Assembly: GCA_004293445.1 (NCBI GenBank)
Contig: RDYP01000004.1
Coordinates: 62,001 to 126,000 of the forward strand
DNA length: 64,000 bases
Source: Verrucomicrobiota bacterium
GTDB taxonomy: Bacteria > Verrucomicrobiota > Verrucomicrobiia > Verrucomicrobiales > Akkermansiaceae
Reading direction: 5' to 3'
This document shows, in pieces, positions 1-64,000 of this stretch. Numbering within the stretch: position 1 is the stretch's first letter; every line of letters starts with the position of its first letter. A program made the position numbers and the translations under genes. The notes beneath the pieces were generated by a model. That model made no database searches, had not been told where the DNA came from, and saw only the letters and a program-made list of their open reading frames with translations.

Positions 1-2
1 AG

Positions 3-692
3 CTTGCCGCGATGGCCGTCCGCGCGGGCGACCACGACGGCGATGGCAAAGGCGATCTCAAGATTCAGGAGCGTCCGGTCCCAATTTTCGTCACTCTCAC
101 CCACCTCGCCTTCATGGCGTGGACGGTCCTGTTCTCCCACTACCCGCCCCTCTTCATCGGCGGCTTCCTGTTCTTCCTCGCCTTCTCCCAAGCCACCGCC
201 CACCACCAGAGCGAAATCAATCTGCGCGGTCCCATCCTCGTCGGTTTCTTCCTCTCCGGCCTCGTGATCCACGGCGGTCTCCAAGGCTGGTGGCTCGGAC
301 CTGTGATCAGCAGCCTGACCGAATGGCCGCTTTTCATCGGTTCCACCATCCTGACCTCTTTCAACGACAACGCCGCCATCACCTTCCTCGCCAGCCAAGT
401 CGAAGGCCTGACCCCGCATTTGAAATACGCGGTTCTTGCCGGGGCGGTCACCGGCGGCGGCCTCACTGTCATCGCCAACGCCCCGAACCCCGCAGGCCAG
501 GCTCTGCTCAGCCGCTTTTTCGGCGAAGGTGTGTCGCCCGCAAAGCTCGCAGCCGGCGCCCTCATCCCCACCCTCATCGTCGCTCTCTGCATGATGTTCT
601 TCCCCGATTCCGGTATCGACGAAATGTTCGCCCCCCAGGAGTCGGCCACCGCGATCGAAGCCCCCGCCGCTCCCACCAGCGAATCCCACTGA
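3..692 (+). CDS. Putative Na+/H+ antiporter, C-terminal part (truncated by window edge)
   Basis: The frame is open from the first bases of the window, so the true start lies upstream; an internal ATG at 12 is probably not the start. The visible part is hydrophobic with about five membrane segments. It carries a helix-breaking stretch rich in Asn/Asp (SFNDNAAITFLASQ) and a second (VIANAPNPAGQ), as in putative Na+/H+ antiporters of the ion-transporter superfamily (NhaD/ArsB-like folds). The C-terminal tail is short, polar and Ala/Pro-rich. The stop is 4 nt before ribE, so the two may be co-transcribed. The ion specificity cannot be read from the sequence. Confidence 0.7.
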   Translation, partial: LAAMAVRAGDHDGDGKGDLKIQERPVPIFVTLTHLAFMAWTVLFSHYPPLFIGGFLFFLAFSQATAHHQSEINLRGPILVGFFLSGLVIHGGLQGWWLGPVISSLTEWPLFIGSTILTSFNDNAAITFLASQVEGLTPHLKYAVLAGAVTGGGLTVIANAPNPAGQALLSRFFGEGVSPAKLAAGALIPTLIVALCMMFFPDSGIDEMFAPQESATAIEAPAAPTSESH

Positions 693-695
693 GGC

Positions 696-1301
696 ATGTT
701 CACCGGACTCGTCGAAGCCATCGGCCAGGTTCGCTCGATCGAGCGCCTTGGGGAGCAAGCACGACTCTCGCTGCAAATCCCCTTCGCCGCCGAACTCACC
801 ATGGGAGAATCCGTAGCGGTCAACGGCTGCTGCCTCACCGTGGCCGCACTCGACCCCGAAGGCGCCAGCTTCGACCTCCTCTCACAAACCCTCGCCGTCA
901 CCTCGCTCGGTGATCTCCGCCCTGGCTCCATCGTCAACCTCGAACGAGCCCTCCGTGCCGGCGATCGCTTCGGCGGACACTTCGTGCAGGGCCACATCGA
1001 TGCCACGGGCCAGGTCCTCGCTCTCCACGCACAGGGCCAGGATCACCTGCTCGATGTCTCCCTGCCGCCCGCGATCGCGCGCCTCTGCATCGACAAAGGC
1101 TCGCTTTGCGTCGATGGCATCTCGCTGACGATTGCCGAACTCTCTCCGCATCACGCCCGCTTTTGGCTCACTCCGCATACCTTTGCCGTGACCCACTTGC
1201 CCCAGCTGCAAACCGGCGCACGCGTCAACTTGGAGGCAGACCTGCTCGCCAAGCACGTCGCCAAATTGATGGAGGGCTTCAAGGCGGCGCCAGAAGCGTA
1301 A
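696..1301 (+). CDS. ribE: Riboflavin synthase, alpha chain
   Basis: The 201-residue protein catalyses the dismutation of two 6,7-dimethyl-8-ribityllumazine molecules to riboflavin in the cytoplasm. It begins with the hallmark MFTGLVEAIG and has the two repeated lumazine-binding barrels: the first contains ESVAVNGCCLTV and the second GSLCVDGISLTI, with the FGGHFVQGHID signature between them. Length is normal for the family (about 200-220). It follows the antiporter by 3 nt. Its 3' end overlaps the convergent DUF2752 gene by 23 bp. No FMN riboswitch is visible because the operon start is outside the window. Confidence 0.96.
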   Translation: MFTGLVEAIGQVRSIERLGEQARLSLQIPFAAELTMGESVAVNGCCLTVAALDPEGASFDLLSQTLAVTSLGDLRPGSIVNLERALRAGDRFGGHFVQGHIDATGQVLALHAQGQDHLLDVSLPPAIARLCIDKGSLCVDGISLTIAELSPHHARFWLTPHTFAVTHLPQLQTGARVNLEADLLAKHVAKLMEGFKAAPEA

Positions 1302-1680
1302 ACGGCCACCACGGGAGATTCCGGGTCAAGGCGAAGAGCGTCACGAAAACCGCCACCGCCCAAACAGCCCAAGGCGCTAAAATCCGGCACCCACTCCCCC
1401 CGCGCCACTCGTTCCACAGCCCCCGCAATAAAGCCACCATCGCCACTGCGGCAATCAAGGTCACCGCGGGATTCATCGCCAGCGCCCCGACCAGGTCGCC
1501 ATTCATCAGCCGTCGGGCACAACGCGTCCCACCGCAGCCAGGACAATGCAGACCGGTCCAGTGCCGCACTTCACAGGCGGGGAGCTGATCCAGCACACGC
1601 AACAGCCCACCGCGCAGGATGCAGACCAGCGCCCCCACTCCCACCAGCAGCCAGGTGAAGGGACGCCTCCTCGGATCCAC
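1279..1680 (-). CDS. DUF2752 family membrane protein
   Basis: Small integral membrane protein of unknown function. The diagnostic DUF2752 pieces are present: the CPGCGGTR cysteine motif after the first membrane segment, then MNGDLVGALAMNPA, and the C-terminal RNLPWWPF...LAP ending. Three membrane segments are visible. No ATG fits: the ORF opens far upstream inside the GYF gene, so a GTG at 1680-1678, just after that gene stops, is the best guess and gives about 133 residues. The paired cysteines could bind metal or form a disulfide, but this is not known. It probably follows the GYF/DUF4190 gene in one transcript. Confidence 0.8.
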   Translation of the reverse strand: MDPRRRPFTWLLVGVGALVCILRGGLLRVLDQLPACEVRHWTGLHCPGCGGTRCARRLMNGDLVGALAMNPAVTLIAAVAMVALLRGLWNEWRGGSGCRILAPWAVWAVAVFVTLFALTRNLPWWPFTLLAPP

Positions 1681-1685
1681 GGCGC

Positions 1686-2324
1686 TCAGGGTTGATTCAG
1701 CTTCGCCCGCTCGGCCGCGATTTTTTCGCGGAACTCCTGACGCTGAGCCTCGGGCATGCGACTGATGACCTTCTCTTCCATCTCCTCCGGCGTCAGGGTG
1801 ATGAACCAAATCGCCACAGCCAGCCAGACTATCGTCGCCAACAGACCCAAGCCACCCAAGATCGCGCCCGCCTTGGCCATGCCCCTGCCACCGTAAAGAG
1901 CTGGAGCCGACTTGACCCGACCAAGCGACACGATCCCGAGCACGATCGCTACGATCGAAATCGGACCGCTGATCGGCCAGAAGCAGCAACCCACCAGCGA
2001 AAGGATCCCGCAAATCAAAGACGCGATCGCCAGGCCTTGCGAAACGGGCTGCCCCGGCGGGGTGACCGACGATGAAAAAGGAGCCGCCGACGCCGAATAC
2101 GATGGAGCCATGGACTCGCCCGCCGCATCCACAGGAACGGTCTCACGGGCCGGAGAGGCCTCCACCTTGAGCTGAGGAATCTGACCCACCGGTTGCCAAT
2201 CACTCATTCCCTCGCACCACGCCAGATCGGTGGCCGAGATCTCGCCCATGGCAATTCTCGACCGGATATCCTCCGTCGGCAAAGGGCCCTGCTGATGCCC
2301 ATTCTTCGCGTAATACCAATTCAT
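1686..2324 (-). CDS. GYF-domain and DUF4190 membrane protein
   Basis: A 212-residue protein. Residues 1-50 form a GYF_2-type domain (MNWYYAKNGHQQGPL, then W-C-E-G-MSDWQPV), which in this group is thought to bind proline-rich peptides. A low-complexity Pro/Ser/Ala linker follows, then a DUF4190-like pair of membrane segments (GLAIASLICGILSLV and AGAILGGLGLLATIVWL). The charged C-terminus ends in KIAAERAKLNQP. The start at MNWYYAKNG is chosen because the domain begins there; an upstream in-frame ATG at 2357 would add 11 unrelated residues. Such proteins are common in Verrucomicrobia and Planctomycetes; the role is unknown. Confidence 0.82.
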   Translation of the reverse strand: MNWYYAKNGHQQGPLPTEDIRSRIAMGEISATDLAWCEGMSDWQPVGQIPQLKVEASPARETVPVDAAGESMAPSYSASAAPFSSSVTPPGQPVSQGLAIASLICGILSLVGCCFWPISGPISIVAIVLGIVSLGRVKSAPALYGGRGMAKAGAILGGLGLLATIVWLAVAIWFITLTPEEMEEKVISRMPEAQRQEFREKIAAERAKLNQP

Positions 2325-2469
2325 CGTGAAAGTTGTGTGGTTAGGAAGTCCCGGCAATTGCGGCGATGATCCAAAACGAGACCGCGGCGGGCGCGATCAT
2401 ACGACCGAGACGCCGACTACCTGCCATACAACCGCTATACCGGCGCACCATCAGGAAATCGTCTGAAAT

Positions 2470-3657
2470 TCAGCCCAGACTCGGCACTGGACGCACCGGA
2501 TCGGTCTCTGCCGCGTAATCGACGCCCTCCAAGCCGAAACCGAACAAACGGTAGAACTCTTTCTGATAACCTTCGAAGTCCGACACGTCGTCGATGGTCT
2601 CGGTCGAAACGCCCGCCCAGATCGACTCGATCTCCGCCTGCACTTCCTGCCGCATTTCCCAGTCATCGATCCGAATCCGACCTTTCTCATCCAGCTGAGG
2701 CCCGCCAACCGCACCGTAACGATCGGCGAAGAGACGATGAATCTGCTCGATGCAGCCCTCATGCAATCCCTTCTCTTTCATGATCTTGTAGAGAATGGAA
2801 ATGTAGAGCGGCACCACCGGAATCGCCGAACTCGCCTGGGTCACGAGCGCCTTGTTGACGGAGACTACCGCCGTGCCCTCACCAAAAGCCGCATTCATCT
2901 CGCTCGCCGTTTGCTCCAAGTGCAGCTTCGCCCGGCCGATCGTCCCGTCGGTGTAGATCGCCCAGGTCAGCTCGGGCCCGATGTAGGAATACGCCACCGT
3001 CTTGAAGCCGTCCGCCAGCACACCGGCGGCCTTCATCGCATCGATCCAAAGCTTCCAGTCCTCGCCGCCCATCACCTTCACGGTCTGGGCGATCTCATCC
3101 TCGTTCGCAGGCTCGATGGTGACGGTCTCGATCTCCTTCTTGTCCGTGTTGAGGTTCTTGTTGGTGTAGGTCTCGCCGGTCGGCTTGAGCACGGACTTGT
3201 AAACCTCGCCCGTCACCGGATCGGTCCGCCGCGGCGAGGCCAGGCTGTAAATGACCATGTCCACCTGGCCGAGGTCCGCCTTAATGGCTTCGATGACCTG
3301 CGTCTTCATCTCGGTCGAAAAGGCATCCCCATTGAAGCTCTTCGCATAGAGACCCTCCTTTGCCGCCGCAGTCTCGAAGGCAGCGGAGTTGTACCAACCC
3401 GCCGTGGCAGTCTTACCCTCGGTACCCTCGCGCTCGAAAAACACACCGATCGTTGACGCTCCGCCCCCGAAAGCGGGAACGATCCTCGAGGCCAAGCCGT
3501 AACCGGTGGAAGAACCGACGACCAAGACCCGCTTCGGACAATTCACCAGCGCGGGCTTCGACTTCACGTAGTCGATCTGCTCCTGAACATGGGCGGCACA
3601 ACCTTCGGGATGAGCAGTCGTGCAAATGAATCCGCGGATTTTCGGGGAAATGATCAT
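2470..3657 (-). CDS. fabV: Enoyl-ACP/trans-2-enoyl-CoA reductase, FabV type
   Basis: The 395-residue protein reduces trans-2-enoyl-ACP or -CoA with NADH, the last step of the fatty acid elongation cycle. It starts with the typical MIISPKIRGFICTTAHPEGC, then has the nucleotide-binding KRVLVVGSSTGYGLASRI. The FabV-specific catalytic Y-x8-K motif is seen as YTDGTIGRAK. Length fits the family (about 400). An in-frame extension up to 3801 overlaps mtfA and is rejected. It lies 94 nt after mtfA in the same direction. FabV enzymes are known to resist triclosan. No other enoyl reductase gene is present in this window. Confidence 0.95.
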   Translation of the reverse strand: MIISPKIRGFICTTAHPEGCAAHVQEQIDYVKSKPALVNCPKRVLVVGSSTGYGLASRIVPAFGGGASTIGVFFEREGTEGKTATAGWYNSAAFETAAAKEGLYAKSFNGDAFSTEMKTQVIEAIKADLGQVDMVIYSLASPRRTDPVTGEVYKSVLKPTGETYTNKNLNTDKKEIETVTIEPANEDEIAQTVKVMGGEDWKLWIDAMKAAGVLADGFKTVAYSYIGPELTWAIYTDGTIGRAKLHLEQTASEMNAAFGEGTAVVSVNKALVTQASSAIPVVPLYISILYKIMKEKGLHEGCIEQIHRLFADRYGAVGGPQLDEKGRIRIDDWEMRQEVQAEIESIWAGVSTETIDDVSDFEGYQKEFYRLFGFGLEGVDYAAETDPVRPVPSLG

Positions 3658-3751
3658 ATCGGCCCGGCGTTTCTGCCCGCTTTCCACGACGGAAGCAAGC
3701 TCCGGCGAAAGGCACACCATACCGCCATTCTCCATCGCCTTGGCGACACGC

Positions 3752-4555
3752 TCAAGACCACCCGCTGGGATCCATCCCATAAAACGCCACCAAAGCCGCA
3801 AAAAGCTCCGGCTCCTCCCGCTTCAAGCCCTTGGGCCGCTCGAAAAACGTCTCCGTCACCACCGCAAAAAACTCCGCCGGACTCTCCGCCGCATAGTCAT
3901 CGATCACACTGCGCCGCCCCGATTTGACCTTCCCGCAAAAGCGATCAAAGGCCGGCAGAAAAGCCCCCGACCACTTGCCGTAATCCCCCGCCTCATCCAG
4001 CTCCGGCACGCCATCCGCCGCTCCGTCGTCTTGGTCCAGCTGATGCGCAAACTCGTGAAGCACCACGTTCAGACCGTCTTCCGGAATCAAATCACCCTGC
4101 TTCACCGTCTCCCATGCCAGCACCACGCTGCCATGCCCCCACGATTCCCCGAGACGGACATCGTCCATCCCGAACTCATCCTTCACCGTAAAGGCATCCG
4201 GATACACCAGGATACTCCGCAAGCGCGCATAGTAGTCATGCGGCCGACACGCCACCAACAAACAAGCCGGTGCCGCAATCGCCAAACGCATCTCTTCCGT
4301 CACCGCGCGCAGCCCCCCGCAGGCCTCGAAATTCATCTCGTCGAGAAACACTTGGATCCACCCCTCCGCTTCGATGCGAATCGGATCGGGAATCTCTTCC
4401 CACAAGGGAAAATGCTCCACCACGATCGCATGCTGCCGAGCATCCAAACGCCGCGCACGCAAAAATCGTCGACGCCGCGCAAGCTTGCCCGCGTGACGAC
4501 CGACGATCACCGCCACCACCACCAAACCGCCCAACAAAAACCACAAGCCCATCAT
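3752..4555 (-). CDS. MtfA-like zinc metallopeptidase (M90 family)
   Basis: This 267-residue protein has an N-terminal membrane segment (MMGLWFLLGGLVVVAVIVG) and the M90/MtfA core with the zinc-binding HEFAHQLDQDDG motif (HExxH) and a downstream glutamate in DYAAESPAEFFAV. In Escherichia coli MtfA binds the repressor Mlc and has aminopeptidase activity; the substrate here is unknown, and no Mlc gene is nearby. The start ATG overlaps the stop of the CorA-like gene in ATGA, indicating translational coupling. It is the middle gene of an apparent CorA-like/mtfA/fabV unit. Confidence 0.85.
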   Translation of the reverse strand: MMGLWFLLGGLVVVAVIVGRHAGKLARRRRFLRARRLDARQHAIVVEHFPLWEEIPDPIRIEAEGWIQVFLDEMNFEACGGLRAVTEEMRLAIAAPACLLVACRPHDYYARLRSILVYPDAFTVKDEFGMDDVRLGESWGHGSVVLAWETVKQGDLIPEDGLNVVLHEFAHQLDQDDGAADGVPELDEAGDYGKWSGAFLPAFDRFCGKVKSGRRSVIDDYAAESPAEFFAVVTETFFERPKGLKREEPELFAALVAFYGMDPSGWS

Positions 4556-5298
4556 GAGCGATCCCCGGTTTTACGACCAACCAGCCAAACCAAAGTACCG
4601 CCCGTGACCAAACCACCGAAAAAAATCACCCAAAACCAACCCTGCACAAAATCCGGCAGGTCCACATTCATCCCGAAAAGACCACCCAGCGCCACGAGTG
4701 GCAGGAAAAACCCCGCCAACAAGTTCAGGCGGAAAGCGATCTTGTTGAGCTTCTCCGCCGACTCCTGCTGCTCCTCGCCCCGCTCGGCCTTCCAATATTC
4801 CAGCGTCAATCGCGCGTCGTGATTCAGCTGCTCCGCCGCACGTTCCAGCTCGCGGATCCGATCGCGGTAAGACTTCAGCTCCCGATTGTCCTCGTCCTGC
4901 TCGACCGCATGATCGATCGCCACCATCAGATTTCGCGTCGACCGCGAGAGCGGTGCCGAGGCCCGCACCAACTCGAAAATCTCGGCCGCGGTATCCGCCT
5001 CTTCCACCAGCTCTTCTTTTTCGTCGATCACCCGGGCGTAGCGGTCCAACAGTTCACCCAAACGACGCAAACCCAGTCCACCCTCGCCGTCGACCCACAC
5101 CCCGTCGCCGCGATGCCAGAAAAACAGAGCCTCCCGCTCAGGCACCCCCGGACGCGGGACCTCGTGCACCACCAGCAACAACTCGTCCCGACCGACCACG
5201 CAGCGCTGGTTGCCGGGACGATTGCTCAAATGGTCCAACAAATCCTCTTCCAGCGAAAAGACGGCGGGAAGATAGGGAAAGTCGGCGCTCTTTGACAT
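4552..5298 (-). CDS. CorA-like divalent cation transporter family protein
   Basis: The 248-residue protein ends with two membrane segments; the first finishes in GGLFGMNVDLP, which contains the GMN signature of CorA magnesium channels. A long charged helix precedes it (roughly residues 90-190), matching the CorA stalk helix. The N-terminal soluble domain is shorter than in typical CorA (about 315 residues), so it may be a divergent member; transport has not been shown for such short forms. It is the first gene of the unit leading to mtfA and fabV. The N-terminus (MSKSADFPYLPAVF) looks like a natural start. Confidence 0.8.
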   Translation of the reverse strand: MSKSADFPYLPAVFSLEEDLLDHLSNRPGNQRCVVGRDELLLVVHEVPRPGVPEREALFFWHRGDGVWVDGEGGLGLRRLGELLDRYARVIDEKEELVEEADTAAEIFELVRASAPLSRSTRNLMVAIDHAVEQDEDNRELKSYRDRIRELERAAEQLNHDARLTLEYWKAERGEEQQESAEKLNKIAFRLNLLAGFFLPLVALGGLFGMNVDLPDFVQGWFWVIFFGGLVTGGTLVWLVGRKTGDRS

Positions 5299-5363
5299 GA
5301 CCCCGCCATTCCAAGACCGAAACCAAAAATCTCAAACCTCAAATTCGACGGCAGCCTTGGAAA

Positions 5364-6128
5364 TCATCGACCCCGATTCCAAGCCACCAGTTCCTCGTAG
5401 GTCACGCCGTTCCCACCAAACAAATCCAGGGCCGACCCCACCGTCACATCCATCTTGCCGCCGGACAGTTCCGCCACTTTCTCGACATCCGCAAGCGAGG
5501 CAGCGCCGCCCGCATAGGTCATCGGCCGCCCACCCCAAGTGCCCAGCATCGCCACCAGTTCGTCATCGATCCCGCCACACAAGCCCTCCACATCCGCGGC
5601 ATGGATCAGAAATTCGTCACACCACGGTGCCAGCCGATCCAGGGCCGCGGGGGACAACGCCAAATCCGTAAGCCGCTGCCAACGATCCATGGCCACCGTC
5701 CACCCACCCGCAACCCGCCTGCAGGAGAGATCGATCACCAGCCGCCCAGCGCCCACTTCCGACGCCAATTCCCGGGCCCGATCCTCGATAAAACGTCCGT
5801 CATCGAACAGACACGAAGTCACGATCACATGCGAAGCGCCCGCCGCCAACCACTGGGCAGCATTGCCGACATGAATCCCCCCACCTATCTGCAAGCCACC
5901 CGGCCAAGCCGCCAAAGCCTCGCGCGCCGCATCCTCGTTGCCCGGCCCCAGCTTGATGACATGCCCGCCAAGCAGACCATCCTCGCGAAATTTCGCCGCA
6001 AATTCCCCCGCACCTTTGCTCGACGTGAAATTCACCCGCGGCCCCGGACCCTCATCCCTCAAGGTGCCACCGACGATCTGCTTCACCTGACCCTGATGAA
6101 GATCGATGCATGGTCGGAATTTCGTCAT
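5364..6128 (-). CDS. hisA: Phosphoribosylformimino-AICAR-phosphate isomerase, eukaryote-type HisA
   Basis: The 254-residue TIM-barrel enzyme isomerises ProFAR to PRFAR in histidine synthesis. It shows CIDLHQGQVKQIVGG at the start of strand 1 and LIHAADVEGLCGG at strand 5, a pattern of the fungal/plant HIS6 subfamily (TIGR02129-like) rather than the usual bacterial HisA. No other his genes are in the window. The ATG at 6128 gives MTKFRPCIDLH; a TTG four codons earlier is possible but less likely. It faces the BrnT/CopG pair across a roughly 200 bp divergent intergenic region. Confidence 0.88.
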   Translation of the reverse strand: MTKFRPCIDLHQGQVKQIVGGTLRDEGPGPRVNFTSSKGAGEFAAKFREDGLLGGHVIKLGPGNEDAAREALAAWPGGLQIGGGIHVGNAAQWLAAGASHVIVTSCLFDDGRFIEDRARELASEVGAGRLVIDLSCRRVAGGWTVAMDRWQRLTDLALSPAALDRLAPWCDEFLIHAADVEGLCGGIDDELVAMLGTWGGRPMTYAGGAASLADVEKVAELSGGKMDVTVGSALDLFGGNGVTYEELVAWNRGR

Positions 6129-6331
6129 GGCCAGCAGCAATCCCCACCCACCCGCGCAGAGTCAAGCGTCCACGAATCCACCCGACTCCCCGCGCCAAGG
6201 CCCAAATCGCCCCACTTGCGCAAATTCAAAGTTTCTTTTCGTCAGATCAATGCCCGCAAGCCCATTCCGCCATGCTTTCCGCTTTCCCAAGCCCAGCATC
6301 TGGTGTTCGCTGACGCCCTCAAACGAAACTC

Positions 6332-6604
6332 ATGGAGCTCGACCTCATCGACGTCCACTTCGACCTGAAGTCCACCAAACCCCGCGAGCTGGAAGAAGCT
6401 CTTGAGGATCCCTTCGGCCTGCGACTGCTCCCCGACCGCGAGTCCGGGGAAACCCGCTTCTATGCCCTCGGCCGCACCGTCGCCGACCGCTATCTTTTCA
6501 TCTGCTTCTGGACCGATGGCCGAAAGACCCGGGTCATCGCCGCCCGCCCGATGAGCGAGGGTGAACAACGATTCTACGAACGAAAATACGCCGAGTTCAA
6601 ATGA
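6332..6604 (+). CDS. BrnT family toxin-like protein
   Basis: The 90-residue protein matches the BrnT (DUF497) ribonuclease toxin fold over its second half: a LEDPFGLRLLPD stretch, then ETRFYALGRT, a hydrophobic strand (RYLFICFWTD), and the end TRVIAARPMSEGEQRFYE. The usual N-terminal FEWDxxKxxxNxxKH segment is replaced by MELDLIDVHFDLKSTKPRE, so the N-terminus has diverged and catalytic competence is uncertain. Toxins of this family cleave RNA and are neutralised by a downstream antitoxin. Here the next gene overlaps by 4 nt (ATGA), the standard toxin-first arrangement. Confidence 0.75.
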   Translation: MELDLIDVHFDLKSTKPRELEEALEDPFGLRLLPDRESGETRFYALGRTVADRYLFICFWTDGRKTRVIAARPMSEGEQRFYERKYAEFK

Positions 6605-6885
6605 GCGAGCCCATGCAACCCATCGCCCGCTGGTCGGATATCCCAGCCTTCGAAGACGAAGAAGCGGAGGCCCGCTTCTGGGAAACCCACGAATTGGAAG
6701 CCCGCCTCATGGCAGGATCGATTCACGAGCCCGATTCCCGCGAATCCACCACCATCACCCTGCGCTTCGACCCGCGTATGCTCTCGCGCATCAAACGCAT
6801 CGCCCGCTCCCGCTTCCTCAACTATCAGTCGATGATGAAGCAATGGCTGGCCGAACGCCTTGAGGACGAACTGCGGAAGCAATAA
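6601..6885 (+). CDS. CopG/BrnA-type ribbon-helix-helix antitoxin
   Basis: The 94-residue protein begins with a typical CopG-antitoxin N-terminus (RWSDIPAFEDEEAEARFWETH), an acidic toxin-binding region. It ends in a ribbon-helix-helix DNA-binding domain (STTITLRFDPRMLSRIKRIA, then NYQSMMKQWLAERLEDEL). It overlaps the BrnT-like gene by 4 nt. By analogy with brnTA, the antitoxin should neutralise the toxin and repress the shared promoter in the 6129-6331 gap, which also serves hisA in the other direction. That regulation is inferred, not seen. Confidence 0.82.
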   Translation: MSEPMQPIARWSDIPAFEDEEAEARFWETHELEARLMAGSIHEPDSRESTTITLRFDPRMLSRIKRIARSRFLNYQSMMKQWLAERLEDELRKQ

Positions 6886-6900
6886 CCGGCCTCCACCCCG

Positions 6901-7290
6901 ATGCGACGCCTGATCCGCCACCCCGCAGCGTGGCTCGCAGCCTTCATGCTCTGGTTCGCCACCCTCTGGTGGCTCTCCTCGCGCGTCGCCCACTTCCCGC
7001 CCGCGCTCGATTTCCGACTGAGCGATAAGCTCCTCCACTTCGGCTATTTCTTCGCCGGAGGCATCCTGCTCGCCGCCTTCCTCTACCGCCGCCGCCCCCA
7101 GCAGGCCGATTGGCGAAAGATCATTCTTTTCGCCACTACCATCGTCGCCCTCACCGGCGCCCTCGACGAATGGCATCAGTCCAAGGTCCCAGGCCGCAGT
7201 GGGAACGATCCCGGCGACTTCTCCGCCGACCTCCTCGGCGCGCTCTCCGGCACCCTCGCCTTGCGTTTCGCACGACGCCTCATCGACTGA
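6901..7290 (+). CDS. VanZ family membrane protein
   Basis: The 129-residue protein has about four membrane segments and the VanZ-like hallmarks: SDKLLHFGYFFAGG after the first segment, and ALDEWHQSKVPGRSGNDPGDFSADLLGA before the last. VanZ-like proteins are common small membrane proteins; VanZ itself contributes to teicoplanin resistance but most relatives have no assigned role. It begins 15 nt after the antitoxin gene, possibly read from the same transcript. Its end overlaps the convergent gene 7280-7837 by 11 bp. Confidence 0.85.
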   Translation: MRRLIRHPAAWLAAFMLWFATLWWLSSRVAHFPPALDFRLSDKLLHFGYFFAGGILLAAFLYRRRPQQADWRKIILFATTIVALTGALDEWHQSKVPGRSGNDPGDFSADLLGALSGTLALRFARRLID

Positions 7291-7837
7291 CACGGTCCCG
7301 CCGAACAGATCGTCCTTCCCGAAACGCAGCCCACGCGATCAACAAAATCCCCATCGGCTCGAGCGCCCGACTCAGCTCCCATCCCTTCGGCAAGGATTGG
7401 AAAAACGCGTCGATGTGGTGAAACGAGGCCGCCCGCGCCACGACGAAGGCCAGCAAAAATAACAGGCCCAATGCCAAAAGTTTGTGGCTGCGGACGAAGG
7501 CCTGAAAGCGCCACAAAAACCACAGCCCCGACACCAGCGACCCGACGAGCAGGCCGATGACGAACCCCTTCTGAAATTCCCGCCGCCGCTCATACCAACC
7601 GCCGAGCTGCGACCATTCCCGACCGAGCTCCGTCAGCAGCGATTGCAAATCGATCTGCTTGTTGACGCAAAGCGCAGCCAACAGCAAAGCAACCACCAAC
7701 CAGATCTTCTCCCGACACCGCGACCACGCGCGCACCACCAGCAGGAGGGCCAGCGCATACGCCCCCACAGTGATCCAGCCGATCAGACCGGGATCGCCGA
7801 CCTCAAGCCTCCACTTGATCATGAGCAAAAGATTCAT
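7280..7837 (-). CDS. Multi-pass membrane protein of unknown function
   Basis: I do not recognise a named family. The protein has about 185 residues and five predicted membrane segments, with a conserved-looking loop NKQIDLQSLLTELGREWSQ after the second and a short acidic/aromatic loop ASFHHIDAFFQ late in the sequence. The start at 7837 (MNLLLMIKWRLEV) has a weak GGAAGG about 12 nt upstream; an earlier in-frame ATG-like start at 7891 would add an unconvincing leader. The gene converges on the VanZ-like gene with an 11 bp overlap. Confidence 0.65.
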   Translation of the reverse strand: MNLLLMIKWRLEVGDPGLIGWITVGAYALALLLVVRAWSRCREKIWLVVALLLAALCVNKQIDLQSLLTELGREWSQLGGWYERRREFQKGFVIGLLVGSLVSGLWFLWRFQAFVRSHKLLALGLLFLLAFVVARAASFHHIDAFFQSLPKGWELSRALEPMGILLIAWAAFREGRSVRRDRVSR

Positions 7838-8493
7838 AGCGGCGGGAAACCTTCCGCGGCAAGAGCTGCCGCACACAACTTGCCCTAGCAACTAAGCGAA
7901 ACCCATTCGCCCGGCCATCCGAAAAGATCGCACCACGCAGCGGACAAAACCTGCAAAAAACCGTCGCCCGAAAACGACGCAACGCGCCGGAGCCTCCAGC
8001 CCCGGCGCGTTGAGACACTACAACTACTGAACACATCGAAAACATCGGGTCCGACGCCCGCTCCAGCCCCCCGGCTGGATGACGTCATCCCCTTGCATGC
8101 GGCCCTGTGACAGACGATGCCCGCTGTCCTCAACCGGAACGACGGTCCCCCGACCTCGCTCCGTTGTGCGTGAGACCACCATGGCAACCGTTCCCCCCGT
8201 CCAGCGGGCCGAAGATCGGAAATGGATCGGCACCGGGGAGCTTTCGCCACCACGCGGTGCCACGAGCCGCACACCCTCCCCATCCCCGATCGTCCCGCGA
8301 ACACCCCCCGGAACCCGCTTGCCGGTCGGAGAGATTGGGAAGTGGTGGAAGCTCGTCATCACTACCCCAATCGCAGACGACCTGAGCTGATTTCCAAATT
8401 TTGCTGAAAATTTTCAAATCGGAATCATCCACAGATGCCGATCCTCCGGATTTCAGTGATACATGAGGCCCGCCATTGCGAATCAGAGGGCAC
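7838..8493. other. Gene-free stretch with many inverted repeats
   Basis: No reading frame here looks protein-coding: frames on both strands have skewed, low-complexity composition and no recognisable domains. Several clean inverted repeats are visible, among them 7981-7990/8002-8011 (10 bp, loop 11), 8063-8068/8073-8078, the 14 bp palindrome 8077-8090, 8229-8235/8255-8261 and 8333-8339/8366-8372. An AT-rich run lies at 8394-8420. The pattern suits a structured RNA read on the minus strand and ending at the 7981-8011 hairpin, but this is inference. Confidence 0.5.
7981..8011 (-). terminator. Strong hairpin, possible terminator
   Basis: A perfect 10 bp inverted repeat (AACGCGCCGG and its complement) encloses an 11 nt loop. 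On the minus strand it is followed within about 5 nt by CGTTTTC, a short T-run, so it could end a transcript coming from the structured region or from the Hsp20-like gene about 480 nt upstream. On the plus strand no T-run follows. Confidence 0.45.
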
Positions 8494-9462
8494 CTATTTG
8501 GCCTTCGGCAGCGTTACGATCACAAGCCCCTCTTTCCGCTCAATCTTCAGCTGGGCGGCATCGACCGGCCCGGGGAGATCGATGATCTGAACAAACTCCG
8601 ACTTTCTCCGCCAGACCTGCCCCTCGCCGTTTCGCTCGCTGCTATCCTCGGAGGCGGCCACGATTCTCAACCGCCCATTCTCCACCATCACCTTGGCATT
8701 TTCTGCATTCCGCTCCGGCAAATAAGCGCGGACCACGTAGCTCCCGGCCTCCTCTTTCAAATCGACCGCCGCCCCGAAACGAGCCCGATCGAAGAATTCA
8801 CTCGGTCCCGGGAGATCATCCCATTCTTCAAAAGCCTGCTCGCACATCCGATCCATCTCCCGCCGCATCTGCTCCATCCGACCGAGAACCAAGCGATCCC
8901 ATGGCTCCCCCACCCGTCCACCCGACGATGGCGGGGCGCTTGCCTCCTTCGGTGACGACTCCACCACCCCCGCCGCCTTGGGCAAGTCGACCACGATCAC
9001 ATGCGTCTCCGCCCGCCGCCGAACCAAGGGCTTCGCATCGGGCGCGATGCCTTCCAGCACGATCTTCTGCTCATAACTCGCAAGCTTTCCCTCAGCGGGC
9101 GCGGTGATCCGTAAGGTCTTTCCTTCCTCGAAGACGACCTCCACCTTCCCGACATCGCGCCCCGGCATGTGCGCCCTGAGCGTGTAGCCATCATGGCGCT
9201 CTCTCAAATCCACGGACGCGATCGCCAGCGAATCCACCGCAGCCGCCTTGCCCGCGACCGACTCGCGAAGCTCGTGCCACTGCTCATGGAAACGGCGGGT
9301 CATCCGGTCATGCAAATCCCGCGATTTCTCGGCAATGCGCAGCCGTCGATCCTCCGTTTCATCCGCGACCGCGACTTGGAGAACTCCGACCAGCAGGAGC
9401 CAAACCGCCACGACGACGTGACTCATCCGAACGACATTCATGACGATGATGGACGTTTTCAT
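8494..9462 (-). CDS. Exported protein with two alpha-crystallin (Hsp20) domains
   Basis: The 322-residue protein has an N-terminal hydrophobic signal (WLLLVGVLQVAVA, cleavage likely near residue 33), then a charged helix, then two Hsp20-like domains at about 82-162 and 229-320. Each begins with a DLRE/DLKE strand followed by YTLRAHMPG or YVVRAYLPE and ends with a VDLPK or VTLPK strand. A linker rich in Met and Arg (RMEQMRREMDRMCEQAFEEW) separates them. Hsp20 proteins hold unfolded clients without ATP. Ordinary members are cytoplasmic, have one such domain and no signal peptide, so a periplasmic holdase is the inferred role. No chaperone partner is adjacent. Confidence 0.82.
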   Translation of the reverse strand: MKTSIIVMNVVRMSHVVVAVWLLLVGVLQVAVADETEDRRLRIAEKSRDLHDRMTRRFHEQWHELRESVAGKAAAVDSLAIASVDLRERHDGYTLRAHMPGRDVGKVEVVFEEGKTLRITAPAEGKLASYEQKIVLEGIAPDAKPLVRRRAETHVIVVDLPKAAGVVESSPKEASAPPSSGGRVGEPWDRLVLGRMEQMRREMDRMCEQAFEEWDDLPGPSEFFDRARFGAAVDLKEEAGSYVVRAYLPERNAENAKVMVENGRLRIVAASEDSSERNGEGQVWRRKSEFVQIIDLPGPVDAAQLKIERKEGLVIVTLPKAK

Positions 9463-9786
9463 AAGATTTTGAGCTCTTCGTGAAATCCGGAATCATGCGC
9501 GAAAAGTTCATCGAAATACATCTCCGAACCTCGCCTTTCAGAGCATTACCCTGGCACGAAAACAAGGTCGGGAAATTCGCAACATCACGCATCGTCCTTA
9601 CGAAAATCGACGATCCGAGAACGCCAGATTGCGGAGCTCCACCCATCGAGCCCGCGCTGAACAAGCCTTCTTTCCATGACCTTCCGGAACAAAACCGCAA
9701 CTCCATACCCACGTGATCGCGTGAACCGAACCCGTTGACCCCACGACTCCAAACCTTAACTTCGATCAGCCTCGCCGCCCCCCCTT
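9463..9786. other. Divergent intergenic region
   Basis: The 324 bp between the Hsp20-like gene and the polysaccharide operon hold no convincing gene. A small plus-strand frame at 9480-9716 has no recognisable features. A TTGACC at 9735-9740 followed by TTAACT at 9756-9761 could be promoter elements for the glycosyltransferase operon, but the 15 nt spacing is short, so this is only a suggestion. Confidence 0.4.
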
Positions 9787-10989
9787 TTGAAGATCCTGAT
9801 CCACGACTACGCCGGCCATGCTTTCCCCACCTCGCTCAGCCGCGCGCTGGCGGCGCGGGGGCACGACGTCGTCCACGCCTACGCCAGTTGCTTGCAAACG
9901 CCGCGCGGCGACCTCCAGCACCGCCCGGGCGATGCGGAAAACTTGGAATTCCATGAATTCCCGATGGATCCGAATTACCCGCGCTTCAAATACGCCTTTC
10001 GCCGCCGCCGCGGCATGGAAATTCGCTATGGCTCCGTGGCGGCCGACTTCATCCGCCAGTGGAGGCCCGATGCAGTCCTCTCCGGCAACACCCCCACCGA
10101 ACCGCAAGAGGCGATCAGTCGCGCAACGACCGAAAGCGGTGGCCGCTTCTACTTCTGGGTCCAGGACTTCTACAGTCTCGCTGTCGACAAACTGCTTCGG
10201 AAAAAGCTCCCGATCGCCGGAGGCTTCATCGGCGCCTGGTATCGCCTGCTGGACTCCCGTCAATTTCAGAGAAGCAGCGGCATCATCGCCATCAGCGAGG
10301 ACTTTACCGACACCCTGAGCCACGAGTTCGGCGTGGACGCGACACGGGTCTCCGTCATCCCCAACTGGGCGGTGATCGAAAAACTTCCCACCCTGCCGAA
10401 AGACAACGAATGGGCGCGGCAACACGCGCTGCACGACAAATTCGTCTTCCTGTACTCCGGCACCCTCGGCATGAAGCACAACCCGGCCTTGCTGCTGGAG
10501 CTCGCCAAGCACTTCCGCGACCACTCCTCCATCGAGGTGGTCGTCGTTTCCGAAGGCATCGGTGCCGACTGGCTGCGCCGCGAAGCCGCCACCGCAGGAC
10601 TGCGGCAACTGCGAGTCCTCCCCTACCAAGCCTTCAGCCAATTTCCAGCCGTGCTCGCATCCGGCGACGTCCTGATCGGCATTCTGGAAGAGGATGCCGC
10701 CACCTTCTCAGTGCCCTCGAAGACCCTCAGTTATCTCTGCGCCGCCCGCCCCTTGCTGCTCGCCGTGCCCGAGCAAAACCTCGCCGCCCGCATCACCCGC
10801 TCGCAAGCTGCGGGCATCACCGTGAGCCCGAATGATCTGCCGTCCTTTCTAGCAGCTGCCGAGCGACTTCACGCGTCCCCGGCGGAATGCTCCGCACACG
10901 CCGCCAGGGCTCGGGCCTATGCGGAGGCACACTTCCCCATCGAGCACATCGCCGCGGCTTTCGAGAACATACTCGTCGGCCAGCACTGA
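9787..10989 (+). CDS. Glycosyltransferase family 4-like (WcaI-like)
   Basis: The 400-residue cytoplasmic GT-B enzyme starts with MKILIHDYAGHAFPTSLSRALAARG, the N-terminal Rossmann strand and loop of GT4 enzymes. A mid-protein VSVIPNWAVIEK linker is followed by the C-terminal domain with FVFLYSGTLGMKHNP and the donor-site region FSVPSKTLSYLCAARPLL. The start codon is TTG, as no ATG precedes the conserved strand. It is the first of four genes that look like a surface-polysaccharide operon. The donor sugar and acceptor cannot be deduced. Confidence 0.88.
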   Translation: MKILIHDYAGHAFPTSLSRALAARGHDVVHAYASCLQTPRGDLQHRPGDAENLEFHEFPMDPNYPRFKYAFRRRRGMEIRYGSVAADFIRQWRPDAVLSGNTPTEPQEAISRATTESGGRFYFWVQDFYSLAVDKLLRKKLPIAGGFIGAWYRLLDSRQFQRSSGIIAISEDFTDTLSHEFGVDATRVSVIPNWAVIEKLPTLPKDNEWARQHALHDKFVFLYSGTLGMKHNPALLLELAKHFRDHSSIEVVVVSEGIGADWLRREAATAGLRQLRVLPYQAFSQFPAVLASGDVLIGILEEDAATFSVPSKTLSYLCAARPLLLAVPEQNLAARITRSQAAGITVSPNDLPSFLAAAERLHASPAECSAHAARARAYAEAHFPIEHIAAAFENILVGQH

Positions 10990-11015
10990 TCGACAGCCTC
11001 CCGCACCCGCTCGCC

Positions 11016-12194
11016 ATGCGCTGCCTCTGGATCACCCGCCAAGACCCTCGCCCCGCGGACAGCGGCGAGCTGATCTACTCACTCGGCCTGATCCGATCTC
11101 TCGCCGCACAGCCGGGCATCGAGCTCACCGTGCTCGCCCACCACGCGACAAAATCCTGCGAAGACGAATCCGCGGTGACCTGGCAGTTCCACGGTCACAT
11201 CCCCGAGGGCAGACTGCGAAGTCTCACGTCACCCCTGCCGGCCGATGCCTTCCGACTCGGCAATCGCCATCAACGAGAAGCCCTCGGCCGGCTGCTGACT
11301 CGCAGCTGGGACTGGATCATCATCGACCAAGCCGCCTGCGCCTGGGCCCTGCCTTTCATCCCGCCAAAGACGCTCCTCGCCTACATTGCCCACAACCACG
11401 AAGCCACGCTGCGCCACGAAGTGGCCCGGAACGAGCGCGGCCCGATGCCCCTGAAGCTCGCGCTCCGCTGGGACGCCCGGAAATACAGCAGACTGGAGCG
11501 GCGCCTCTGCAAGCGGGCTGATCTCGTCACCGCAATCACTCCGCACGATGCCGACACTTTTCGCAGCGAGCTCGCCGACCAACCTGTCCTGACACTCCTC
11601 CCGGGCTTCGAGGGGCGCATCCCGGCAAAAGCCCCACGCCAATTCACCGTGGACAGCCCCCGCGTCGTCGTCCTCGCCGGCGCCTTCGAGTGGCTTGCCA
11701 AACGGCGGAATCTCGAACGTTTCCTCCACGCGGCCCGCCGCCCGTTCCAAGAGGGCGGCATCCGCTTTCAAGTGATCGGCAAGGCCGACCCCGAGTGGTT
11801 CCAATCGCTGGCTCGGCAACACCCATGGGCCGATTTCAAATCAAACGTTCCCGCGATCGACCCCTATCTCGGCCAAGCCCGCATCGGCCTGATCCCCGAA
11901 GCCCTCGGCGGCGGCTTCAAACTCAAGGCCCTCGATTATATCTTCCGAGGTCTGCCCGTCGCTTCGATTGATAAGGCTCTGAGCGGCCTTCCCATCGATC
12001 CTTTCTCGGAAGCAATCACCGCCTCCGACCCCGAGTCACTCGCTTCCAAGGTGGTGTCGCGGATCGATGACCTGCGATTCCTCAACCACGCGGCGCACAG
12101 CGCCCTCGCCGCCTGCCGCCAGGCATTCCACTGGAAAGACCGCGGACCGGCACTCGCTGCCGCCTTGAAAAACCCCCACCCTCACCGCTCATGA
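11016..12194 (+). CDS. Glycosyltransferase, GT4-like
   Basis: The protein of 392 residues starts at MRCLWITRQDPRPADSGELI, with the acceptor-side loop PADSGE typical of GT4 members. The C-terminal half holds RVVVLAGAFEWLAKRRNLE and the donor region GGGFKLKALDYIFRGLPVA, in which GFKLK replaces the usual G-x-x-x-K/E-x-x-E. It begins 26 nt after the first glycosyltransferase and overlaps the next gene by 4 nt (ATGA). It probably adds a sugar to a lipid-linked or capsular glycan; specificity unknown. Confidence 0.85.
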   Translation: MRCLWITRQDPRPADSGELIYSLGLIRSLAAQPGIELTVLAHHATKSCEDESAVTWQFHGHIPEGRLRSLTSPLPADAFRLGNRHQREALGRLLTRSWDWIIIDQAACAWALPFIPPKTLLAYIAHNHEATLRHEVARNERGPMPLKLALRWDARKYSRLERRLCKRADLVTAITPHDADTFRSELADQPVLTLLPGFEGRIPAKAPRQFTVDSPRVVVLAGAFEWLAKRRNLERFLHAARRPFQEGGIRFQVIGKADPEWFQSLARQHPWADFKSNVPAIDPYLGQARIGLIPEALGGGFKLKALDYIFRGLPVASIDKALSGLPIDPFSEAITASDPESLASKVVSRIDDLRFLNHAAHSALAACRQAFHWKDRGPALAAALKNPHPHRS

Positions 12195-13561
12195 CCGCGC
12201 GGCTCGATCGCTTCCCGCTCGACGCCGGGTCCGTCGCACCATGGATCGAACGCCTCCTCTGGGTCTTCATGCTCTCCTTCGCGTTCGATTACCGCGCGTC
12301 CGAAGCCCGTGAAGCCGGTGCTGGCGCAGGGATCGACCAGTTGCTCTTCCTCTCCCTGTCCGCCCTTTCCACCGGCGGCATTCTCTTTCTGGGCTGGCGT
12401 TACCTACTGGTCCGCCCCGGAGCGTGGCTCATCATCGGCTGGTCCACGTTCCTCGCCTTCATGGCCGCAAATGCAGCGCTGCAAAATGTCCCCGCGGCGC
12501 GCTCCCTGCGCATCATACTGCCCCTCGTCCTCTGCCTCGCCGGCATCGTCAACACCCACGTCGCCGCCTGCACGGGACTACGCCCGGCAAAAATCATCGC
12601 CCCAGTCCTCACCGCGGCATGCGTCAATGTCACTTGGCGCATCTTTCACGGCTTCGTGTTCAAAGACGTGACGCTCGAAACCGCCCGCGTCGAAGTCCAA
12701 AGTTCCGCCAACAACTGGATCGCAGCCTGGGTCGGCGCCTCCCTGCTGCTGCGCCGCCGCTTTCACAGCAGCCTCGCCATCGCCGCCACGGTGCTCTTCA
12801 TCGGCATCTTTGTCACCATCACCCGCTCGCTTCTTTTCCCTCTCACCGCATCCGCCGTGGCCGCAGGACTCTGCTTCTTCCTCGGCGCGCGCTGGGGCTT
12901 ATTCCGGATCTCCGATGCGTTTCGAAAACCCGGCCCGATCGCCACCTTGGTCGTGATCGCCGCCCTCGGTATCGGCATCACCACCCTCGCCGAACCCATG
13001 TTGCTGGAACGCTGGACCGAACGGCTCTTCCACCACGCGGCGGACCGCAATACCAAGCACGATATCTCCCTGCTGACGCGGATCGCCGAAGCCGACGCGA
13101 TTTTCGAAATCCTTCAACGGGAGCCCGTCCGCTTCCTCCACGGCATGGGCATCGGTGCCAGCTTCTATTGGCACCCCTCCTACATGCCGGAAATCCTGCT
13201 CGTCTTCCCTCCCAATGAAGGTGTCGGCGAAGAACTTTGGTTCGCAGGCCACTCGACCTGGACCTACGCCCTCTTCTCCGGCGGAATCATCGCACTCGTC
13301 GCCTACCTCGCCCTGCTGACAGGCACCATGGCGAACGCCCTCCTCTCCGCCCGGGCAAACGCCTCCGCCCCCGGCCCCGATCAGTGGCTGGCCTTCCTGC
13401 CCTTCATCGCCGCCTGCTGCCTCCTCAGCGAAACACTGACCTCCAATCCTTTCGACGAAAGACTCGCATCGATGATCTTCGGCGTGATGGCAGGACTCCC
13501 CCAAGCCTTCATCGTCCGGGCATCCTGGATCCACGCCAGCACAAGCACCCCGACGGCATGA
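12191..13561 (+). CDS. O-antigen polymerase/ligase-like membrane protein
   Basis: The 456-residue protein has ten or more membrane segments and one large periplasmic loop (about 260-360) containing RNTKHDISLLTRIAEADAIF and HGMGIGASFYWHP, followed by GHSTWTYALFSGG. This topology fits Wzy polymerases or WaaL ligases of the O-antigen ligase superfamily; the two cannot be told apart here. It is linked to both neighbours by ATGA overlaps, so it is translated with the glycosyltransferases and presumably polymerises or transfers their product. Confidence 0.8.
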   Translation: MTARLDRFPLDAGSVAPWIERLLWVFMLSFAFDYRASEAREAGAGAGIDQLLFLSLSALSTGGILFLGWRYLLVRPGAWLIIGWSTFLAFMAANAALQNVPAARSLRIILPLVLCLAGIVNTHVAACTGLRPAKIIAPVLTAACVNVTWRIFHGFVFKDVTLETARVEVQSSANNWIAAWVGASLLLRRRFHSSLAIAATVLFIGIFVTITRSLLFPLTASAVAAGLCFFLGARWGLFRISDAFRKPGPIATLVVIAALGIGITTLAEPMLLERWTERLFHHAADRNTKHDISLLTRIAEADAIFEILQREPVRFLHGMGIGASFYWHPSYMPEILLVFPPNEGVGEELWFAGHSTWTYALFSGGIIALVAYLALLTGTMANALLSARANASAPGPDQWLAFLPFIAACCLLSETLTSNPFDERLASMIFGVMAGLPQAFIVRASWIHASTSTPTA

Positions 13562-14811
13562 CCCGCGACCTTTCCGGAAAAACCATCGCACTGGCCGACC
13601 CCCTCTGGGTCGGACATCATCCGATGTATTTTTCTGAATTCGTCGCCGCCTTCCTGCGACTCGGAGCCTTCGTCATCGGCCTCTGCCCGGACCCCTCCGA
13701 AGCCATGCGGACAAGCCTCGAAAAAAACCCGTTCCCCGACATTCACAAACGATGCTCGATGCACCACCTCCCGACCGGCACGCGCAGTTGGTTCGGTGGC
13801 CGCTTCGAAGGCGACCCCCTCAGAACGTTCCAACGCTGGCAACGGGTCGCCAGCGCGCTTCGCCAAGCCGAACAAAAAAGCGGGCACCGCGCGGATCTGG
13901 TCTTCTTTCCCTATCTCGACAGTTACCTTCGCTTCCTTCCCTTCCCCAGCGTCCCTCGAATCACCCTCAACCGGCCCTGGAGCGGACTCTATCTGCGAAA
14001 CCACCACCACGGTTCCCCGGCATCGACCAAGTCCTACCTGCGCCGATTGGCCAAGGGCGACGCTCTGATCCGCAGCCGACTTTGCCGCGGGATCGGCGTG
14101 CTCGACGAACGCTTCATCGGTCCGATGGAACAGTACACCGGTCGCGCGGTGCGGGGCTTCCCCGACATCACCGATGCCGCCCTTCCCGACCGCGCCTCCC
14201 CCCTCGCCGAAGCGATTCGCGATAAAGCCGCCGGCCGTAAGATCATCGGCCTCATCGGACTCGAACGACGAAAGGGCCTCCTGAACTTGTTCCGGGTCGC
14301 GAAACTCGCCCGCGAAGCGCAACTCCCTTGGTATTTCGCCTGCGCCGGTCGCTTCGATCCCGCCGAATACAGCACGAAGGAACGAGCGGAACTCGACCGG
14401 ATCGCACGCCATGCCGCGAGCGGGGAAATCGACAACGTTCACTTCGACCCGAGCGCTGGCCGCATTCCAGCCGAGGTGGACTTCAATTCGGTCTTCCGCA
14501 CCTTCGACGTGGCCTGGGCCGCCTACGAGGGCTTCGAAGGCAGCAGCGGTACCCTCGGCAAGGCCGCCGCCTTCGATATCCCCTGCCTCGCCAGCCGCGG
14601 CGAATGCATCGGCCAGCGAATCGAGAGCTACCGCACGGGATTGACGATTCCCCAGGGCAACAGCAGCGAAGCCCTTGAAGCGATCCAACGCATCCTCGCC
14701 CATCGCGATTGGAACGATCGACCCCTGATCGGCGACTACGAACGCTTCCGCAGAGACCACGGCCAAGCGCGACTCGACGCGGTGCTTCTCGAGCTCCTCG
14801 GCAGGGTTTGA
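13558..14811 (+). CDS. Glycosyltransferase-like protein of the polysaccharide operon
   Basis: The 417-residue protein begins at MTRDLSGKTIALADPLWVGHHPMYF, where HHPMY recalls N-terminal acceptor loops of GT-B enzymes. The C-terminal half has KIIGLIGLERRKGLLNLFRV and a donor-like region YEGFEGSSGTLGKAAAFDIP, both consistent with glycosyltransferase family 1/4 folds. An in-frame extension to 13237 would overlap the polymerase gene and is rejected. It closes the operon. Family assignment is weaker than for the other two transferases. Confidence 0.75.
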   Translation: MTRDLSGKTIALADPLWVGHHPMYFSEFVAAFLRLGAFVIGLCPDPSEAMRTSLEKNPFPDIHKRCSMHHLPTGTRSWFGGRFEGDPLRTFQRWQRVASALRQAEQKSGHRADLVFFPYLDSYLRFLPFPSVPRITLNRPWSGLYLRNHHHGSPASTKSYLRRLAKGDALIRSRLCRGIGVLDERFIGPMEQYTGRAVRGFPDITDAALPDRASPLAEAIRDKAAGRKIIGLIGLERRKGLLNLFRVAKLAREAQLPWYFACAGRFDPAEYSTKERAELDRIARHAASGEIDNVHFDPSAGRIPAEVDFNSVFRTFDVAWAAYEGFEGSSGTLGKAAAFDIPCLASRGECIGQRIESYRTGLTIPQGNSSEALEAIQRILAHRDWNDRPLIGDYERFRRDHGQARLDAVLLELLGRV

Positions 14812-14837
14812 CGCGACCCATCGGATCGTCCCCCAAA

Positions 14838-14872
14838 GAAAAATGCCGTGCCGCAGGAGGGCGGCACGGCAT
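14838..14872 (-). terminator. Rho-independent terminator of ilvD
   Basis: A perfect 12 bp stem (14843-14854 and 14861-14872) with a 6 nt loop lies between the convergent polysaccharide operon and ilvD. On the minus strand the stem is followed by TTTTCTTT, an excellent terminator tail for ilvD, 28 nt past its stop. The stem could also stop plus-strand transcripts from the polysaccharide operon, though no T-run follows on that side. Confidence 0.85.
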
Positions 14873-14899
14873 GAACCAGGTTGTCCCGTTTTCCGAAAC

Positions 14900-16600
14900 T
14901 CAGAGGTTCTTGTCCGTCACCGCGCCCTCGCTGGCACTGGTCGTGAGCTTGGCATACTTCGCCAACACACCGCGGGTGTAACGCGGTGCCGGTTTCACCC
15001 AGTTCTCACGACGCGCCTCCAAGGCGCTGTCATCCAGATCGACCGAAATGGTGTTGTTCTCCGCATCGATCGTAATGATGTCACCCTCGACCAACAGCCC
15101 GATCGGCCCGCCGTCGTGCGCCTCGGGCGTGATGTGCCCAACCACGAAACCATGGCTGCCACCGGAGAAACGACCGTCGGTGATCAGTGCGACCGTTTTG
15201 CCAAGCCCGCGCCCCATGATCGCGCTCGTCGGCCCCAGCATTTCCCGCATCCCCGGACCACCCTTCGGCCCCTCGCGACGAATGACGATGACATCGCCGT
15301 CGACGATCTTGCCCGCGAGGATCGCTTGCATCGCCTCGTCCTCGGAATCGAAGACGCGGGCCTTGCCGGTGAAACGCTCACCTTCCTTGCCAGTGATCTT
15401 GGCCACCGCCCCGCCGGGAGCGAGGTTTCCGTAAAGAATCCGCAAATGGCTGTCCTTCTTGATCGGATTGTCGAGCGGTCGGATGATCTGCTGGCCCTCC
15501 GGGTAGCGAAGAGGCGAATTCGCCAGGTTCTCCGCCAAGGTCTTACCGGTCACGGTGAGGCAGTCGCCATGCAAGAGCCCGGCTTCCAGAAGAATCCGCA
15601 AGAGCGGCACCGTGCCGCCAATTTGAACGAGAGCCGCCATCGAGTATTTCCCCGACGGTTTCAAATCCGCCAACAAAGGAACCCGCTTCCCGATTTCGGT
15701 GAAATCATCGATCGACAGCTCCACCTCCGCCGCATGGGCCATCGCCAAAAGATGCAGCACCGCATTGGTCGATCCACCCAGCGCGATCACCACCGTGATG
15801 GCGTTCTCAAAGGCCTTGCGGGTCATGATGTCCCGGGGCCGGATTCCCTTCTGCATCATGTTCAGCACCGCCGCCCCGGCATCAAAGCAATCCCGCATCT
15901 TGTCGTCCGACACCGCGGCCTGAGCCGAGGAGTTCGGCAAGGACATGCCCAGCGCCTCGATCGCCGACGCCATGGTGTTCGCTGTGTACATCCCACCGCA
16001 GGATCCCTCGCCCGGAATCGCGCAGGACTCCACCGTCTCGAGTTCCGCATCCGAATACTCACCCGCGGCATGCTTCCCGACCGCCTCGAACACCGAGACG
16101 ATGTCCAGATCCTTCAGCTCGCCCTTGATCGTCGCGCAGCCGGGTAAAATCGTGCCGCCGTAAACGAACACCGACGGCCGATTCATTCGCGCCATTGCCA
16201 TCACGCAGGCGGGCATATTCTTGTCGCAACCGCCGATCGCGACAAAGCCATCCATGCCCTCGCAACCGACCACCGTCTCGATCGAATCCGCGATCACTTC
16301 CCGGGATACGAGGGAATACTTCATGCCCTCCGTTCCCATCGAGATCCCGTCGGAAATCGTGATCGTATTGAAAATCACCGCTTTTCCCCCGGCGGCGTCC
16401 GCTCCCTTGGCCGCCTCGCGAGCCAGACGATCGATGTGAATGTTGCAAGGCGTGACCTGCGACCACGTCGAAGCGATCCCGATGTTCGGCTTCGAAAAAT
16501 CCTCCTTTTTGTAGCCGACCGCATACAGCATCGCGCGCGACGGAGCGCGGTCGGGACCATCGAGCATCACAGAGGAAAATGGGCGGGTGGAATCGGACAT
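14900..16600 (-). CDS. ilvD: Dihydroxy-acid dehydratase
   Basis: The 566-residue enzyme dehydrates 2,3-dihydroxy-isovalerate and -methylvalerate in valine, isoleucine and leucine synthesis. It has the conserved [17 protein letters not shown] motif with two cluster cysteines, [12 protein letters not shown], and the C-terminal [13 protein letters not shown] region. Length is normal. The start at [13 protein letters not shown] is chosen because it is 15-20 residues before the conserved [16 protein letters not shown]; an ATG 22 codons upstream is rejected. The gene is monocistronic with a strong terminator. Confidence 0.96.
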
Positions 16601-16741
16601 GGCGCGGAGGCTAGGGAGCGATTTCCGGCCCGCCAAGAGCGGAATGGCAGCGCGCGACGCCAACAATTCAGCCCCCGTTGACGCGAAAGTGGCGCACCCG
16701 CTCTTGCATGCCCGCCCCCGCGCCCCTATGTCCGCGGCGTC

Positions 16742-18346
16742 ATGGCCACTTACCGCGTCCTCGTTTCAGATCCGATTTCAGAAAAAGGTGTCGAAGCCCT
16801 CGCCTCCGCCAAGGAAATCTCCGTGGACGTCCGCACCGGACTGAAACCGGAGGAACTGCTCGAAATCATCGGCGACTACCACGGCCTCGTCGTCCGCTCC
16901 GAGACGAAGGTGACCGCCGAAGTCCTCGCCGCCGCGAAAAATCTCAAGGCCATCGGCCGCGCAGGTGTCGGAGTCGACAACATCGACCGCAAGGCCGCGA
17001 CCGACCACGGGGTGATCGTCATGAACACCCCCACCGGCAACACGATTTCCACCGCGGAGCACGCATTCACCCTGATGCTCAGCGCCGCGCGCAATATCGG
17101 CCCCGCCCACTCCGCCGTCCTCAAGGGCGACTTCAAGGCCGCGCGCAAGGCGTATCAAGGCATCGAGCTCAATACCAAACGCCTCGCCATTCTCGGCATG
17201 GGCCGCATCGGCACCGAGTTCGCCAAGCGCGCCCAAGCCTTCAACATGCAGGTGATCGCCTACGACCCCTTCCTCACCCAAGCGCGCGCCGACGAATTGA
17301 AGGTCGAGCTGGCCGCCACCCCGGACCTCGCCCTCAAAGGCGCCGATGTCGTCACTCTTCACGTCCCGCTCACCGCGGACACCAACCACATCCTCAACAG
17401 CGAGCGCCTCGCCCTGATGAACCCCGGCGCCATCGTCGTGAACTGCGCCCGCGGCGGACTGATCGACGAAAACGCCCTCAAGGCGGCCATCGAATCCGGC
17501 CACATCGCCGGCTGCGCGCTGGATGTCTTCGAAACCGAGCCACCCCCGAACGACCACCCGCTCTTCTCGCTCAACAAGCACGTCGTCTTCACCCCCCACC
17601 TCGGAGCCTCGACCAACGAGGCACAGGAAAACGTCGGCATCCAAGTCGCCGAGCAGCTTCGCGATTTCTTCGTCACCGGAGAAATCCGGAATGCCATCAA
17701 CATGCCCTCGCTCGATGCCGCCGCGTTGGCCGCCGTCGGCCCCTACCTCGACCTTGCCCGCACCCTCGGCAAGCTCTTGGCAAAGCTCGGACCCGAAAAC
17801 GCCGATTCCCTCCGCGTCTCCTACCACGGGCCCCTCGCCAAAAAAGACACCGGCCTCGTCTCCCGCAGCACCCTCACCGCTCTGCTCGAAGTCTCCCGCC
17901 CCAACGGCCAAGTCAACATCGTCAACGCACCCGCCATCGCCAGCCAGCTCGGCATCGATCTGGTGGAATCGACCATCAATGCCAAAACCGAGTTCAGCGA
18001 GCTCCTCGTGGCGGAACTTCGCAAGGGCGAGACCCGCTACCGCGTCGCCGGCACCATCATCGGACGCTCCCCGCGCATCGTTGAAATGGACCACCTCTAC
18101 GTGGACTGCAACATCACCGGCCGCTTCCTCTTCGTCGAAAATGACGACCGTCCCGGCATCGTCGGAGTCCTCGGAACCGCTCTCGGCAGCGCCGGCGTCA
18201 ATATCGCCAACATGGACCTCAGCCGCACCGCCGATCGCAGCCGCGCCCTCACTGTGATCGAGGTCGATTCCGAACCAAGCCCCGCTTTGCTCGAGCAGCT
18301 GCGCACCACCCCTGGCATCCTGCGCGTCCTCAGCCTCGAACTCTGA
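16742..18346 (+). CDS. serA: D-3-phosphoglycerate dehydrogenase
   Basis: The 534-residue enzyme oxidises 3-phosphoglycerate with NAD+, the first step of serine synthesis. The NAD-binding GMGRIG motif (residue about 150), the substrate arginine region [13 protein letters not shown], and the catalytic histidine region FTPHLGAST are all present. It is the long form: after the catalytic domains come an intervening (ASB) domain and a C-terminal ACT domain ([18 protein letters not shown]), the site of serine feedback in related enzymes. A TTGACG at 16678-16683 could be a -35 element. It is transcribed divergently from ilvD. Confidence 0.96.
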
Positions 18347-18435
18347 CCCGCTCACGACAAGGCCCGGAACTTTTTCCAAGGCCGCACTTTCCCGTTGCCA
18401 AGTACCCACCCCGCTTTCTAGTTTCTCCCGCACAC

Positions 18436-18867
18436 ATGAAAAAACTCGCCGTCATGACCACCGCCTTGCTCGCACTCGGCGGCATCGCATCCGCCGACAT
18501 CCAGGCACCTCCGGCTTCCACCTACACCGCCCAGCGCAAGCTCGGACGCGCCGTGAGCAACATTCTTTACGGCTTCCTCGAAATCCCCGAGCAAATGGTC
18601 CGTAAGACCGATGACCATGGCCGCAAAGCCGGTTGGACCTACGGTGCTGTCGATGGCACCAACCGCGCCCTCAAGCGCCTTGGCTACGGCTTCTACGAGC
18701 TCTTCACCTTCACCTGCCCCACCCACCGCGGCACCTTCAAGCCTCCCTACGAGCGCTGCGGCGAGGACAACCGCATCGAAATGAACCCGAGCGACGGACT
18801 CTCCGAGTTCCCGCCGGAGCTGGGGCCTGAATCCTACTTCCATCACGCCCGCACTCAGCGCTTCTGA
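18436..18867 (+). CDS. Exosortase system-associated protein, TIGR04073 family
   Basis: The 143-residue protein has a signal peptide (MKKLAVMTTALLALGGIASA) and the TIGR04073 core: RKLGRAVSNILYGFLEIPEQM, then AGWTYGAVDGTNRALKRLGYGFYELFTF. Two cysteines lie in the C-terminal part (CPTHRG and ERCGED). The family occurs in bacteria with exosortase/PEP-CTERM systems, but no exosortase or PEP-CTERM protein is in this window, so its job is unknown. It is followed 27 nt downstream by a strong terminator and looks monocistronic. Confidence 0.85.
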   Translation: MKKLAVMTTALLALGGIASADIQAPPASTYTAQRKLGRAVSNILYGFLEIPEQMVRKTDDHGRKAGWTYGAVDGTNRALKRLGYGFYELFTFTCPTHRGTFKPPYERCGEDNRIEMNPSDGLSEFPPELGPESYFHHARTQRF

Positions 18868-18894
18868 TACGGCGGATAGAAATCCCGATCTTCG

Positions 18895-18935
18895 AAATCC
18901 CGGCAGTGGAAATTTTCCCTGCCGGGATTTTGTTG
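18895..18935 (+). terminator. Rho-independent terminator
   Basis: A perfect 12 bp stem (18895-18906 and 18919-18930) with a 12 nt loop is followed by TGTTG. It lies just after the TIGR04073 gene and before the SHD1 gene, so it should end the first transcript. Confidence 0.8.
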
Positions 18936-18968
18936 CCACCAGCCCGCGCCCTACGACCCTCCCCTGCC

Positions 18969-19718
18969 ATGCGCTCTCTGATCCTGATGATCCTGATCGC
19001 CGTCGCTCCGACGATCCACGCCGAGTCCCGGAACTGGCAAAACAAGACCGGCACAAAGTCATTCGCCGGCGAATACGTCTCGCACGACGCCCGCGAGGTC
19101 ACGATCCGGCGATCCGACGGCCGCGTTTTCACGCTGGAAATCGAGCAACTCCACACCAAGGACCGCACCTGGCTCTCGAAACAGGCCGAGCGCGCCAATC
19201 CGGCTGGCGAAGCCCTTCCCGACCCCTCCGCCGTCTTCGACACCCTCTGCTTCGGCGACACGCGGGCCGCGGTGATGAAGAAACTCGGCGAAAGCAAAAT
19301 GGTCGAAAGCTCCGTCGCTCCCACCTTCCTCGGTCGGACCGGGCTGAATGGAACCTACCGCACCCGCAAACAAATCGGCGGCCTCCATTGCGAGCTCTAC
19401 TTCGACTGGACCGACTCCGACACCCTCGCCGAGGTCACCCTTCAAACCCAAGCCCTCCCCTCTTCCGATTACAGCACCCGCCTGGAGAAAAATTGGACCG
19501 AACTCACCGAACTCCTCACTCTCCTTCACGGCGAAGCACTCCAAGCGGCGAATTTTCCGAAACTCTCCGAGCTTCAGGACGACCTCTTCCTCGGCAGCCA
19601 TCTCTGGCGACTCGAAAACGGAGGCTCCGCCCTACTCGGCACTTCGATGCAGGCGGGCAAGTGCATGGTCGTCGTGCGCTTCACCCGCGAACGCATCCAG
19701 CCCGTCCGCACACCCTGA
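18969..19718 (+). CDS. Secreted SHD1-domain protein
   Basis: The 249-residue protein starts with a signal peptide (MRSLILMILIAVAPTIHA). Residues about 23-70 match an SHD1 domain (NWQNKTGTKSFAGEYVS, then RSDGRVFTLEIEQLHTKDRTWL), a short fold frequent in secreted Planctomycetes/Verrucomicrobia proteins. The remaining 170 residues (LCFGDTRAAVMKKLGESKMV onward) are unrecognised but resemble many periplasmic proteins in which the 'FGDTRAxVxxKL' pattern recurs. The start is set at the signal peptide; an upstream ATG at 18906 lies inside the terminator. Confidence 0.75.
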   Translation: MRSLILMILIAVAPTIHAESRNWQNKTGTKSFAGEYVSHDAREVTIRRSDGRVFTLEIEQLHTKDRTWLSKQAERANPAGEALPDPSAVFDTLCFGDTRAAVMKKLGESKMVESSVAPTFLGRTGLNGTYRTRKQIGGLHCELYFDWTDSDTLAEVTLQTQALPSSDYSTRLEKNWTELTELLTLLHGEALQAANFPKLSELQDDLFLGSHLWRLENGGSALLGTSMQAGKCMVVVRFTRERIQPVRTP

Positions 19719-19730
19719 ACCCGCTGGCCT

Positions 19731-20744
19731 TTACAGCGCCCGCGATCGCACGAAACGCCCCGCCGTCGCCAAAAACGCCACGCCGGCCGCAATCATGAAG
19801 AGCGAAAGGAACTGACCGCTCGTCAGCATCCCGCTCAGCACCATCTTCGAGTCCGGTTCCCGGAACTGCTCCGCGAAAATCCGAAACACCGCGTAGAGCA
19901 CGAAGAAAAGACCCGTCAATACCCCCACCGGTGCCTGCGGAAAACGCATCCGCACCCACCACAGGATTCCGAACAACAGCGCCCCCTCCAGCAGCCCCTC
20001 ATAGAGCTGCGAAGGATGCCGCGCCAGCAAGTAGGGCTCCAGCGCTGACGAAATCGCCGCGTCCCCTCGCTGCAATTCCAGCATCCGCTCAAACAAAATA
20101 CCGCCCGGCACCCGGTCCTCCTGCCATCCTTGGAAAGGCTCCCGCAAAGGCTCCGACAGCTCCGCCACCGCCTGCATCGCCGCAGGGAAATCCACGCCCT
20201 CCGCCTCGGGGCGCTCGATCAGAGCCCGCGGGAATTTCACCGCCCACGCCAAATCCCCCGCCGACCGGCCATACAACTCGCCATTGATGAAGTTCGCCAC
20301 TCGCCCGAACAACAAACCCAAGGGCGCCACCACGCACAAACCATCCCCCAAGCCACGCCAGGAGACCCCCTTCTTCCGCGCGTAAAACCATGTGAAAATC
20401 ACCAAGCCCAGAATCCCCCCATGGCTCGCCATGCCCCCCTCCCAGACCTTGAACAAAAGCAAGGGATCCTCATTCACCCACTCCCAGCCATGCTCCCGCG
20501 GATAGTACCACAGCATGTAACCCAGCCGCCCGCCGATAAAGACCCCGAAAATCGCCGCCGCGGAGATGAAGTCCCCCGAGGCCCCCACCGGCAGCACCCA
20601 CAGCTTCCGCTTCGCCAAAACGTTCAGCAACCAAGCCGCGACCACGAAAGCCGCGAGATAGGCCAGACCATACCAGCGGATCTGAAGCGACTCCGTGAAT
20701 CGCACCAACACCGGATCCAAATCATGCACATAAGTCGCGGACAC
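19731..20744 (-). CDS. lgt: Prolipoprotein diacylglyceryl transferase
   Basis: The membrane enzyme of about 337 residues moves diacylglycerol to the lipobox cysteine of prolipoproteins. Characteristic pieces are [41 protein letters not shown] and the Lgt signature [14 protein letters not shown], then RHPSQLYEG. An insertion of about 60 residues between GELYG and RHPSQLYEG makes it longer than usual. No ATG fits; a GTG at 20744 has GAGGTG 6 nt upstream, the best Shine-Dalgarno-like site nearby. Convergent with the SHD1 gene, stops 12 nt apart. Confidence 0.92.
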
Positions 20745-20899
20745 GGAAAGCACCTCACACCATTCTGCCGCTCCACGCAACCCGGGCGAAAAAGGAATCC
20801 CGCCACCCAGCCCCTCGCCCGACCCGAGTCCCCACCCGAACCCGAAAATTCGGGATTCGGCATTGTCGCACCCCGCCCGCCATGCTGTCCTCCCGCCGC

Positions 20900-22183
20900 A
20901 TGAAAATCGTCGTCGCCTACTCCGGAGGTCTGGACACCTCCGTCCTCCTCCTCTGGCTCAAGGAGAAATACAACGCCGAAATCATCGCCTACTGCGCCGA
21001 TGTCGGCCAAGGCGACGAGCTCGACGGTCTCGAACAAAAGGCCCTCACCACCGGTGCTTCCAAATGCTACATCGGTGACCTCAAAGAAGACTTCGCCGCC
21101 AACTACATCTTCCCGATGATCCAAGCCGGCGCGATCTACGAGGGCCGCTACTTGCTCGGCACCTCAATCGCCCGCCCCTGCATCGCCAAGGGGATGCTCG
21201 ATGTCGCTCTCGCCGAAGGCGCCGACGCCATCGCCCACGGAGCCACCGGCAAAGGCAACGACCAGGTTCGCTTCGAACTCTCCGCCGCCTCGCTCGCCCC
21301 GAACGTGAAATGCATCGCGCCTTGGCGCGACGCCTCTTTCCGCGCCCAGTTCCCCGGCCGTGCGGAAATGATCGCCTTCGCGGAAGCCAAAAACATCCCG
21401 ATCAAGGCCTCCATGAAGAAGCCTTACTCGATGGACCGCAACCTCCTCCACATTTCCTTCGAGGCAGGCATGCTCGAAGACCCCTGGTACGACGCCACCA
21501 CCCCGGCCGACCGCGAAATGTACGTGCTCTCCGTCGCGCCCGAGGACGCACCCGACAGCCCCGAATACGTCGAGATCCTCTTCGACAAAGGCAACGCCAT
21601 CGGACTCAAGCACGACAACCTCGCCGCACTCGTCAGCGAACTCGGCGACGTGAAATCCACCGGCCAGCAGGACGGCTACGCCCTCTTCAGCCCCTACGGC
21701 ATCATGCGCATCCTCAACCTGCTCGGCGGTCGCAACGGCGTCGGCCGGGTGGACATCGTGGAAAACCGCTTCGTCGGCATGAAGTCCCGCGGCGTCTATG
21801 AAACTCCAGGCGGCACCATCCTGCTCGCCGCCCACCGCGACCTCGAAGCCCTGACCGTCGATCGCGAAGCGATGTTCATCCGCGACGGACTGATCCCGAA
21901 ATACGCGCAGCTCGTTTACAACGGCTTCTGGTTCGCCCCCGAACGCGAGGCGATCCAAGCCCTCGTCACCGAGACCCAAAAGACCGTCTCCGGCGAAGTG
22001 CGCGTGAAGCTCTACAAGGGCAATGTCATGAACGCCGGCCGCAAGAGCCCGCACAGCCTCTACTCCGAAGCCGTCGCCACCATGGAAGGCGGCCAGGAAG
22101 AAGCCTACAATCAGGACGACGCCACCGGCTTCATCGCCCTCAACGCGCTGCGACTCAAAGCCAGCGCGCGCCAAGTCAAGTAA
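20900..22183 (+). CDS. argG: Argininosuccinate synthase
   Basis: The 427-residue enzyme condenses citrulline and aspartate with ATP. It starts with [20 protein letters not shown], which holds the ATP pyrophosphatase P-loop (SGGLDTS), and has [13 protein letters not shown] and [19 protein letters not shown]-type motifs (here [20 protein letters not shown]). An ATG six codons earlier is less likely because homologues begin close to the P-loop. The gene is divergent from lgt. Other arg genes are absent from the window, so it is probably dispersed. Confidence 0.96.
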
Positions 22184-22195
22184 GACCACCCGATC

Positions 22196-22220
22196 CGCGC
22201 CCGGGAGCTCCCCGGGCGCG
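22196..22220 (+). terminator. GC-rich hairpin after argG
   Basis: A perfect 10 bp stem (22196-22205 and 22211-22220) with a 5 nt loop begins 13 nt after the argG stop. No T-run follows, so it may be a weak or factor-aided terminator, or merely a strong RNA end. Confidence 0.55.
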
Positions 22221-22278
22221 CCCTCGAGGATCACGCGACTTCCCTTTTGCCGGCCGGACCATCATCGTCCGCCCGCTC

Positions 22279-24810
22279 ATGCACCTCGACCCCTCAAAAG
22301 TCGCCGACCCCTCCTCCAACGACGAGGTGCTCAGCGCCTTCCTCGACTACCTCATCGAGACCGGGGTCGAACCCTACGATCACCAGGAACAAGCCATCCT
22401 GGAACTCTATGCGGGCAACAACGTCATCCTCAACACCCCCACCGGCTCGGGGAAATCCCTGGTAGCCCTCGCCCTCCACTTCAAGGCGATCTGCCAGCGC
22501 CGACGCTCTTATTACACCGTCCCGATCAAGGCCCTGGCCAACGAGAAATTCCTCTCGCTCTGCCAACTCTTCGGCCCCGAACAAGTCGGCATGATCACCG
22601 GCGACGCGACCGTGAACCCCGGCGCTCCCGTCATCTGCTGCACCGCGGAAATCCTCGCCAACCTCGCCCTCCGCGAAGGCGACCAGGCCAAGGTCGACGA
22701 CGTGATCATGGACGAGTTCCACTACTACTCGGACACCTCCCGCGGCTTCGCTTGGCAGGTTCCACTGCTCAGTCTGCCCCAAGCCCGCTTTCTCCTGATG
22801 TCCGCCACCCTCGGCGAGACGGGCTTTTTCGAGGAATCCATCACCCGCCTCACCGGCGCACCCACCGTGCTGGTGAAGTCCGAACAGCGACCCGTCCCTC
22901 TCGAATTCGACTGGAGCGAAACCCCGCTGGAGGAAAAAATCAGCGAGCTCGTCGAGGCCGGCAAGGCCCCGGTCTATCTCGTCCACTTCACCCAACTCGC
23001 CTGCGCCCAGACCGCCCAAAACCTGCTCAGCCAGAACTTCTGCTCGAAGTCGGAAAAACAACGGATCGCGGAAATCCTGCACGATGCCAATTTCCGCAGC
23101 CCCTACGGCAAGGAAGTCTCCAAACTCCTCCGCCACGGCATCGGCATCCACCATGCCGGCCTGCTGCCGAAATACCGCGTCCTCGTCGAGAAACTCGCCC
23201 AACGCGGACTGCTGAAAGTCATCTGCGGCACCGATACCCTCGGCGTCGGCATCAACGTGCCCATCCGCACCGTCGTCTTCACCCAACTCTTCAAGTACGA
23301 TGGCAGCAGTACCAAAACCCTCACCGTCCGCGACTTCAAACAAATCGCCGGACGCGCCGGGCGACGCGGCTTCGACAGCTCCGGCACCGTCGTCGCCCAA
23401 GCGCCGGAACACGTGATCGAAAATCTCCGCCTCGAAAAAAAGGCCGCCAGCTCCGGCAAGAAGAGCTTCGTCAAACGCAAGCCACCCGAAAAAGGCTTCG
23501 TCAACTGGGACGAGAAAAGCTTCCGCCGCCTGATCGACGCGCCCTCGGAAAAACTCGTCTCCAGCTTTCAGGTCCGCCACTCCATGCTCCTCAACGTGCT
23601 CGGCCGCGAACACGAGGACGGCTGCGCCGCGCTGCGCACCCTGATCAAGACCTGCCACGAAAGCCCCGCCAAAAAGAAAGCGCACCAACGCCGCGCCTTC
23701 CAACTCTTCCGCGGCTTGGTCGAAGGCGATATCCTCCGCATCATCCCCCGCGCCGAACGCCGCGGCCCCGTGAAGGTCCGGCTCAACGTCGAGCTTCAGG
23801 AGGACTTCTCGATGAATCAGGCACTCGGCCTCTATCTGCTCGATGCCATCCCGCAGCTCGACCGCGATGCCCCCGACCACGCGCTCAATGTGATTTCACT
23901 CGTCGAATCCATTCTCGAAAACCCCGAGGTCATCCTCCGCCGCCAAGTCGACCTGTTGAAAGGCGAACTCATCGGACAGTTAAAAAACGAAGGCGTGGAA
24001 TACGAGGAACGCATGGAACGGCTCGAAGAAGTCGAATGGCCCAAGCCCGGCAAGGAATTCATCTATCACACCTACAACGCATTCGTCGCCAAACGCCCCT
24101 GGATGAAGGAGGCCACGGTCAAACCGAAATCGATCGCCCGTGAAATGTTCGAACACTGGCAATCCTTCGAAGACTACGTCAAAACCTACGGCTTGGAAAA
24201 AAGCGAAGCCGTCCTCCTCCGCCACGTGTCAGAGGTTTACAAAGTTCTCGCCCAAACCGTGCCCCCCATGGCCAAAACCGAAGAACTCGCCGAAGCCGAA
24301 GCATACTTCGAGGACATCCTCCGCACGGTCGACTCCAGCCTGCTCGACGAATGGGAAAAACTCCGCAATCCCGACTATGTCCCGCTGGAGGACCGAACTC
24401 CCGCCGAACGCAAGGCCGTCGCGTTCACCCGCAACCGGCCCGCCTTCACGCGCGCCCTCCGCAACGCGGTCTTCACCCTCGTCAAAGCTCTCGCCACAGG
24501 AAACAGCACCGAGATCCTCGCCCAAATCGAGCCCACCGATCCTGAAGGCCAACCCTGGACCGCCGCCCGGATCAACGCCCTCCTCGACGACTACTACTGC
24601 CAGCACGAACGCATCCGACTCGACCCCGAAGCCCGTTCCGCAAAGCACAGTCGCCTTTCGGAAGACACCGCACGGCGATGGACCCTTGAACAAACCCTCG
24701 TCGACCCCGAAGAACTCAACGACTGGTTCCTCAAGCTCGGCATCGATCTCGACCGCAGCGACGCCGAATCCCGCCCGGTCCTCACCCTCGCAAGCATCGC
24801 TTCCCTCTGA
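22279..24810 (+). CDS. Ski2-like DEAD/DEAH-box RNA helicase (DUF3516-type C-terminus)
   Basis: The 843-residue ATPase has motif I TPTGSGKS (53-60), motif II DEFH (145-148), motif III SATL, and motif [12 protein letters not shown], the DExH pattern of Ski2/Mtr4-like helicases. The C-terminal 350 residues match the DUF3516 region common in bacterial relatives. Such proteins are thought to unwind RNA, but substrates in these bacteria are unknown. It lies 56 nt before glnD in the same direction and may share its transcript. The start at MHLDPSKV gives the family's typical length. Confidence 0.86.
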
Positions 24811-24866
24811 ACCTCCAAACGCCGCGCCTTGACCCGCGGTGAAATCCACCCACCCTGCGAACCCGG

Positions 24867-27605
24867 ATGTCCGCCAACCTGAAAACACTCCAGGCCCACG
24901 CGAAGACGGCCCTCAAGCCCGCCGCACAAGGCCAACTTTCACCCGCCGAGCGGATCGCCCTCTACAAACGCTTCCTCAAAATCGAGGAGCACCGCATCAA
25001 ACTCCGCCATCGAGCCGGTGCCGGCGGCCTCGAAATCGCCCGCGCGCGCGCCGAACTCCTCGATGTGGTCCTCTGCTCCCTCTTCGACCTCGCCCTGTCG
25101 AAACGCAAGGAAGCCCCCGTCCTCGCACTCGTCGCCATCGGCGGATACGGCCGCGGCACTCTCAACCCCGGTTCGGACATCGACCTCCTCTTCCTCCTCC
25201 CCCGCGCGTCTAACAAACTGCCGGAAGACCTCAGCACTCTCATTCAGGAAATCCTCTACCTCCTCTGGGACGTCGGCTTCAAAGTCGGGCACGCCTGCCG
25301 CTCAATCACCGAATGCCTCGAACAGGCCAAGGCGGACCAGGAAAACAAAACCGCCCTGCTCGAGGCCCGTCTGCTCGCCGGTGACAAGAAGCTCTTCGCC
25401 GATTTCCAAGAACGCTTCGACACCGATTGCGTCCGCAAAAAACAGGAAGCCTTCTTCGACCTCCGCCGCCAGGACCTTCGCAGCCGCCACCAAAAGTATT
25501 CCAAAACCGTCTTTCTCCAAGAACCCAACGTGAAGGAGGGCTGCGGCGGCATGCGCGACTACCACAACATCCGCTGGGTCGCCCGAGTCAAACGCGGCAG
25601 CTCCGACCTCCGCAAACTGGTCGACGACCGGCTGCTCACCGCCACCGCGCTCCGGAAAATCGAGGCGGCCTACGATTTCCTCAACCGCGTCCGCAACGAA
25701 CTCCACTACGAGGCCGGCCGCGAGAACGACCAGCTCACCCTTCGCCTCCAAGGCGTGGTCGCCACGAATTTCCGTTACCCGGAACGCGGCATCCTGCGCA
25801 AGACCGAGGCCTTCATGCGGGACTACTACCGCCACACCCGCAGCCTTTACCAGCATACCGGATCGCTGATGGAGAGCTTCGAGATCGAGCAGGAACAAAT
25901 GCCCGTCACCGGCCTCAAGTCCTTCCTCATGGTGCGCCCGAAAAAACGCGAGGAGTTCGACGGCTTCGTCGCCCGCGAAGGACGGATCTATCCGCTTCAC
26001 CCGGACATTTTCAAAGAAGACCCGCAGCGCCTCATGCGGCTCTTCCAACACTGCCAACTCCGCGGCCTCCGCCTCAGTCCACCCATGCGGAAGCTAGTCA
26101 AGGCCCACCGCGAAAACATCGACCGGCCCTTCCGCTACTCCAAGGCCAACCGCGAAACCTTCCAAGCCATCCTCGAACGCAAGGGCGACGTCGCCCGCAC
26201 GCTGCGCCAGATGCACCGAGTCGGTTTCCTCGGCCGCTACCTGCCGGAATTCGGCGCTCTCGACTGCCTCGTGCAGCACGAGTTTTTCCACCGCTACACC
26301 GCCGACGAACACACCCTGCGCTGCATCGAGGAACTCGATGCCCTCGTCGGCAGCGAGGATCCGAAACGCCAAATCTATCGCCGTCTCTTCCAAGGCGTCG
26401 AGGACCCCTACGCCCTCTACCTCGCCCTCATTCTCCACGACACGGGCCGCGCGGAAAACGTCCGCGAACATACCGACGGCTCAGCCATGCTCGCGTCCAA
26501 GCTCTGCAATCGTCTGCAAGTCCACGGTCCGCGCCGCGCGCTGATCATGTACCTCGTCGACCACCACCTCACATTCTGGCGCTTCGCCACCACCCGAAAT
26601 ATCGAAGACCCCGATGTGGTCGCCGAATTCGCACGGATCGTCAAAACCAAGGCACGGCTCGATATCCTCCTGCTTTTCAGCTACGCCGATTCCAACGGGA
26701 CCAACACCGAAACCTGGTCGAGCTGGAAGGAGACCCTGATGCTCCAGCTCCATGCAAATACCCGCACTTTCCTCGCCGAAGGCAAGGAGCGCTACGCCGC
26801 CTCGATCCGCAGCGAAAAGAAAATCCTCAAAGAACAGGTCAAGGCCCTGTTCAAGGACGAAGACCACGCCGCTGTCGACGAACACTTCAAGCGGATGCCG
26901 GAACCCTATTTCCGCTTTCGCGACGCCACCGCGGTCGCATCGCACGTCAAGGCCGTCCTCAAGCTCGACCCGAAGGCCGACCCTGCGGTCTTCGACTGCT
27001 CCCTCCAGTGGCTCGATAGCGCGGAAAAAGGCTACACCGAACTCGTCATCGCCACCCACGACCGACCGCTGCTGCTCGAGAAAATCTGCTGCGCCCTTGC
27101 ATCCGAGGAACTCAACATCCTCTCCGCCGACTTCTACACCCGCAACGATGGCGTCGTGCTCGACATCTTCCGCGTCTGCACCACCGACTTCGAACCCGTC
27201 TCCGACCTCGGTCTCCGCAAGCGCCTCTCAGCCACCCTGCGCGAGGTCGGCCTGCTCGAGAAATACGAGCATGCCCGCTATTTCCGCCGCCGCCCGAACC
27301 TTCTCCGCCCGAAAAGCGATCACGGCATGGCGTTCCCCGTGCGCGCCTACGTATCGAACGAGGCCCACCCGTCCTGCACCGCCATCGAGGTCCAAGCCGT
27401 CGACCGCATCGGGCTGCTGCACGATCTCTTCCACGCCATCAACACCCACGGCCTCAATACCGCGAACGCCCGGATCTCGACCGAAAAAGGCGCCGCCATG
27501 GACACCATCTACATCACCACTCAGGAAGGGAAAAAAGTCGACGACGAAGCACTCCTCCAGCGGCTCCAAGGCAGTATCGAAGACCTGATCGGAAAGAAGG
27601 ACTGA
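24867..27605 (+). CDS. glnD: Bifunctional uridylyltransferase/uridylyl-removing enzyme
   Basis: The 912-residue sensor adds or removes UMP on PII proteins according to glutamine level. The nucleotidyltransferase site is GGYGRG (92-97) with DID (104-106). A central HD domain (HEFFHRYTADEHTLR and LILHDTGRAENVREHTDG) is the hydrolase. Two ACT domains end the protein (TELVIATHDRPLLLEKICC and CTAIEVQAVDRIGLLHDLF) and sense glutamine in characterised homologues. No glnB or amtB is nearby. In front of it, TTGACC at 24829-24834 resembles a -35 element. Confidence 0.95.
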   Translation: MSANLKTLQAHAKTALKPAAQGQLSPAERIALYKRFLKIEEHRIKLRHRAGAGGLEIARARAELLDVVLCSLFDLALSKRKEAPVLALVAIGGYGRGTLNPGSDIDLLFLLPRASNKLPEDLSTLIQEILYLLWDVGFKVGHACRSITECLEQAKADQENKTALLEARLLAGDKKLFADFQERFDTDCVRKKQEAFFDLRRQDLRSRHQKYSKTVFLQEPNVKEGCGGMRDYHNIRWVARVKRGSSDLRKLVDDRLLTATALRKIEAAYDFLNRVRNELHYEAGRENDQLTLRLQGVVATNFRYPERGILRKTEAFMRDYYRHTRSLYQHTGSLMESFEIEQEQMPVTGLKSFLMVRPKKREEFDGFVAREGRIYPLHPDIFKEDPQRLMRLFQHCQLRGLRLSPPMRKLVKAHRENIDRPFRYSKANRETFQAILERKGDVARTLRQMHRVGFLGRYLPEFGALDCLVQHEFFHRYTADEHTLRCIEELDALVGSEDPKRQIYRRLFQGVEDPYALYLALILHDTGRAENVREHTDGSAMLASKLCNRLQVHGPRRALIMYLVDHHLTFWRFATTRNIEDPDVVAEFARIVKTKARLDILLLFSYADSNGTNTETWSSWKETLMLQLHANTRTFLAEGKERYAASIRSEKKILKEQVKALFKDEDHAAVDEHFKRMPEPYFRFRDATAVASHVKAVLKLDPKADPAVFDCSLQWLDSAEKGYTELVIATHDRPLLLEKICCALASEELNILSADFYTRNDGVVLDIFRVCTTDFEPVSDLGLRKRLSATLREVGLLEKYEHARYFRRRPNLLRPKSDHGMAFPVRAYVSNEAHPSCTAIEVQAVDRIGLLHDLFHAINTHGLNTANARISTEKGAAMDTIYITTQEGKKVDDEALLQRLQGSIEDLIGKKD

Positions 27606-27840
27606 AGCGATCGCACCACTCTAACAACCGCACTCCTGAAACTCAGGGAACCCAAACGAACTTTTTCCGCCCCAAAAATCTTTTTTCTCGCCAAACCCAA
27701 CCCCGCGACGATTTTCGGGATTCACGTGTGCCGCTGCAAAGCCGCCGCGAGATGAGCAATTCGGCAACACCGACCGTCGTTTTTGATCTCCGGGGGGGGC
27801 TCAGGCGACAGGACGAATCAAACGGATCGCAAAAAACCAA

Positions 27841-27893
27841 AAAAGGCGTGGGTCGGAATTCCGGGGGGGACTACGACCCACGCTTTTCTTCTT
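27841..27893 (+). terminator. Rho-independent terminator between glnD and the CHAT gene
   Basis: A 10 bp stem (GCGTGGGTCG, 27846-27855, with complement 27874-27883) is extended by A/T pairs and followed by TTTTCTTCTTC. The loop is 18 nt and contains a GGGGGGG run. It probably ends the glnD transcript or a leader RNA read from within this gap. Confidence 0.7.
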
Positions 27894-27995
27894 CAATGGC
27901 AGGGCTGTCCTCCCCGCCGCCTCAGGCATTCCCGCCCTTTCATCCGCCGGAAACACGACGCTCTTCGAGCCTTTCCCGCCCAAAGGAAACCCGCT

Positions 27996-28019
27996 GCAGG
28001 CTTGCCGCGCCAAGCCTGC
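27996..28019 (+). other. Hairpin just upstream of the CHAT gene
   Basis: A perfect 9 bp stem (GCAGGCTTG, 27996-28004, with complement 28011-28019) and 6 nt loop ends 37 nt before the CHAT start codon and is followed by TTGAG. It could be a weak terminator, a leader structure or a regulator site; nothing in the sequence decides. Confidence 0.4.
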
Positions 28020-28056
28020 TTGAGAATGCTCACCACCGTCCGCCATTCCATCCGGC

Positions 28057-30750
28057 ATGCACCGCCATCTCCCCCATCTTGCCCATCGACTGATCATCGC
28101 GGGACTGGCAGCGGGCATCACCGCTCAGGCCGATTTGGAGGACGCCCTCAATCGGAACGATTTCAAAGCCGCGGAGGCTGAACTGGAACCCCTCGCCGCC
28201 AGTTGGCAGGAAGCTTGGAAAAACTCTGGCAAGAAATCCGACGGCATCGAATACGGCCTCACGCTCCAAGCACTCGGCATCGTCGAACGCCAAGGCGGCA
28301 AAGCAGACGAAGCCCTGCCTCATCTGGCGAAGGCATCTGAACTGCTCGCCAACTCCGACCCGACCCAGCAGGCGGACGCGCTCGAAGCACTCGCCCTGAC
28401 CCTTCAGGATCTCGGCCAGCTCGAAGAAGCGGAACCGCACCTGCGAAAAGTGGTCCAACTCCGCGAAGCGATCCCCGATCCCGAACCGGCGCTGAGCCAA
28501 AGCCGCGACCACCTCGCGCTGCTCCTCCTCGCGCGCGGTTCCTATCCCGAGGCAGGCACGATCCTGCTCGCGAATCTTGAGAACACCCCGCCCAGAGACC
28601 CCCGGGCGCAGGCCCGTCGTCGCTCGCATCTCGGCCGCTACCACCACACCCTCGGCAGCCATGCCCGCGCCGCCGAACTCTTTCGCGAAGCCATCGCACT
28701 GCCATTCGACGACCCGGAATTGTCGCTGGCCCTCACCAGCCAACTCGCCCTCGCCGAACTGCGCCTTGGCAGGACCGAGACCGCGCGCAGCGGATTGGAA
28801 AAGGCCGCCGAACTCGCACGCAAACGCTTTCGCCACGACCGCCGCCCCTTTCTTGCCGCTCCCCACCTGATCAATCTCGGTGCCCTCGACCTCTCGCTCG
28901 GCCGCCCCGCGGAAGCCCGCTCCGCTTTCGCCGAAGCACTGGCACTGCTGGAATCCTCCCTGCCCGCCGAACACCCGGCATTGATCGTCCCCCTCAACAA
29001 CCTCGGCTGCGCGGAACAAAACATCGGTAACTTCACCCAAGCCGCCGAACACCTCCGCCGCGCCGCCGAACTGCAAAAAAAACACCTTCCCCAAGTCCAC
29101 CTTCGCACCGCGGAAACCGCGCGCAACCTGGCACGCAACGCCCTGCTGTCGGGAGACCCATCCGCCGGTTCCGAAATCGATCGCGCCACCCAACTCGGCC
29201 TCGAACTTCTCGGCAAACTGGTCCACCACGGCAGCGAACCCGAGCGACTGAATTTCATCCAGCGCCTCGATCTGATCTCCCTGCCCTGCGCCATTGGCGA
29301 TGCCGGACAAATCGCCAACCTGCTCATCGCCAGCAAAGCGCGCTTGCTCGATGCCATGCTGCAATCTCAGCAGGAGCCGGGCGACCCGCCCCCCAACTGG
29401 CAGGCCGTCCAGCAAAGCCTGCCGCCCGGCTCCGCCTTCATCGATGCTTGCCGCTTCACACGCATCGGACCCGACCCGCAAGTCAGCTACGGAGCCATCA
29501 TCCTCCTGCCCACAGGAACGCCGAAATGGATCACCCTCGGTGATGAAGCGGACCTGCAGAGATGGCTCAAAGCCCTCCGCCAACGCCTTGCCTGGCGAGC
29601 ACGCAAAATCGCTGGCGATGCATCCCCGCCGCCACCCCTCAAGCTCCGCGGCATCCTTCGCAGCTTGCATCGCGACTTCTGGGAACCCCTCGCCCGCGAA
29701 CTCCCGCCGGAAACCCAAGACCTCGCATTCTCGCCCGACGGCGCCCTGCATTTCCTCCCCCTCGCCAGCCTGCTCGATTCCAACCTGCGCCCCTTAGCCG
29801 CGGGATATCGACAGGTCGCTACGGTCGCCAGCGGGCGCGATCTGCTCAATCGCCCGAGCGAACTCAGCCTGTCGCAGCACCCTTGGACCCTCTTGGGCGT
29901 CGCAGATTTTCCAAAAAGCCGGCAACCCACCGGCGACGATCCCCTGCTGACCCTGCTTGCCGCGCTTGAACCCATGCCCGGCGTCCGCGAGGAAACCCGG
30001 ACGCTCCATGCACTCGCCCCGGCAGGCTCGCGATTGTTCGAAGACGCCGCCGCCAGTGAATCCACACTGGGCAGCATCGAGCCCGCACCTGCGGTGCTCC
30101 ACCTCGGCTGCCACGCCTTCTTTTTGAACGCGACCGACAGCCCGGATCGCACCGTGGACTTCGACGAGCAATCCAGCCTGCTCCACGCAGGCGGCCTGGC
30201 CCTGCATCGAGCCGCCCTGCGCGATGCAGACAGCCCCTTGTTGGCTGCCGATGACGACCTGCTGTTCCCCGCCGAAATCGCGCGACTCCCTCTTCAGGGA
30301 ACCCGCTTGGTCACTCTGTCATCTTGCGAATCCGGTGCCGGCACCGCCGTCTCCGGCGAAGGGCTGCTGGGCCTACGCCGCGGTTTCGCTCTGGCCGGCG
30401 CACGCGAAGTGGCGGTCGCCTTGTGGCCGGTATCCGATCGCTCGACCCCCGCTTTCATGGAGCGCTTCTACCGCCTCGCCCTTGCCTCGGACCGACCCGC
30501 ACAAGCCCTCTGGCAATGCCAGCGAGAATTCCTCGGCAGCGCTCACGACGAAGATGCCTTCGAAGAGGCAGTCCTCCGCTACGGGCCCTTCCTGCTGAGC
30601 CAAAACACGCCGCTCGCTGCGAGTGGGGCCACCATCATCCCCCCGGACCGGGACCAGACCCTTCCGTGGACCGCCCTGATCCTCTCGTTACCCGTGGCGG
30701 CCTTCCTCATCGCCCGCCTCACCCGGCCAGGAAAGCCGTCGCCAGCCTGA
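28057..30750 (+). CDS. TPR-CHAT domain protein (putative caspase-like protease)
   Basis: The 897-residue protein has a signal-like N-terminus (HRLIIAGLAAGITAQA), about ten TPR-like helical repeats (residues about 30-400) and a C-terminal CHAT domain. The CHAT catalytic pair is visible: His686 in LHLGCHAFF and Cys757 in LSSCESGAG, followed by GEGLLGLRRGFALAGA. A hydrophobic segment near the end (TLPWTALILSLPVAAFLIARL) could anchor it. CHAT proteins are caspase-like peptidases; similar TPR-CHAT proteins often occur with secretion genes. Its end is 2 bp from the convergent TPS-like gene. The localisation is an inference from the N- and C-terminal segments. Confidence 0.85.
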   Translation: MHRHLPHLAHRLIIAGLAAGITAQADLEDALNRNDFKAAEAELEPLAASWQEAWKNSGKKSDGIEYGLTLQALGIVERQGGKADEALPHLAKASELLANSDPTQQADALEALALTLQDLGQLEEAEPHLRKVVQLREAIPDPEPALSQSRDHLALLLLARGSYPEAGTILLANLENTPPRDPRAQARRRSHLGRYHHTLGSHARAAELFREAIALPFDDPELSLALTSQLALAELRLGRTETARSGLEKAAELARKRFRHDRRPFLAAPHLINLGALDLSLGRPAEARSAFAEALALLESSLPAEHPALIVPLNNLGCAEQNIGNFTQAAEHLRRAAELQKKHLPQVHLRTAETARNLARNALLSGDPSAGSEIDRATQLGLELLGKLVHHGSEPERLNFIQRLDLISLPCAIGDAGQIANLLIASKARLLDAMLQSQQEPGDPPPNWQAVQQSLPPGSAFIDACRFTRIGPDPQVSYGAIILLPTGTPKWITLGDEADLQRWLKALRQRLAWRARKIAGDASPPPPLKLRGILRSLHRDFWEPLARELPPETQDLAFSPDGALHFLPLASLLDSNLRPLAAGYRQVATVASGRDLLNRPSELSLSQHPWTLLGVADFPKSRQPTGDDPLLTLLAALEPMPGVREETRTLHALAPAGSRLFEDAAASESTLGSIEPAPAVLHLGCHAFFLNATDSPDRTVDFDEQSSLLHAGGLALHRAALRDADSPLLAADDDLLFPAEIARLPLQGTRLVTLSSCESGAGTAVSGEGLLGLRRGFALAGAREVAVALWPVSDRSTPAFMERFYRLALASDRPAQALWQCQREFLGSAHDEDAFEEAVLRYGPFLLSQNTPLAASGATIIPPDRDQTLPWTALILSLPVAAFLIARLTRPGKPSPA

Positions 30751-30752
30751 CA

Positions 30753-31871
30753 TCAGCGCTTGCCCACCTGACTGCCGCCGCGCATTCCGAAAAACGACGC
30801 ACGGAGGAACATCGGTTTCTCCGGCTTGTCACGCGCCACCAAGCGCGCCTCAGGAAGGATCGCATCACGACCACTTTCCGCCGTCGCAGACATCGGAACT
30901 TCATGGACCACAGTCCGCTCCGTGCTGACCGCCGACCCATCAGGGCGCTTCAGAGCGGGGATCTTCAAAGTGGACGAACCCACGGCAGCAGCCGCATCCC
31001 CCTCATTCGGATCAAGCCCTAGGCCCCCGTCCTCATATTCCCCATTCATCACGACCCGACCCACCGTCAGCCCGTTGCCTTCGCGCAGGATTTTGCCATC
31101 GCTGCCGACCTCGAGGAAAATCCGATTTTCCGGTGAACCCGCGTCGAAGCTCCCGCGATGAGCGATCTCGCGCCCCGCCGCCACTTCGATGCGACTGGCC
31201 CGGGAATCCGCTAGGTGCAGCACGAAACCGCTGCCGCTTCGCTCTTCCATGCCACGGTCAGCCGCCCCGGGATGAATCGCCACATCGGTACTGCCCGCCA
31301 TTTTCAGCGTTCCACTCGCATCGATCTTCGCCGATCCCGATACGTCCGTGAAGCGACTCGCCAGCACCACGTCGCCGGCATCCGCCACGACCTGACCGGA
31401 TACGGCGAGACCGTTCCACCCGCCGGGATCGACACTCATCGTGTAGGAATCTCCCGCCACGAAGGCAGCGGCATCGACATCCATCGCTGCCAGCGTCACC
31501 GACTTGGCCGTAATACTGCCGTCCACCACCAGATCCGCGGACGGGGAGAAAAATCCAACCGCCCCATTCGAGCTGACCGTTCCACTGATGAAATTCACCC
31601 CGCTGCCACCCAAAATGTTGGCCACGCTTTCGCCACCCAAAAAGTCGAACACCAGTTCACTGCCAGTCGCCAAATCGAAGCTTTCCCAGTCGAGCACGGT
31701 ATTGCCCGTAATGGTGAAAACCGTCCGATTCCCCGTCGCTGTCGCCTCCGTCGCCCAAGTCGCGGTGCCGGGGGTCGATAACACGGGAAACCCGAGCTCC
31801 TGGGAAAAGCCAGAGCCGACGAGAAGACATACCGGTAAGATCCGGCCGAGGGGGAACAGCAGGTGATTCAT
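30753..31871 (-). CDS. Secreted TPS-domain (filamentous haemagglutinin N-terminus-like) protein
   Basis: The 372-residue protein has a signal peptide (ILPVCLLVGSGFSQ) and a two-partner-secretion-type domain (about 30-160): FTITGNTVLDWESFDLATGSE, then SVANILGGSGVNFISGTVSSNG and a FSPSADLVVDGSI stretch, which follow the haemagglutination-activity pattern (W-x-S-F, N-R-V/I-x-G, G-x-x-S-N-G). The tail is short compared with adhesins of over 1000 residues, and rich in Asp/Gly then basic at the very end (RGGSQVGKR). No TpsB transporter is in the window. It converges with the CHAT gene and diverges from the sigma-like gene. Confidence 0.78.
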   Translation of the reverse strand: MNHLLFPLGRILPVCLLVGSGFSQELGFPVLSTPGTATWATEATATGNRTVFTITGNTVLDWESFDLATGSELVFDFLGGESVANILGGSGVNFISGTVSSNGAVGFFSPSADLVVDGSITAKSVTLAAMDVDAAAFVAGDSYTMSVDPGGWNGLAVSGQVVADAGDVVLASRFTDVSGSAKIDASGTLKMAGSTDVAIHPGAADRGMEERSGSGFVLHLADSRASRIEVAAGREIAHRGSFDAGSPENRIFLEVGSDGKILREGNGLTVGRVVMNGEYEDGGLGLDPNEGDAAAAVGSSTLKIPALKRPDGSAVSTERTVVHEVPMSATAESGRDAILPEARLVARDKPEKPMFLRASFFGMRGGSQVGKR

Positions 31872-31994
31872 ATCGAGGCGCTCGGTGGGACGAGGTAACC
31901 GCTCGTTACTTTTTTAAAATAAACAGAGCTTAGAAGCTTGCAAAGCAATCTTTTTTAGTTTTTCGTCTTATCCAGCTCACCGAAGCTCTCACGC
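31872..31994. promoter_or_regulatory. AT-rich divergent promoter region
   Basis: The 123 bp between the divergent TPS-like and sigma-like genes are strikingly AT-rich for this genome, with TTTTTTAAAATAAA and TTTTTTAGTTTTT runs and a small inverted repeat AGCTTAGAAGCT. Divergent promoters, possibly regulated together, are the simplest reading; no defined operator can be named. Confidence 0.5.
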
Positions 31995-32915
31995 ATGCCC
32001 CCCACCGATCACCAGAAGCATCTGGACCAATGCTGGTCCGCCTGCTGGCACCGCGCCCGGCGCCCCGTCGAGGGCGTCCTCGTGCCCGAGGAGCGGGCGA
32101 TCGAAATCGCCGAGCAGGTCATGCGGAACATCGCGCTCGATTTCGCCGAGCTCCCCGCCGAGGCGGAATTCACGGCTCGGGTCATTCAAGAAACGGGCGA
32201 AGCAACTCGGGACCTCGTCGCCGCGGAACGCCGCAAAAAAGCCGATCCCCAGCTCCATCACGACCCCGAGGACCGACGCTATCCGCAAAACCTCGACCTC
32301 GACCGCCTGCAAAAGGCTCACCCCGCGCGCGGCTTCCACGATCCCGAGTGGAATCGCTTGCCCGATGTCCTCCGCCCCCTTGCCATCGCCACCCTGACCC
32401 GCAAGGGCATCAAGGGAGCCGATGCCGAAGATGTCTTCAGCGACAGCTTGGTCGAACTGGTTCGCGACCGGGAAAGCACCCGCCCCGCCCCCATTCTGTC
32501 ACCCACCGTCTTCGAAGAACTCATCCCCCTCCACGCGAGGATCGTGCAATACCGAGCCATCGATTGGTTCCGCCGCCGCAGCGCTTTGAAGAACCAGCCG
32601 AATTCCGGAGAAAGCTTCGACGCCCTCACCGGCGACCCCGACCGCCCCCTGCAGATCGAGGACCAAGCAGCCAGCCGAATGAGCTTCGAAAGCATCTATC
32701 AGGAATGCCGCGAAGCCCTCACCACCAACGAGTGGCAATTGATTTACTCTCTCTACGTCGCCCAAACCGCAACCGTCCAAGACCTCGTGCGTGACGCTGA
32801 CTTCTGCACCGCACTCGGCATCAAGAAAGGAGCCTCCAGCTCGACCCGCCGTCGAGTGATCGGCGAAATGGTCGAGGATGCCTTGGAGAAAATCAGGGAA
32901 AATTTACTATTTTGA
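31995..32915 (+). CDS. Sigma-70-like (ECF-type) regulator, divergent
   Basis: The 306-residue protein resembles a divergent sigma factor: a region-2-like segment with DAEDVFSDSLVELVRD followed by RIVQYRAIDWFRRRSA, as in ECF region 2.2-2.4, and a C-terminal helical part (TNEWQLIYSLYVAQTATVQDL, then SSSTRRRVIGEMVEDALEKI) resembling region 4. The N-terminus of about 120 residues is unusual for ECF factors. No Shine-Dalgarno is visible. The next gene encodes a single-span membrane protein. A role in controlling the TPS/CHAT block is inferred from position only. Confidence 0.65.
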   Translation: MPPTDHQKHLDQCWSACWHRARRPVEGVLVPEERAIEIAEQVMRNIALDFAELPAEAEFTARVIQETGEATRDLVAAERRKKADPQLHHDPEDRRYPQNLDLDRLQKAHPARGFHDPEWNRLPDVLRPLAIATLTRKGIKGADAEDVFSDSLVELVRDRESTRPAPILSPTVFEELIPLHARIVQYRAIDWFRRRSALKNQPNSGESFDALTGDPDRPLQIEDQAASRMSFESIYQECREALTTNEWQLIYSLYVAQTATVQDLVRDADFCTALGIKKGASSSTRRRVIGEMVEDALEKIRENLLF

Positions 32916-32953
32916 AAATCGGATAGCCAAGTTCCGATTGAAACCGTGTCGCC

Positions 32954-33544
32954 ATGCCACTCGAACTTCCCGAACGCCTTCACGCCACCCGCGATCTCCT
33001 GATGCGGAGCCTGATCCCCACGCACGCCGAGCAAGCACCCGAGATGCCGACGAGCCTCGCTCTCGATCTAACGGATCGCTTCGCCCCCCGCCGCCCCACG
33101 GCCCCGGACACCCGCTCCCTTTCCTGGCTTCAAAAAGCCCGCCACTTCCTCGCCACACCTACCTTCGGCGCTGTCGCCGCGGCAATCGCCCTGCTCGGAG
33201 CCGCCCTGCCGCTACTCCAAAATCACGCCGCCCTGTCCGGCGAAAGCCTGCGCGGTAGCCATGGTGCCCTTGCGCACGAAGCCATCCCGATCCTCTTCGT
33301 CGGCCAGCACCCGGACGTCCTCCAGACCGTGCTCGATTCCGGCCTTTTCGAGGCCTCGAACCTTTCGTCGGCCTCTTCCCTCGCCGAAGCCGAAGCGCGA
33401 CCCGGTGCCAAAGTCATCGTCGACCTGTCCACCTCGACCATCACCGCGATCACCAAGGAAAACGCCACCGTCCAACGTGTGGCTGTTCCGACATCGCCGG
33501 ATAATCTCGCCGACGCCATCGCCTTCGCGGTCTCGAGCCTCTGA
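32954..33544 (+). CDS. Single-span membrane protein, possible anti-sigma partner
   Basis: The 196-residue protein has a soluble N-terminus, one membrane segment (residues about 69-89, TPTFGAVAAAIALLGAALPLL), and a periplasmic C-terminal domain with IPILFVGQHPDVLQTVLDSG and RPGAKVIVDLSTSTITAITK strands. I do not recognise a family. It begins 38 nt after the sigma-like gene, an arrangement typical of sigma/anti-sigma pairs, but no known anti-sigma motif (such as HxxxCxxC) is present, so the role is only a guess. Confidence 0.6.
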   Translation: MPLELPERLHATRDLLMRSLIPTHAEQAPEMPTSLALDLTDRFAPRRPTAPDTRSLSWLQKARHFLATPTFGAVAAAIALLGAALPLLQNHAALSGESLRGSHGALAHEAIPILFVGQHPDVLQTVLDSGLFEASNLSSASSLAEAEARPGAKVIVDLSTSTITAITKENATVQRVAVPTSPDNLADAIAFAVSSL

Positions 33545-33677
33545 CCGATACGCCTCGCTCGCAGCCCGGCGAGCGACGCGATCCGAAAACACTCCGCGCG
33601 CAGGAACAGATTCCCAACGCGCGATTCCTCACTTTCCACCTCCCCCTCTCCGGGTTTCAATCCGGTGCCGCCCCGCC

Positions 33678-34511
33678 ATGCCCCGCCTCGCCCTCCTCCA
33701 ATCCCGCGCCTTCCCAAGCAAGGCCGAAGCCTTCGAACACCACGAACTCCTGATCCGCCAAGCCGCCAAGGACGGCGCCCAGATCGTGGTGACCCAGGAG
33801 CTCTTCCTCACTCCCTATTTCTGCACCATCGAAGACCCCAATCTCTTCGATCTCGCCGACCCCCTCCCCGGCCCGGTCACCGACCGCCTCGGCCAACTCG
33901 CCCGCGAACTCGGGATCGTGCTGATTTCCTCGCTCTTCGAGCAGCGCGGTGCCGGACTCTACCACAACACCGCCAGCATCCACGACGCCGATGGCTTCCT
34001 GCTGGGGCTCTACCGCAAGAGCCACATCCCACAGGACCCCGCCTTCGAGGAAAAATTCTACTTCACCCCCGGTGACACCGGCTGGCCCGTCTGGAATACC
34101 CGCTTCGGAAAAATCGGCGTGCTGATCTGCTGGGACCAGTGGTACCCCGAGGCCGCCCGCCTGATGGCTCTCGGCGGCGCACAGCTCATCGTTTACCCGA
34201 CCGCCATCGGCTGGTTGCCCGAGGAAAAACCGACACTCGGCGATGCCCAGCACTGCGCCTGGGAGACGGTCCAGCGCGGCCACGCGGTCGCCAACGGCTG
34301 CTACCTCGCCGCCGTCAATCGCGTCGGCACCGAAGGCAACACCGAGTTCTGGGGCCGCTCCTTTGTAGCGAACCCCTACGGCGAACTCGTCGCCAAGGCC
34401 TCGACCGAGCGGGAGGAAATCCTCTACCACGATCTCGACCTCGGCGCCGTCGAAGACTTCCGCCGTATCTGGCCCTTCTTCCGCGACCGCCGCATCGACG
34501 CCTACGGAGAC

Positions 34512-34535
<24 letters not shown>
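33678..34535 (+). CDS. aguB: N-carbamoylputrescine amidase
   Basis: The 285-residue nitrilase-family enzyme hydrolyses N-carbamoylputrescine to putrescine. The Glu-Lys-Cys triad is visible: Glu41 in [12 protein letters not shown], Lys114 in [10 protein letters not shown] and Cys151 in [14 protein letters not shown]. The motif [12 protein letters not shown] and the signature [17 protein letters not shown] are as in AguB. Length fits. Agmatine deiminase (aguA) is not in the window. The upstream in-frame extension to 33261 covers the preceding gene and is rejected. Its 3' end overlaps convergent clpB by 24 bp. Confidence 0.92.
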
Positions 34536-37112
<2,577 letters not shown>

Positions 37113-37258
37113 GACTTTGATGGCTTGATGCTCCCAACTAACCACAGGCCGGCCGAAAATCTACGCCTCACTTGCGATTCCCTCATCACCGAATGCGGTG
37201 ACATCGGTATCGGTGCTTGCTTCCGAGGGACCGTCCGGCGCATGGCTTTGCGACTCCT

Positions 37259-38419
37259 ATGGCTGGTCTCATCATCGCTCCCCGCGCCCGCATCTTCCAT
37301 GGCCACGAATGGATCTACGCCACGGAGGTGAGAAAAACCTTCGGCGACCCCCAACCGGGCGATGTGATCACGCTCAAAGACTTCCAGGATCGCTCGCTGG
37401 GCAGCGCAATCTACAATCCCCTCTCGCAAATCGTCGCCCGCCGCTTCTCACGCCGCAAGCAGGACCTCGATGCGGAATTTTTCGTCCGCCGCATCGGCCA
37501 ATCGATCGAGCATCGTCGTCGCCTCGGCCTCGATGAAACCCTGGCCCGTCTCGTGTGGAGCGAGTCCGACGGCCTGCCCGGCCTGATCGTCGACCGCTAC
37601 GGCGCGCATCTGGTCGTCCAGACGCTGACGCTCGCGATGCGAATGCGCCTCGACCTGATCATTGCCGCGCTGAAGGAACTCGTTTCACCGGAGACCATCA
37701 TCCTGCGCAACGACTCGCCGGTGCTGAAAGCCGAAGGCATTGAGCAGGAAATCACCGTCATCCACGGCACGAACCCCGGCGCCTTCGTCGTCGAGGCCAA
37801 CGGCCTGCAATTCGAGATCGACCTGCTCGACGGCCAGAAAACCGGCCTCTACCTGGATCAACTCCAATCCCATGCTGAAGTGGCCAAGTTGGCCGAGGGC
37901 AAGCGGGTGCTCGACTGCTTCACCAACCAGGGCGGCTTCGCTCTCGCCTGCGCCAAGGCCGGCGCGGCCAAGGTCACCGCGGTCGACATCTCGGAAAGCG
38001 CCTGCGCCGCCGCCCGCCGCAACGCCGAGATCAACGGACTCGAGCTCGAGGTCATCGCCCACAATGTCTTCGATTTCCTCAAGCACGGAACGCCCGATTA
38101 CGACTTGATCATCCTCGATCCCCCGAGCTTCACCCGGAATAAGAAGACGCTCATGGACGCCATGCGCGGCTACAAGGAGATCCATCTCCGCTCGCTCAAG
38201 CTGCTCGAAAAAGGCGGCCTGCTTTCGACCTTTTGCTGCTCCCACCACGCCAGTCGCGAGCTGTTCCAAGCAAACCTCGTCGACGCCGCGGTGGACGCGA
38301 AAAAGTCACTCCGACTCGTCGCCAACCACGGCCAACGAGGCGACCACCCCGTGCTGCTGGCCCTGCCGGAAACGGAGTATCTGAAAGGCATCACCGCCGA
38401 GCTGATGGCCGGCCGTTAG
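37259..38419 (+). CDS. RlmI-like 23S rRNA cytosine-5 methyltransferase
   Basis: The 386-residue SAM-dependent enzyme has an N-terminal PUA-like domain (LIIAPRARIFHGHEWIYATE) and a class I methyltransferase domain with motif I KRVLDCFTNQGGFALACAKA and motif IV LIILDPPSFTRNKK, followed by FCCSHHASRELF with catalytic-type cysteines. This matches RlmI/RlmK-like enzymes that modify 23S rRNA C1962; the exact target is inferred. Start at MAGLIIAPR is chosen because the PUA domain begins there. Divergent from clpB. Confidence 0.85.
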   Translation: MAGLIIAPRARIFHGHEWIYATEVRKTFGDPQPGDVITLKDFQDRSLGSAIYNPLSQIVARRFSRRKQDLDAEFFVRRIGQSIEHRRRLGLDETLARLVWSESDGLPGLIVDRYGAHLVVQTLTLAMRMRLDLIIAALKELVSPETIILRNDSPVLKAEGIEQEITVIHGTNPGAFVVEANGLQFEIDLLDGQKTGLYLDQLQSHAEVAKLAEGKRVLDCFTNQGGFALACAKAGAAKVTAVDISESACAAARRNAEINGLELEVIAHNVFDFLKHGTPDYDLIILDPPSFTRNKKTLMDAMRGYKEIHLRSLKLLEKGGLLSTFCCSHHASRELFQANLVDAAVDAKKSLRLVANHGQRGDHPVLLALPETEYLKGITAELMAGR

Positions 38420-38424
38420 ACCGC

Positions 38425-39933
38425 TCAACGTCCCGCCCACTTCCGCACCGCGGCGACGAGGCCGGGGATGTCGCTCGGCTTGGCTTCGAAAGCCGGCTTC
38501 ACGCCGTGCTTCCGCAGCGCCTCGCTGGTCACCGGGCCGATGCTCCCGGCCGCGCATCCCTCCGGCCAAGGCAGCCCGAGCTTGAAGAAATTCTCCACGG
38601 TGGAGGCGGAGGTAAAGGTGATCAGATCCGCGCCTTCCTCACGAATCCGGGCGGCGGCTCCCGTCGGATCACCCGTTTCCGGCACGGTCTTGTAAACGAC
38701 GCACTCGTCGACGATCGCGCCCTGCTTGACTAGGCCATCGTAAATCACGTCACGGGCCTCGTCGGCGCGCACCCAGAGCATCGTGAGGTTCTCGATCGAT
38801 TCCTTCTTGAAGGCATCGACCAGTCCCTCGGCAACGAACTTCTCGGGAATCAAATCGACGCCGAAGCGGTACTCCCGGACTTTCTTCGCCGTCCCTTCGC
38901 CAATCACCGCGATCCGCGGGTTGCCCAAACTACGAGCATCCTCGTAGGTCGCGAAAAAGGCGTCGAAGAAGCGCTCGACGCCGTTCGGACTGCTGAAGAC
39001 CAGCCAGTCGTATTCGTGGGCGTGGGCCACGCCTTCAACGAAGCCCTCGCGATCGTCGGGTAGCTCGATCCGGATCGTCGGCAGCTCGACCACGTCGGCG
39101 CCGAGTCCGGCCAGCTCGCGGCTGAGTTCTCCAGCCTGCTCCCGGGTCCGGGTGACCACGATGCGCTTGCCGAAAAGCGGCCGTTTTTCGAACCAATTGA
39201 TCTTCTCCCGCTCTCCCACCACCTCACCGATGACCGCCACCGCAGGCGAACCGAACTTCGCGGTCTCCGCAATGCCGGCGATGTCCGCCAAGGTGCCGGT
39301 AATGGTTTTCTGGGACCCGGTGGTCGCCCAGCGGACCAAAGCGATCGGGGTCGCGGCATCAGCGCCCCCCTCGATCAGCGCGCCGGTGATCTCACGCAAC
39401 CGGGCCACCCCCATGACGAAAACCTTGGTCCCCGGGGTCTTGGCGAGATGGGCGTAGTCGATCGAGCTTTCGCCCTTGGTCGGGTCCTCATGACCGGTGA
39501 AAATCGTAAGCTGCGAACAATGGTCGCGATGCGTCACCGGAATTCCCGCATAAGCCGGGCCACCGATGGTCGAACTGATGCCGGGCACGATCTCGAACGC
39601 GACGCCCGCCGCCGCCAGTTCGGCCGCTTCCTCGCCGCCACGACCGAAGATCATCGGATCGCCGCCCTTGAGCCGGACCACCTTCTTGCCAGCCCGGGTC
39701 CGATCGACAATCAGCGCATTGATGCCGTCCTGAGACAGCTTGTGGTCTTTGGCACGTTTGCCGACATCGACCATCTCGCAGCCCTTTTTGGCCCAACGGA
39801 GAATGTCCGCGCTACTAAGGGCATCGTGGACGAGCACATCGGCCATTTCCACGCATTCCTTGGCGCGCAGGGTGACGAGACCGAGATCACCGGGACCGGC
39901 GCCGACGAGATAACAAATTCCAGAGGTGCTCAT
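38425..39933 (-). CDS. Fused uroporphyrinogen-III methyltransferase/uroporphyrinogen-III synthase
   Basis: The 502-residue protein joins two enzymes. Residues 1-245 are a SUMT/CobA domain (YLVGAGPGDLGLVTLRA, VVRLKGGDPMIFGRGGEE, IPVTHRDHCSQLTIFTGH). Residues 255-502 are a HemD-like domain (GKRIVVTRTREQAGELSREL, DWLVFSSPNGVERFF, TFTSASTVENFF). It makes uroporphyrinogen III from hydroxymethylbilane and converts it to precorrin-2, feeding haem and sirohaem/cobalamin. Such cobA-hemD fusions are known in several phyla. It overlaps hemC by 4 nt (ATGA) and is the last gene of the haem operon. Confidence 0.93.
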   Translation of the reverse strand: MSTSGICYLVGAGPGDLGLVTLRAKECVEMADVLVHDALSSADILRWAKKGCEMVDVGKRAKDHKLSQDGINALIVDRTRAGKKVVRLKGGDPMIFGRGGEEAAELAAAGVAFEIVPGISSTIGGPAYAGIPVTHRDHCSQLTIFTGHEDPTKGESSIDYAHLAKTPGTKVFVMGVARLREITGALIEGGADAATPIALVRWATTGSQKTITGTLADIAGIAETAKFGSPAVAVIGEVVGEREKINWFEKRPLFGKRIVVTRTREQAGELSRELAGLGADVVELPTIRIELPDDREGFVEGVAHAHEYDWLVFSSPNGVERFFDAFFATYEDARSLGNPRIAVIGEGTAKKVREYRFGVDLIPEKFVAEGLVDAFKKESIENLTMLWVRADEARDVIYDGLVKQGAIVDECVVYKTVPETGDPTGAAARIREEGADLITFTSASTVENFFKLGLPWPEGCAAGSIGPVTSEALRKHGVKPAFEAKPSDIPGLVAAVRKWAGR

Positions 39934-40862
39934 GCGAGGGAGTCGAAAAGTTGACGGGCGACTTGCAGGGGTTCCTTGCCGACAGCTCGGGACAGACGAG
40001 GCTCGCCACCGCCATCGGGGAAAACTCGGGCATTCATCGTCAGCAGGTCGCCGTCGAGGCTGGTGAAGACTCCGACCGGGGTGCTGCAGCCTCCTTCCAG
40101 CAATCGCAGGAATTCACGCTCGGCCCGGACGCGGATAAAGGTCGGCTCGTGACGGATCGCCGCGACCAGCGCGGCCGCAGCCTCGTCCCCCTTGCGAATT
40201 TCCAGACCAATCGCACCCTGCCCGGCCGCAGGAAAAAATCGATCCTCCGCCAGCGGGTCGAAATGGAGCGCGACTCCGGAAACGACCGCAGGCTGCGACA
40301 TGCGATGGCCGAGCCGAACCAGCCCGGCTTCCGCCAGCAAAATCGCATCCGCGGCACCCTCAGCCAATTTCTTCAGCCGGGTCGGTACATTGCCGCGCAG
40401 ATCCACGACCTTGAGATCGGGCCGCAGCCATTTCAATTGGTGGGCACGACGAACGCTGCTGGTGCCGACAACCGCGCCGCTTGGCAAGGAATCGAGACCA
40501 CCGGGCGCGCGCGTGACCAGCACGTCGCAAACCGGCGCGCGTTGCAGCACACCCGCGATTTCAAAAACATCATCGATCACCGTCGGCACGTCCTTGAGCG
40601 AATGCACCGCGAGATCGATCGTTCCCGCCCTCAGGGCTTCTTCGAGCTCCTTGGTGAAGATGCCCTTGTCGGTTCCCTCCGCCTTCGCCACATCGGCCAG
40701 CGCCACATCGGTGCGGCGATCTCCCGTGGTGCGAATCACATTTCGCGAGAGGCGCAGGTCGGGGAAAGCGAGCACCAGTGCACGCTCGACGGCGGCAGCC
40801 TGCACCAGCGCAAGATCGCTGCCACGGGTGCCGATAACGGTTTGGGAAAATAATTCGCTCAC
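39930..40862 (-). CDS. hemC: Hydroxymethylbilane synthase
   Basis: The 310-residue cytoplasmic enzyme polymerises four porphobilinogens. It has IGTRGSDLALVQAAAV at the N-terminus, the substrate-binding HSLKDVPT, VGTSSVRRAHQL, and the dipyrromethane-cofactor cysteine in LEGGCSTPVGV. Normal length. It overlaps both hemA (4 nt) and the cobA/hemD fusion (4 nt), so the three products are translationally coupled. Confidence 0.96.
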   Translation of the reverse strand: MSELFSQTVIGTRGSDLALVQAAAVERALVLAFPDLRLSRNVIRTTGDRRTDVALADVAKAEGTDKGIFTKELEEALRAGTIDLAVHSLKDVPTVIDDVFEIAGVLQRAPVCDVLVTRAPGGLDSLPSGAVVGTSSVRRAHQLKWLRPDLKVVDLRGNVPTRLKKLAEGAADAILLAEAGLVRLGHRMSQPAVVSGVALHFDPLAEDRFFPAAGQGAIGLEIRKGDEAAAALVAAIRHEPTFIRVRAEREFLRLLEGGCSTPVGVFTSLDGDLLTMNARVFPDGGGEPRLSRAVGKEPLQVARQLFDSLA

Positions 40863-41863
40863 GTGCCGGGTAAATTCAGCTTTTTCAATTCCTCATCGAT
40901 GATGCGGTCGCACTCGGCGATCTGCTTCTCGCGCCGCGCGCGAGCCTCGTCGGCGAGCTGCTCGAGAGTATCGATGTCGTAGAGATAAACTTCCTCGATA
41001 TCACCGCAGGCAGGATCAATGTCCCGCGGGACCGCGATGTCGATCAGGAACAGCGGACGGAATTTGCGCACGCGGCGGACCGACTCGATGTGATGGGGCA
41101 GCACCACCGGATGCGGCGCGGAAGTCGAGGAAATCACCACGTCCACCCCTGCCAGTACCGACTGCCATTCGTCAAAAGGCACCGCGCGGCCACCCATCTC
41201 AGTGGCCAGCAGCTCCGCCTTGTCGAAAGAGCGATTCGTCACGAAGACCGAAGTCGCACCCCGCGAAACCAAGGCCTGAGCCGTCTGGCGGCTCATGTCA
41301 CCGGCCCCGATGACGATCACGCGGCAACCCGCCAGCTTGCCGAAAATCTTCTCCGCCAACTCAACCGCCGCCCCGGCCACCGAGGTCGCACCTTCCTGAA
41401 TCCGGGTATCGGTGCGCACCTTCTTGCCCACACCGAAGGCCCGCTGGAAAAGCCGGTTCAGCACCCCGGATGTCGCACCGGCATCAAGCGCCTGACGATA
41501 CGCCTCTTTCGCCTGACCGAAAATCTCCGTCTCACCGAGCACCATCGAGTCCAAGCCGCTGACCACCCGGCAGAGATGTTTCGCCGCAGAGCTCCGATGA
41601 TGTTCGTACCAATGCGGATCCGAATCCGCACCGTGGGTCATAGCCAGCCGACGCCGCAGCTCGGCGGCCGCCCGTTCGGCACGATCCCCCGCGAGATAGA
41701 ATTCCGTGCGGTTGCAGGTCGACAGCACCACGCTTTCCGCGAGCCCGTCGATTTCTAACAATCGCTTCGCGGAGTCGCCCAACTGCCCGGTCGGCACGGC
41801 GAAGCGCTCGCGAACCTCGACGGGCGCGGTGCGGTGATTGAGACCGACGCAAACAAGTTCCAT
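40859..41863 (-). CDS. hemA: Glutamyl-tRNA reductase
   Basis: The 334-residue enzyme reduces glutamyl-tRNA to glutamate-1-semialdehyde, the first committed step of the C5 haem pathway. It starts MELVCVGLNHRTAPVEVRE, has the catalytic cysteine in VLSTCNRTEFYLAG, and GLDSMVLGETEIFGQ, then the NADPH site VIGAGDMSRQTAQAL. It is a little shorter than typical (about 420) because the C-terminal dimerisation domain is reduced. An in-frame extension to 42079 overlaps the upstream gene and is rejected. The start overlaps the CcsA/HemX-like stop by 1 nt. Confidence 0.95.
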   Translation of the reverse strand: MELVCVGLNHRTAPVEVRERFAVPTGQLGDSAKRLLEIDGLAESVVLSTCNRTEFYLAGDRAERAAAELRRRLAMTHGADSDPHWYEHHRSSAAKHLCRVVSGLDSMVLGETEIFGQAKEAYRQALDAGATSGVLNRLFQRAFGVGKKVRTDTRIQEGATSVAGAAVELAEKIFGKLAGCRVIVIGAGDMSRQTAQALVSRGATSVFVTNRSFDKAELLATEMGGRAVPFDEWQSVLAGVDVVISSTSAPHPVVLPHHIESVRRVRKFRPLFLIDIAVPRDIDPACGDIEEVYLYDIDTLEQLADEARARREKQIAECDRIIDEELKKLNLPGT

Positions 41864-42627
41864 CAGACGAGGGCGAAAACCGAGAGAGACACCACGAAGA
41901 GCAAGACCGCGAGCGTCGCCGTCCGCCGACCGGTCAAACCACGCCACTGCCTCAGCATCAAGAATCCGACGTAGCTCGACCACACCACACACGCGGCGAC
42001 CAAATGAGCCGTGCCACCTTGCCGCGGCATCATGAAGCCGGCGAAAACCCCGATGCTCAGTAGGGCAACACCCAGCCACAAAAGCCGAATCGTCGATTTC
42101 AACAACTCCCGCACCGGGGGCAAATTCCGAAACAGACCCGACTTGAGATGATGGTCCTTCAGTTGCCGATCGAGGACCAGAAACATCACCCCCGCCACAG
42201 CCGCCAGAGCCAGGGCCCCATACGAAAGCACCGACATCGCCGCGTGAGTCTCATGCCAAGGGTTCGTGCCGGAGAGCCGCTGGGGCTCGGCCTCCAATCC
42301 TCCCGGAAGCAAGGCGAGCCCCTGAAAAATCACGACCACGGGTGCGGTGAACACGCCTAACAGCGAGATCCGATAAGCCGGGCCCACCACCAGATAGAAA
42401 AGAGTCAGCGACCACGCCAAGAAGGCAAGGATCTCGCCCAGACCGACCAAGGGACAGGCCCCGCGCGACTCCCCGCGGATCGAGAGGAATCCAAGCTGCG
42501 CCAAAAACGCCGCACTCATCCAAATCACCGTCCAAGGGCTGCGCACGCCGCGTCGGACCGACCACACGCCTGTAATCCCGCCCACGGCAGCGAGGGCGGT
42601 TGCGACGAGGAGAAACCAGCGGTCCAC
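41863..42627 (-). CDS. HemX/CcsA-like cytochrome c assembly protein
   Basis: The 254-residue membrane protein has eight hydrophobic segments and the conserved WHETHAAMSVLSYGALALA motif of the CcmC/CcsA haem-handling family. Homologues next to hemA are often called HemX and are thought to influence glutamyl-tRNA reductase levels or haem export; the actual role here is not known. It is the first gene of the haem operon and its TGA overlaps the hemA ATG in TGATG. Confidence 0.85.
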   Translation of the reverse strand: MDRWFLLVATALAAVGGITGVWSVRRGVRSPWTVIWMSAAFLAQLGFLSIRGESRGACPLVGLGEILAFLAWSLTLFYLVVGPAYRISLLGVFTAPVVVIFQGLALLPGGLEAEPQRLSGTNPWHETHAAMSVLSYGALALAAVAGVMFLVLDRQLKDHHLKSGLFRNLPPVRELLKSTIRLLWLGVALLSIGVFAGFMMPRQGGTAHLVAACVVWSSYVGFLMLRQWRGLTGRRTATLAVLLFVVSLSVFALV

Positions 42628-42782
42628 CCCCCTCCCTTGGCCCTCAAACGCGGTCCGCGCAAGGCCGGAATGGCCTCGGATGAACCACCGGATGCGTCAT
42701 CACTTCGCGTATCGAGGCATCCGAGCCATCAGAATCCGACTCTCTCCTTGGTCCAGCGCTGACGATCCCTTACTTCCCCCGC

Positions 42783-43331
42783 ATGCCTTTCACCGATCCC
42801 CTACGCTCCGCGATCCGCGATGTAGTCGATTTCCCAAAGCCCGGCATCGTCTTCAAGGACATCACCCCCATCCTCGCCGACCCCGAACTCTTCCGGTTGG
42901 CGATTACCCGGCTCTGCGCCACGGCCGATGGCCACAAGATCGACAAGGTGGTCGGCATCGACGCCCGCGGCTTCATCTTCGCCGCAGCGGTGGCTGATCG
43001 CCTCGGCGCAGGCTTCGTCCCCGTGCGAAAAAAGGGCAAACTCCCGTGGAAAACCCGCCAGGTCGCCTACTCGCTGGAATACGGCGAATCCGTGGTCGAG
43101 CTCCACGAAGACGCCGTGGCTCCCGGTGAAACGGTGCTGCTGGTCGACGACCTCCTCGCCACCGGAGGCACCGCGGCAGCCGCCTTGGAACTGCTCGACG
43201 CCCTCGGCGCGAAGGTCGCAGGCGTCGCGTTCCTTATCGAACTCGCCTTTCTGGGTGGCCGCGATGCGCTCGGCGATCGCCAGATCGAGTCGATCCTGTG
43301 CTTCGATGAGCCCGCCCAATGCGGTAAATGA
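42783..43331 (+). CDS. apt: Adenine phosphoribosyltransferase
   Basis: The 182-residue purine-salvage enzyme makes AMP from adenine and PRPP. It begins [23 protein letters not shown] and has [32 protein letters not shown] and the PRPP motif [21 protein letters not shown]. Length and start are typical. It lies divergent from the haem operon and about 100 nt before pgi, possibly co-transcribed. Confidence 0.96.
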
Positions 43332-43434
43332 AGCAAAACCCGTTCTTTCCGCATTCCGCCGCTTGCCCTCAGCGCCCGGCCCCACCAAACTCGCCGCCCG
43401 CGCTTTTCTCCGTCCCTACCTTCCCCAAGATCCC

Positions 43435-44985
43435 ATGTCCTGGTCCACCTACGCCGCATCGCTGATCCGCTACCCACAGTTCGGATTCTCGCTCGACACT
43501 TCGCTGATGGACCTCGACGAGGCCTTCTTCGCGACGATGGCTCCCAAGGTCGCAAAGGCCCACGCCGACATGGCCGCCCTCGAATCCGGCGCCATCGCCA
43601 ACCCTGACGAGGGCCGCATGGTCGGCCACTATTGGCTGCGCAATCCGGGCCTCGCGCCCAGCGACGAACTGCGCGCCGCGATCGAGCAGCCCCTCGCCGC
43701 CCTCAAGGAATTCGCCGAAAAAGTACACACCGCACAGATCAAGCCACCCGGCGCCGCCCATTTCCAACGACTCCTACTCATCGGCATCGGTGGCTCGGCC
43801 CTCGGCCCGCAACTCGTCACCGAAGCCATCGGCCACGGCGCACGGATGCCCATCCACTTCTTCGACAACACCGACCCCGCAGGCATCGACCGCGTGCTTT
43901 CCGACATCGGCAGCGCGGGCCTCGCCAGCACCCTCGTCGTCGTGATCTCCAAATCCGGCGGCACCGCGGAAACCCGCAACGGCATGGTGGAAGCCAAGGC
44001 CGCCTACGACGCCGCCGGGCTCGACTTCGGCAAGCACGCAGTGGCCGTCACCGGCGAAGGATCCAAGCTCGATCAATTCGCCAAGGCACACGGGTTCATC
44101 GCCCGCTTCCCGATGGAGGACTGGATTGGCGGACGCACCTCCGTCATGTCCACAGTCGGCCTCGTCCCCGCGGCTCTGCAAGGGATCGACATCGATTCCT
44201 TCCTCACCGGTGCCGCCGCGATGGATGCGGAAACCCGCAAGCCCGACGAACACAACGCCGCCATGCGGCTCGCCCTCGCCTGGTACGCGGCCGGCAATGG
44301 CAAGGGAGAAAAGGACATGGTGGTCCTCCCCTACAAAGATTCGCTCGTCCTGTTTTCGAAGTATCTCCAGCAACTCGTCATGGAGTCGCTTGGCAAGGAG
44401 CACGACCTCGACGGCAAGGTCGTCCATCAAGGCATCGCCGTTTACGGCAACAAGGGCTCCACCGACCAACACGCCTACGTCCAGCAACTGCGAGACGGGG
44501 TGGCCAATTTCTTCACCACCTTCATCGAAGTCCGCAAAGGCCGCAGCGGCGACTCGATCGAGGTCGAACCCGGCAACAGCTCCGCCGACTACCTGCAAGG
44601 CTTCCTTCGCGGCACCCGCAAGGCGCTCCACGACTCCGGCCGGAAATCGATCACCATCTCCATCCCCGAAGTCACTCCCTTCCAACTCGGAGCCCTGATC
44701 GGCCTGTTCGAGCGCGCCGTCTCCTTCTACGCCTCGCTCGTCAACATCAACGCCTACCACCAACCCGGTGTGGAGGCCGGCAAAAAGGCCGCTTCCGATT
44801 TCCTCGAACTGCTCGGCTCGGTCCGCAGCCGCCTCGTTTCGGAAGCCAAGACCGCCGAACAAATCGCAGCCTCGGTCGATGCTGATCCGGAAGCCGTTTA
44901 TCACTGCCTGACCCACCTCGCCGCCAATGGCGAAGCCCAGATCTCCATCGGTGCCTCACCGAAGGAAGATCACTTCTCCCTCTAA
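43435..44985 (+). CDS. pgi: Glucose-6-phosphate isomerase with C-terminal extension
   Basis: The 516-residue enzyme interconverts glucose-6-phosphate and fructose-6-phosphate. Signature elements are [35 protein letters not shown], and the C-terminal [15 protein letters not shown]. After that point, where many PGIs end, about 60 residues remain ([20 protein letters not shown] and LTHLAANGE), which look like a winged-helix unit. The start at 43435 is supported by the [14 protein letters not shown] beginning; a longer frame from 42928 is a shadow of apt. Confidence 0.94.
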
Positions 44986-45005
44986 ACAAAATACCCCGAC
45001 CTCCG

Positions 45006-45019
45006 GCCCCTCGCGGGGC
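45006..45019. other. Small GC hairpin after pgi
   Basis: GCCCC (45006-45010) pairs with GGGGC (45015-45019) around a 4 nt loop, 20 nt after the pgi stop. Other short repeats follow up to 45130. No T-run is present; a weak terminator is possible. Confidence 0.3.
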
Positions 45020-45133
45020 AGCGGCCCTGCCACTTGGCAAGGCTCCTGCTCTTGGCCCTGCGGCCGAAGCGGACTCGATCTCGTCGGGACCAGCGAAAGC
45101 CTCAAGCCGAGGCCTACGTAGCCTCCACGACGC

Positions 45134-48100
45134 ATGTTCTACCGGCGCCTTACCAACACCCTCTCCGCCGCCCTGCTGTTCGCGGCCCTTCCCGGGTCCC
45201 CGGCCGTCGCCGCCAGCGGGGAAATTCTCATGGCCAGCTGGCCCTGCCTGTCGCCGGACGGCAAGAGCCTCGTGTTTGAATGGCGCGACGATCTCTGGTC
45301 GAGCCCCGCCGACGGGGGTCTGGCGAAACGGCTCACCGCCCACCCGGCACGCGACAGCTTCCCGATGTTCTCGCCCGACGGGAATTCGCTCTACTTCTGC
45401 TCCAGCCGCGCTGGCTTCATGCAGCTCTTCTCCATGCCCGCCCAAGGCGGACCGGCGACCCAGCACAGCTTTCATTCAGAGGGTGCCAGCCTCGAAGACA
45501 TCGCTCCGGACGGTACCCGCGCCCTCGTAAGAGGCCTGCGCGATGAACCCGGCTTCCGCCCCGAGCGCCTGATCGAAATCACACTCCCGCGCGAAAGCCC
45601 GGAACACTATCTCTTCAACGAAAAAGGCCACTCCGCCCGTTATAGCCCGGATGGCTCGAAAGTCCTCTTCTGCCGCGAAGGCGAGCAACTCTACCGCAAA
45701 GGCTACCGAGGACCGCGCGCCTCCTCGATCTGGCTCTACGACCTCGCCGATCAAAACTTCACCGCCCTCATCAAAGAAGACACCGAAGCCCGCTCTCCCA
45801 TGTGGCTGCCCGATGGCAGCGGCTTCTACTACGTCTCCGAACGCGACGGCACCCTCAACCTCTGGCTGCGCAAACTTGCCGACGGCTCCGATCAACAGCT
45901 CACCCATTTCACCGACGATGGCGTGATCCGCCCGAGCATCGCCAAAGACGGATCCCGTATCGTCTTCCGCCGGGGCTTTCACCTCTGGACCTGGCAGCCC
46001 GGAGGCACCGCGAAAGAACTCGCTCTCCACCAGCAGGAAGACCTCGCCGACACCCGGCGCGAACTCCGGAAAATCACCGGCACGGTCGATGCCGATTTCT
46101 CCCCCAGCGGCCTCGAGATTGTGTTCGCCGCAGAAGGCGAACTCTGGACTTCCGACACCGTCCTGCGCGAACCACACCGCCTCACCCAGAGCGCCGCGCG
46201 CGAAGACGACCCCATCTTCTCGCCCGACGGCAAATGGATCTACTACCTCAAGGACGACGGCATCGACCGCAACGTCTGGCGCGCCCGCCGCGAACGCAGC
46301 GGAGATTTCTGGTGGCGGGCGCAAAGCATCGTTCACGAACAAGTCACCCACGGCCGCGAAGCGAAGCAGCGCATCGCCCTCAGCCCCGACGGCAGCCGCA
46401 TCGCCTACGTCTCCGGTGGGGGAAACCTCCACGTCGCGAAGGCCGACGGTAGCGACGACCGGATGCTTTTCGCCTGCTGGGACGCCCCCACCTTCGACTG
46501 GTCGCCCGATTCCGGCTGGCTCGTGTTTGCCGCCCAGGATCAGAACTTCAACCGCGACATCTACATCATGCCGGCGGACGGGTCCCGCGCCCCCTTTAAC
46601 CTTTCCCGACATCCGGATTTCGAAGGATCACCCCGATGGTCGCCCGACGGCCGACGCATCTCTTTCACCGGCCGACGCCTCAACAACGAGATCGGACTCT
46701 TCTACGTCGATCTCAAGATCGAGGAAGCCGTCCGCTCCACCCGCGACCGCCGCGAGCTCGACGCCGAGTCCGCGATGCGCGAGGACCCGCTTTATCGCCT
46801 CGAGGAGAGCGATCCCGACACCAGCGACGCCGAGGAACCGGAGGCGCCTCGTGAAAACGAATCGGCCTCCACCAAGCCACAATCCCCCAGCAAACCACGA
46901 ACCACGAAATCCCGGCGCACCCGGATGAGAATCGATTTCGAGGGCCTCAGCGAACGGATCGTCCGCCTCAATACCCGCGGCGTTGAGCCCTCGCGCACGC
47001 TCTGGACCCACGATTCCCGCGCGCTGCTCTTCCAAAGCAAGAACCGCTCCAACGACCAAGTCTACCGGATCGAAGCCCGCCAAGGCGCCTCGATGCGCGA
47101 CGAGGCGGACTTCCGCGGTTTGCCCATCCGCATGACTCGCGAAGGCACTTCCTTCTGGATCGTCGACCGCGCCCCGGCACGACTCCGCAAAGACAAGCTC
47201 ACCCGCTACCCCATGGCTACGCGCCTTGTGCGCGACCGCGTCGACCATCAGCGACTCTGGTTCCGCTCGGTCTGGCGCACCCTGCGCGACCGCTTCTACG
47301 ACCCCACGATGAATGGCAGGGACTGGAACGCGATCCTTGCAAAGTACGAAGACGCCGCCGCCCACGCGCCTGATTCACCCACTTTCGATGGCATCATCGG
47401 CATGATGCTCGGCGAGCTGAACGCCTCCCACCTCACCTTCATTTCCAAAGTCTGGCCACGCCCTTGGGAAAACGAAGGCGCGGAGTTCCAATCCACCCGC
47501 CACCTCGGCATCCGCTTTGAACAAAAAGGCGGCAAGGAAGCTCTCACCGTCGCTTCCGTGATCGCCGACAGCCCCGCCGCCACCTGCACGCCACCCATAC
47601 GCGCGGGCGACACCATCCTCCGGGTCAACGGCCGAAGCGTCGATGGATCCACACCGCTCCACCGCTTCATGAACGGCCGACCCGATCGCGAGATCGAACT
47701 GGTCCTGCGCGATAGCAAAGGCAAAGAGCATTCTCACCAACTCAGCCCCATCGACTACGAGGAAGCCCGTGAACTCGCCGAAGCCCAAGTCGTCATCGAC
47801 AATCGACAGCGCGTCGAGGAACTCTCCGGCGGCCGCCTCGGCTACGTCCACATCGCCCGAATGTTCTGGGACGAGTTCGAACGCTTCGAACGCGAGATCT
47901 ATGCCGCGGGCCACGGGAAAGAAGGGCTTGTCATCGACATCCGCGACAATGGAGGCGGCTTCATCACGGACCACCTCCTGACCGTCCTCTGCCAGCCGCG
48001 CCACGCCGTCACCATCCCCCGCGGCGGCGGCCCCGGCTATCCACAGGACCGCAAGGTCTATGCCTCCTGGCACAAGCCCCTCGTTGTCGTCTGCAACCAG

Positions 48101-48469
48101 AACTCCTTCTCCAACGCCGAAATCTTCGCCCACGCCATCAAATCCCTCGATCGCGGCCCCTTGGTCGGCGTCCCGACAGCTGGCGGAGTGATTTCGGCCA
48201 CCCGCGAACGCATCCTCGATGCCGGCACCCTCCGCGTCCCCTTCCGGGGCTGGTTTTCCCCGGACAGCGGCGAGGACATGGAAATGCGAGGTGCCATGCC
48301 AGACCACCTCGTCTGGCCAGAGCCAGGCCAGCTGATAGCCGGAGAAGACCCCCAGCTCGGCAAATCCGTCGATGTTCTCCTGAAGATCGTCGACTCCGTG
48401 AAAAAAGAGGATTTCACCCCGAAATACCGCAGCGGCCACCACCCGCAAGCGCCCGCAGCCGACGATTGA
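45134..48469 (+). CDS. Tricorn-like exported protease (PD40 propeller, PDZ, S41)
   Basis: The 1111-residue protein has a signal peptide (ALLFAALPGSPAVAAS), then a beta-propeller of PD40/WD40-like repeats (repeated SPDGxSxxF patterns such as MFSPDGNSLYF and IFSPDGKWIYYL) over about 25-640, a linker rich in Glu/Pro, a PDZ domain (about 850-920, RAGDTILRVNGRSVDG) and a C-terminal S41 peptidase domain (VIDIRDNGGGFITDHL, then CNQNSFSNAEIFAHA). The order matches the tricorn protease family. Tricorn degrades oligopeptides in archaea; the signal peptide puts this one outside the cytoplasm. Confidence 0.9.
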   Translation: MFYRRLTNTLSAALLFAALPGSPAVAASGEILMASWPCLSPDGKSLVFEWRDDLWSSPADGGLAKRLTAHPARDSFPMFSPDGNSLYFCSSRAGFMQLFSMPAQGGPATQHSFHSEGASLEDIAPDGTRALVRGLRDEPGFRPERLIEITLPRESPEHYLFNEKGHSARYSPDGSKVLFCREGEQLYRKGYRGPRASSIWLYDLADQNFTALIKEDTEARSPMWLPDGSGFYYVSERDGTLNLWLRKLADGSDQQLTHFTDDGVIRPSIAKDGSRIVFRRGFHLWTWQPGGTAKELALHQQEDLADTRRELRKITGTVDADFSPSGLEIVFAAEGELWTSDTVLREPHRLTQSAAREDDPIFSPDGKWIYYLKDDGIDRNVWRARRERSGDFWWRAQSIVHEQVTHGREAKQRIALSPDGSRIAYVSGGGNLHVAKADGSDDRMLFACWDAPTFDWSPDSGWLVFAAQDQNFNRDIYIMPADGSRAPFNLSRHPDFEGSPRWSPDGRRISFTGRRLNNEIGLFYVDLKIEEAVRSTRDRRELDAESAMREDPLYRLEESDPDTSDAEEPEAPRENESASTKPQSPSKPRTTKSRRTRMRIDFEGLSERIVRLNTRGVEPSRTLWTHDSRALLFQSKNRSNDQVYRIEARQGASMRDEADFRGLPIRMTREGTSFWIVDRAPARLRKDKLTRYPMATRLVRDRVDHQRLWFRSVWRTLRDRFYDPTMNGRDWNAILAKYEDAAAHAPDSPTFDGIIGMMLGELNASHLTFISKVWPRPWENEGAEFQSTRHLGIRFEQKGGKEALTVASVIADSPAATCTPPIRAGDTILRVNGRSVDGSTPLHRFMNGRPDREIELVLRDSKGKEHSHQLSPIDYEEARELAEAQVVIDNRQRVEELSGGRLGYVHIARMFWDEFERFEREIYAAGHGKEGLVIDIRDNGGGFITDHLLTVLCQPRHAVTIPRGGGPGYPQDRKVYASWHKPLVVVCNQNSFSNAEIFAHAIKSLDRGPLVGVPTAGGVISATRERILDAGTLRVPFRGWFSPDSGEDMEMRGAMPDHLVWPEPGQLIAGEDPQLGKSVDVLLKIVDSVKKEDFTPKYRSGHHPQAPAADD

Positions 48470-48511
48470 GCAACTTCTTGCCGCCTACGACACCAGCGGC
48501 TAACAACCTGC

Positions 48512-49222
48512 ATGATCCCATCCATCCAAGCCTTGTTGGTGCTTCAGGACCGCGACCGCCGCCTGCGCGTCCTCGCTGACGACCTCGCAAAAATCCCCAA
48601 AGACGAGGCCCGCGCTGGAGATCGTCTGGCCGGAGACACCCGGGCCGTGCAAGTCGCGAAGGACGCGATGATGGCGAACGAGATCGAAATCAAAAAGGTG
48701 GAGATGGACACCGCCACCCGGCGCACCACCATCCAACGACTCAAAACCCAGCAGTTCGAAACTCGGAAAAACGATGAGTTCCAGGCTCTGGGCCACGAAA
48801 TCACGCGCTACGAAAAAGACATCGACGGCCTCGAAACCCGTGAACTCGAACTCATGGAGAAAGCCGACGATCTGCGCGGCACTCTCCAACGTGCAGAAGC
48901 CGCGCTGGCCCAGACCCGGAAGCTCGTCGATGAGGACCTCGCCAATTTGGCCCAACGCAAACAACGCCTCGAGGCCGATACTCTCGAAGTCCAAGCCGAA
49001 CGAAATCAGCTCGCCGCCGCTGCACCGGCATCGATGCTCCCTCTCTACGAGCGCCTCTTGAAAACCAAGAACGGCCTCGCCGTGGTCCCGGTCACCGCGG
49101 GCAAATGCACCGGCTGCCACATGAAGCTGGTCGCCTCCACCCTCGTGAAGGTGCACTCGCAGGTCGAAGGAACCCAGTGCGAAAGCTGCGGCCGCCTCGT
49201 CTACGACGGCGACGCGTCTTAA
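48512..49222 (+). CDS. Coiled-coil zinc-ribbon protein (C4 type)
   Basis: The 236-residue cytoplasmic protein is mostly alpha-helical coiled coil (about 20-170), and ends with a zinc ribbon CTGCHMKL...CESCGRLVY. It matches the bacterial C4-type zf-RING_7 family (CT398-like); its function is not established. It lies 42 nt after the tricorn-like gene. Its stop overlaps the end of the convergent pseudopilin-cluster gene by 4 bp. Confidence 0.85.
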   Translation: MIPSIQALLVLQDRDRRLRVLADDLAKIPKDEARAGDRLAGDTRAVQVAKDAMMANEIEIKKVEMDTATRRTTIQRLKTQQFETRKNDEFQALGHEITRYEKDIDGLETRELELMEKADDLRGTLQRAEAALAQTRKLVDEDLANLAQRKQRLEADTLEVQAERNQLAAAAPASMLPLYERLLKTKNGLAVVPVTAGKCTGCHMKLVASTLVKVHSQVEGTQCESCGRLVYDGDAS

Positions 49223-51402
49223 TTCGATCCCGTCGCCGTGTAGAAGCCCTTCCGCCGTTCCTCAACCGTTACCAACCAGTTCATCATCGTCACCGGCGGC
49301 AACTGGGCCGGATGAGTGATCGGCTGCAGGTTGACGTTGATCTTCGACGCCTCCGCCGCTTCCTCGCTGCCCATTTTCACGTCCAACAGATGGACAGGCT
49401 GCCCATCCGCCGCTTCCTCTCCTCCCAGGTGGCCGATCTGGCCGGAAATACGGACTCGAAACGGATCATACTCCGTTCCGTAGCGCTTCTCTGGAGCGAA
49501 TAAGGATGCCGGAGGATAGAAGGGCGAGGCCAAGCCAGAACCCGCCGGCGGGGTGGTGGCGACGATATTGAAATCGTCACCGATGTAGAGCCGCAGATTG
49601 GTCACCAGTGAGAAGCCCTTGCTGAAGGCTCGCAAATCATCGCACTCCGATAGCAACAAGCCATAGTCGTTTTCGGTGGCGGGAATCGCAGGTTTGTAAG
49701 CCGGATTGTTCAATCCACTGGTAGAATAATCCACGTTCACCACCAAGGAGTGATTGACCTCCGTCCCATCCGCCCCGATCGCAGCAAGAAAGCCCGGCAG
49801 ACGTTCGGGATACACCGCGATCGAAAGCTTGGATTCGTGCAGCAGCTTCACTTCGAAGGGCAGCGAAGGACGGAAATAGCCCTCCTTGGGTTTGCCGGGA
49901 TTGGGATCGCCAAAGGTCTGACTGTTGAAAGTGACGGTTCCAGTCACACCGGATTGATAATGAAACAGCCCCTCGGAACCGTAAGCGACGTCGTTGAGGC
50001 CTTCGAAAACATGGCTCTCATTTTCAGCCGCGATCCGGACATAGCCGAACGGCAAACCATCGGGACCATTGCCCAACGAAAGTTCCAAGGACTCCCGCAC
50101 TCCCCCTTTGAAATACTGAAAACGCAGGGCGGTCGGCGTGGGATCGGTCGAACTGGCCACCTCCGTGACATCCAGCCGCATGGCACACTGCAACGCGCCA
50201 ACCGAATAGCTGTTCCAAGTGGTGCTCGATAGCACGTCAGTCTCGGGCGCGTGAGCGAAACGATCAAAAAACGCCTTCCCTCGATTGATCGGAAAGAAGG
50301 CGGCGCGCCCCGATTCCGACGCCATGGTCACCGGCAAGAAATCGCCATGTGTGGCTTCGAAACGCTCGCGGACCCCCGGCTCGAATGGATCTCCTCCCAG
50401 ATCTCGATCGCCCACGGTGACCTGATTGCCAAGCGTCAGGCCCCGGCGGCCGGAGAGCCGCTCGATGTGCATGCCACCATCCACCTCGGCGCGCGTGGAA
50501 TAAACACCGCCCTCGATGCTGACATTCTGCCACGGCGTCCCGTCCGCATGCATCCCGAGCTTGGTGAATGCCTCGGCGGAAATCGCGAGCTGCGAGGGAA
50601 TCTCATAGATCGACACCACGAAATCCCGCTCGTTGGAACTCCCTCCTTCGCGCCCGAAGCTGCCAAGCAAGCTCTCATGTTCACCGAGCTGCATGCTGAA
50701 AGCCCACCAGTTGCGCTTGGCGACAAAGGGTTGACCCGGGGCCGCATATCCAAAGCGAATTTCTGGATAGGGAATCACATTGAACCCGGAATACTTCGTC
50801 ACCGGAAGACCAACTCCAGCCGCAGCCAGTTCCCCGAAGATTTTATCGCGGCTGATGATGGGATACACCCGGTCACGCGCCGCAACGGTATCATTCGCCG
50901 TTTGCAGAGGGACAGGAAAGCCCGTCCCGAGCGAACGATTGATCCCCGGCGCGACAAAACCCGACTCCGGCTCGATCGCATCGAACATGAGTCCGATGGA
51001 CCCCAGAGCGGCATCGCCACTGTTTCCCACCACCGCGCTTTCGCCATCGACCGATTCCAGCAAAGGCCGCGAAATCGACCTGCGGGCATTCGCCTGATCC
51101 AGAGCGTCGGAGAAAATCTGCTCCCACGTCAAAGCCCTGCGAGTAGAGGAGTTGGCATTGGAAAGATGCTGCATCGAGCGAATCGCGCGGTTCGGCACGA
51201 GATTCACCAGCGCCCGCAGCACCGCATCTTCTTTATCCGCGTAGTCAGCCCGCAATTGCGCTTCGGACTGAACCTCCTGAGACAGAACCGCCTGTCGATA
51301 GGCGCTCATCGTCAGCATCGTCAGCATCAAGCCGGTCGACAGGACGATGATGTATGAGACATAGCCGGGGCGCATTCGCCGCCGACGTCCGGGAGATTTC
51401 AT
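49219..51402 (-). CDS. Large membrane-anchored protein of the pseudopilin cluster
   Basis: The 727-residue protein has a basic start (KSPGRRRRMRPGYVSYI), one membrane segment (IIVLSTGLMLTMLTMSAY) and a long extracytoplasmic region with no recognised domain, containing beta-rich and Asn/Gly/Thr-rich parts. It resembles the PilX/large 'A'-type component found beside prepilins in verrucomicrobial cassettes (for example Verru_Chthon cassettes), an inference from order and topology. It overlaps the upstream prepilin gene by 4 nt (ATGA) and is the last gene of the cluster. No prepilin Glu5 signature follows the hydrophobic start, so it may not be processed. Confidence 0.7.
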   Translation of the reverse strand: MKSPGRRRRMRPGYVSYIIVLSTGLMLTMLTMSAYRQAVLSQEVQSEAQLRADYADKEDAVLRALVNLVPNRAIRSMQHLSNANSSTRRALTWEQIFSDALDQANARRSISRPLLESVDGESAVVGNSGDAALGSIGLMFDAIEPESGFVAPGINRSLGTGFPVPLQTANDTVAARDRVYPIISRDKIFGELAAAGVGLPVTKYSGFNVIPYPEIRFGYAAPGQPFVAKRNWWAFSMQLGEHESLLGSFGREGGSSNERDFVVSIYEIPSQLAISAEAFTKLGMHADGTPWQNVSIEGGVYSTRAEVDGGMHIERLSGRRGLTLGNQVTVGDRDLGGDPFEPGVRERFEATHGDFLPVTMASESGRAAFFPINRGKAFFDRFAHAPETDVLSSTTWNSYSVGALQCAMRLDVTEVASSTDPTPTALRFQYFKGGVRESLELSLGNGPDGLPFGYVRIAAENESHVFEGLNDVAYGSEGLFHYQSGVTGTVTFNSQTFGDPNPGKPKEGYFRPSLPFEVKLLHESKLSIAVYPERLPGFLAAIGADGTEVNHSLVVNVDYSTSGLNNPAYKPAIPATENDYGLLLSECDDLRAFSKGFSLVTNLRLYIGDDFNIVATTPPAGSGLASPFYPPASLFAPEKRYGTEYDPFRVRISGQIGHLGGEEAADGQPVHLLDVKMGSEEAAEASKINVNLQPITHPAQLPPVTMMNWLVTVEERRKGFYTATGSN

Positions 51403-51929
51403 AACTGCTGGGTTCCTGAATAAAAAATTTCCTCACCGTTCGGCCCGGTGATCCTCGCGCGGAGAATGCCTTGTTCAACGGCGAACCTGACGTTCGCCGG
51501 CTTTGTGGTCAATGACCAGTCGGCGGATCCGAGCACCCCCTCCCGATTCACCATCCGATAGTAAAGCCCCCGACCACTTCCCGGATCCTCGAAGGAAAGA
51601 ACCGATGCGCGGAAAGTACCATCGGGTTCTTTGAACCTCAGCAAAACAACCGGAGCGTCTTCAAACACCGGGGCATCGCCCGCAACAAGATCCTCAACGC
51701 TCCGATAGAGCCGATAGCCCTCGGCCGAACCGATCACGCGAGTCAGGTAATTATTGATCACCGGAACCTCCGTCGTCAGGAAGCTCTGGGCATTGAGGAT
51801 ACGTAAAAAAGCGATCTGCTGATTTACCAAGGCCAACAACATGACGGCCAAGACCATACCGGTGGCCATCGCGAGACTGAGCTCGACCAGCGTGTACCCG
51901 CGGCGGGAAATTGAGCGGGGCGATTTCAT
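51399..51929 (-). CDS. Type IV prepilin-like (pseudopilin) protein
   Basis: The 176-residue protein has a class III prepilin leader: basic KSPRSISRRG, cleavage before YTLVELSLA with Glu5, and a hydrophobic helix (MVLAVMLLALVNQQIAF). The C-terminal domain is beta-rich and has no cysteine pair. It may form part of a pseudopilus. It overlaps the downstream large gene (ATGA) and the upstream pseudopilin gene (4 nt), making a tightly coupled trio. No pilin ATPase, PilC or prepilin peptidase gene is in the window, so these must be elsewhere. Confidence 0.85.
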   Translation of the reverse strand: MKSPRSISRRGYTLVELSLAMATGMVLAVMLLALVNQQIAFLRILNAQSFLTTEVPVINNYLTRVIGSAEGYRLYRSVEDLVAGDAPVFEDAPVVLLRFKEPDGTFRASVLSFEDPGSGRGLYYRMVNREGVLGSADWSLTTKPANVRFAVEQGILRARITGPNGEEIFYSGTQQL

Positions 51930-52579
51930 TGCGATCGAACCACGGTTCGGGATTTGAGATAATCACGCCCACCCAACGAATAGCGGATGACGCTCTGGAA
52001 ACGCCAAACTTCCATCGAGGCCGGATTGATCAACGCCGTGCCGTTGCCCCCCTTCGATGGGAGATTATTGGCATCGGCGAATCGCGTTCGGGTCACCGTC
52101 CCGCTGATCGGAAGCCCGCCGGGCAGTTTGCCAAACTCGACCGTGCTCGTCGCCAACTCCGGATAAGCCGGCCACAAGGACTGCTCCGAGGTCAGATCCG
52201 CGAAGGGCAGCCGCTGGGCGCTCGCTTTTTCAAAGGTCAGATAGGCATCGGTCACCGCTTGCTGCAAGGCCCACTGCCGGGGCGCGATCACGTTGAGCGA
52301 AAGCTTCAGCAGGATCAGCCCCAACACGCTCAAGATGGTCATCGCAATGGTGACCTCCAACAAAACCGAACCGCGGCGCCGGCCTACGGGCTTGTCGGAA
52401 CAGCGGGAAAAGCGGAGGCTCCCCCCATGCGCAACCGCCTCAGCAGCCTGGCCGCCGTCGTCATCGGCCTCTGGTTGGCAGGAAGCGCCATCGCCGGAGC
52501 ACAGGCCGTGCTCGCGCCACCCTTCGGACTGCGCTGGGGCGACACTCCGGAAAAGCTGATTGTTTGGGCTTCCCGACAT
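51926..52579 (-). CDS. Second pseudopilin, start uncertain
   Basis: The recognisable protein is GSVLLEVTIAMTILSVLGLI, preceded by RRR, a prepilin-type motif with Glu5-like glutamate, followed by a soluble domain ending KSRTVVRSQ. The only ATG/GTG/TTG in frame is at 52579, giving a 70-residue leader that overlaps the opposite-strand gene starting at 52427. Such a long leader is rare for prepilins, so a non-standard start near the basic RRR or a sequencing error should be considered. The gene is the first of the three-gene unit with the prepilin and the large protein. Confidence 0.65.
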   Translation of the reverse strand: MSGSPNNQLFRSVAPAQSEGWREHGLCSGDGASCQPEADDDGGQAAEAVAHGGSLRFSRCSDKPVGRRRGSVLLEVTIAMTILSVLGLILLKLSLNVIAPRQWALQQAVTDAYLTFEKASAQRLPFADLTSEQSLWPAYPELATSTVEFGKLPGGLPISGTVTRTRFADANNLPSKGGNGTALINPASMEVWRFQSVIRYSLGGRDYLKSRTVVRSQ

Positions 52580-53053
52580 TCGTTAGATGTAAGTATTTCC
52601 CTGCCTGGGGATCAACCGGACCTGCGCATCATCCGCATCGCACCGCGCGAGGGCAAGTTGCCAGGCTCCGCCGCCCAGGCCTTGGAAGGGCGTTTCCACA
52701 GAGGCAGGCTTTTCGAAGTCGCAATTCATTACCGCGAGCCCGACACGGCGGCCGACACGATGGAGGCTCGTTTCAACAAATTGAAAAAGGAACTGGCTGC
52801 CGAATACGGTCCGCTTTCCGCCAACCAACAAGAGCGCAGCGTCGTGAACGGCTTCGCAACTCGCACCGCGTCGTTCCATCGCGAACCGGTCAAAGGGCTC
52901 TTGCTCCTGCTTGCCTACAGCGAGGTCCACGACCAACTCCGCCAAACCCGCGAAGCCACCTTTTCCCTCCTCTATCGCAATGACAACTTGAGGCGGAACC
53001 TCGACAACGCCGCAGGCTCCGACGGACGAGAGACCGGCGGAGAGCAGAAGTAA
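52427..53053 (+). CDS. Secreted protein of unknown function inside the pseudopilin region
   Basis: The 208-residue protein has a clear signal peptide (MRNRLSSLAAVVIGLWLAGS then AIAGAQA) and a mixed mature part (FGLRWGDTPEKLIVWASRHS, a pattern seen in other exported proteins) with no recognised domain. It is on the opposite strand to its neighbours and overlaps the start region of the second pseudopilin by about 150 bp if that gene begins at 52579. The stop lies 64 nt from the convergent gene's stop. No function can be assigned. Confidence 0.7.
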   Translation: MRNRLSSLAAVVIGLWLAGSAIAGAQAVLAPPFGLRWGDTPEKLIVWASRHSLDVSISLPGDQPDLRIIRIAPREGKLPGSAAQALEGRFHRGRLFEVAIHYREPDTAADTMEARFNKLKKELAAEYGPLSANQQERSVVNGFATRTASFHREPVKGLLLLLAYSEVHDQLRQTREATFSLLYRNDNLRRNLDNAAGSDGRETGGEQK

Positions 53054-53117
53054 GGACAAACAGGGTTTCATGACCGCGATGGAATGAGGGGGGTTGATCG
53101 CAGGCGGTCGCCAGCAA

Positions 53118-54143
53118 TCACTCAACAGTGGTCACGTTTCCATTCATCTCGATCGTGCGATCAAGAGTGAAGCTGACGTGAGCCATCCGCTCGATGCCGA
53201 AGGGAGTCTCAGTCACCAACTCCATGGTCCAAAGACCATCGTCGTCAAAGACCCCTTCGTAATCAGAGAGCACAAGAATCCGGCTATTGGGAACCGTATC
53301 GTTCACCAACAGGGACGATCCCGGGACGATCGCGCCGACCCGCCCCAACTGCGCAGCCCCCTTGTAGACCTGGGCATAGGTGTGGGAAGTCGGATAGAGG
53401 TCGTTCAAGGTGATCGTCACCGTCGGCAAGGAAAAGCGGATGTGCTGATTGGGCGAGATTCCCTCCAATGCCCCGTCTGCCACGGGCCAGATCTGAATGA
53501 ACTGCGACGCGATCTGGGACTCCGGAGCTTGGTAGTCCGCAAGCGAGAAGAAGGAAAATCGCTCTTCGCCCCGAATCTTCGCCCGATTCGCGCCGGGGAT
53601 CGAATTGATCACGTAGGTGAGCGTCTGAGTGCCATTTTGATCCATCGACACCTGGCTGTTGAGGGTCGCAAGGTCCCGATTGATCCCGATTCCATCACCC
53701 GTTGCCCCATAACTCTGCACATGATGGAGGAATTTAAGGCTTTTCGAAGCGACCGGGACCCCGGCGCCGCTCAAGAGACCACTGATCGAGATATCGACGT
53801 AAAACGGACGATCCGCACGGGTTCGGGGAATCAGGCTATAAGGGTCTTCCGAACGGATGGCTACCTGCCCGATTGGGACGTAAGTCCCGACATACCGATT
53901 GTCCAAAAGGTAACTGGTCAGCGGCAAAGCTTGGACCGTCCACAATTCGAAGCGCGCCCCACCTGGATCGATCGACAAGGGAGAAAGCTCTTCGCCCGTG
54001 GAAGCCACACCCATGTCCCACTCCACTCCAGTCGGCAATTGGACCTGCCGGATGAAATTGGTGAAGGTCGAACCGTTCTGAGCCGAAGAAGACGCCACGC
54101 TGAAAAGCGCGCACGCGACGGAAAAAAGAAGGCGGAAGCTCAT
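53118..54143 (-). CDS. Secreted protein of unknown function
   Basis: The 341-residue protein starts with a signal peptide (MSFRLLFSVACALFSVASSS) and then a beta-rich mature part, without recognised domain or cysteines of note. It overlaps the upstream gene by 4 nt (ATGA), so both belong to the same transcript as the 54757-55590 gene. The position upstream of pseudopilin genes suggests a substrate or scaffold of the same apparatus, which is inference. Confidence 0.7.
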   Translation of the reverse strand: MSFRLLFSVACALFSVASSSAQNGSTFTNFIRQVQLPTGVEWDMGVASTGEELSPLSIDPGGARFELWTVQALPLTSYLLDNRYVGTYVPIGQVAIRSEDPYSLIPRTRADRPFYVDISISGLLSGAGVPVASKSLKFLHHVQSYGATGDGIGINRDLATLNSQVSMDQNGTQTLTYVINSIPGANRAKIRGEERFSFFSLADYQAPESQIASQFIQIWPVADGALEGISPNQHIRFSLPTVTITLNDLYPTSHTYAQVYKGAAQLGRVGAIVPGSSLLVNDTVPNSRILVLSDYEGVFDDDGLWTMELVTETPFGIERMAHVSFTLDRTIEMNGNVTTVE

Positions 54144-54730
54144 GGCTTTGCGATGTTGGGGGGTGAAGTGTTCGAAGGACCCTCCGCCCCGACCGGAGCA
54201 GTCGGATCCACCTGCTTGAGAGGAAGCACAGAGATCGGCCCCTCTTGATAGGTCGCGATCACTACCCGCTGCTCTTTGTCGAAGGATTTCACTACGCCCT
54301 CAGGCATCGGGGCATTCCCCTCCGCTTGAATGCGAGTGACAGGCACTGTCCGGATCCAAGCCCGGTTCGCAGTCAGGAACTCGGTCCATGAACCGATTTG
54401 CGAGCCTGGCTTCATCCCTACCCTATCCGCCAGGCCTTTTGGGATATGCAGCACTGCTCGCTTCGGCACCAAGGTCGCCCGCCCCTGAAAGCAAAGGATG
54501 TCCGAGCGCGAAATGAGGTCACCCGGCTTGTTGACCTTGGAAGGATCTTCACCTTCGGCGGGTTTGAAAACCGATGGCGGAGCTGCTTCCCGGGCGATGC
54601 GCGCCGCTTCGACAATCTGCTCGTGAGTCGCCACCTCCCGCATTTCAACGCGCGCCGGGGCATCGACAGCCGCAGCGGTGAGAGCGGTGGCAACCAGCAA
54701 GAAGAAGATCGATAGGGGAGAATTCATCAC
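54140..54730 (-). CDS. Secreted protein of unknown function
   Basis: The 196-residue protein has a signal peptide (MMNSPLSIFFLLVATALTAA) followed by a charged helix and a small beta domain (LCFQGRATLVPKRAVLHIPK, then RVGMKPGSQIGSWTEFLTAN). The C-terminus is Pro/Gly-rich. No family is recognised. It overlaps the downstream secreted gene by 4 nt and lies 26 nt after the 54757-55590 gene, so the three are probably one transcript. Confidence 0.7.
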   Translation of the reverse strand: MMNSPLSIFFLLVATALTAAAVDAPARVEMREVATHEQIVEAARIAREAAPPSVFKPAEGEDPSKVNKPGDLISRSDILCFQGRATLVPKRAVLHIPKGLADRVGMKPGSQIGSWTEFLTANRAWIRTVPVTRIQAEGNAPMPEGVVKSFDKEQRVVIATYQEGPISVLPLKQVDPTAPVGAEGPSNTSPPNIAKP

Positions 54731-54756
54731 GACGGAAGTTGGATGCCTTCAGAGAT

Positions 54757-55590
54757 TCAGCGCTCGTCGTCCACCGCGGAATTGGTATCAGTGAAGGGAG
54801 CGTTGCCCGGATTGCTGGAATCGACGCCGTCGAGGTTGTTGCCGTGACCGTTGTTGTTCTTCGAGCGGAAGGTCACCAGCAAAACCATGTCCTGCAGGTC
54901 GTAACCAGGATCACGTTTCTGGGCATCGGTGTGAGTCAACTCCATGAGTACGATCAAATCCATCGGCCCGATTTTCAAGCGCCCTTCGGAATCGAGATAA
55001 GGCCGCAGGAAACTCTGTAGCGTCGGCGCGTTGTAGAGCGGGTAGCTGGTGGGCGGCACCTCGCCATTGACCAAGGTCCGCACGTTCGGCGTGCTGCTCT
55101 GAGAATTGAAATACGGACCCCATTTGCGGTTGTAGTAGTAGCGGCCGCCGAAGCGGAGTTTTTTGCCTCGGAGAACCGTACCCCGATACACCACTTGGTT
55201 CGGCTTCACGTTGTTGTTCGTGCCGTAGAAAATCCTCGTGTAAGATCCACCGTCGTAACTCAGCTGCGCCTCGGTGGGCACGAACTGGTAAGAACTGCTG
55301 TTGGTGCTACCGGCAGTCACACCGGCCCCGAGAACGCGAACCTCGACGTCGAGCTCTTCCGTCGCGACCACGGTGCCGACACCTTCGATGTCGGTCACGT
55401 CCTGAACGATCGATGGATAGGCGATTTTCCAGGTGAGCTGGGGCCGGGTGCCCGGCTGCACGATCAGCGGGAAGGCTGTGATCTTGCCCACGGGAATCGA
55501 TGGATTCATCGATTGGGCGAAAAGCCCACCGGAGGAAAAACCGGCGGCGGCGATGAGTGCCGTCAAAGTGGTGAGTCGGATGGCTTGCAT
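54757..55590 (-). CDS. Secreted protein of unknown function
   Basis: The 277-residue protein starts at MQAIRLTTLTALIAAAGFSS with signal-peptide cleavage after FAQ. The mature protein is beta-rich, with many Tyr/Asn residues (RFGGRYYYNRKWGPYFNSQ) and an Asn/Gly/Asp-rich tail (NNNGHGNNLDGVDSSN). An upstream in-frame ATG at 55782 is rejected because it lies in a structured non-coding stretch. It is the first of three secreted-protein genes read toward the pseudopilins. Confidence 0.72.
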   Translation of the reverse strand: MQAIRLTTLTALIAAAGFSSGGLFAQSMNPSIPVGKITAFPLIVQPGTRPQLTWKIAYPSIVQDVTDIEGVGTVVATEELDVEVRVLGAGVTAGSTNSSSYQFVPTEAQLSYDGGSYTRIFYGTNNNVKPNQVVYRGTVLRGKKLRFGGRYYYNRKWGPYFNSQSSTPNVRTLVNGEVPPTSYPLYNAPTLQSFLRPYLDSEGRLKIGPMDLIVLMELTHTDAQKRDPGYDLQDMVLLVTFRSKNNNGHGNNLDGVDSSNPGNAPFTDTNSAVDDER

Positions 55591-55887
55591 GGCTGGCTGA
55601 TGAGATGATTGGCGAGGCCCGGGAGTGATTCCCGGCATCCGCCGTTTGGAACACGGAACGGAAAGAAAAGGGACCCGGCGAGGGGTCCGGGCATGGAACG
55701 GGCCGCAAAATGGAACCGGGCCATGCCCGCTCGGGACAGAGTCCCTCGCCGGATCTCCGGGGAGGCGATGCGGGAACATCACCTCTCCGGAACGCAGTCT
55801 GTTTTTCTAGGGACGATGGGTTCGTCCTTTCGATGTCATGTTCGGGTGTGGGTCTGCAATCGTCGGATTGCGGGCAGGAAATTGGAT
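55591..55887. other. Structured intergenic region
   Basis: The 297 bp between the DPBB-like gene and the next minus-strand gene hold several strong inverted repeats: 55619-55624/55630-55635 (6 bp), 55689-55696/55721-55728 (8 bp) nested inside 55675-55684/55743-55752 (10 bp), and an imperfect repeat around 55757-55790. On the minus strand a T-rich tract (complement of GGAAAGAAAAGGGA) follows the outer stem, as expected for a terminator of the DPBB-like gene. Confidence 0.5.
55660..55752 (-). terminator. Large nested hairpin, probable terminator
   Basis: The outer stem is 10 bp (CCGGCGAGGG, 55675-55684, with 55743-55752) and the inner stem 8 bp (GGGCATGG, 55689-55696, with 55721-55728). On the minus strand it is followed by TCCCTTTTCTTTCC, a weak T-tract. 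It may end the 55888-56679 transcript or act as a leader of the next gene. Confidence 0.45.
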
Positions 55888-56679
55888 TCAGGATGATGGA
55901 AGTTCATCGCCCCAGCCGGTCCATGGACCGATGGGAACATCGCGGGCTTCGACGAAACGCCACTGAACGCGCTCGCCACTGCGGAAACCTAGAAAATCAC
56001 GAACCGCCGGACTGAGATCGATCCCCGCCCCTTGGTTGCGGTTCTCCCGCGGGGCCTCGTCGCCAAAAACGTAGGCCCAGTGATCCACTTCGAAGGGACC
56101 GACATCCTCCCACTGGGCGTAGCAGACTTTTCCCTCGCGATGAAGGGCGACCCAGCGCCCCTTGCAAACCGAAATCCCAGCGCCACGATATTCACGCCAA
56201 AACCAAGGAATCACTTCGGAAGCCTCCGGCCGATGCCCTCCTGCACGAGCCACGTCGTTGTAGGGCAACGCGATGTAGAAGGGATTGAGCTTCGGAACAA
56301 ACCCAGCCGGGAGGTAGCCTTCGCGGCGATCGGGGTCGTCATAGCCGCCAAAGTTTTCCTGCCAATTCAGGTCCCAGGCGCTCTTCAGATTGGCCATCGG
56401 ATTGTGGCCACCAGCACGCTCGCCAACCCAGAATACCGTCCCAACCACCTCGTTGCGCCAACCTCCAACTTGGCGCCCCGCCTGACCGGATTGCTCGATC
56501 ACCAGACGTGCGCGATCCGGCAGCCCAAAGGGATCGCTCAGAGTTGGCAAGGCAGCGCGACGGCCCTCAAGCAATTCCTCGTGCACCGTATCCAATCGAT
56601 CACCAAGCAAAGTCGCACCCGCAACCATCGGCAACACCGCTGGCAACAGGCAGAACAGGATGATCGACGAAATCTTCAC
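55888..56679 (-). CDS. Secreted protein with probable double-psi beta-barrel (RlpA-like)
   Basis: The 263-residue protein has a GTG start (MKISSIILFCLLPAVLP, signal peptide) chosen because the frame upstream lacks one and the peptide is textbook. The C-terminal half has DVGPFEVDHWAYVFGD and GIDLSPAVRDFLGFRSGERV, the GPF...IDLS pattern of the double-psi beta-barrel found in RlpA-type and MltA-like proteins. Other strands include NPFYIALPYND and VCYAQWED. An RlpA-like fold suggests peptidoglycan binding or cleavage, which is inferred. No catalytic aspartate pair can be assigned with confidence. Confidence 0.68.
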   Translation of the reverse strand: MKISSIILFCLLPAVLPMVAGATLLGDRLDTVHEELLEGRRAALPTLSDPFGLPDRARLVIEQSGQAGRQVGGWRNEVVGTVFWVGERAGGHNPMANLKSAWDLNWQENFGGYDDPDRREGYLPAGFVPKLNPFYIALPYNDVARAGGHRPEASEVIPWFWREYRGAGISVCKGRWVALHREGKVCYAQWEDVGPFEVDHWAYVFGDEAPRENRNQGAGIDLSPAVRDFLGFRSGERVQWRFVEARDVPIGPWTGWGDELPSS

Positions 56680-57076
56680 AGCGAATTTTCCATAACTCCG
56701 GCAGCTTGAGTGCCGCTTTCGCAAGATACCCTGAACATTTCGGGAAACTAAACAAGAAGTTTTTAGGTAATTTTTAAACAAATCAATTACCAATCCTTGC
56801 TTGGCTTTCCCGGCAACCGGTCACCCTCCCCCTAGCGAAAGAAATCGATAAGCACGACTCCAGTAAACACAAGTCCCTAATAATCAGCTAAAAATTTGAC
56901 TGAAAAGCGAGCCCGAGGCCATTCCCTCGCCTCGCCATGAAGCTGAGAACGAAGGAATGACCGGGAACAAACGAACTCAAGGACGAGTGGAAGGAATCAT
57001 TTCCAGCACCCGAGAACAATGAAATTTTTAGAATTCCGAAGTAAATCCACCTTGGGGAATGCACTCCCGCCGCGCA
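56680..57076. promoter_or_regulatory. AT-rich gap with inverted repeat, probable promoter of the DPBB-like gene
   Basis: The 397 bp before the 55888-56679 gene contain no frame of note and are AT-rich (TTTTTAGGTAATTTTTAAAC and TCAATTACC). An inverted repeat GGTAATT (56766-56772) / AATTACC (56785-56791) lies about 90 bp upstream of the GTG and could be an operator. The rest, 56800-57076, shows nothing clear. Confidence 0.45.
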
Positions 57077-58837
57077 TCACGGAATGCTTGGGCGCCCCCC
57101 GGCGAAACGCCGTTCGAGCTCTCGAAGCGAAAACTCGCTGAGGGTGGGTCTGCCGTCAGGAGCACAGTACGGCAGCTCACAACGAAACAGCAGGCCCAGC
57201 AAACGCAGCGCCTCCGATGGCCGCGGCGACTCGGCGAGCGCGGCCCGTCGTGCCATTGCCCTCGCCATCGATTCAAAAGCCCATCGACTTCCCGGCAACT
57301 GACCTGCGGCCAGATCATCGATCAGTGCGTTGAGAAAGGCGCGGGCATCCGGCAGCTTCAAAAATTCAGGCAGCGAACCGATCCGCAGCGTCCCAGAACC
57401 GAAGTCCTCAAGCTCGATCCCCGCGCGCGCGAACTCGTCGCGATGCCTCAAAGCCAGTTCGCACTCCCGCGGCCCGGGCTCCAACAAAATCGGCACCAGC
57501 AAGGTCTGACTGTCCACACCTCGGTCGCTAGCACCTTGCAACCAACGCTCGTACAAAATTCTCTCACAGGCGGCTCGCGGATCCAGCAGCACGAGGCCGT
57601 CGTCCGACTCCAACAAAGCGAAGCGCTCGTGCAAGCTGGCGAGATAACGGAAAGGCAAAGCCGTCGCTTCTCCCGTAGGCAGCGCGGGTGCCTCGGTCGG
57701 CTGCTCCGCCAGACGCGGGGAGGAAAAATCACCGACCGAAACCTCCATCGTCTCGAAGGAGCGCTGCACCGGTAAAACCGCCGGCCAAGCACGTGGCGAC
57801 GATGCCGACGGAGCTTGCGACACCATCGGCGGCCGATTCACCGCCTCCTGCTTTCCCAATCCTTCGCGAACCACCCGCGTGAGCAAGTCGCGCACATCGT
57901 GGGGCCGATGCAGCCGGATCTCACGTTTCGCCGGATGCACATTGACGTCCACCAACGCGGGATCGAGCTCGATCCACAACCAAGCACAGGGATGAAAGCC
58001 ATCGGCAAGGCCACCTCGAAAACCCTCCGCCAGACCGCGCGAGATCGCGGAATCCTCGACCGGCCGACCGTTGAGAAAAACGCACTGATGACGCCGACCT
58101 TTCCGAGCATGGGCGGCAGGCAGAATGAAACCCTCCACTGCGATCCCTTTCTCGCGGGTGGGTTCGAGCACCACCAACTCCCCGCCCAGTTCGTTGCCGG
58201 TCATCCAGCGCACGCGATCGAACCGCGACATCCCGCCCGGCAAATCGAACACCTCCCGCTCGTCCTTGCGAAAACGAAAGCGCACCCCTGCCGCAGCGAG
58301 AGCATGCAAACGCAGCTGGTGCTCGATGTGCGCCGCCTCGGTCGTCTCCGCCCGCAAAAACTTTCGCCGCGCCGGGACATTGAAAAACAAATCACGCACC
58401 TCCACCAACGTGCCCGGCGCGCAACCGGCCTCGCGCACGTCGCGCATGACACCTCCATCGACCGAAATTTCGGTTCCCGCCAGCGCCTGCGCCTCGCGCG
58501 TCACCAGTCGGAAACGGGAAACACTGGCGATGCTCGGCACCGCCTCCCCCCGAAACCCCAAAGTGCGAATCTCCGCCAGCCCGGAAAGATCGTTCAGTTT
58601 GCTGGTCGCATGCCGCTCCAGACTGAGCAGCGCATCCTCACGCGACATCCCCGACCCGTCATCGATCACCCGCAGCAAGGCCGCGCCGCCACGACGAATC
58701 TCGACCAAAATCTCCCGCGCACCCGCATCCAGGCTGTTTTCCACCAACTCCTTGACCGCACTGGCCGGCCGCTCGACCACCTCGCCCGCCGCAACTTGAC
58801 TGGCGAGAATTTCAGGCAGGATCCGAATGCGAGGCAC
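57077..58837 (-). CDS. mutL: DNA mismatch repair protein MutL
   Basis: The 586-residue GHKL ATPase transmits mismatch signals in repair. It starts at a GTG (PRIRILPEILASQVAAGEVV) and has the ATP-site motifs KELVENSLDAGA, RVIDDGSGMS, and RTLGFRGEAVPSIA. The C-terminal domain carries LLDPRAACERILYE where endonuclease-active MutLs have DQHAxxERxxxE, and CAPDGRPTLS in place of CPHGRP, so the metal-dependent nuclease site is altered. No ATG is available; the GTG is the best start. MutS is not in the window. Confidence 0.93.
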   Translation of the reverse strand: MPRIRILPEILASQVAAGEVVERPASAVKELVENSLDAGAREILVEIRRGGAALLRVIDDGSGMSREDALLSLERHATSKLNDLSGLAEIRTLGFRGEAVPSIASVSRFRLVTREAQALAGTEISVDGGVMRDVREAGCAPGTLVEVRDLFFNVPARRKFLRAETTEAAHIEHQLRLHALAAAGVRFRFRKDEREVFDLPGGMSRFDRVRWMTGNELGGELVVLEPTREKGIAVEGFILPAAHARKGRRHQCVFLNGRPVEDSAISRGLAEGFRGGLADGFHPCAWLWIELDPALVDVNVHPAKREIRLHRPHDVRDLLTRVVREGLGKQEAVNRPPMVSQAPSASSPRAWPAVLPVQRSFETMEVSVGDFSSPRLAEQPTEAPALPTGEATALPFRYLASLHERFALLESDDGLVLLDPRAACERILYERWLQGASDRGVDSQTLLVPILLEPGPRECELALRHRDEFARAGIELEDFGSGTLRIGSLPEFLKLPDARAFLNALIDDLAAGQLPGSRWAFESMARAMARRAALAESPRPSEALRLLGLLFRCELPYCAPDGRPTLSEFSLRELERRFAGGRPSIP

Positions 58838-58971
58838 GGAGGTAGAGTGCCGGTCCGCGCGAAAAGTTCCAAGTGCCAAGAACGCCCCCACCCCGAGGCC
58901 TCACCCTCCCGCCTCAGATTCCCCGTCTTGGGTCTTGCGTCCCCCGCTTCTCCGCCTTGTCTTTTCCGCAG

Positions 58972-59337
58972 ATGATCTCCGTCACCGAAAACGCCACGGC
59001 GGCACTGCGCGAGTTGCTCGAACGCAAGAACGCGACCTCGGAACAGGGCCTTCGACTGGCCGTCCGCAAGGGCGGTTGCGCCGGCTGGCAATACGTCATG
59101 GAGGTCGCCACTGCCGGCCCGGGCGATCACGTGGTGGAAATCCCCGACGCTCGCGTCATCGTCGCCGCCGATAGCATCAGCAAGCTCTCCGGTTGTCGCC
59201 TCCATTACAACGACGGGCTGTCGGACGCAGGCTTCCGCATCGACAATCCGAACGCTGCCCGCTCCTGCGGCTGCGGCACTTCGTTCGAGACCGCCCACGA
59301 AGCGACGCCGGAGCCCGAGGACTGCGGTAACTCCTGA
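58972..59337 (+). CDS. A-type iron-sulfur carrier protein
   Basis: The 121-residue protein starts MISVTENATAALRELLERKN and has the three conserved cysteines of IscA/ErpA/SufA: one in KGGCAGWQY and two in CGCG near the C-terminus. A short acidic tail follows. It carries Fe-S clusters to client proteins in the cytoplasm; the sub-type cannot be settled. Its stop overlaps the start of the next gene by 1 nt (TGATG). Confidence 0.9.
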   Translation: MISVTENATAALRELLERKNATSEQGLRLAVRKGGCAGWQYVMEVATAGPGDHVVEIPDARVIVAADSISKLSGCRLHYNDGLSDAGFRIDNPNAARSCGCGTSFETAHEATPEPEDCGNS

Positions 59338-60092
59338 TGCGCCGCGAAAAAGAAGCTCCGCCCAAGAAGAGGCCACCAGCTTACTACTGGTGGACCCTCG
59401 CCAATGTCCTGGCGCTCTGCCTCGCGGTGATCAGCTGGCTCATGTGCCTGCATGTCTTCCAGCACCCGGAAATCCCGCGCAACTACGAGATTCTCCGCCA
59501 ACTCGGCCGTATCGAAGCCCCCGTGCCGCTCGACGAAATGGAGGCACCTCCCGGCGAAGCCGCCGACCCCCGCAGCTTCTACCGCCGCTACGCGGGCCTT
59601 CCTCAGGAGCAGCTCGCGACCTTCAACGCGGCCCTGATGCGCAATTACCTACTCAACCTCAAAGAGCCAAAACTCATCCAATACGGCGAAGGAAACTACC
59701 GCGTCCTACAAGTCCGCCCCCTCGGCCCCGACGACCTCTTCCACCCCGGATTCGCTGTCAAAGCTCAGGCGATGGTCGCACCCGACCAATTCAGCGAACC
59801 CGCCCCTTGGCCGGTGACGATCGAATACCTCTTCCCCACCAGCGACCCCACCGCACCCGGCACGATCGCGCCCGGCGACTCGTTCTCCATTTCGAAATTC
59901 CCGAACTGCGCCGCCCTGCTTCACGTCGCGCAGGTCGAAGCCGGGGACACGCCGGGCGTCTTGCTCACCCTCGTCCCGGTAGCCTTCGGCGACTTCAAAG
60001 CCAGCCAAGGGCGGCAATTCGCGTTGAAAGCACCGACCGCTCTCAATCCCGCAGCCGCCCTGCCGGTCTTCCCGATCGACGCCGAACGCTGA
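59337..60092 (+). CDS. Membrane-anchored protein of unknown function
   Basis: The 251-residue protein has a basic, Pro-rich start (KEAPPKKRPPAYYWW), one membrane helix (LANVLALCLAVISWLMCLHVF) and an extracytoplasmic beta-rich domain of about 190 residues (YRVLQVRPLGPDDLFHPGF, then GDSFSISKFPNCAAL). No family is recognised. It overlaps the Fe-S carrier gene in TGATG and ends 16 nt from convergent gpmI. Confidence 0.7.
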   Translation: MRREKEAPPKKRPPAYYWWTLANVLALCLAVISWLMCLHVFQHPEIPRNYEILRQLGRIEAPVPLDEMEAPPGEAADPRSFYRRYAGLPQEQLATFNAALMRNYLLNLKEPKLIQYGEGNYRVLQVRPLGPDDLFHPGFAVKAQAMVAPDQFSEPAPWPVTIEYLFPTSDPTAPGTIAPGDSFSISKFPNCAALLHVAQVEAGDTPGVLLTLVPVAFGDFKASQGRQFALKAPTALNPAAALPVFPIDAER

Positions 60093-60108
60093 AGCCCCGC
60101 CGCGCGGA

Positions 60109-61656
60109 TCACTTCCTGTTTTTCTTCAGCAAGGAAACGCCGGTCATTTCCTTCGGCTGCGGAATCCCAAGCATGTCGAGCAAGGTCGGCGCGACATCCG
60201 CGAGAATCCCGTCCTCGACCCGATACTTCTCGGCATCGGCCGCGACGTAAACCAGGTGCACCAGATTCGTCGTGTGCGCGGTATTCGGAGAACCGTCGGC
60301 ATTGATCATGAATTCGCAATTCCCGTGGTCCGCCGTGATCAGCAGCTTGCCACCGAGTCGCAGCGTCTCCTCGACCACCGCCTTGACGTCCGCGTCGATC
60401 GTCTCACAAGCCTTGATCGCTGCATCCACCACGCCCGTGTGCCCGACCATGTCGGGATTGGCGAAGTTGATCACCACCAAGTCGTAGTTCTGGAGCTGGT
60501 CGAGGACCGTGCGCGTGACCTGCTCGGCACTCATCTGCGGCTTGAGATCGTAAGTCGCGACGTCTTTTGGCGAAGGAATGATGTAGCGATCCTCACCCTT
60601 GTATGCCTTCTCGACGCCCCCGTTGAAGAAATAGGTCACGTGCGGATATTTCTCCGTCTCGGCAATCCGCATCTGATTCTTCCCTGCCTTTGCCACGGTC
60701 TCACCCAGTACCATCTTGCGCTTGTCGGGTCCGAAAATCACATCGCAGTCATAGTTCGCGTCGTACTGGGTCAGAGTGACGTAGTGAACCTTCGGACGAC
60801 GCCCCGCCTTGAAATGCTTGAAGGGCCCCTCGCTCAAGAAGGTCTCCGACAACTGACGCACCCGGTCCGCACGGAAGTTGAAGAACAGCACCACATCCCC
60901 ATCGCGGACCAACTTCTTGCCCGGCGTCTCGAATACCATCGGCAGCAGGAATTCGTCCGTCTTGCTCTCCCGATACGCCTCCGCGACCGCCTCCGACGGC
61001 AACACCTGCTTGGCCTCGCCGATCCCATGCACGATGGCATCCCACGCGAGCTTGGTCCGCTCCCAGCGCTTGTCGCGATCCATCGCATAGTAGCGCCCCG
61101 TGATCGTCGCGATCCGCGCACCATGCTTCGCGATTTCATCCTCCACCTTCGAAACGAAACCCGCACCACCGGTTGGCGAGGTGTCGCGACCGTCGGTGAT
61201 CGCATGCACCATGATATCATCCACCCCCGCTGCCTTCGCCATCGCAACCATCGCAACCAGATGGTCCTGATGCGAATGCACGCCACCATCCGACAACAAC
61301 CCGAGGAAATGCAGCCTCTTGCCCTTCGCCGCAGCCAGCGCCTTTTTGAAGACCTTGTTCTTCGCCAAGCTGCCGTCCTCGATCGCTTTGTTGATGCGGG
61401 TCAAATCCTGATACACCACGCGCCCAGCCCCGAGGTTCAAGTGACCGACCTCGGAATTCCCCATTTGCCCTTCAGGCAAACCCACATCCAGCCCGGAGGC
61501 GCTCAAAAAACCTTTCGGATACTTCTCAAGCATCACGTCGTGGAAAGGAGTCTTGGCGAGCAAGGTCGCATTCCCGTCCTTCTTCGCCGTCTTCTTCCCC
61601 CCGGGGTTCACACCCCAGCCGTCGCGAATGATGAGCACCACCGGTTTCTTGGCCAT
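60109..61656 (-). CDS. gpmI: 2,3-bisphosphoglycerate-independent phosphoglycerate mutase
   Basis: The 515-residue Mn-dependent enzyme interconverts 3- and 2-phosphoglycerate. It starts MAKKPVVLIIRDGWGVNPGG, has the catalytic serine in GQMGNSEVGHLNLGAGRVV, and metal sites in ITADHGNCEFM and NFANPDMVGHTG. Length is normal. It is monocistronic, between the 59337-60092 gene and the antiporter gene, which lies 53 nt upstream in the same direction. Confidence 0.96.
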   Translation of the reverse strand: MAKKPVVLIIRDGWGVNPGGKKTAKKDGNATLLAKTPFHDVMLEKYPKGFLSASGLDVGLPEGQMGNSEVGHLNLGAGRVVYQDLTRINKAIEDGSLAKNKVFKKALAAAKGKRLHFLGLLSDGGVHSHQDHLVAMVAMAKAAGVDDIMVHAITDGRDTSPTGGAGFVSKVEDEIAKHGARIATITGRYYAMDRDKRWERTKLAWDAIVHGIGEAKQVLPSEAVAEAYRESKTDEFLLPMVFETPGKKLVRDGDVVLFFNFRADRVRQLSETFLSEGPFKHFKAGRRPKVHYVTLTQYDANYDCDVIFGPDKRKMVLGETVAKAGKNQMRIAETEKYPHVTYFFNGGVEKAYKGEDRYIIPSPKDVATYDLKPQMSAEQVTRTVLDQLQNYDLVVINFANPDMVGHTGVVDAAIKACETIDADVKAVVEETLRLGGKLLITADHGNCEFMINADGSPNTAHTTNLVHLVYVAADAEKYRVEDGILADVAPTLLDMLGIPQPKEMTGVSLLKKNRK

Positions 61657-61708
61657 GACGGGCCCGATTTACCGAGCCACAGCCGCAGCGTCCAGCGGCG
61701 ATTCCGCG

Positions 61709-62656
61709 TCATTTCGGCCACATGTAAGTGAGATACCCACCATAGCACGCCACCAGAACCAAGCCCTCACCACGACTCAGCCGCCTGCCCGTGAACAACA
61801 TCGGCAGCAAAACCACGGTGATACCGATCATCATCCAAAGATCCACCGTTTGCAGCCCGCTGGTCCGCACCGGGTGAACCGCAGCACTGCCACCCAGCAC
61901 GAAGAGGATGTTGAACAAATTCGAGCCCAGCACGTTCCCCAGCGCGATATCCGACTGCTTGCGGAACGCCGCCACCACCGAGGTCGCCAATTCCGGCATC
62001 GAGGTTCCCGCGGCGATAATGGTCAGCCCGATCACCGCCTCTGAGACTCCCAACGCCTCGGCGATTTTCACAGCGTGCACGACCAGCAATTGCGAGCCGA
62101 AAACCAGCACACCCAGCCCGGCCACGATTTTCAACACATCGGTGAAAATGCTGCCACGCTCCTTGATTTCCGGGATGTCGATATGGGCTTCATGCCCCAG
62201 TTTTTCGTCCTTTTTCGCCATCCGCACCGCCCACCAGGTGTAAGCAACCGTCGCAAGAGCGAGGACGATGCCCTCGAACCGCGAAACCGATCCGTCCAAG
62301 AAAGTCAACGGGACCAGCAGCGTCACCCCAACCAGCAGCGGAGCATCCCAACGCAGCACCTGAAGATGCGTGCTTACCGGATACACCACCGCCGCAAGAC
62401 CGAGGATAACGGCAATGTTGAAAATGTTGGAACCCACCACGTTGCCCACAGCGATATCAGATTGCCCTAGCATCGCCGCTTTCAGCGAAACAATCAGCTC
62501 CGGCATCGAGGTGCCAAAGGCCACCACCGTGAGCCCGACCACCAGCGGAGTCAGCCCCAGCTTCAGAGCCAAGGAAGCCCCACCCCGGACCAGGAGCTCG
62601 GCACCCGCGAAAAGAATCAAACAGGCCAGCAGAATCAGCAGAACGGAAACAAACAT
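61709..62656 (-). CDS. Calcium/sodium antiporter, CaCA family (YrbG-like)
   Basis: The 315-residue membrane protein has ten segments in two inverted halves, each with a cation-binding alpha-repeat: VVAFGTSMPELIVSLKAAML and IIAAGTSMPELATSVVAAF, each followed by VGNVVGSNIFN or LGNVLGSNLFN. This is the K+-independent Na+/Ca2+ exchanger family (YrbG/ChaA-like). It runs toward gpmI in the same direction and diverges from kup. Confidence 0.92.
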   Translation of the reverse strand: MFVSVLLILLACLILFAGAELLVRGGASLALKLGLTPLVVGLTVVAFGTSMPELIVSLKAAMLGQSDIAVGNVVGSNIFNIAVILGLAAVVYPVSTHLQVLRWDAPLLVGVTLLVPLTFLDGSVSRFEGIVLALATVAYTWWAVRMAKKDEKLGHEAHIDIPEIKERGSIFTDVLKIVAGLGVLVFGSQLLVVHAVKIAEALGVSEAVIGLTIIAAGTSMPELATSVVAAFRKQSDIALGNVLGSNLFNILFVLGGSAAVHPVRTSGLQTVDLWMMIGITVVLLPMLFTGRRLSRGEGLVLVACYGGYLTYMWPK

Positions 62657-62815
62657 GCGGCCGGAGAATGCCCCATCTCCTTCAACGGGCGATTGAGAAA
62701 ATTGGCGAAATTTCCAATTCCCGCCGTCCCACGCATCCCGAGGACCATGGTTTTTCGCTGGTCAGCCATCGAACAGCCTGATTGGAAGGCCGGGCGGACG
62801 ATCCGTTTCGCGACG

Positions 62816-64000
62816 ATGAATCAGCACTCCGACGGTCACTCCGTCCACAAGCCCAGCCTCGCTGCCGTCACTCTCGCCGCCCTCGGAATTGTCTTTGGCG
62901 ACATCGGGACCAGCCCGCTTTATGCTTTTAGAGCGTGCTTTTCCGGCAATCACGGTGCCCCGGTGGACCCCACGAACCTCATCGGTGCCGCCTCGCTGAT
63001 CGTCTGGTCACTGATCCTCGTGGTATCCGTCAAATACCTCTTCATCATCCTCCGCCTCGACAACCGCGGCGAAGGCGGAATCCTAGCCCTCTCGGCCTTG
63101 ATTCGATCCAACGTTCGACGCCTCGGCGGCAGGGATCCCAAGTCGGTCCTCTACCTCGGCCTCGCCGGAGCCGCCTTGATTTACGCCGATGGCATGCTGA
63201 CCCCCGCGATTTCGGTGCTCAGTGCGGTCGAAGGCCTCTCGGTCAGCGCTCCAGTCGTTGCCGACTGGATCCTCCCCATCTGCGTCGCCATCCTCGTCCT
63301 GCTTTTTACGATCCAACGCCACGGCACCGGCAAAGTCGGCGTCCTCTTCGGTCCGGTGGTCCTGCTCTGGTTCTTCACCTTGGGAGCCCTCGGCATCCGC
63401 GCGCTGGTTCAGCACCCCGAAGTCTTGCTCGGCCTCAACCCCCAAGCCGGATTCCTCTTCCTGATTCACGAATGGCAGCACGCTTTTCCTCTGCTCGCAT
63501 CCGTCTTCCTCGCAGTAACCGGCGGCGAGGCCCTCTACGCCGACCTCGGGCACTTCGGAGTCAAACCCATCCGCATGGCTTGGTTCTCCGTCGTTTTTCC
63601 CGGACTCGCCTTGAACTACCTCGGCCAGGCCGCCCTCCTCACCGCAGATCCGGGAGCGATCACCAATCCTTTCTTCCTCCTCGCTCCCGACTATCTCCGC
63701 TTGCCTCTGACCGTCTTGGCGACCTGTGCCGCGATCATCGCCAGCCAAGCCCTCATCTCCGGAGCCTTCTCCCTGACCACCCAAGCCGTGCAACTCGGCT
63801 GCCTCCCGCGGGTGAGAATCCGCTACACCTCGGAACACTCCGCCGGACAAGTCTACGTTCCCGCCGTCAACCACCTGCTCGCCGTCGCCTGCATCATCCT
63901 CGTTCTCAGCTTCGGCAGCTCCGCCGCACTGGAAGGTGCCTACGGGATCGCGATCGCGCTGACCATGACCATCACCTCGATGCTCTTCTACTCCGCCGCC
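62816..64000 (+). CDS. kup: Potassium uptake protein Kup, N-terminal part (runs off the window)
   Basis: The frame is open to the end of the window; about 395 residues are visible. It has SLAAVTLAALGIVFGDIGTS followed by PLYAF, the Kup N-terminal signature, and further KUP elements (DNRGEGGILALSALI, YADGMLTPAISVLSAVEG, VTGGEALYADLGHFG). Kup takes up K+ with H+ across the inner membrane. Either ATG 62747 or 62816 could be the start; 62816 (MNQHSDGHSVHKP) suits the usual family length. No c-di-AMP-type leader was recognised. Confidence 0.93.
   Translation, partial: MNQHSDGHSVHKPSLAAVTLAALGIVFGDIGTSPLYAFRACFSGNHGAPVDPTNLIGAASLIVWSLILVVSVKYLFIILRLDNRGEGGILALSALIRSNVRRLGGRDPKSVLYLGLAGAALIYADGMLTPAISVLSAVEGLSVSAPVVADWILPICVAILVLLFTIQRHGTGKVGVLFGPVVLLWFFTLGALGIRALVQHPEVLLGLNPQAGFLFLIHEWQHAFPLLASVFLAVTGGEALYADLGHFGVKPIRMAWFSVVFPGLALNYLGQAALLTADPGAITNPFFLLAPDYLRLPLTVLATCAAIIASQALISGAFSLTTQAVQLGCLPRVRIRYTSEHSAGQVYVPAVNHLLAVACIILVLSFGSSAALEGAYGIAIALTMTITSMLFYSAA

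Follow-up and report, generated by a model that had tools for sequence, protein, structure and literature searches.

Why would a bacterium build a small heat-shock protein (sHsp) that carries two alpha-crystallin domains (ACDs) and a signal peptide in a single chain? The sHsps of bacteria are usually portrayed as working in the cytosol alongside the ATP-driven Hsp70/ClpB machines. An earlier note on the window (the whole 64,000-nucleotide stretch of Verrucomicrobiota DNA analysed here) had predicted such a protein from one of its genes. We examined the domains of this protein, its targeting, its relatives and its gene neighbourhood. Its overall architecture, signal, arm1-D1, linker, arm2-D2, is as follows.

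8494..9462, minus strand: whole gene for the tandem sHsp, predicted to be exported; ATG start, TAG stop, 322 aa
9364..9462, minus strand: predicted signal peptide, residues 1-33; from hydropathy against Hsp20 controls, cleavage site by eye
9238..9354, minus strand: first N-terminal arm helix, residues 37-75; AlphaFold helices 37-67 and 69-75, aligned with the second arm (hhalign)
8977..9231, minus strand: D1, the first ACD, residues 78-162; profile comparison and modelled fold
9076..9105, minus strand: shortened beta5-beta7 loop of D1, residues 120-129; 10 residues, into which beta6 does not fit
8905..8976, minus strand: Pro/Ser-rich linker of low model confidence, residues 163-186; pLDDT below 50 at 168-184
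8824..8904, minus strand: second N-terminal arm (the Met-rich linker helix), residues 187-213; AlphaFold helix, matching the arm of single-ACD exported Hsp20s
8500..8787, minus strand: D2, the second ACD, residues 226-321; Pfam HSP20, PDB sequence matches and fold, the chain ending one residue later
8596..8661, minus strand: beta5-beta7 loop of D2, residues 268-289; 22 residues, near normal length, low model confidence

Two alpha-crystallin domains in one conserved reading frame

Pfam recognised D2 as HSP20 over residues 235-321, with 37.8 bits where 20.8 are required, and the second half of the protein aligned with plant, yeast and bacterial sHsps in a PDB sequence search (best E 5.7e-6). D1 stayed under every Pfam cut-off, its best match being ArsA_HSP20 over residues 91-121 (17.6 against 22.5 bits), and an NCBIfam search of the tandem protein returned sHsp matches that were all below cut-off. 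The reading frame is intact in 13 other tandem proteins, which share 33-43% identity with the window protein. Both halves are constrained, since dN/dS was 0.09-0.21 in five of six half-pairs, none of which contained the window gene; the sixth gave no usable dS. The gene encodes a chain with two ACD-type domains in a conserved open reading frame.

Whole-chain AlphaFold modelling from nine sequences gave a pTM of 0.73 and a mean pLDDT of 72.4, the other four of the five models being poorer (mean pLDDT 58-64). In 10-residue blocks, pLDDT was 83-91 across most of D1 and 80-90 across D2, except for the loop of the latter, where it fell to 47-57 at residues 271-290. The modelled D2 also resembled sHsp structures. 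When D1 was modelled by itself (mean pLDDT 75.8, pTM 0.56), its best match among sHsp crystal structures reached Z 12.0 (1gme_D, 80 residues, 1.8 A), and the 37 top rows of the search were all sHsps or crystallins; Foldseek on the same model agreed with an sHsp fold at modest E-values (best 8e-5). The first CS domain appeared at rank 38 (2xcm_C, Z 9.7). CS rows scored Z 9.4-9.7 (SGT1 9.7, PIH1D1 9.5) against up to 12.0 for sHsps, which are modest margins, and with 37 sHsp or crystallin rows ranked above it a CS-type domain is the less well supported assignment. The claim that the first repeat is Hsp20-like is thus supported: judged by its modelled fold, D1 is best assigned as an ACD despite its sub-cut-off Pfam score.

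Profile comparisons, for which we chose the rows in each set, matched D1 to D2 (14 against 14 sequences) with a score of 148 and an E-value of 1.6e-25, helix and domain aligning together. D1 scored 112 against 14 exported single-ACD Hsp20s (E 5.5e-18) and 70 against 12 cytosolic Hsp20s (E 1.9e-11, prob 97.3). An N-terminal arm is present ahead of each ACD, as helices 37-67 and 187-213, both aligned with Hsp20 arms. Because the match between D1 and D2 includes the helix preceding each, residues 187-213 are, by alignment, the arm of a second arm-plus-ACD unit, with helix 37-67 taking the same place ahead of D1. The earlier note suggested that the Met-rich linker helix may mediate oligomerisation; we reread it as the N-terminal arm of the second unit, in a chain from which the usual C-terminal oligomerisation tail is missing.

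An N-terminal signal predicts export

The protein begins MKTSIIVMNVVRMSH-VVVAVWLLLVGV-LQVAVA/DETE (the slash marks a cleavage site placed by eye), with K and R first; a markedly hydrophobic core and an A-x-A site follow. Its 12-residue hydropathy peak is 3.09 at residues 16-27, preceded by a stretch that holds K and R and no acidic residue; simple hydropathy thus finds an N-terminal signal of the n/h/c type with its h-region at 16-27. All 17 tandem rows, which represent 15 distinct proteins (L072 included) and two duplicates, were hydrophobic at the N-terminus, with peaks of 1.89-3.09. Among 30 cytosolic Hsp20 controls, which we picked from the Hsp20 matches (116 distinct proteins in all), one reached 1.9 (L061, 2.13), and its start looks called too far upstream; the next was at 1.75. 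The separation is good and not perfect, because the lowest tandem protein (L043) lies at 1.89. From hydropathy, the tandem protein is likely to be exported by Sec. The prediction of two ACDs together with an export signal in a single chain is thereby supported, and the combination recurs in other Verrucomicrobiota. Of the two results that would have refuted the earlier note, a signal score near zero and a first repeat with no structural match to an ACD, neither turned up.

Whether the signal is removed bears on where the protein would work. An uncleaved N-terminus could anchor both ACDs to the inner membrane on its outer side, where they would guard proteins leaving Sec. Five single-ACD relatives (L074, L075, L078, L079 and L082) do carry a long hydrophobic segment with no evident cleavage site, and the two alternatives are least clearly separated for the window copy, whose h-region of 3.09 is the strongest of the tandem set. 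However, the tandem h-regions are weaker as a rule, and in several of the proteins a small-x-small site stands directly before D/E-rich sequence (AVA/DETE, VFA/DETK, LAA/EESK, GLA/EDPK). We consider membrane tethering unlikely, and prefer a cleaved protein that is soluble in the periplasm.

D1 has lost the swap loop and the chain lacks the tail

Bacterial ACDs are described as dimerising by exchange of beta6 between partners, and animal (metazoan) sHsps as having no distinct beta6, in a published paper (PMC11855743). The beta5-beta7 segment, which would hold this strand, measured 10 residues in all 15 D1s, against 19-24 in the 15 D2s, 24-26 in 19 exported single-ACD proteins and 20-26 in 30 cytosolic ACDs. 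D1 thus has no loop for a dimer swap, and D2 resembles a swapping domain in loop length only. At the other end, I-x-I occurs within the last 12 residues of all 30 cytosolic Hsp20s. We measured tails as the residues after the last strand; a plain I-x-I pattern over the last 9 residues also matches the last beta strand. So measured in 14 tandem chains, with L072 among them and L044 excluded, 12 end 1-4 residues past the last strand and two have tails of 16-17 residues without I-x-I; a tail carrying a C-terminal I/V-x-I/V was found in none of the 14. This motif is given as present in 90% of sHsps in another paper (PMC2850924). As it is not strictly defining, we treat its loss as a variant and not as exclusion from the sHsp family. 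D1, then, no longer has the loop for swapping beta6, and the chain is without a C-terminal I-x-I tail, by which ordinary sHsps assemble into cages.

With a loop in D2 and none in D1, beta6 could be swapped one way only, from D2 to D1. Because D1 is without the loop and the chain without the tail, one-way swapping is suggested, and hence an intramolecular pseudo-dimer and small assemblies: D1 and D2 would probably pair one-sidedly within the chain, leaving the protein as a monomer or small oligomer.

The loss of the loop in all 15 copies might instead mean that D2 is the chaperone and D1 an adaptor that binds partners, as CS domains do when they attach to other chaperones; D1 alone is indeed also matched by the CS domains of SGT1 (Z 9.7) and PIH1D1 (Z 9.5). 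This division of labour appears rather improbable to us, since sHsp and crystallin structures fill the 37 rows above the first CS row, D1 matches D2 and Hsp20s by profile, and an arm helix still precedes D1 in 14 of 15 proteins, the exception being L072, where D1 starts right after the signal. Two chaperone units that pair with each other remain our preferred reading.

Distribution and origin of the tandem form

In the window's family, 42 of 195 genomes gave some match, and nine, the window's own included, gave a tandem match over both domains. One contig scan yielded 27 loci: seven tandem loci titled Chthoniobacterales, Chthoniobacter, Akkermansiaceae, Haloferula, Verrucomicrobia and Brevifollis, one second-domain fragment (L050), and 19 with single-domain proteins. 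L046 and L048 encode the same proteins as two genomes of the 195-genome survey. Orthologues occur in cultured relatives, Haloferula sp. BvORR071 (L046) and Brevifollis gellanilyticus (L049). A phylum sample of 387 genomes had a match in 101 at E 1e-8 and in three over the whole tandem model. By our own reading of their class, its best-scoring 30 loci comprised three tandem proteins, one diverged tandem, 17 single-ACD proteins with a hydrophobic N-terminus and nine cytosolic Hsp20s. With duplicates of other tandem rows (L046, L048, L070, L071) and fragments (L050, L012) dropped, we found 14 distinct tandem proteins in the Verrucomicrobiota, the window's included, or 15 with L072. The tandem architecture with a predicted export signal is thus present in other Verrucomicrobia. 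The earlier note was right that the tandem form is unusual, in that it is rare; export signals on Hsp20s proved more widespread than it supposed, as the 17 single-ACD proteins among those best 30 loci indicate. No plasmid-borne relative was found in PLSDB (tblastn, E 1e-5).

The diverged tandem of genome G311 (L072:1498-2298, minus strand) belongs to another family of the class and has a signal, MKKSHAFLVCLALSAWTLQA, and a reduced first part, in which the first ACD has no arm; its middle is Met/Gly-rich. A genome of the window's genus, G125, holds a second-domain fragment only (L012 / L041:6052-6672, 54% identity), whose frame breaks off, perhaps as a decayed or misassembled copy. At L044:5219-6523 (plus strand) the tandem reading frame continues into a tail that by eye resembles the last part of a type II/IV secretion ATPase; the contig is probably chimeric or the gene broken.

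Candidate exported or anchored single-ACD Hsp20s were found at L015, L073-L086, L088, L089 and L095 (L088 was used neither in the tree nor in counting loops, tails and neighbours), and, from or near Campylobacterota judging by their titles, at L051, L059, L100, L102 and L103. In the phylum of L051 (titled Sulfurospirillum), 43 of 150 genomes had a match at E 1e-25; of 30 loci taken from it, four encode proteins that open with a hydrophobic stretch (L099, the same locus as L051, and L100, L102 and L103), and 26 look cytosolic.

An ACD tree of 79 rows and 95 columns, a small number of columns for so many rows, separated D1, D2, exported singles and cytosolic proteins with three changes, the minimum possible. 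One branch (95/49) sets the 30 cytosolic rows apart from all others, D1 and D2 group together at 89/52, and D1 alone at 76/31. The exported singles do not make up a single clade (2 changes); they fall in an intermediate position, with the tandem domains on one side and the cytosolic rows on the other, and four of them (L080, L083, L084, L089) adjoin the cytosolic rows. The rival split, with D1 beside cytosolic proteins and D2 beside exported singles, gave AU p 0.083 and 0.045 from its two sides and is disfavoured. By profile, the closest relatives of D2 are single-ACD Hsp20s that carry an N-terminal signal or anchor: it scored 205 against 14 of these and 111 against 12 cytosolic Hsp20s. As the D1-D2 score exceeds the other D1 scores and the tree groups the two domains, the tandem is most simply read as a duplication of a whole arm-plus-ACD unit among exported Hsp20s.

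Two further topologies concern the exported singles themselves. A separate origin of the Campylobacterota proteins from their cytosolic neighbours was not rejected (AU p 0.28); an independent origin of the exported Hsp20s at L074-L076 from their cytosolic neighbours was rejected (AU p 1e-9). The tests therefore do not establish one common origin for the exported proteins of different phyla.

Gene neighbourhood and control

An ordinary hsp20 gene lies on the same strand within 1.2 kb of the tandem gene at seven of 14 loci (L006, L008, L009, L011, L043, L044, L049). The others (the window, L004, L005, L007, L010, L045, L047) have no such neighbour; the tandem gene of L047 starts 153 bases from the contig end. 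A Pfam HSP20 search of the genome to which the window belongs (G000, 3.35 Mb, 97% complete) found the tandem gene and one ordinary Hsp20, a 159-aa open frame on a different contig. Five of 19 exported single-ACD genes (L051, L074, L075, L076, L079) are each preceded by a pair of cytosolic hsp20 genes, making a row of three; five is a lower bound, since the flank at most of these 19 loci extends for only about 1-1.5 kb. The two cytosolic genes in each row differ from each other, and the rows come from four genomes of the window's phylum and a MAG titled Sulfurospirillum (L051). L076 also holds, on the opposite strand (2653-3393, minus), a second anchored Hsp20-like frame of 246 aa with a hydrophobic segment and an LPGPV motif.

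In G036 the cluster has genes for a serine recombinase and a DUF5681 protein nearby, and may therefore move. A small protein of 109-133 aa, alike by eye, is encoded next to the hsp20 and tandem genes in four genomes, of which two belong to the same genus as the window (L035:5409-5738, L037:5555-5956, L038:5260-5601 and L040:5437-5787, all minus strand); it had no Pfam match at E 0.01.

Around the window gene, a glycosyltransferase gene is divergent from it at 9787-10989, and a membrane-protein-like frame at 7280-7891 has no assignable family. Two overlapping small genes at 6332-6885 (plus strand) match the BrnT toxin (40.4 bits, cut-off 34.5) and a CopG-type antitoxin (41.8 bits, cut-off 28), and are likely a type II toxin-antitoxin pair. 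Upstream of the window gene, neither an RNA thermometer or other Rfam element (E up to 1) nor a sigma-70-like promoter was found, and the two terminator-like sites seen do not stand out from shuffled sequence (mean 1.2). With no hsp20 neighbour and no recognised upstream regulatory element, nothing local shows stress control of the window copy.

A constitutive role in building the envelope, like that of Skp or SurA and free of stress induction, would fit the window copy and L033, L034, L036, L039 and L045, none of which has another hsp20 in the stretch read. Yet half of the orthologues adjoin hsp20, two Skp/OmpH-type genes already exist in this genome, and the patchy presence of the tandem (nine of 195 genomes) speaks against an essential part in biogenesis. 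We rate such a housekeeping function as low as the adaptor role of D1, and continue to favour a stress holdase.

A candidate periplasmic holdase

Holdase activity in the periplasm is most likely, as predicted from family and targeting. The tandem protein would leave the cytoplasm through Sec and probably be soluble in the periplasm. Under heat or other envelope stress, its two Met-containing arms and its ACD surfaces would take up envelope proteins as they unfold and maintain them in solution until refolding or degradation. It is highly improbable that the protein is cytosolic and its hydrophobic start no targeting signal, given a hydrophobic N-terminus in 17 of 17 tandem rows and a peak of 1.9 or more in one of 30 cytosolic controls, itself a likely start-call error. 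We regard as reasonably probable the full reading, drawn from sequence, in which a Sec-exported, ATP-independent periplasmic holdase with two arm-plus-ACD units acts as a monomer or small-oligomer pseudo-dimer and not as a cage. The periplasmic holdase suggested in the earlier note is accordingly kept as the best-supported reading, argued from family and targeting; the note's further suggestion, that it protects surface proteins, was neither supported nor contradicted. This genome also encodes two Skp/OmpH-type proteins and several trypsin-like ones with an HtrA-type domain, which are possible partners.

The periplasm is not known to contain ATP, and exported sHsps would need to release clients without ATP-driven Hsp70/ClpB machines. 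With no beta6 swap in one domain and no I-x-I tail, the tandem form offers a natural test of whether a holdase needs a cage. More tentatively, and with somewhat less than even confidence, we propose that some bacteria have a second, extracytoplasmic sHsp system, made up of exported Hsp20s that are often encoded beside one or two cytosolic Hsp20s, so that the two compartments would be guarded jointly, of which the Verrucomicrobiota member is a cage-free single-chain pseudo-dimer with one ACD lacking the swap loop and a chain lacking the tail. The anti-clumping sHsps normally found inside the bacterial cell would then extend beyond the inner membrane, and relatives with export signals are fairly common.

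Comparison with known systems

The tandem protein shares an N-terminal arm and ACD with bacterial cytosolic Hsp20s of the IbpA type (PF00011), and its D2 passes the Pfam cut-off. All 30 cytosolic Hsp20s examined have one ACD, a beta6 loop and an I-x-I tail and no signal, whereas the tandem has two ACDs, a signal, a loop-less D1 and no tail. Exported single-ACD Hsp20s carry an N-terminal signal or anchor and an arm as in the tandem, and are by profile the closest ACD relatives of D2; they differ in having one ACD with a full loop, and 12 of 19 keep a tail of at least 13 residues with I-x-I. Skp, SurA, DegP/HtrA, HdeA and Spy share with the tandem protein the proposed compartment and ATP-independence, and have folds unrelated to the sHsp fold.

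Among the literature matches listed, mostly open-access and with preprints outside the scope, the text available describes no exported bacterial sHsp of the ACD type, and its two-ACD sHsps are animal proteins. In the available part of one review (PMC8144458), the words 'Hsp20' and 'crystallin' do not occur, IbpA and IbpB are named as sHsps, and one cited title terms HdeA a small heat shock protein. Two ACDs per chain, as in the tandem, are described in the accessible text for Tsp36 of Taenia saginata (2bol) and for earthworm sHsps (PMC13226371); the term 'signal peptide' is absent from the main text of the earthworm paper. Foldseek aligned the whole tandem model with Tsp36 over 373 columns, loosely (rmsd 22 A, E 4e-4). 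These double-ACD proteins are animal, whereas the bacterial tandem appears to have duplicated the arm as well, and its D2 is nearest by profile to bacterial exported Hsp20s.

Follow-up and report, generated by a model that had tools for sequence, protein, structure and literature searches.

We found strong evidence, from the comparison of sequences, that six genes form one inherited functional module, a unit that by protein class comprises a sigma factor, its membrane partner, a TPS protein, a TpsB exporter, a TPR-CHAT protein, and an S8 subtilase. Several families within a single bacterial order carry the module. Four of the genes lie together in the window (the whole 64,000-nucleotide stretch of DNA that was analysed), where the open reading frames were confirmed at the coordinates in Table 1 and a codon-usage gene call agreed on all four, ends included. 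The grouping of these genes at 28057-33544, described in an earlier note on this DNA, was thus borne out. So was the arrangement that it gave: the TPS gene converges on the CHAT gene with 2 bp between the stops (30750 is the last position of the CHAT stop and 30753 the first of the TPS stop), and the sigma-like gene, recognized by its fold matches, diverges from the TPS gene and is followed by a membrane protein with one span by hydropathy.

Table 1. Features of the module genes in the window (positions are those of the window).
Feature	Position	Strand	Basis
Exported TPR-CHAT cysteine-peptidase-like protein, 897 aa	28057..30750	+	PF12770 2e-52; TPR_12 7e-29
Apparent hydrophobic N-terminal export signal of CHAT, first ~24 residues	28057..28128	+	Read by eye
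CHAT domain, residues 533-876	29653..30684	+	PF12770; invariant residues in 30 homologues
C-terminal transmembrane anchor of CHAT, residues 867-889, basic residues after	30655..30723	+	Hydropathy
Small TPS-domain exported protein, TpsA-like, 372 aa, without long passenger	30753..31871	-	HxuA/EtpA profile matches
C-terminal TPS motif ASFFGMRGG	30774..30800	-	Conserved; [SA]FF core retained in other families
Conserved block CTTGCAAAGCNNTCTTTTTT, divergent TPS/sigma promoter region	31937..31956	+	Conserved within genus
ECF-like sigma factor, 306 aa	31995..32915	+	AF2 model and structural matches
Sigma domain 2, residues 97-202	32283..32600	+	SigW 5wur Z 10.1, rmsd 3.6 over 91
Sigma domain 4, residues 230-306	32682..32912	+	SigD domain 4, 3vfz Z 8.0, rmsd 1.8 over 62
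Single-span membrane protein, probable anti-sigma factor, 196 aa	32954..33544	+	Family alignment, model, gene order
Membrane span of partner protein, residues 65-90	33146..33223	+	Hydropathy, model; sole hydrophobic span
Invariant Arg100 in juxtamembrane RG motif, candidate cleavage/recognition site	33251..33256	+	Alignment
Periplasmic alpha/beta domain, residues 110-196	33281..33541	+	Confident model, block pLDDT 95-98

A carbon-nitrogen hydrolase gene (window 33678-34535) adjoins the module here and is a neighbour in many relatives too; an unrelated protein of ~310 aa, often located between the module and this hydrolase in relatives, is absent from the window. The window also carries a minus-strand gene run at 49219-55590, which includes a possible prepilin-like N-terminus; G+C content is lower there, and GC skew weaker, than elsewhere in the window.

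Neighbourhood gene maps showed that two more partners adjoin the CHAT gene in most relatives, an S8 subtilase (PF00082 in 29 of 29 members, with the catalytic triad retained) and a TpsB/ShlB exporter. Could this genome encode them away from the window? The search for a TpsB elsewhere in the genome, proposed in the earlier note, found one ShlB/TpsB (PF03865, E = 1.3e-12, at G000:C17), the only ShlB found in this genome, beside a module-type subtilase. The S8 and TpsB genes are a divergent pair on another contig (L167:5261-6646, minus strand, and 6949-8595, plus strand), away from the contig ends, and the S8 gene is usually divergent from the TpsB gene among the relatives as well. Because this genome contains exactly one CHAT match, one TPS-family match (the window protein), and one ShlB, the window TPS protein and the C17 TpsB are the only pairing available. 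The TpsA and TpsB genes, close together in many relatives, are on different contigs here; since adjacent TpsA and TpsB genes are not needed in every TPS system, the missing adjacency lowers the two-partner claim only slightly.

The evidence for a single module comes from co-occurrence, co-divergence, and contiguous six-gene blocks in varied orders. Among 195 Akkermansiaceae genomes (Haloferula, Luteolibacter, Roseibacillus, and relatives), the four window genes occurred in nearly the same 31-39 genomes and were jointly absent from about 155. The TPS and sigma genes were both present in 35 genomes, one without the other in 6, and neither in 154 (p = 1e-31); the corresponding counts were 34, 5, and 156 for CHAT and TPS (p = 4e-32) and 34, 7, and 154 for sigma and CHAT (p = 3e-30). 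Every pair of the four co-occurred at p <= 3e-21 (range about 1e-21 to 1e-32), and incomplete genomes and divergent members are among the few mismatches. Some genomes of the G8 type appear to keep the sigma, membrane protein, TpsB, S8, and CHAT genes without a recognizable TPS protein. The CHAT gene lies apart from the TPS and sigma genes in G101, G056, G039, and Roseibacillus, as the S8 and TpsB genes do in this genome. The scattering of homologues that would have counted against the earlier note was not seen across the 195 genomes: the four genes co-occurred there, even though their linkage is not constant.

Furthermore, the identity matrices of the six families correlated pairwise (r = 0.90-0.97, up to 351 pairs), paralogous cassettes included, in a set containing genomes with two or three divergent cassettes. 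In G048, much of the cassette is present three times in divergent form (L138, L139, and L140), and these copies are closer to those of other species than to one another.

When the search was widened to the order with the sigma profile, carriers were found in other families, and four of those examined have all six genes in one block with differing orders. In L231, the genes run SIG-TM-TpsB-S8-TPS-CHAT as a single operon, co-directional and with several overlapping gene ends, while L253 has the order SIG-TM-TpsB-S8-CHAT-TPS. L252 keeps the window layout, with CHAT convergent with TPS and TPS divergent from sigma, and has S8 and TpsB attached; L254 has all six genes in a fourth layout. Other carriers either are truncated where a contig ends or have only some of the six genes. 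A protein-kinase-like gene (L231:7784-9016) overlaps the start of the L231 operon, which suggests that the sigma factor receives a further input in that family. At a locus from another family of the class, another TPR-CHAT gene lies near a sigma gene that is followed by a possible single-span protein (L232:8049-9338 and 10908-13817); no module-type TPS or TpsB match was found at this locus, and it is perhaps a simpler pairing of CHAT and sigma.

The CHAT protein consists of an N-terminal export signal, TPR repeats, the CHAT domain, and a C-terminal membrane span. The export signal is an apparent one, judged from the sequence by eye and below the hydropathy threshold of 1.6 used for spans; the C-terminal anchor is present in most homologues and missing in those of the G8 type. 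Homologues over the CHAT part were found in 36 of the 195 genomes. H682, H686, C757, and D794 were invariant in 30 of 30 homologues aligned, down to 26% identity, so that the His686/Cys757 pair reported in the earlier note is intact in all of these and the broken dyad that would have counted against it was not seen. By its domain and His/Cys dyad, the protein is predicted to be a peptidase of the caspase-like class. We also considered an Arg-specific CHAT. The Asp of the separase Arg pocket, D2151, which we take to be the Arg-specific S1 residue of separase, is not conserved by position in the CHAT protein, and this specificity is therefore unsupported.

The window TPS protein alone gave no Pfam match. 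The profile of its 27-member family, on the other hand, matched the solved TPS domains of HxuA (4i84, 3e-17) and EtpA (8cpk, 6e-17), and two of the 27 members matched PF05860, in agreement with the earlier assignment of a TPS domain to this secreted protein. About 130 aa follow the TPS match, too few for the long beta-helical passenger, and an [SA]FF-containing basic tail ends 31 of 34 sequences under a loose pattern. Surface display by the TPS protein is possible, although the protein is just 372 aa long and lacks a long passenger. A linkage of CHAT and TPS on cyanobacterial plasmids was also considered; the best plasmid match had no annotated TPS or TpsB nearby in an incomplete gene table.

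The sigma region 2 Pfam match of the third gene fell under the curated cut-off (17.6 versus 24 bits). Its AlphaFold (AF2) model had a mean pLDDT of 86, and the 50 structural matches listed for it were all sigma factors or sigma complexes, among them sigma-E (6jbq, Z 10.1) and SigW (5wur, Z 10.1). On the predicted model, the sigma fold is thus well supported, and the structural comparison showed sigma domains 2 and 4 with domain 3 absent, as is typical of the ECF type. Residues 1-95 form an extra helical N-terminal domain, barely covered by the structural search.

Wherever a homologous locus extends far enough on that side, the gene of the membrane protein follows the sigma gene. Its model begins with two short cytoplasmic helices, and the flanking charges predict a topology with the N-terminus in and the C-terminus out. 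At a median of 12 residues past the span, an Arg is followed by Gly, Ser, or Asp in 37 of 40 members by script and in 3 by eye; the same kind of motif occurred in 21 of 167 control windows further along. Pfam and PDB sequence searches found no known anti-sigma domain in this protein, RseA- and zinc-type domains included, and the best fold matches of the periplasmic domain, the anticodon-binding domains of class II tRNA synthetases, were at an unspecific level (Z about 7.5). A single-span protein encoded beside a sigma factor typically holds it until proteolysis sets it free. From its position, alignment, and model, the protein is probably an anti-sigma factor.

We also searched the intergenic regions for shared signals. 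The block CTTGCAAAGCNNTCTTTTTT between the TPS and sigma genes has no second copy in this genome, the next-best sites carrying 3 mismatches, and it may simply be the promoter. TTTT[TG]AAAA was common between the S8 and TpsB genes and between the TPS and sigma genes (14 of 31 such regions versus 6 of 295 others), and base composition is the likely reason. The best common word of the two loci of this genome was reached in 88 of 200 shuffles; with no motif common to both loci above chance, their common control by this sigma factor is unsupported.

How might the six proteins work together? Directly supported here are the unity of the module, the classes of its proteins, their predicted topology, and the intact catalytic residues; we infer the steps of binding, cleavage, and control. 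In the resting cell, the short N-terminal helical region of the membrane protein would hold the sigma factor in the cytoplasm. An envelope signal would be received by the periplasmic alpha/beta domain and the juxtamembrane Arg-Gly site, where an exported protease, most plausibly the membrane-anchored CHAT, would cut near the RG motif and begin the release of the sigma factor. The free sigma factor might then transcribe the module genes, the divergent TPS gene probably among them. As the domain pairing strongly suggests, Sec and TpsB would carry the TPS protein to the cell surface, and S8, CHAT, or both might process it at its conserved SFF-containing tail. For this whole model, which combines protease-gated sigma release, TpsB export of the TPS protein, and processing and is computational throughout, we see the chances as evenly balanced. 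A more tentative extension, which we would put forward as speculation, is an envelope-spanning system in which the anchored periplasmic TPR-CHAT is the site-1 protease for the ECF anti-sigma factor and TPS/TpsB reports the state of the outer surface, such that TPS secretion gates sigma release.

As a second protease, S8, and the membrane protein beside the sigma factor are conserved too, there are at least two candidate proteases (CHAT and S8) and two candidate substrates (TPS and the membrane protein). Of the reading in the earlier note, an exported protease with its substrate, the conserved unit, the intact dyad, the TPS domain, and the TpsB stand, while the TPS protein is one candidate substrate of CHAT. 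It is possible, if somewhat doubtful, that the module serves secretion and maturation alone: TpsB would export the TPS protein, S8 and CHAT would mature or release it, and the sigma pair would do no more than set expression in answer to a separate signal, with the membrane protein left uncut by the proteases. The set of S8, TPS, and TpsB mirrors SphB1/FhaB/FhaC (PMC6070651), and the usual divergence of S8 from TpsB and the conserved C-terminal motif of the TPS protein fit such a role, whereas the membrane anchor on CHAT in most members argues against it, as do those G8-type genomes in which no TPS was detected alongside S8, CHAT, TpsB, and the sigma pair, so that the proteases would lack that substrate.

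Rather unlikely, in our judgement, is an exported counterpart of CASP/Craspase, in which the cutting of a sigma inhibitor by CHAT would be the whole purpose, with stress or attack outputs elsewhere and TPS/TpsB as the sensor. The cleavage of the sigma inhibitor Csx30 by a TPR-CHAT is established in type III-E CRISPR (PMC10028731), and a separate second TPR-CHAT lies beside a sigma/membrane-protein pair in L232; nevertheless, PDB and Pfam sequence searches, which can miss such a relationship, found no similarity to Csx30 in the membrane protein, and since CHAT is apparently exported, its activation must differ from RNA binding. That CHAT is a catalytically idle scaffold and S8 the sole active protease is quite improbable: active sites can persist for other reasons and the activity of CHAT is a prediction, but H686, C757, and D794 have been kept in all 30 homologues aligned, down to 26% identity. 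Finally, we consider it extremely improbable that the genes are accidental neighbours inherited jointly without a common function. The surroundings are similar at most loci within the genus, as such an accident would produce; across families, however, the same six genes occur in at least four orders yet together, their losses coincide, and the paralogous cassettes co-diverge.

If the protease-gated model is true, caspase-like CHAT peptidases act in the bacterial envelope besides the cytoplasm, and the protease-to-sigma logic of type III-E CRISPR also exists as stand-alone surface signalling. Two-partner secretion would have two proteases and a sigma pair of its own within a single cassette. 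The module spans a bacterial order poorly studied at the protein level, and each step is testable with purified parts. In the literature covered, which included few subscription papers, we found no description of the six-gene combination, and nothing on CHAT with two-partner secretion, with a subtilisin and a sigma factor, or with the periplasm. The novelty is therefore provisional, and we provisionally regard the module as known protein classes in an unreported combination, a protease-gated sigma system coupled to two-partner secretion.

In the RseA/DegS/sigma-E system, to which PMC10028731 also refers, a single-span inhibitor undergoes regulated proteolysis with a periplasmic first cut. The module likewise has a single-span candidate inhibitor with a periplasmic domain beside an ECF sigma factor, and the proposed first cut is periplasmic, but its candidate site-1 proteases are CHAT and S8 instead of DegS. 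In the CASP/Craspase system (Csx29, Csx30, and CASP-sigma), the TPR-CHAT Csx29 cleaves Csx30, an inhibitor of a sigma factor (PMC10028731). In both systems, a TPR-CHAT is linked genetically with a sigma factor of ECF-like type and with a candidate inhibitor whose proteolysis is the proposed switch; however, the CHAT of the module has an apparent export signal and an anchor, a membrane protein takes the place of candidate inhibitor there, and TPS, TpsB, and a subtilase belong to the set. No Cas family, Cas7-11 included, was among the family matches of the six window proteins scanned.

PUMA3 (VreA/VreI/VreR) of Pseudomonas aeruginosa, for which we drew on part of the published account (PMC2729926), is alike in that an ECF sigma factor with a membrane sigma regulator controls a two-partner secretion pair. 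It has the receptor-like VreA, and that part of the account names neither a CHAT nor a module-type subtilase; compared with the sigma factor described there, that of the module carries an extra N-terminal domain. In Bordetella, the subtilase SphB1 matures the TPS protein FHA (PMC6070651), and FhaB, FhaC, and SphB1 resemble the module in joining a TPS protein, a TpsB exporter, and an S8 protease in one functional set. FhaB is about 370 kDa, whereas the TPS protein of the module is far smaller, and the set in the module includes a CHAT peptidase and the sigma pair. The module thus unites parts of Csx29/Csx30, PUMA3, and SphB1/FHA, and it is from this union that we propose a mechanism in which protease-gated sigma release would be coupled to two-partner secretion.
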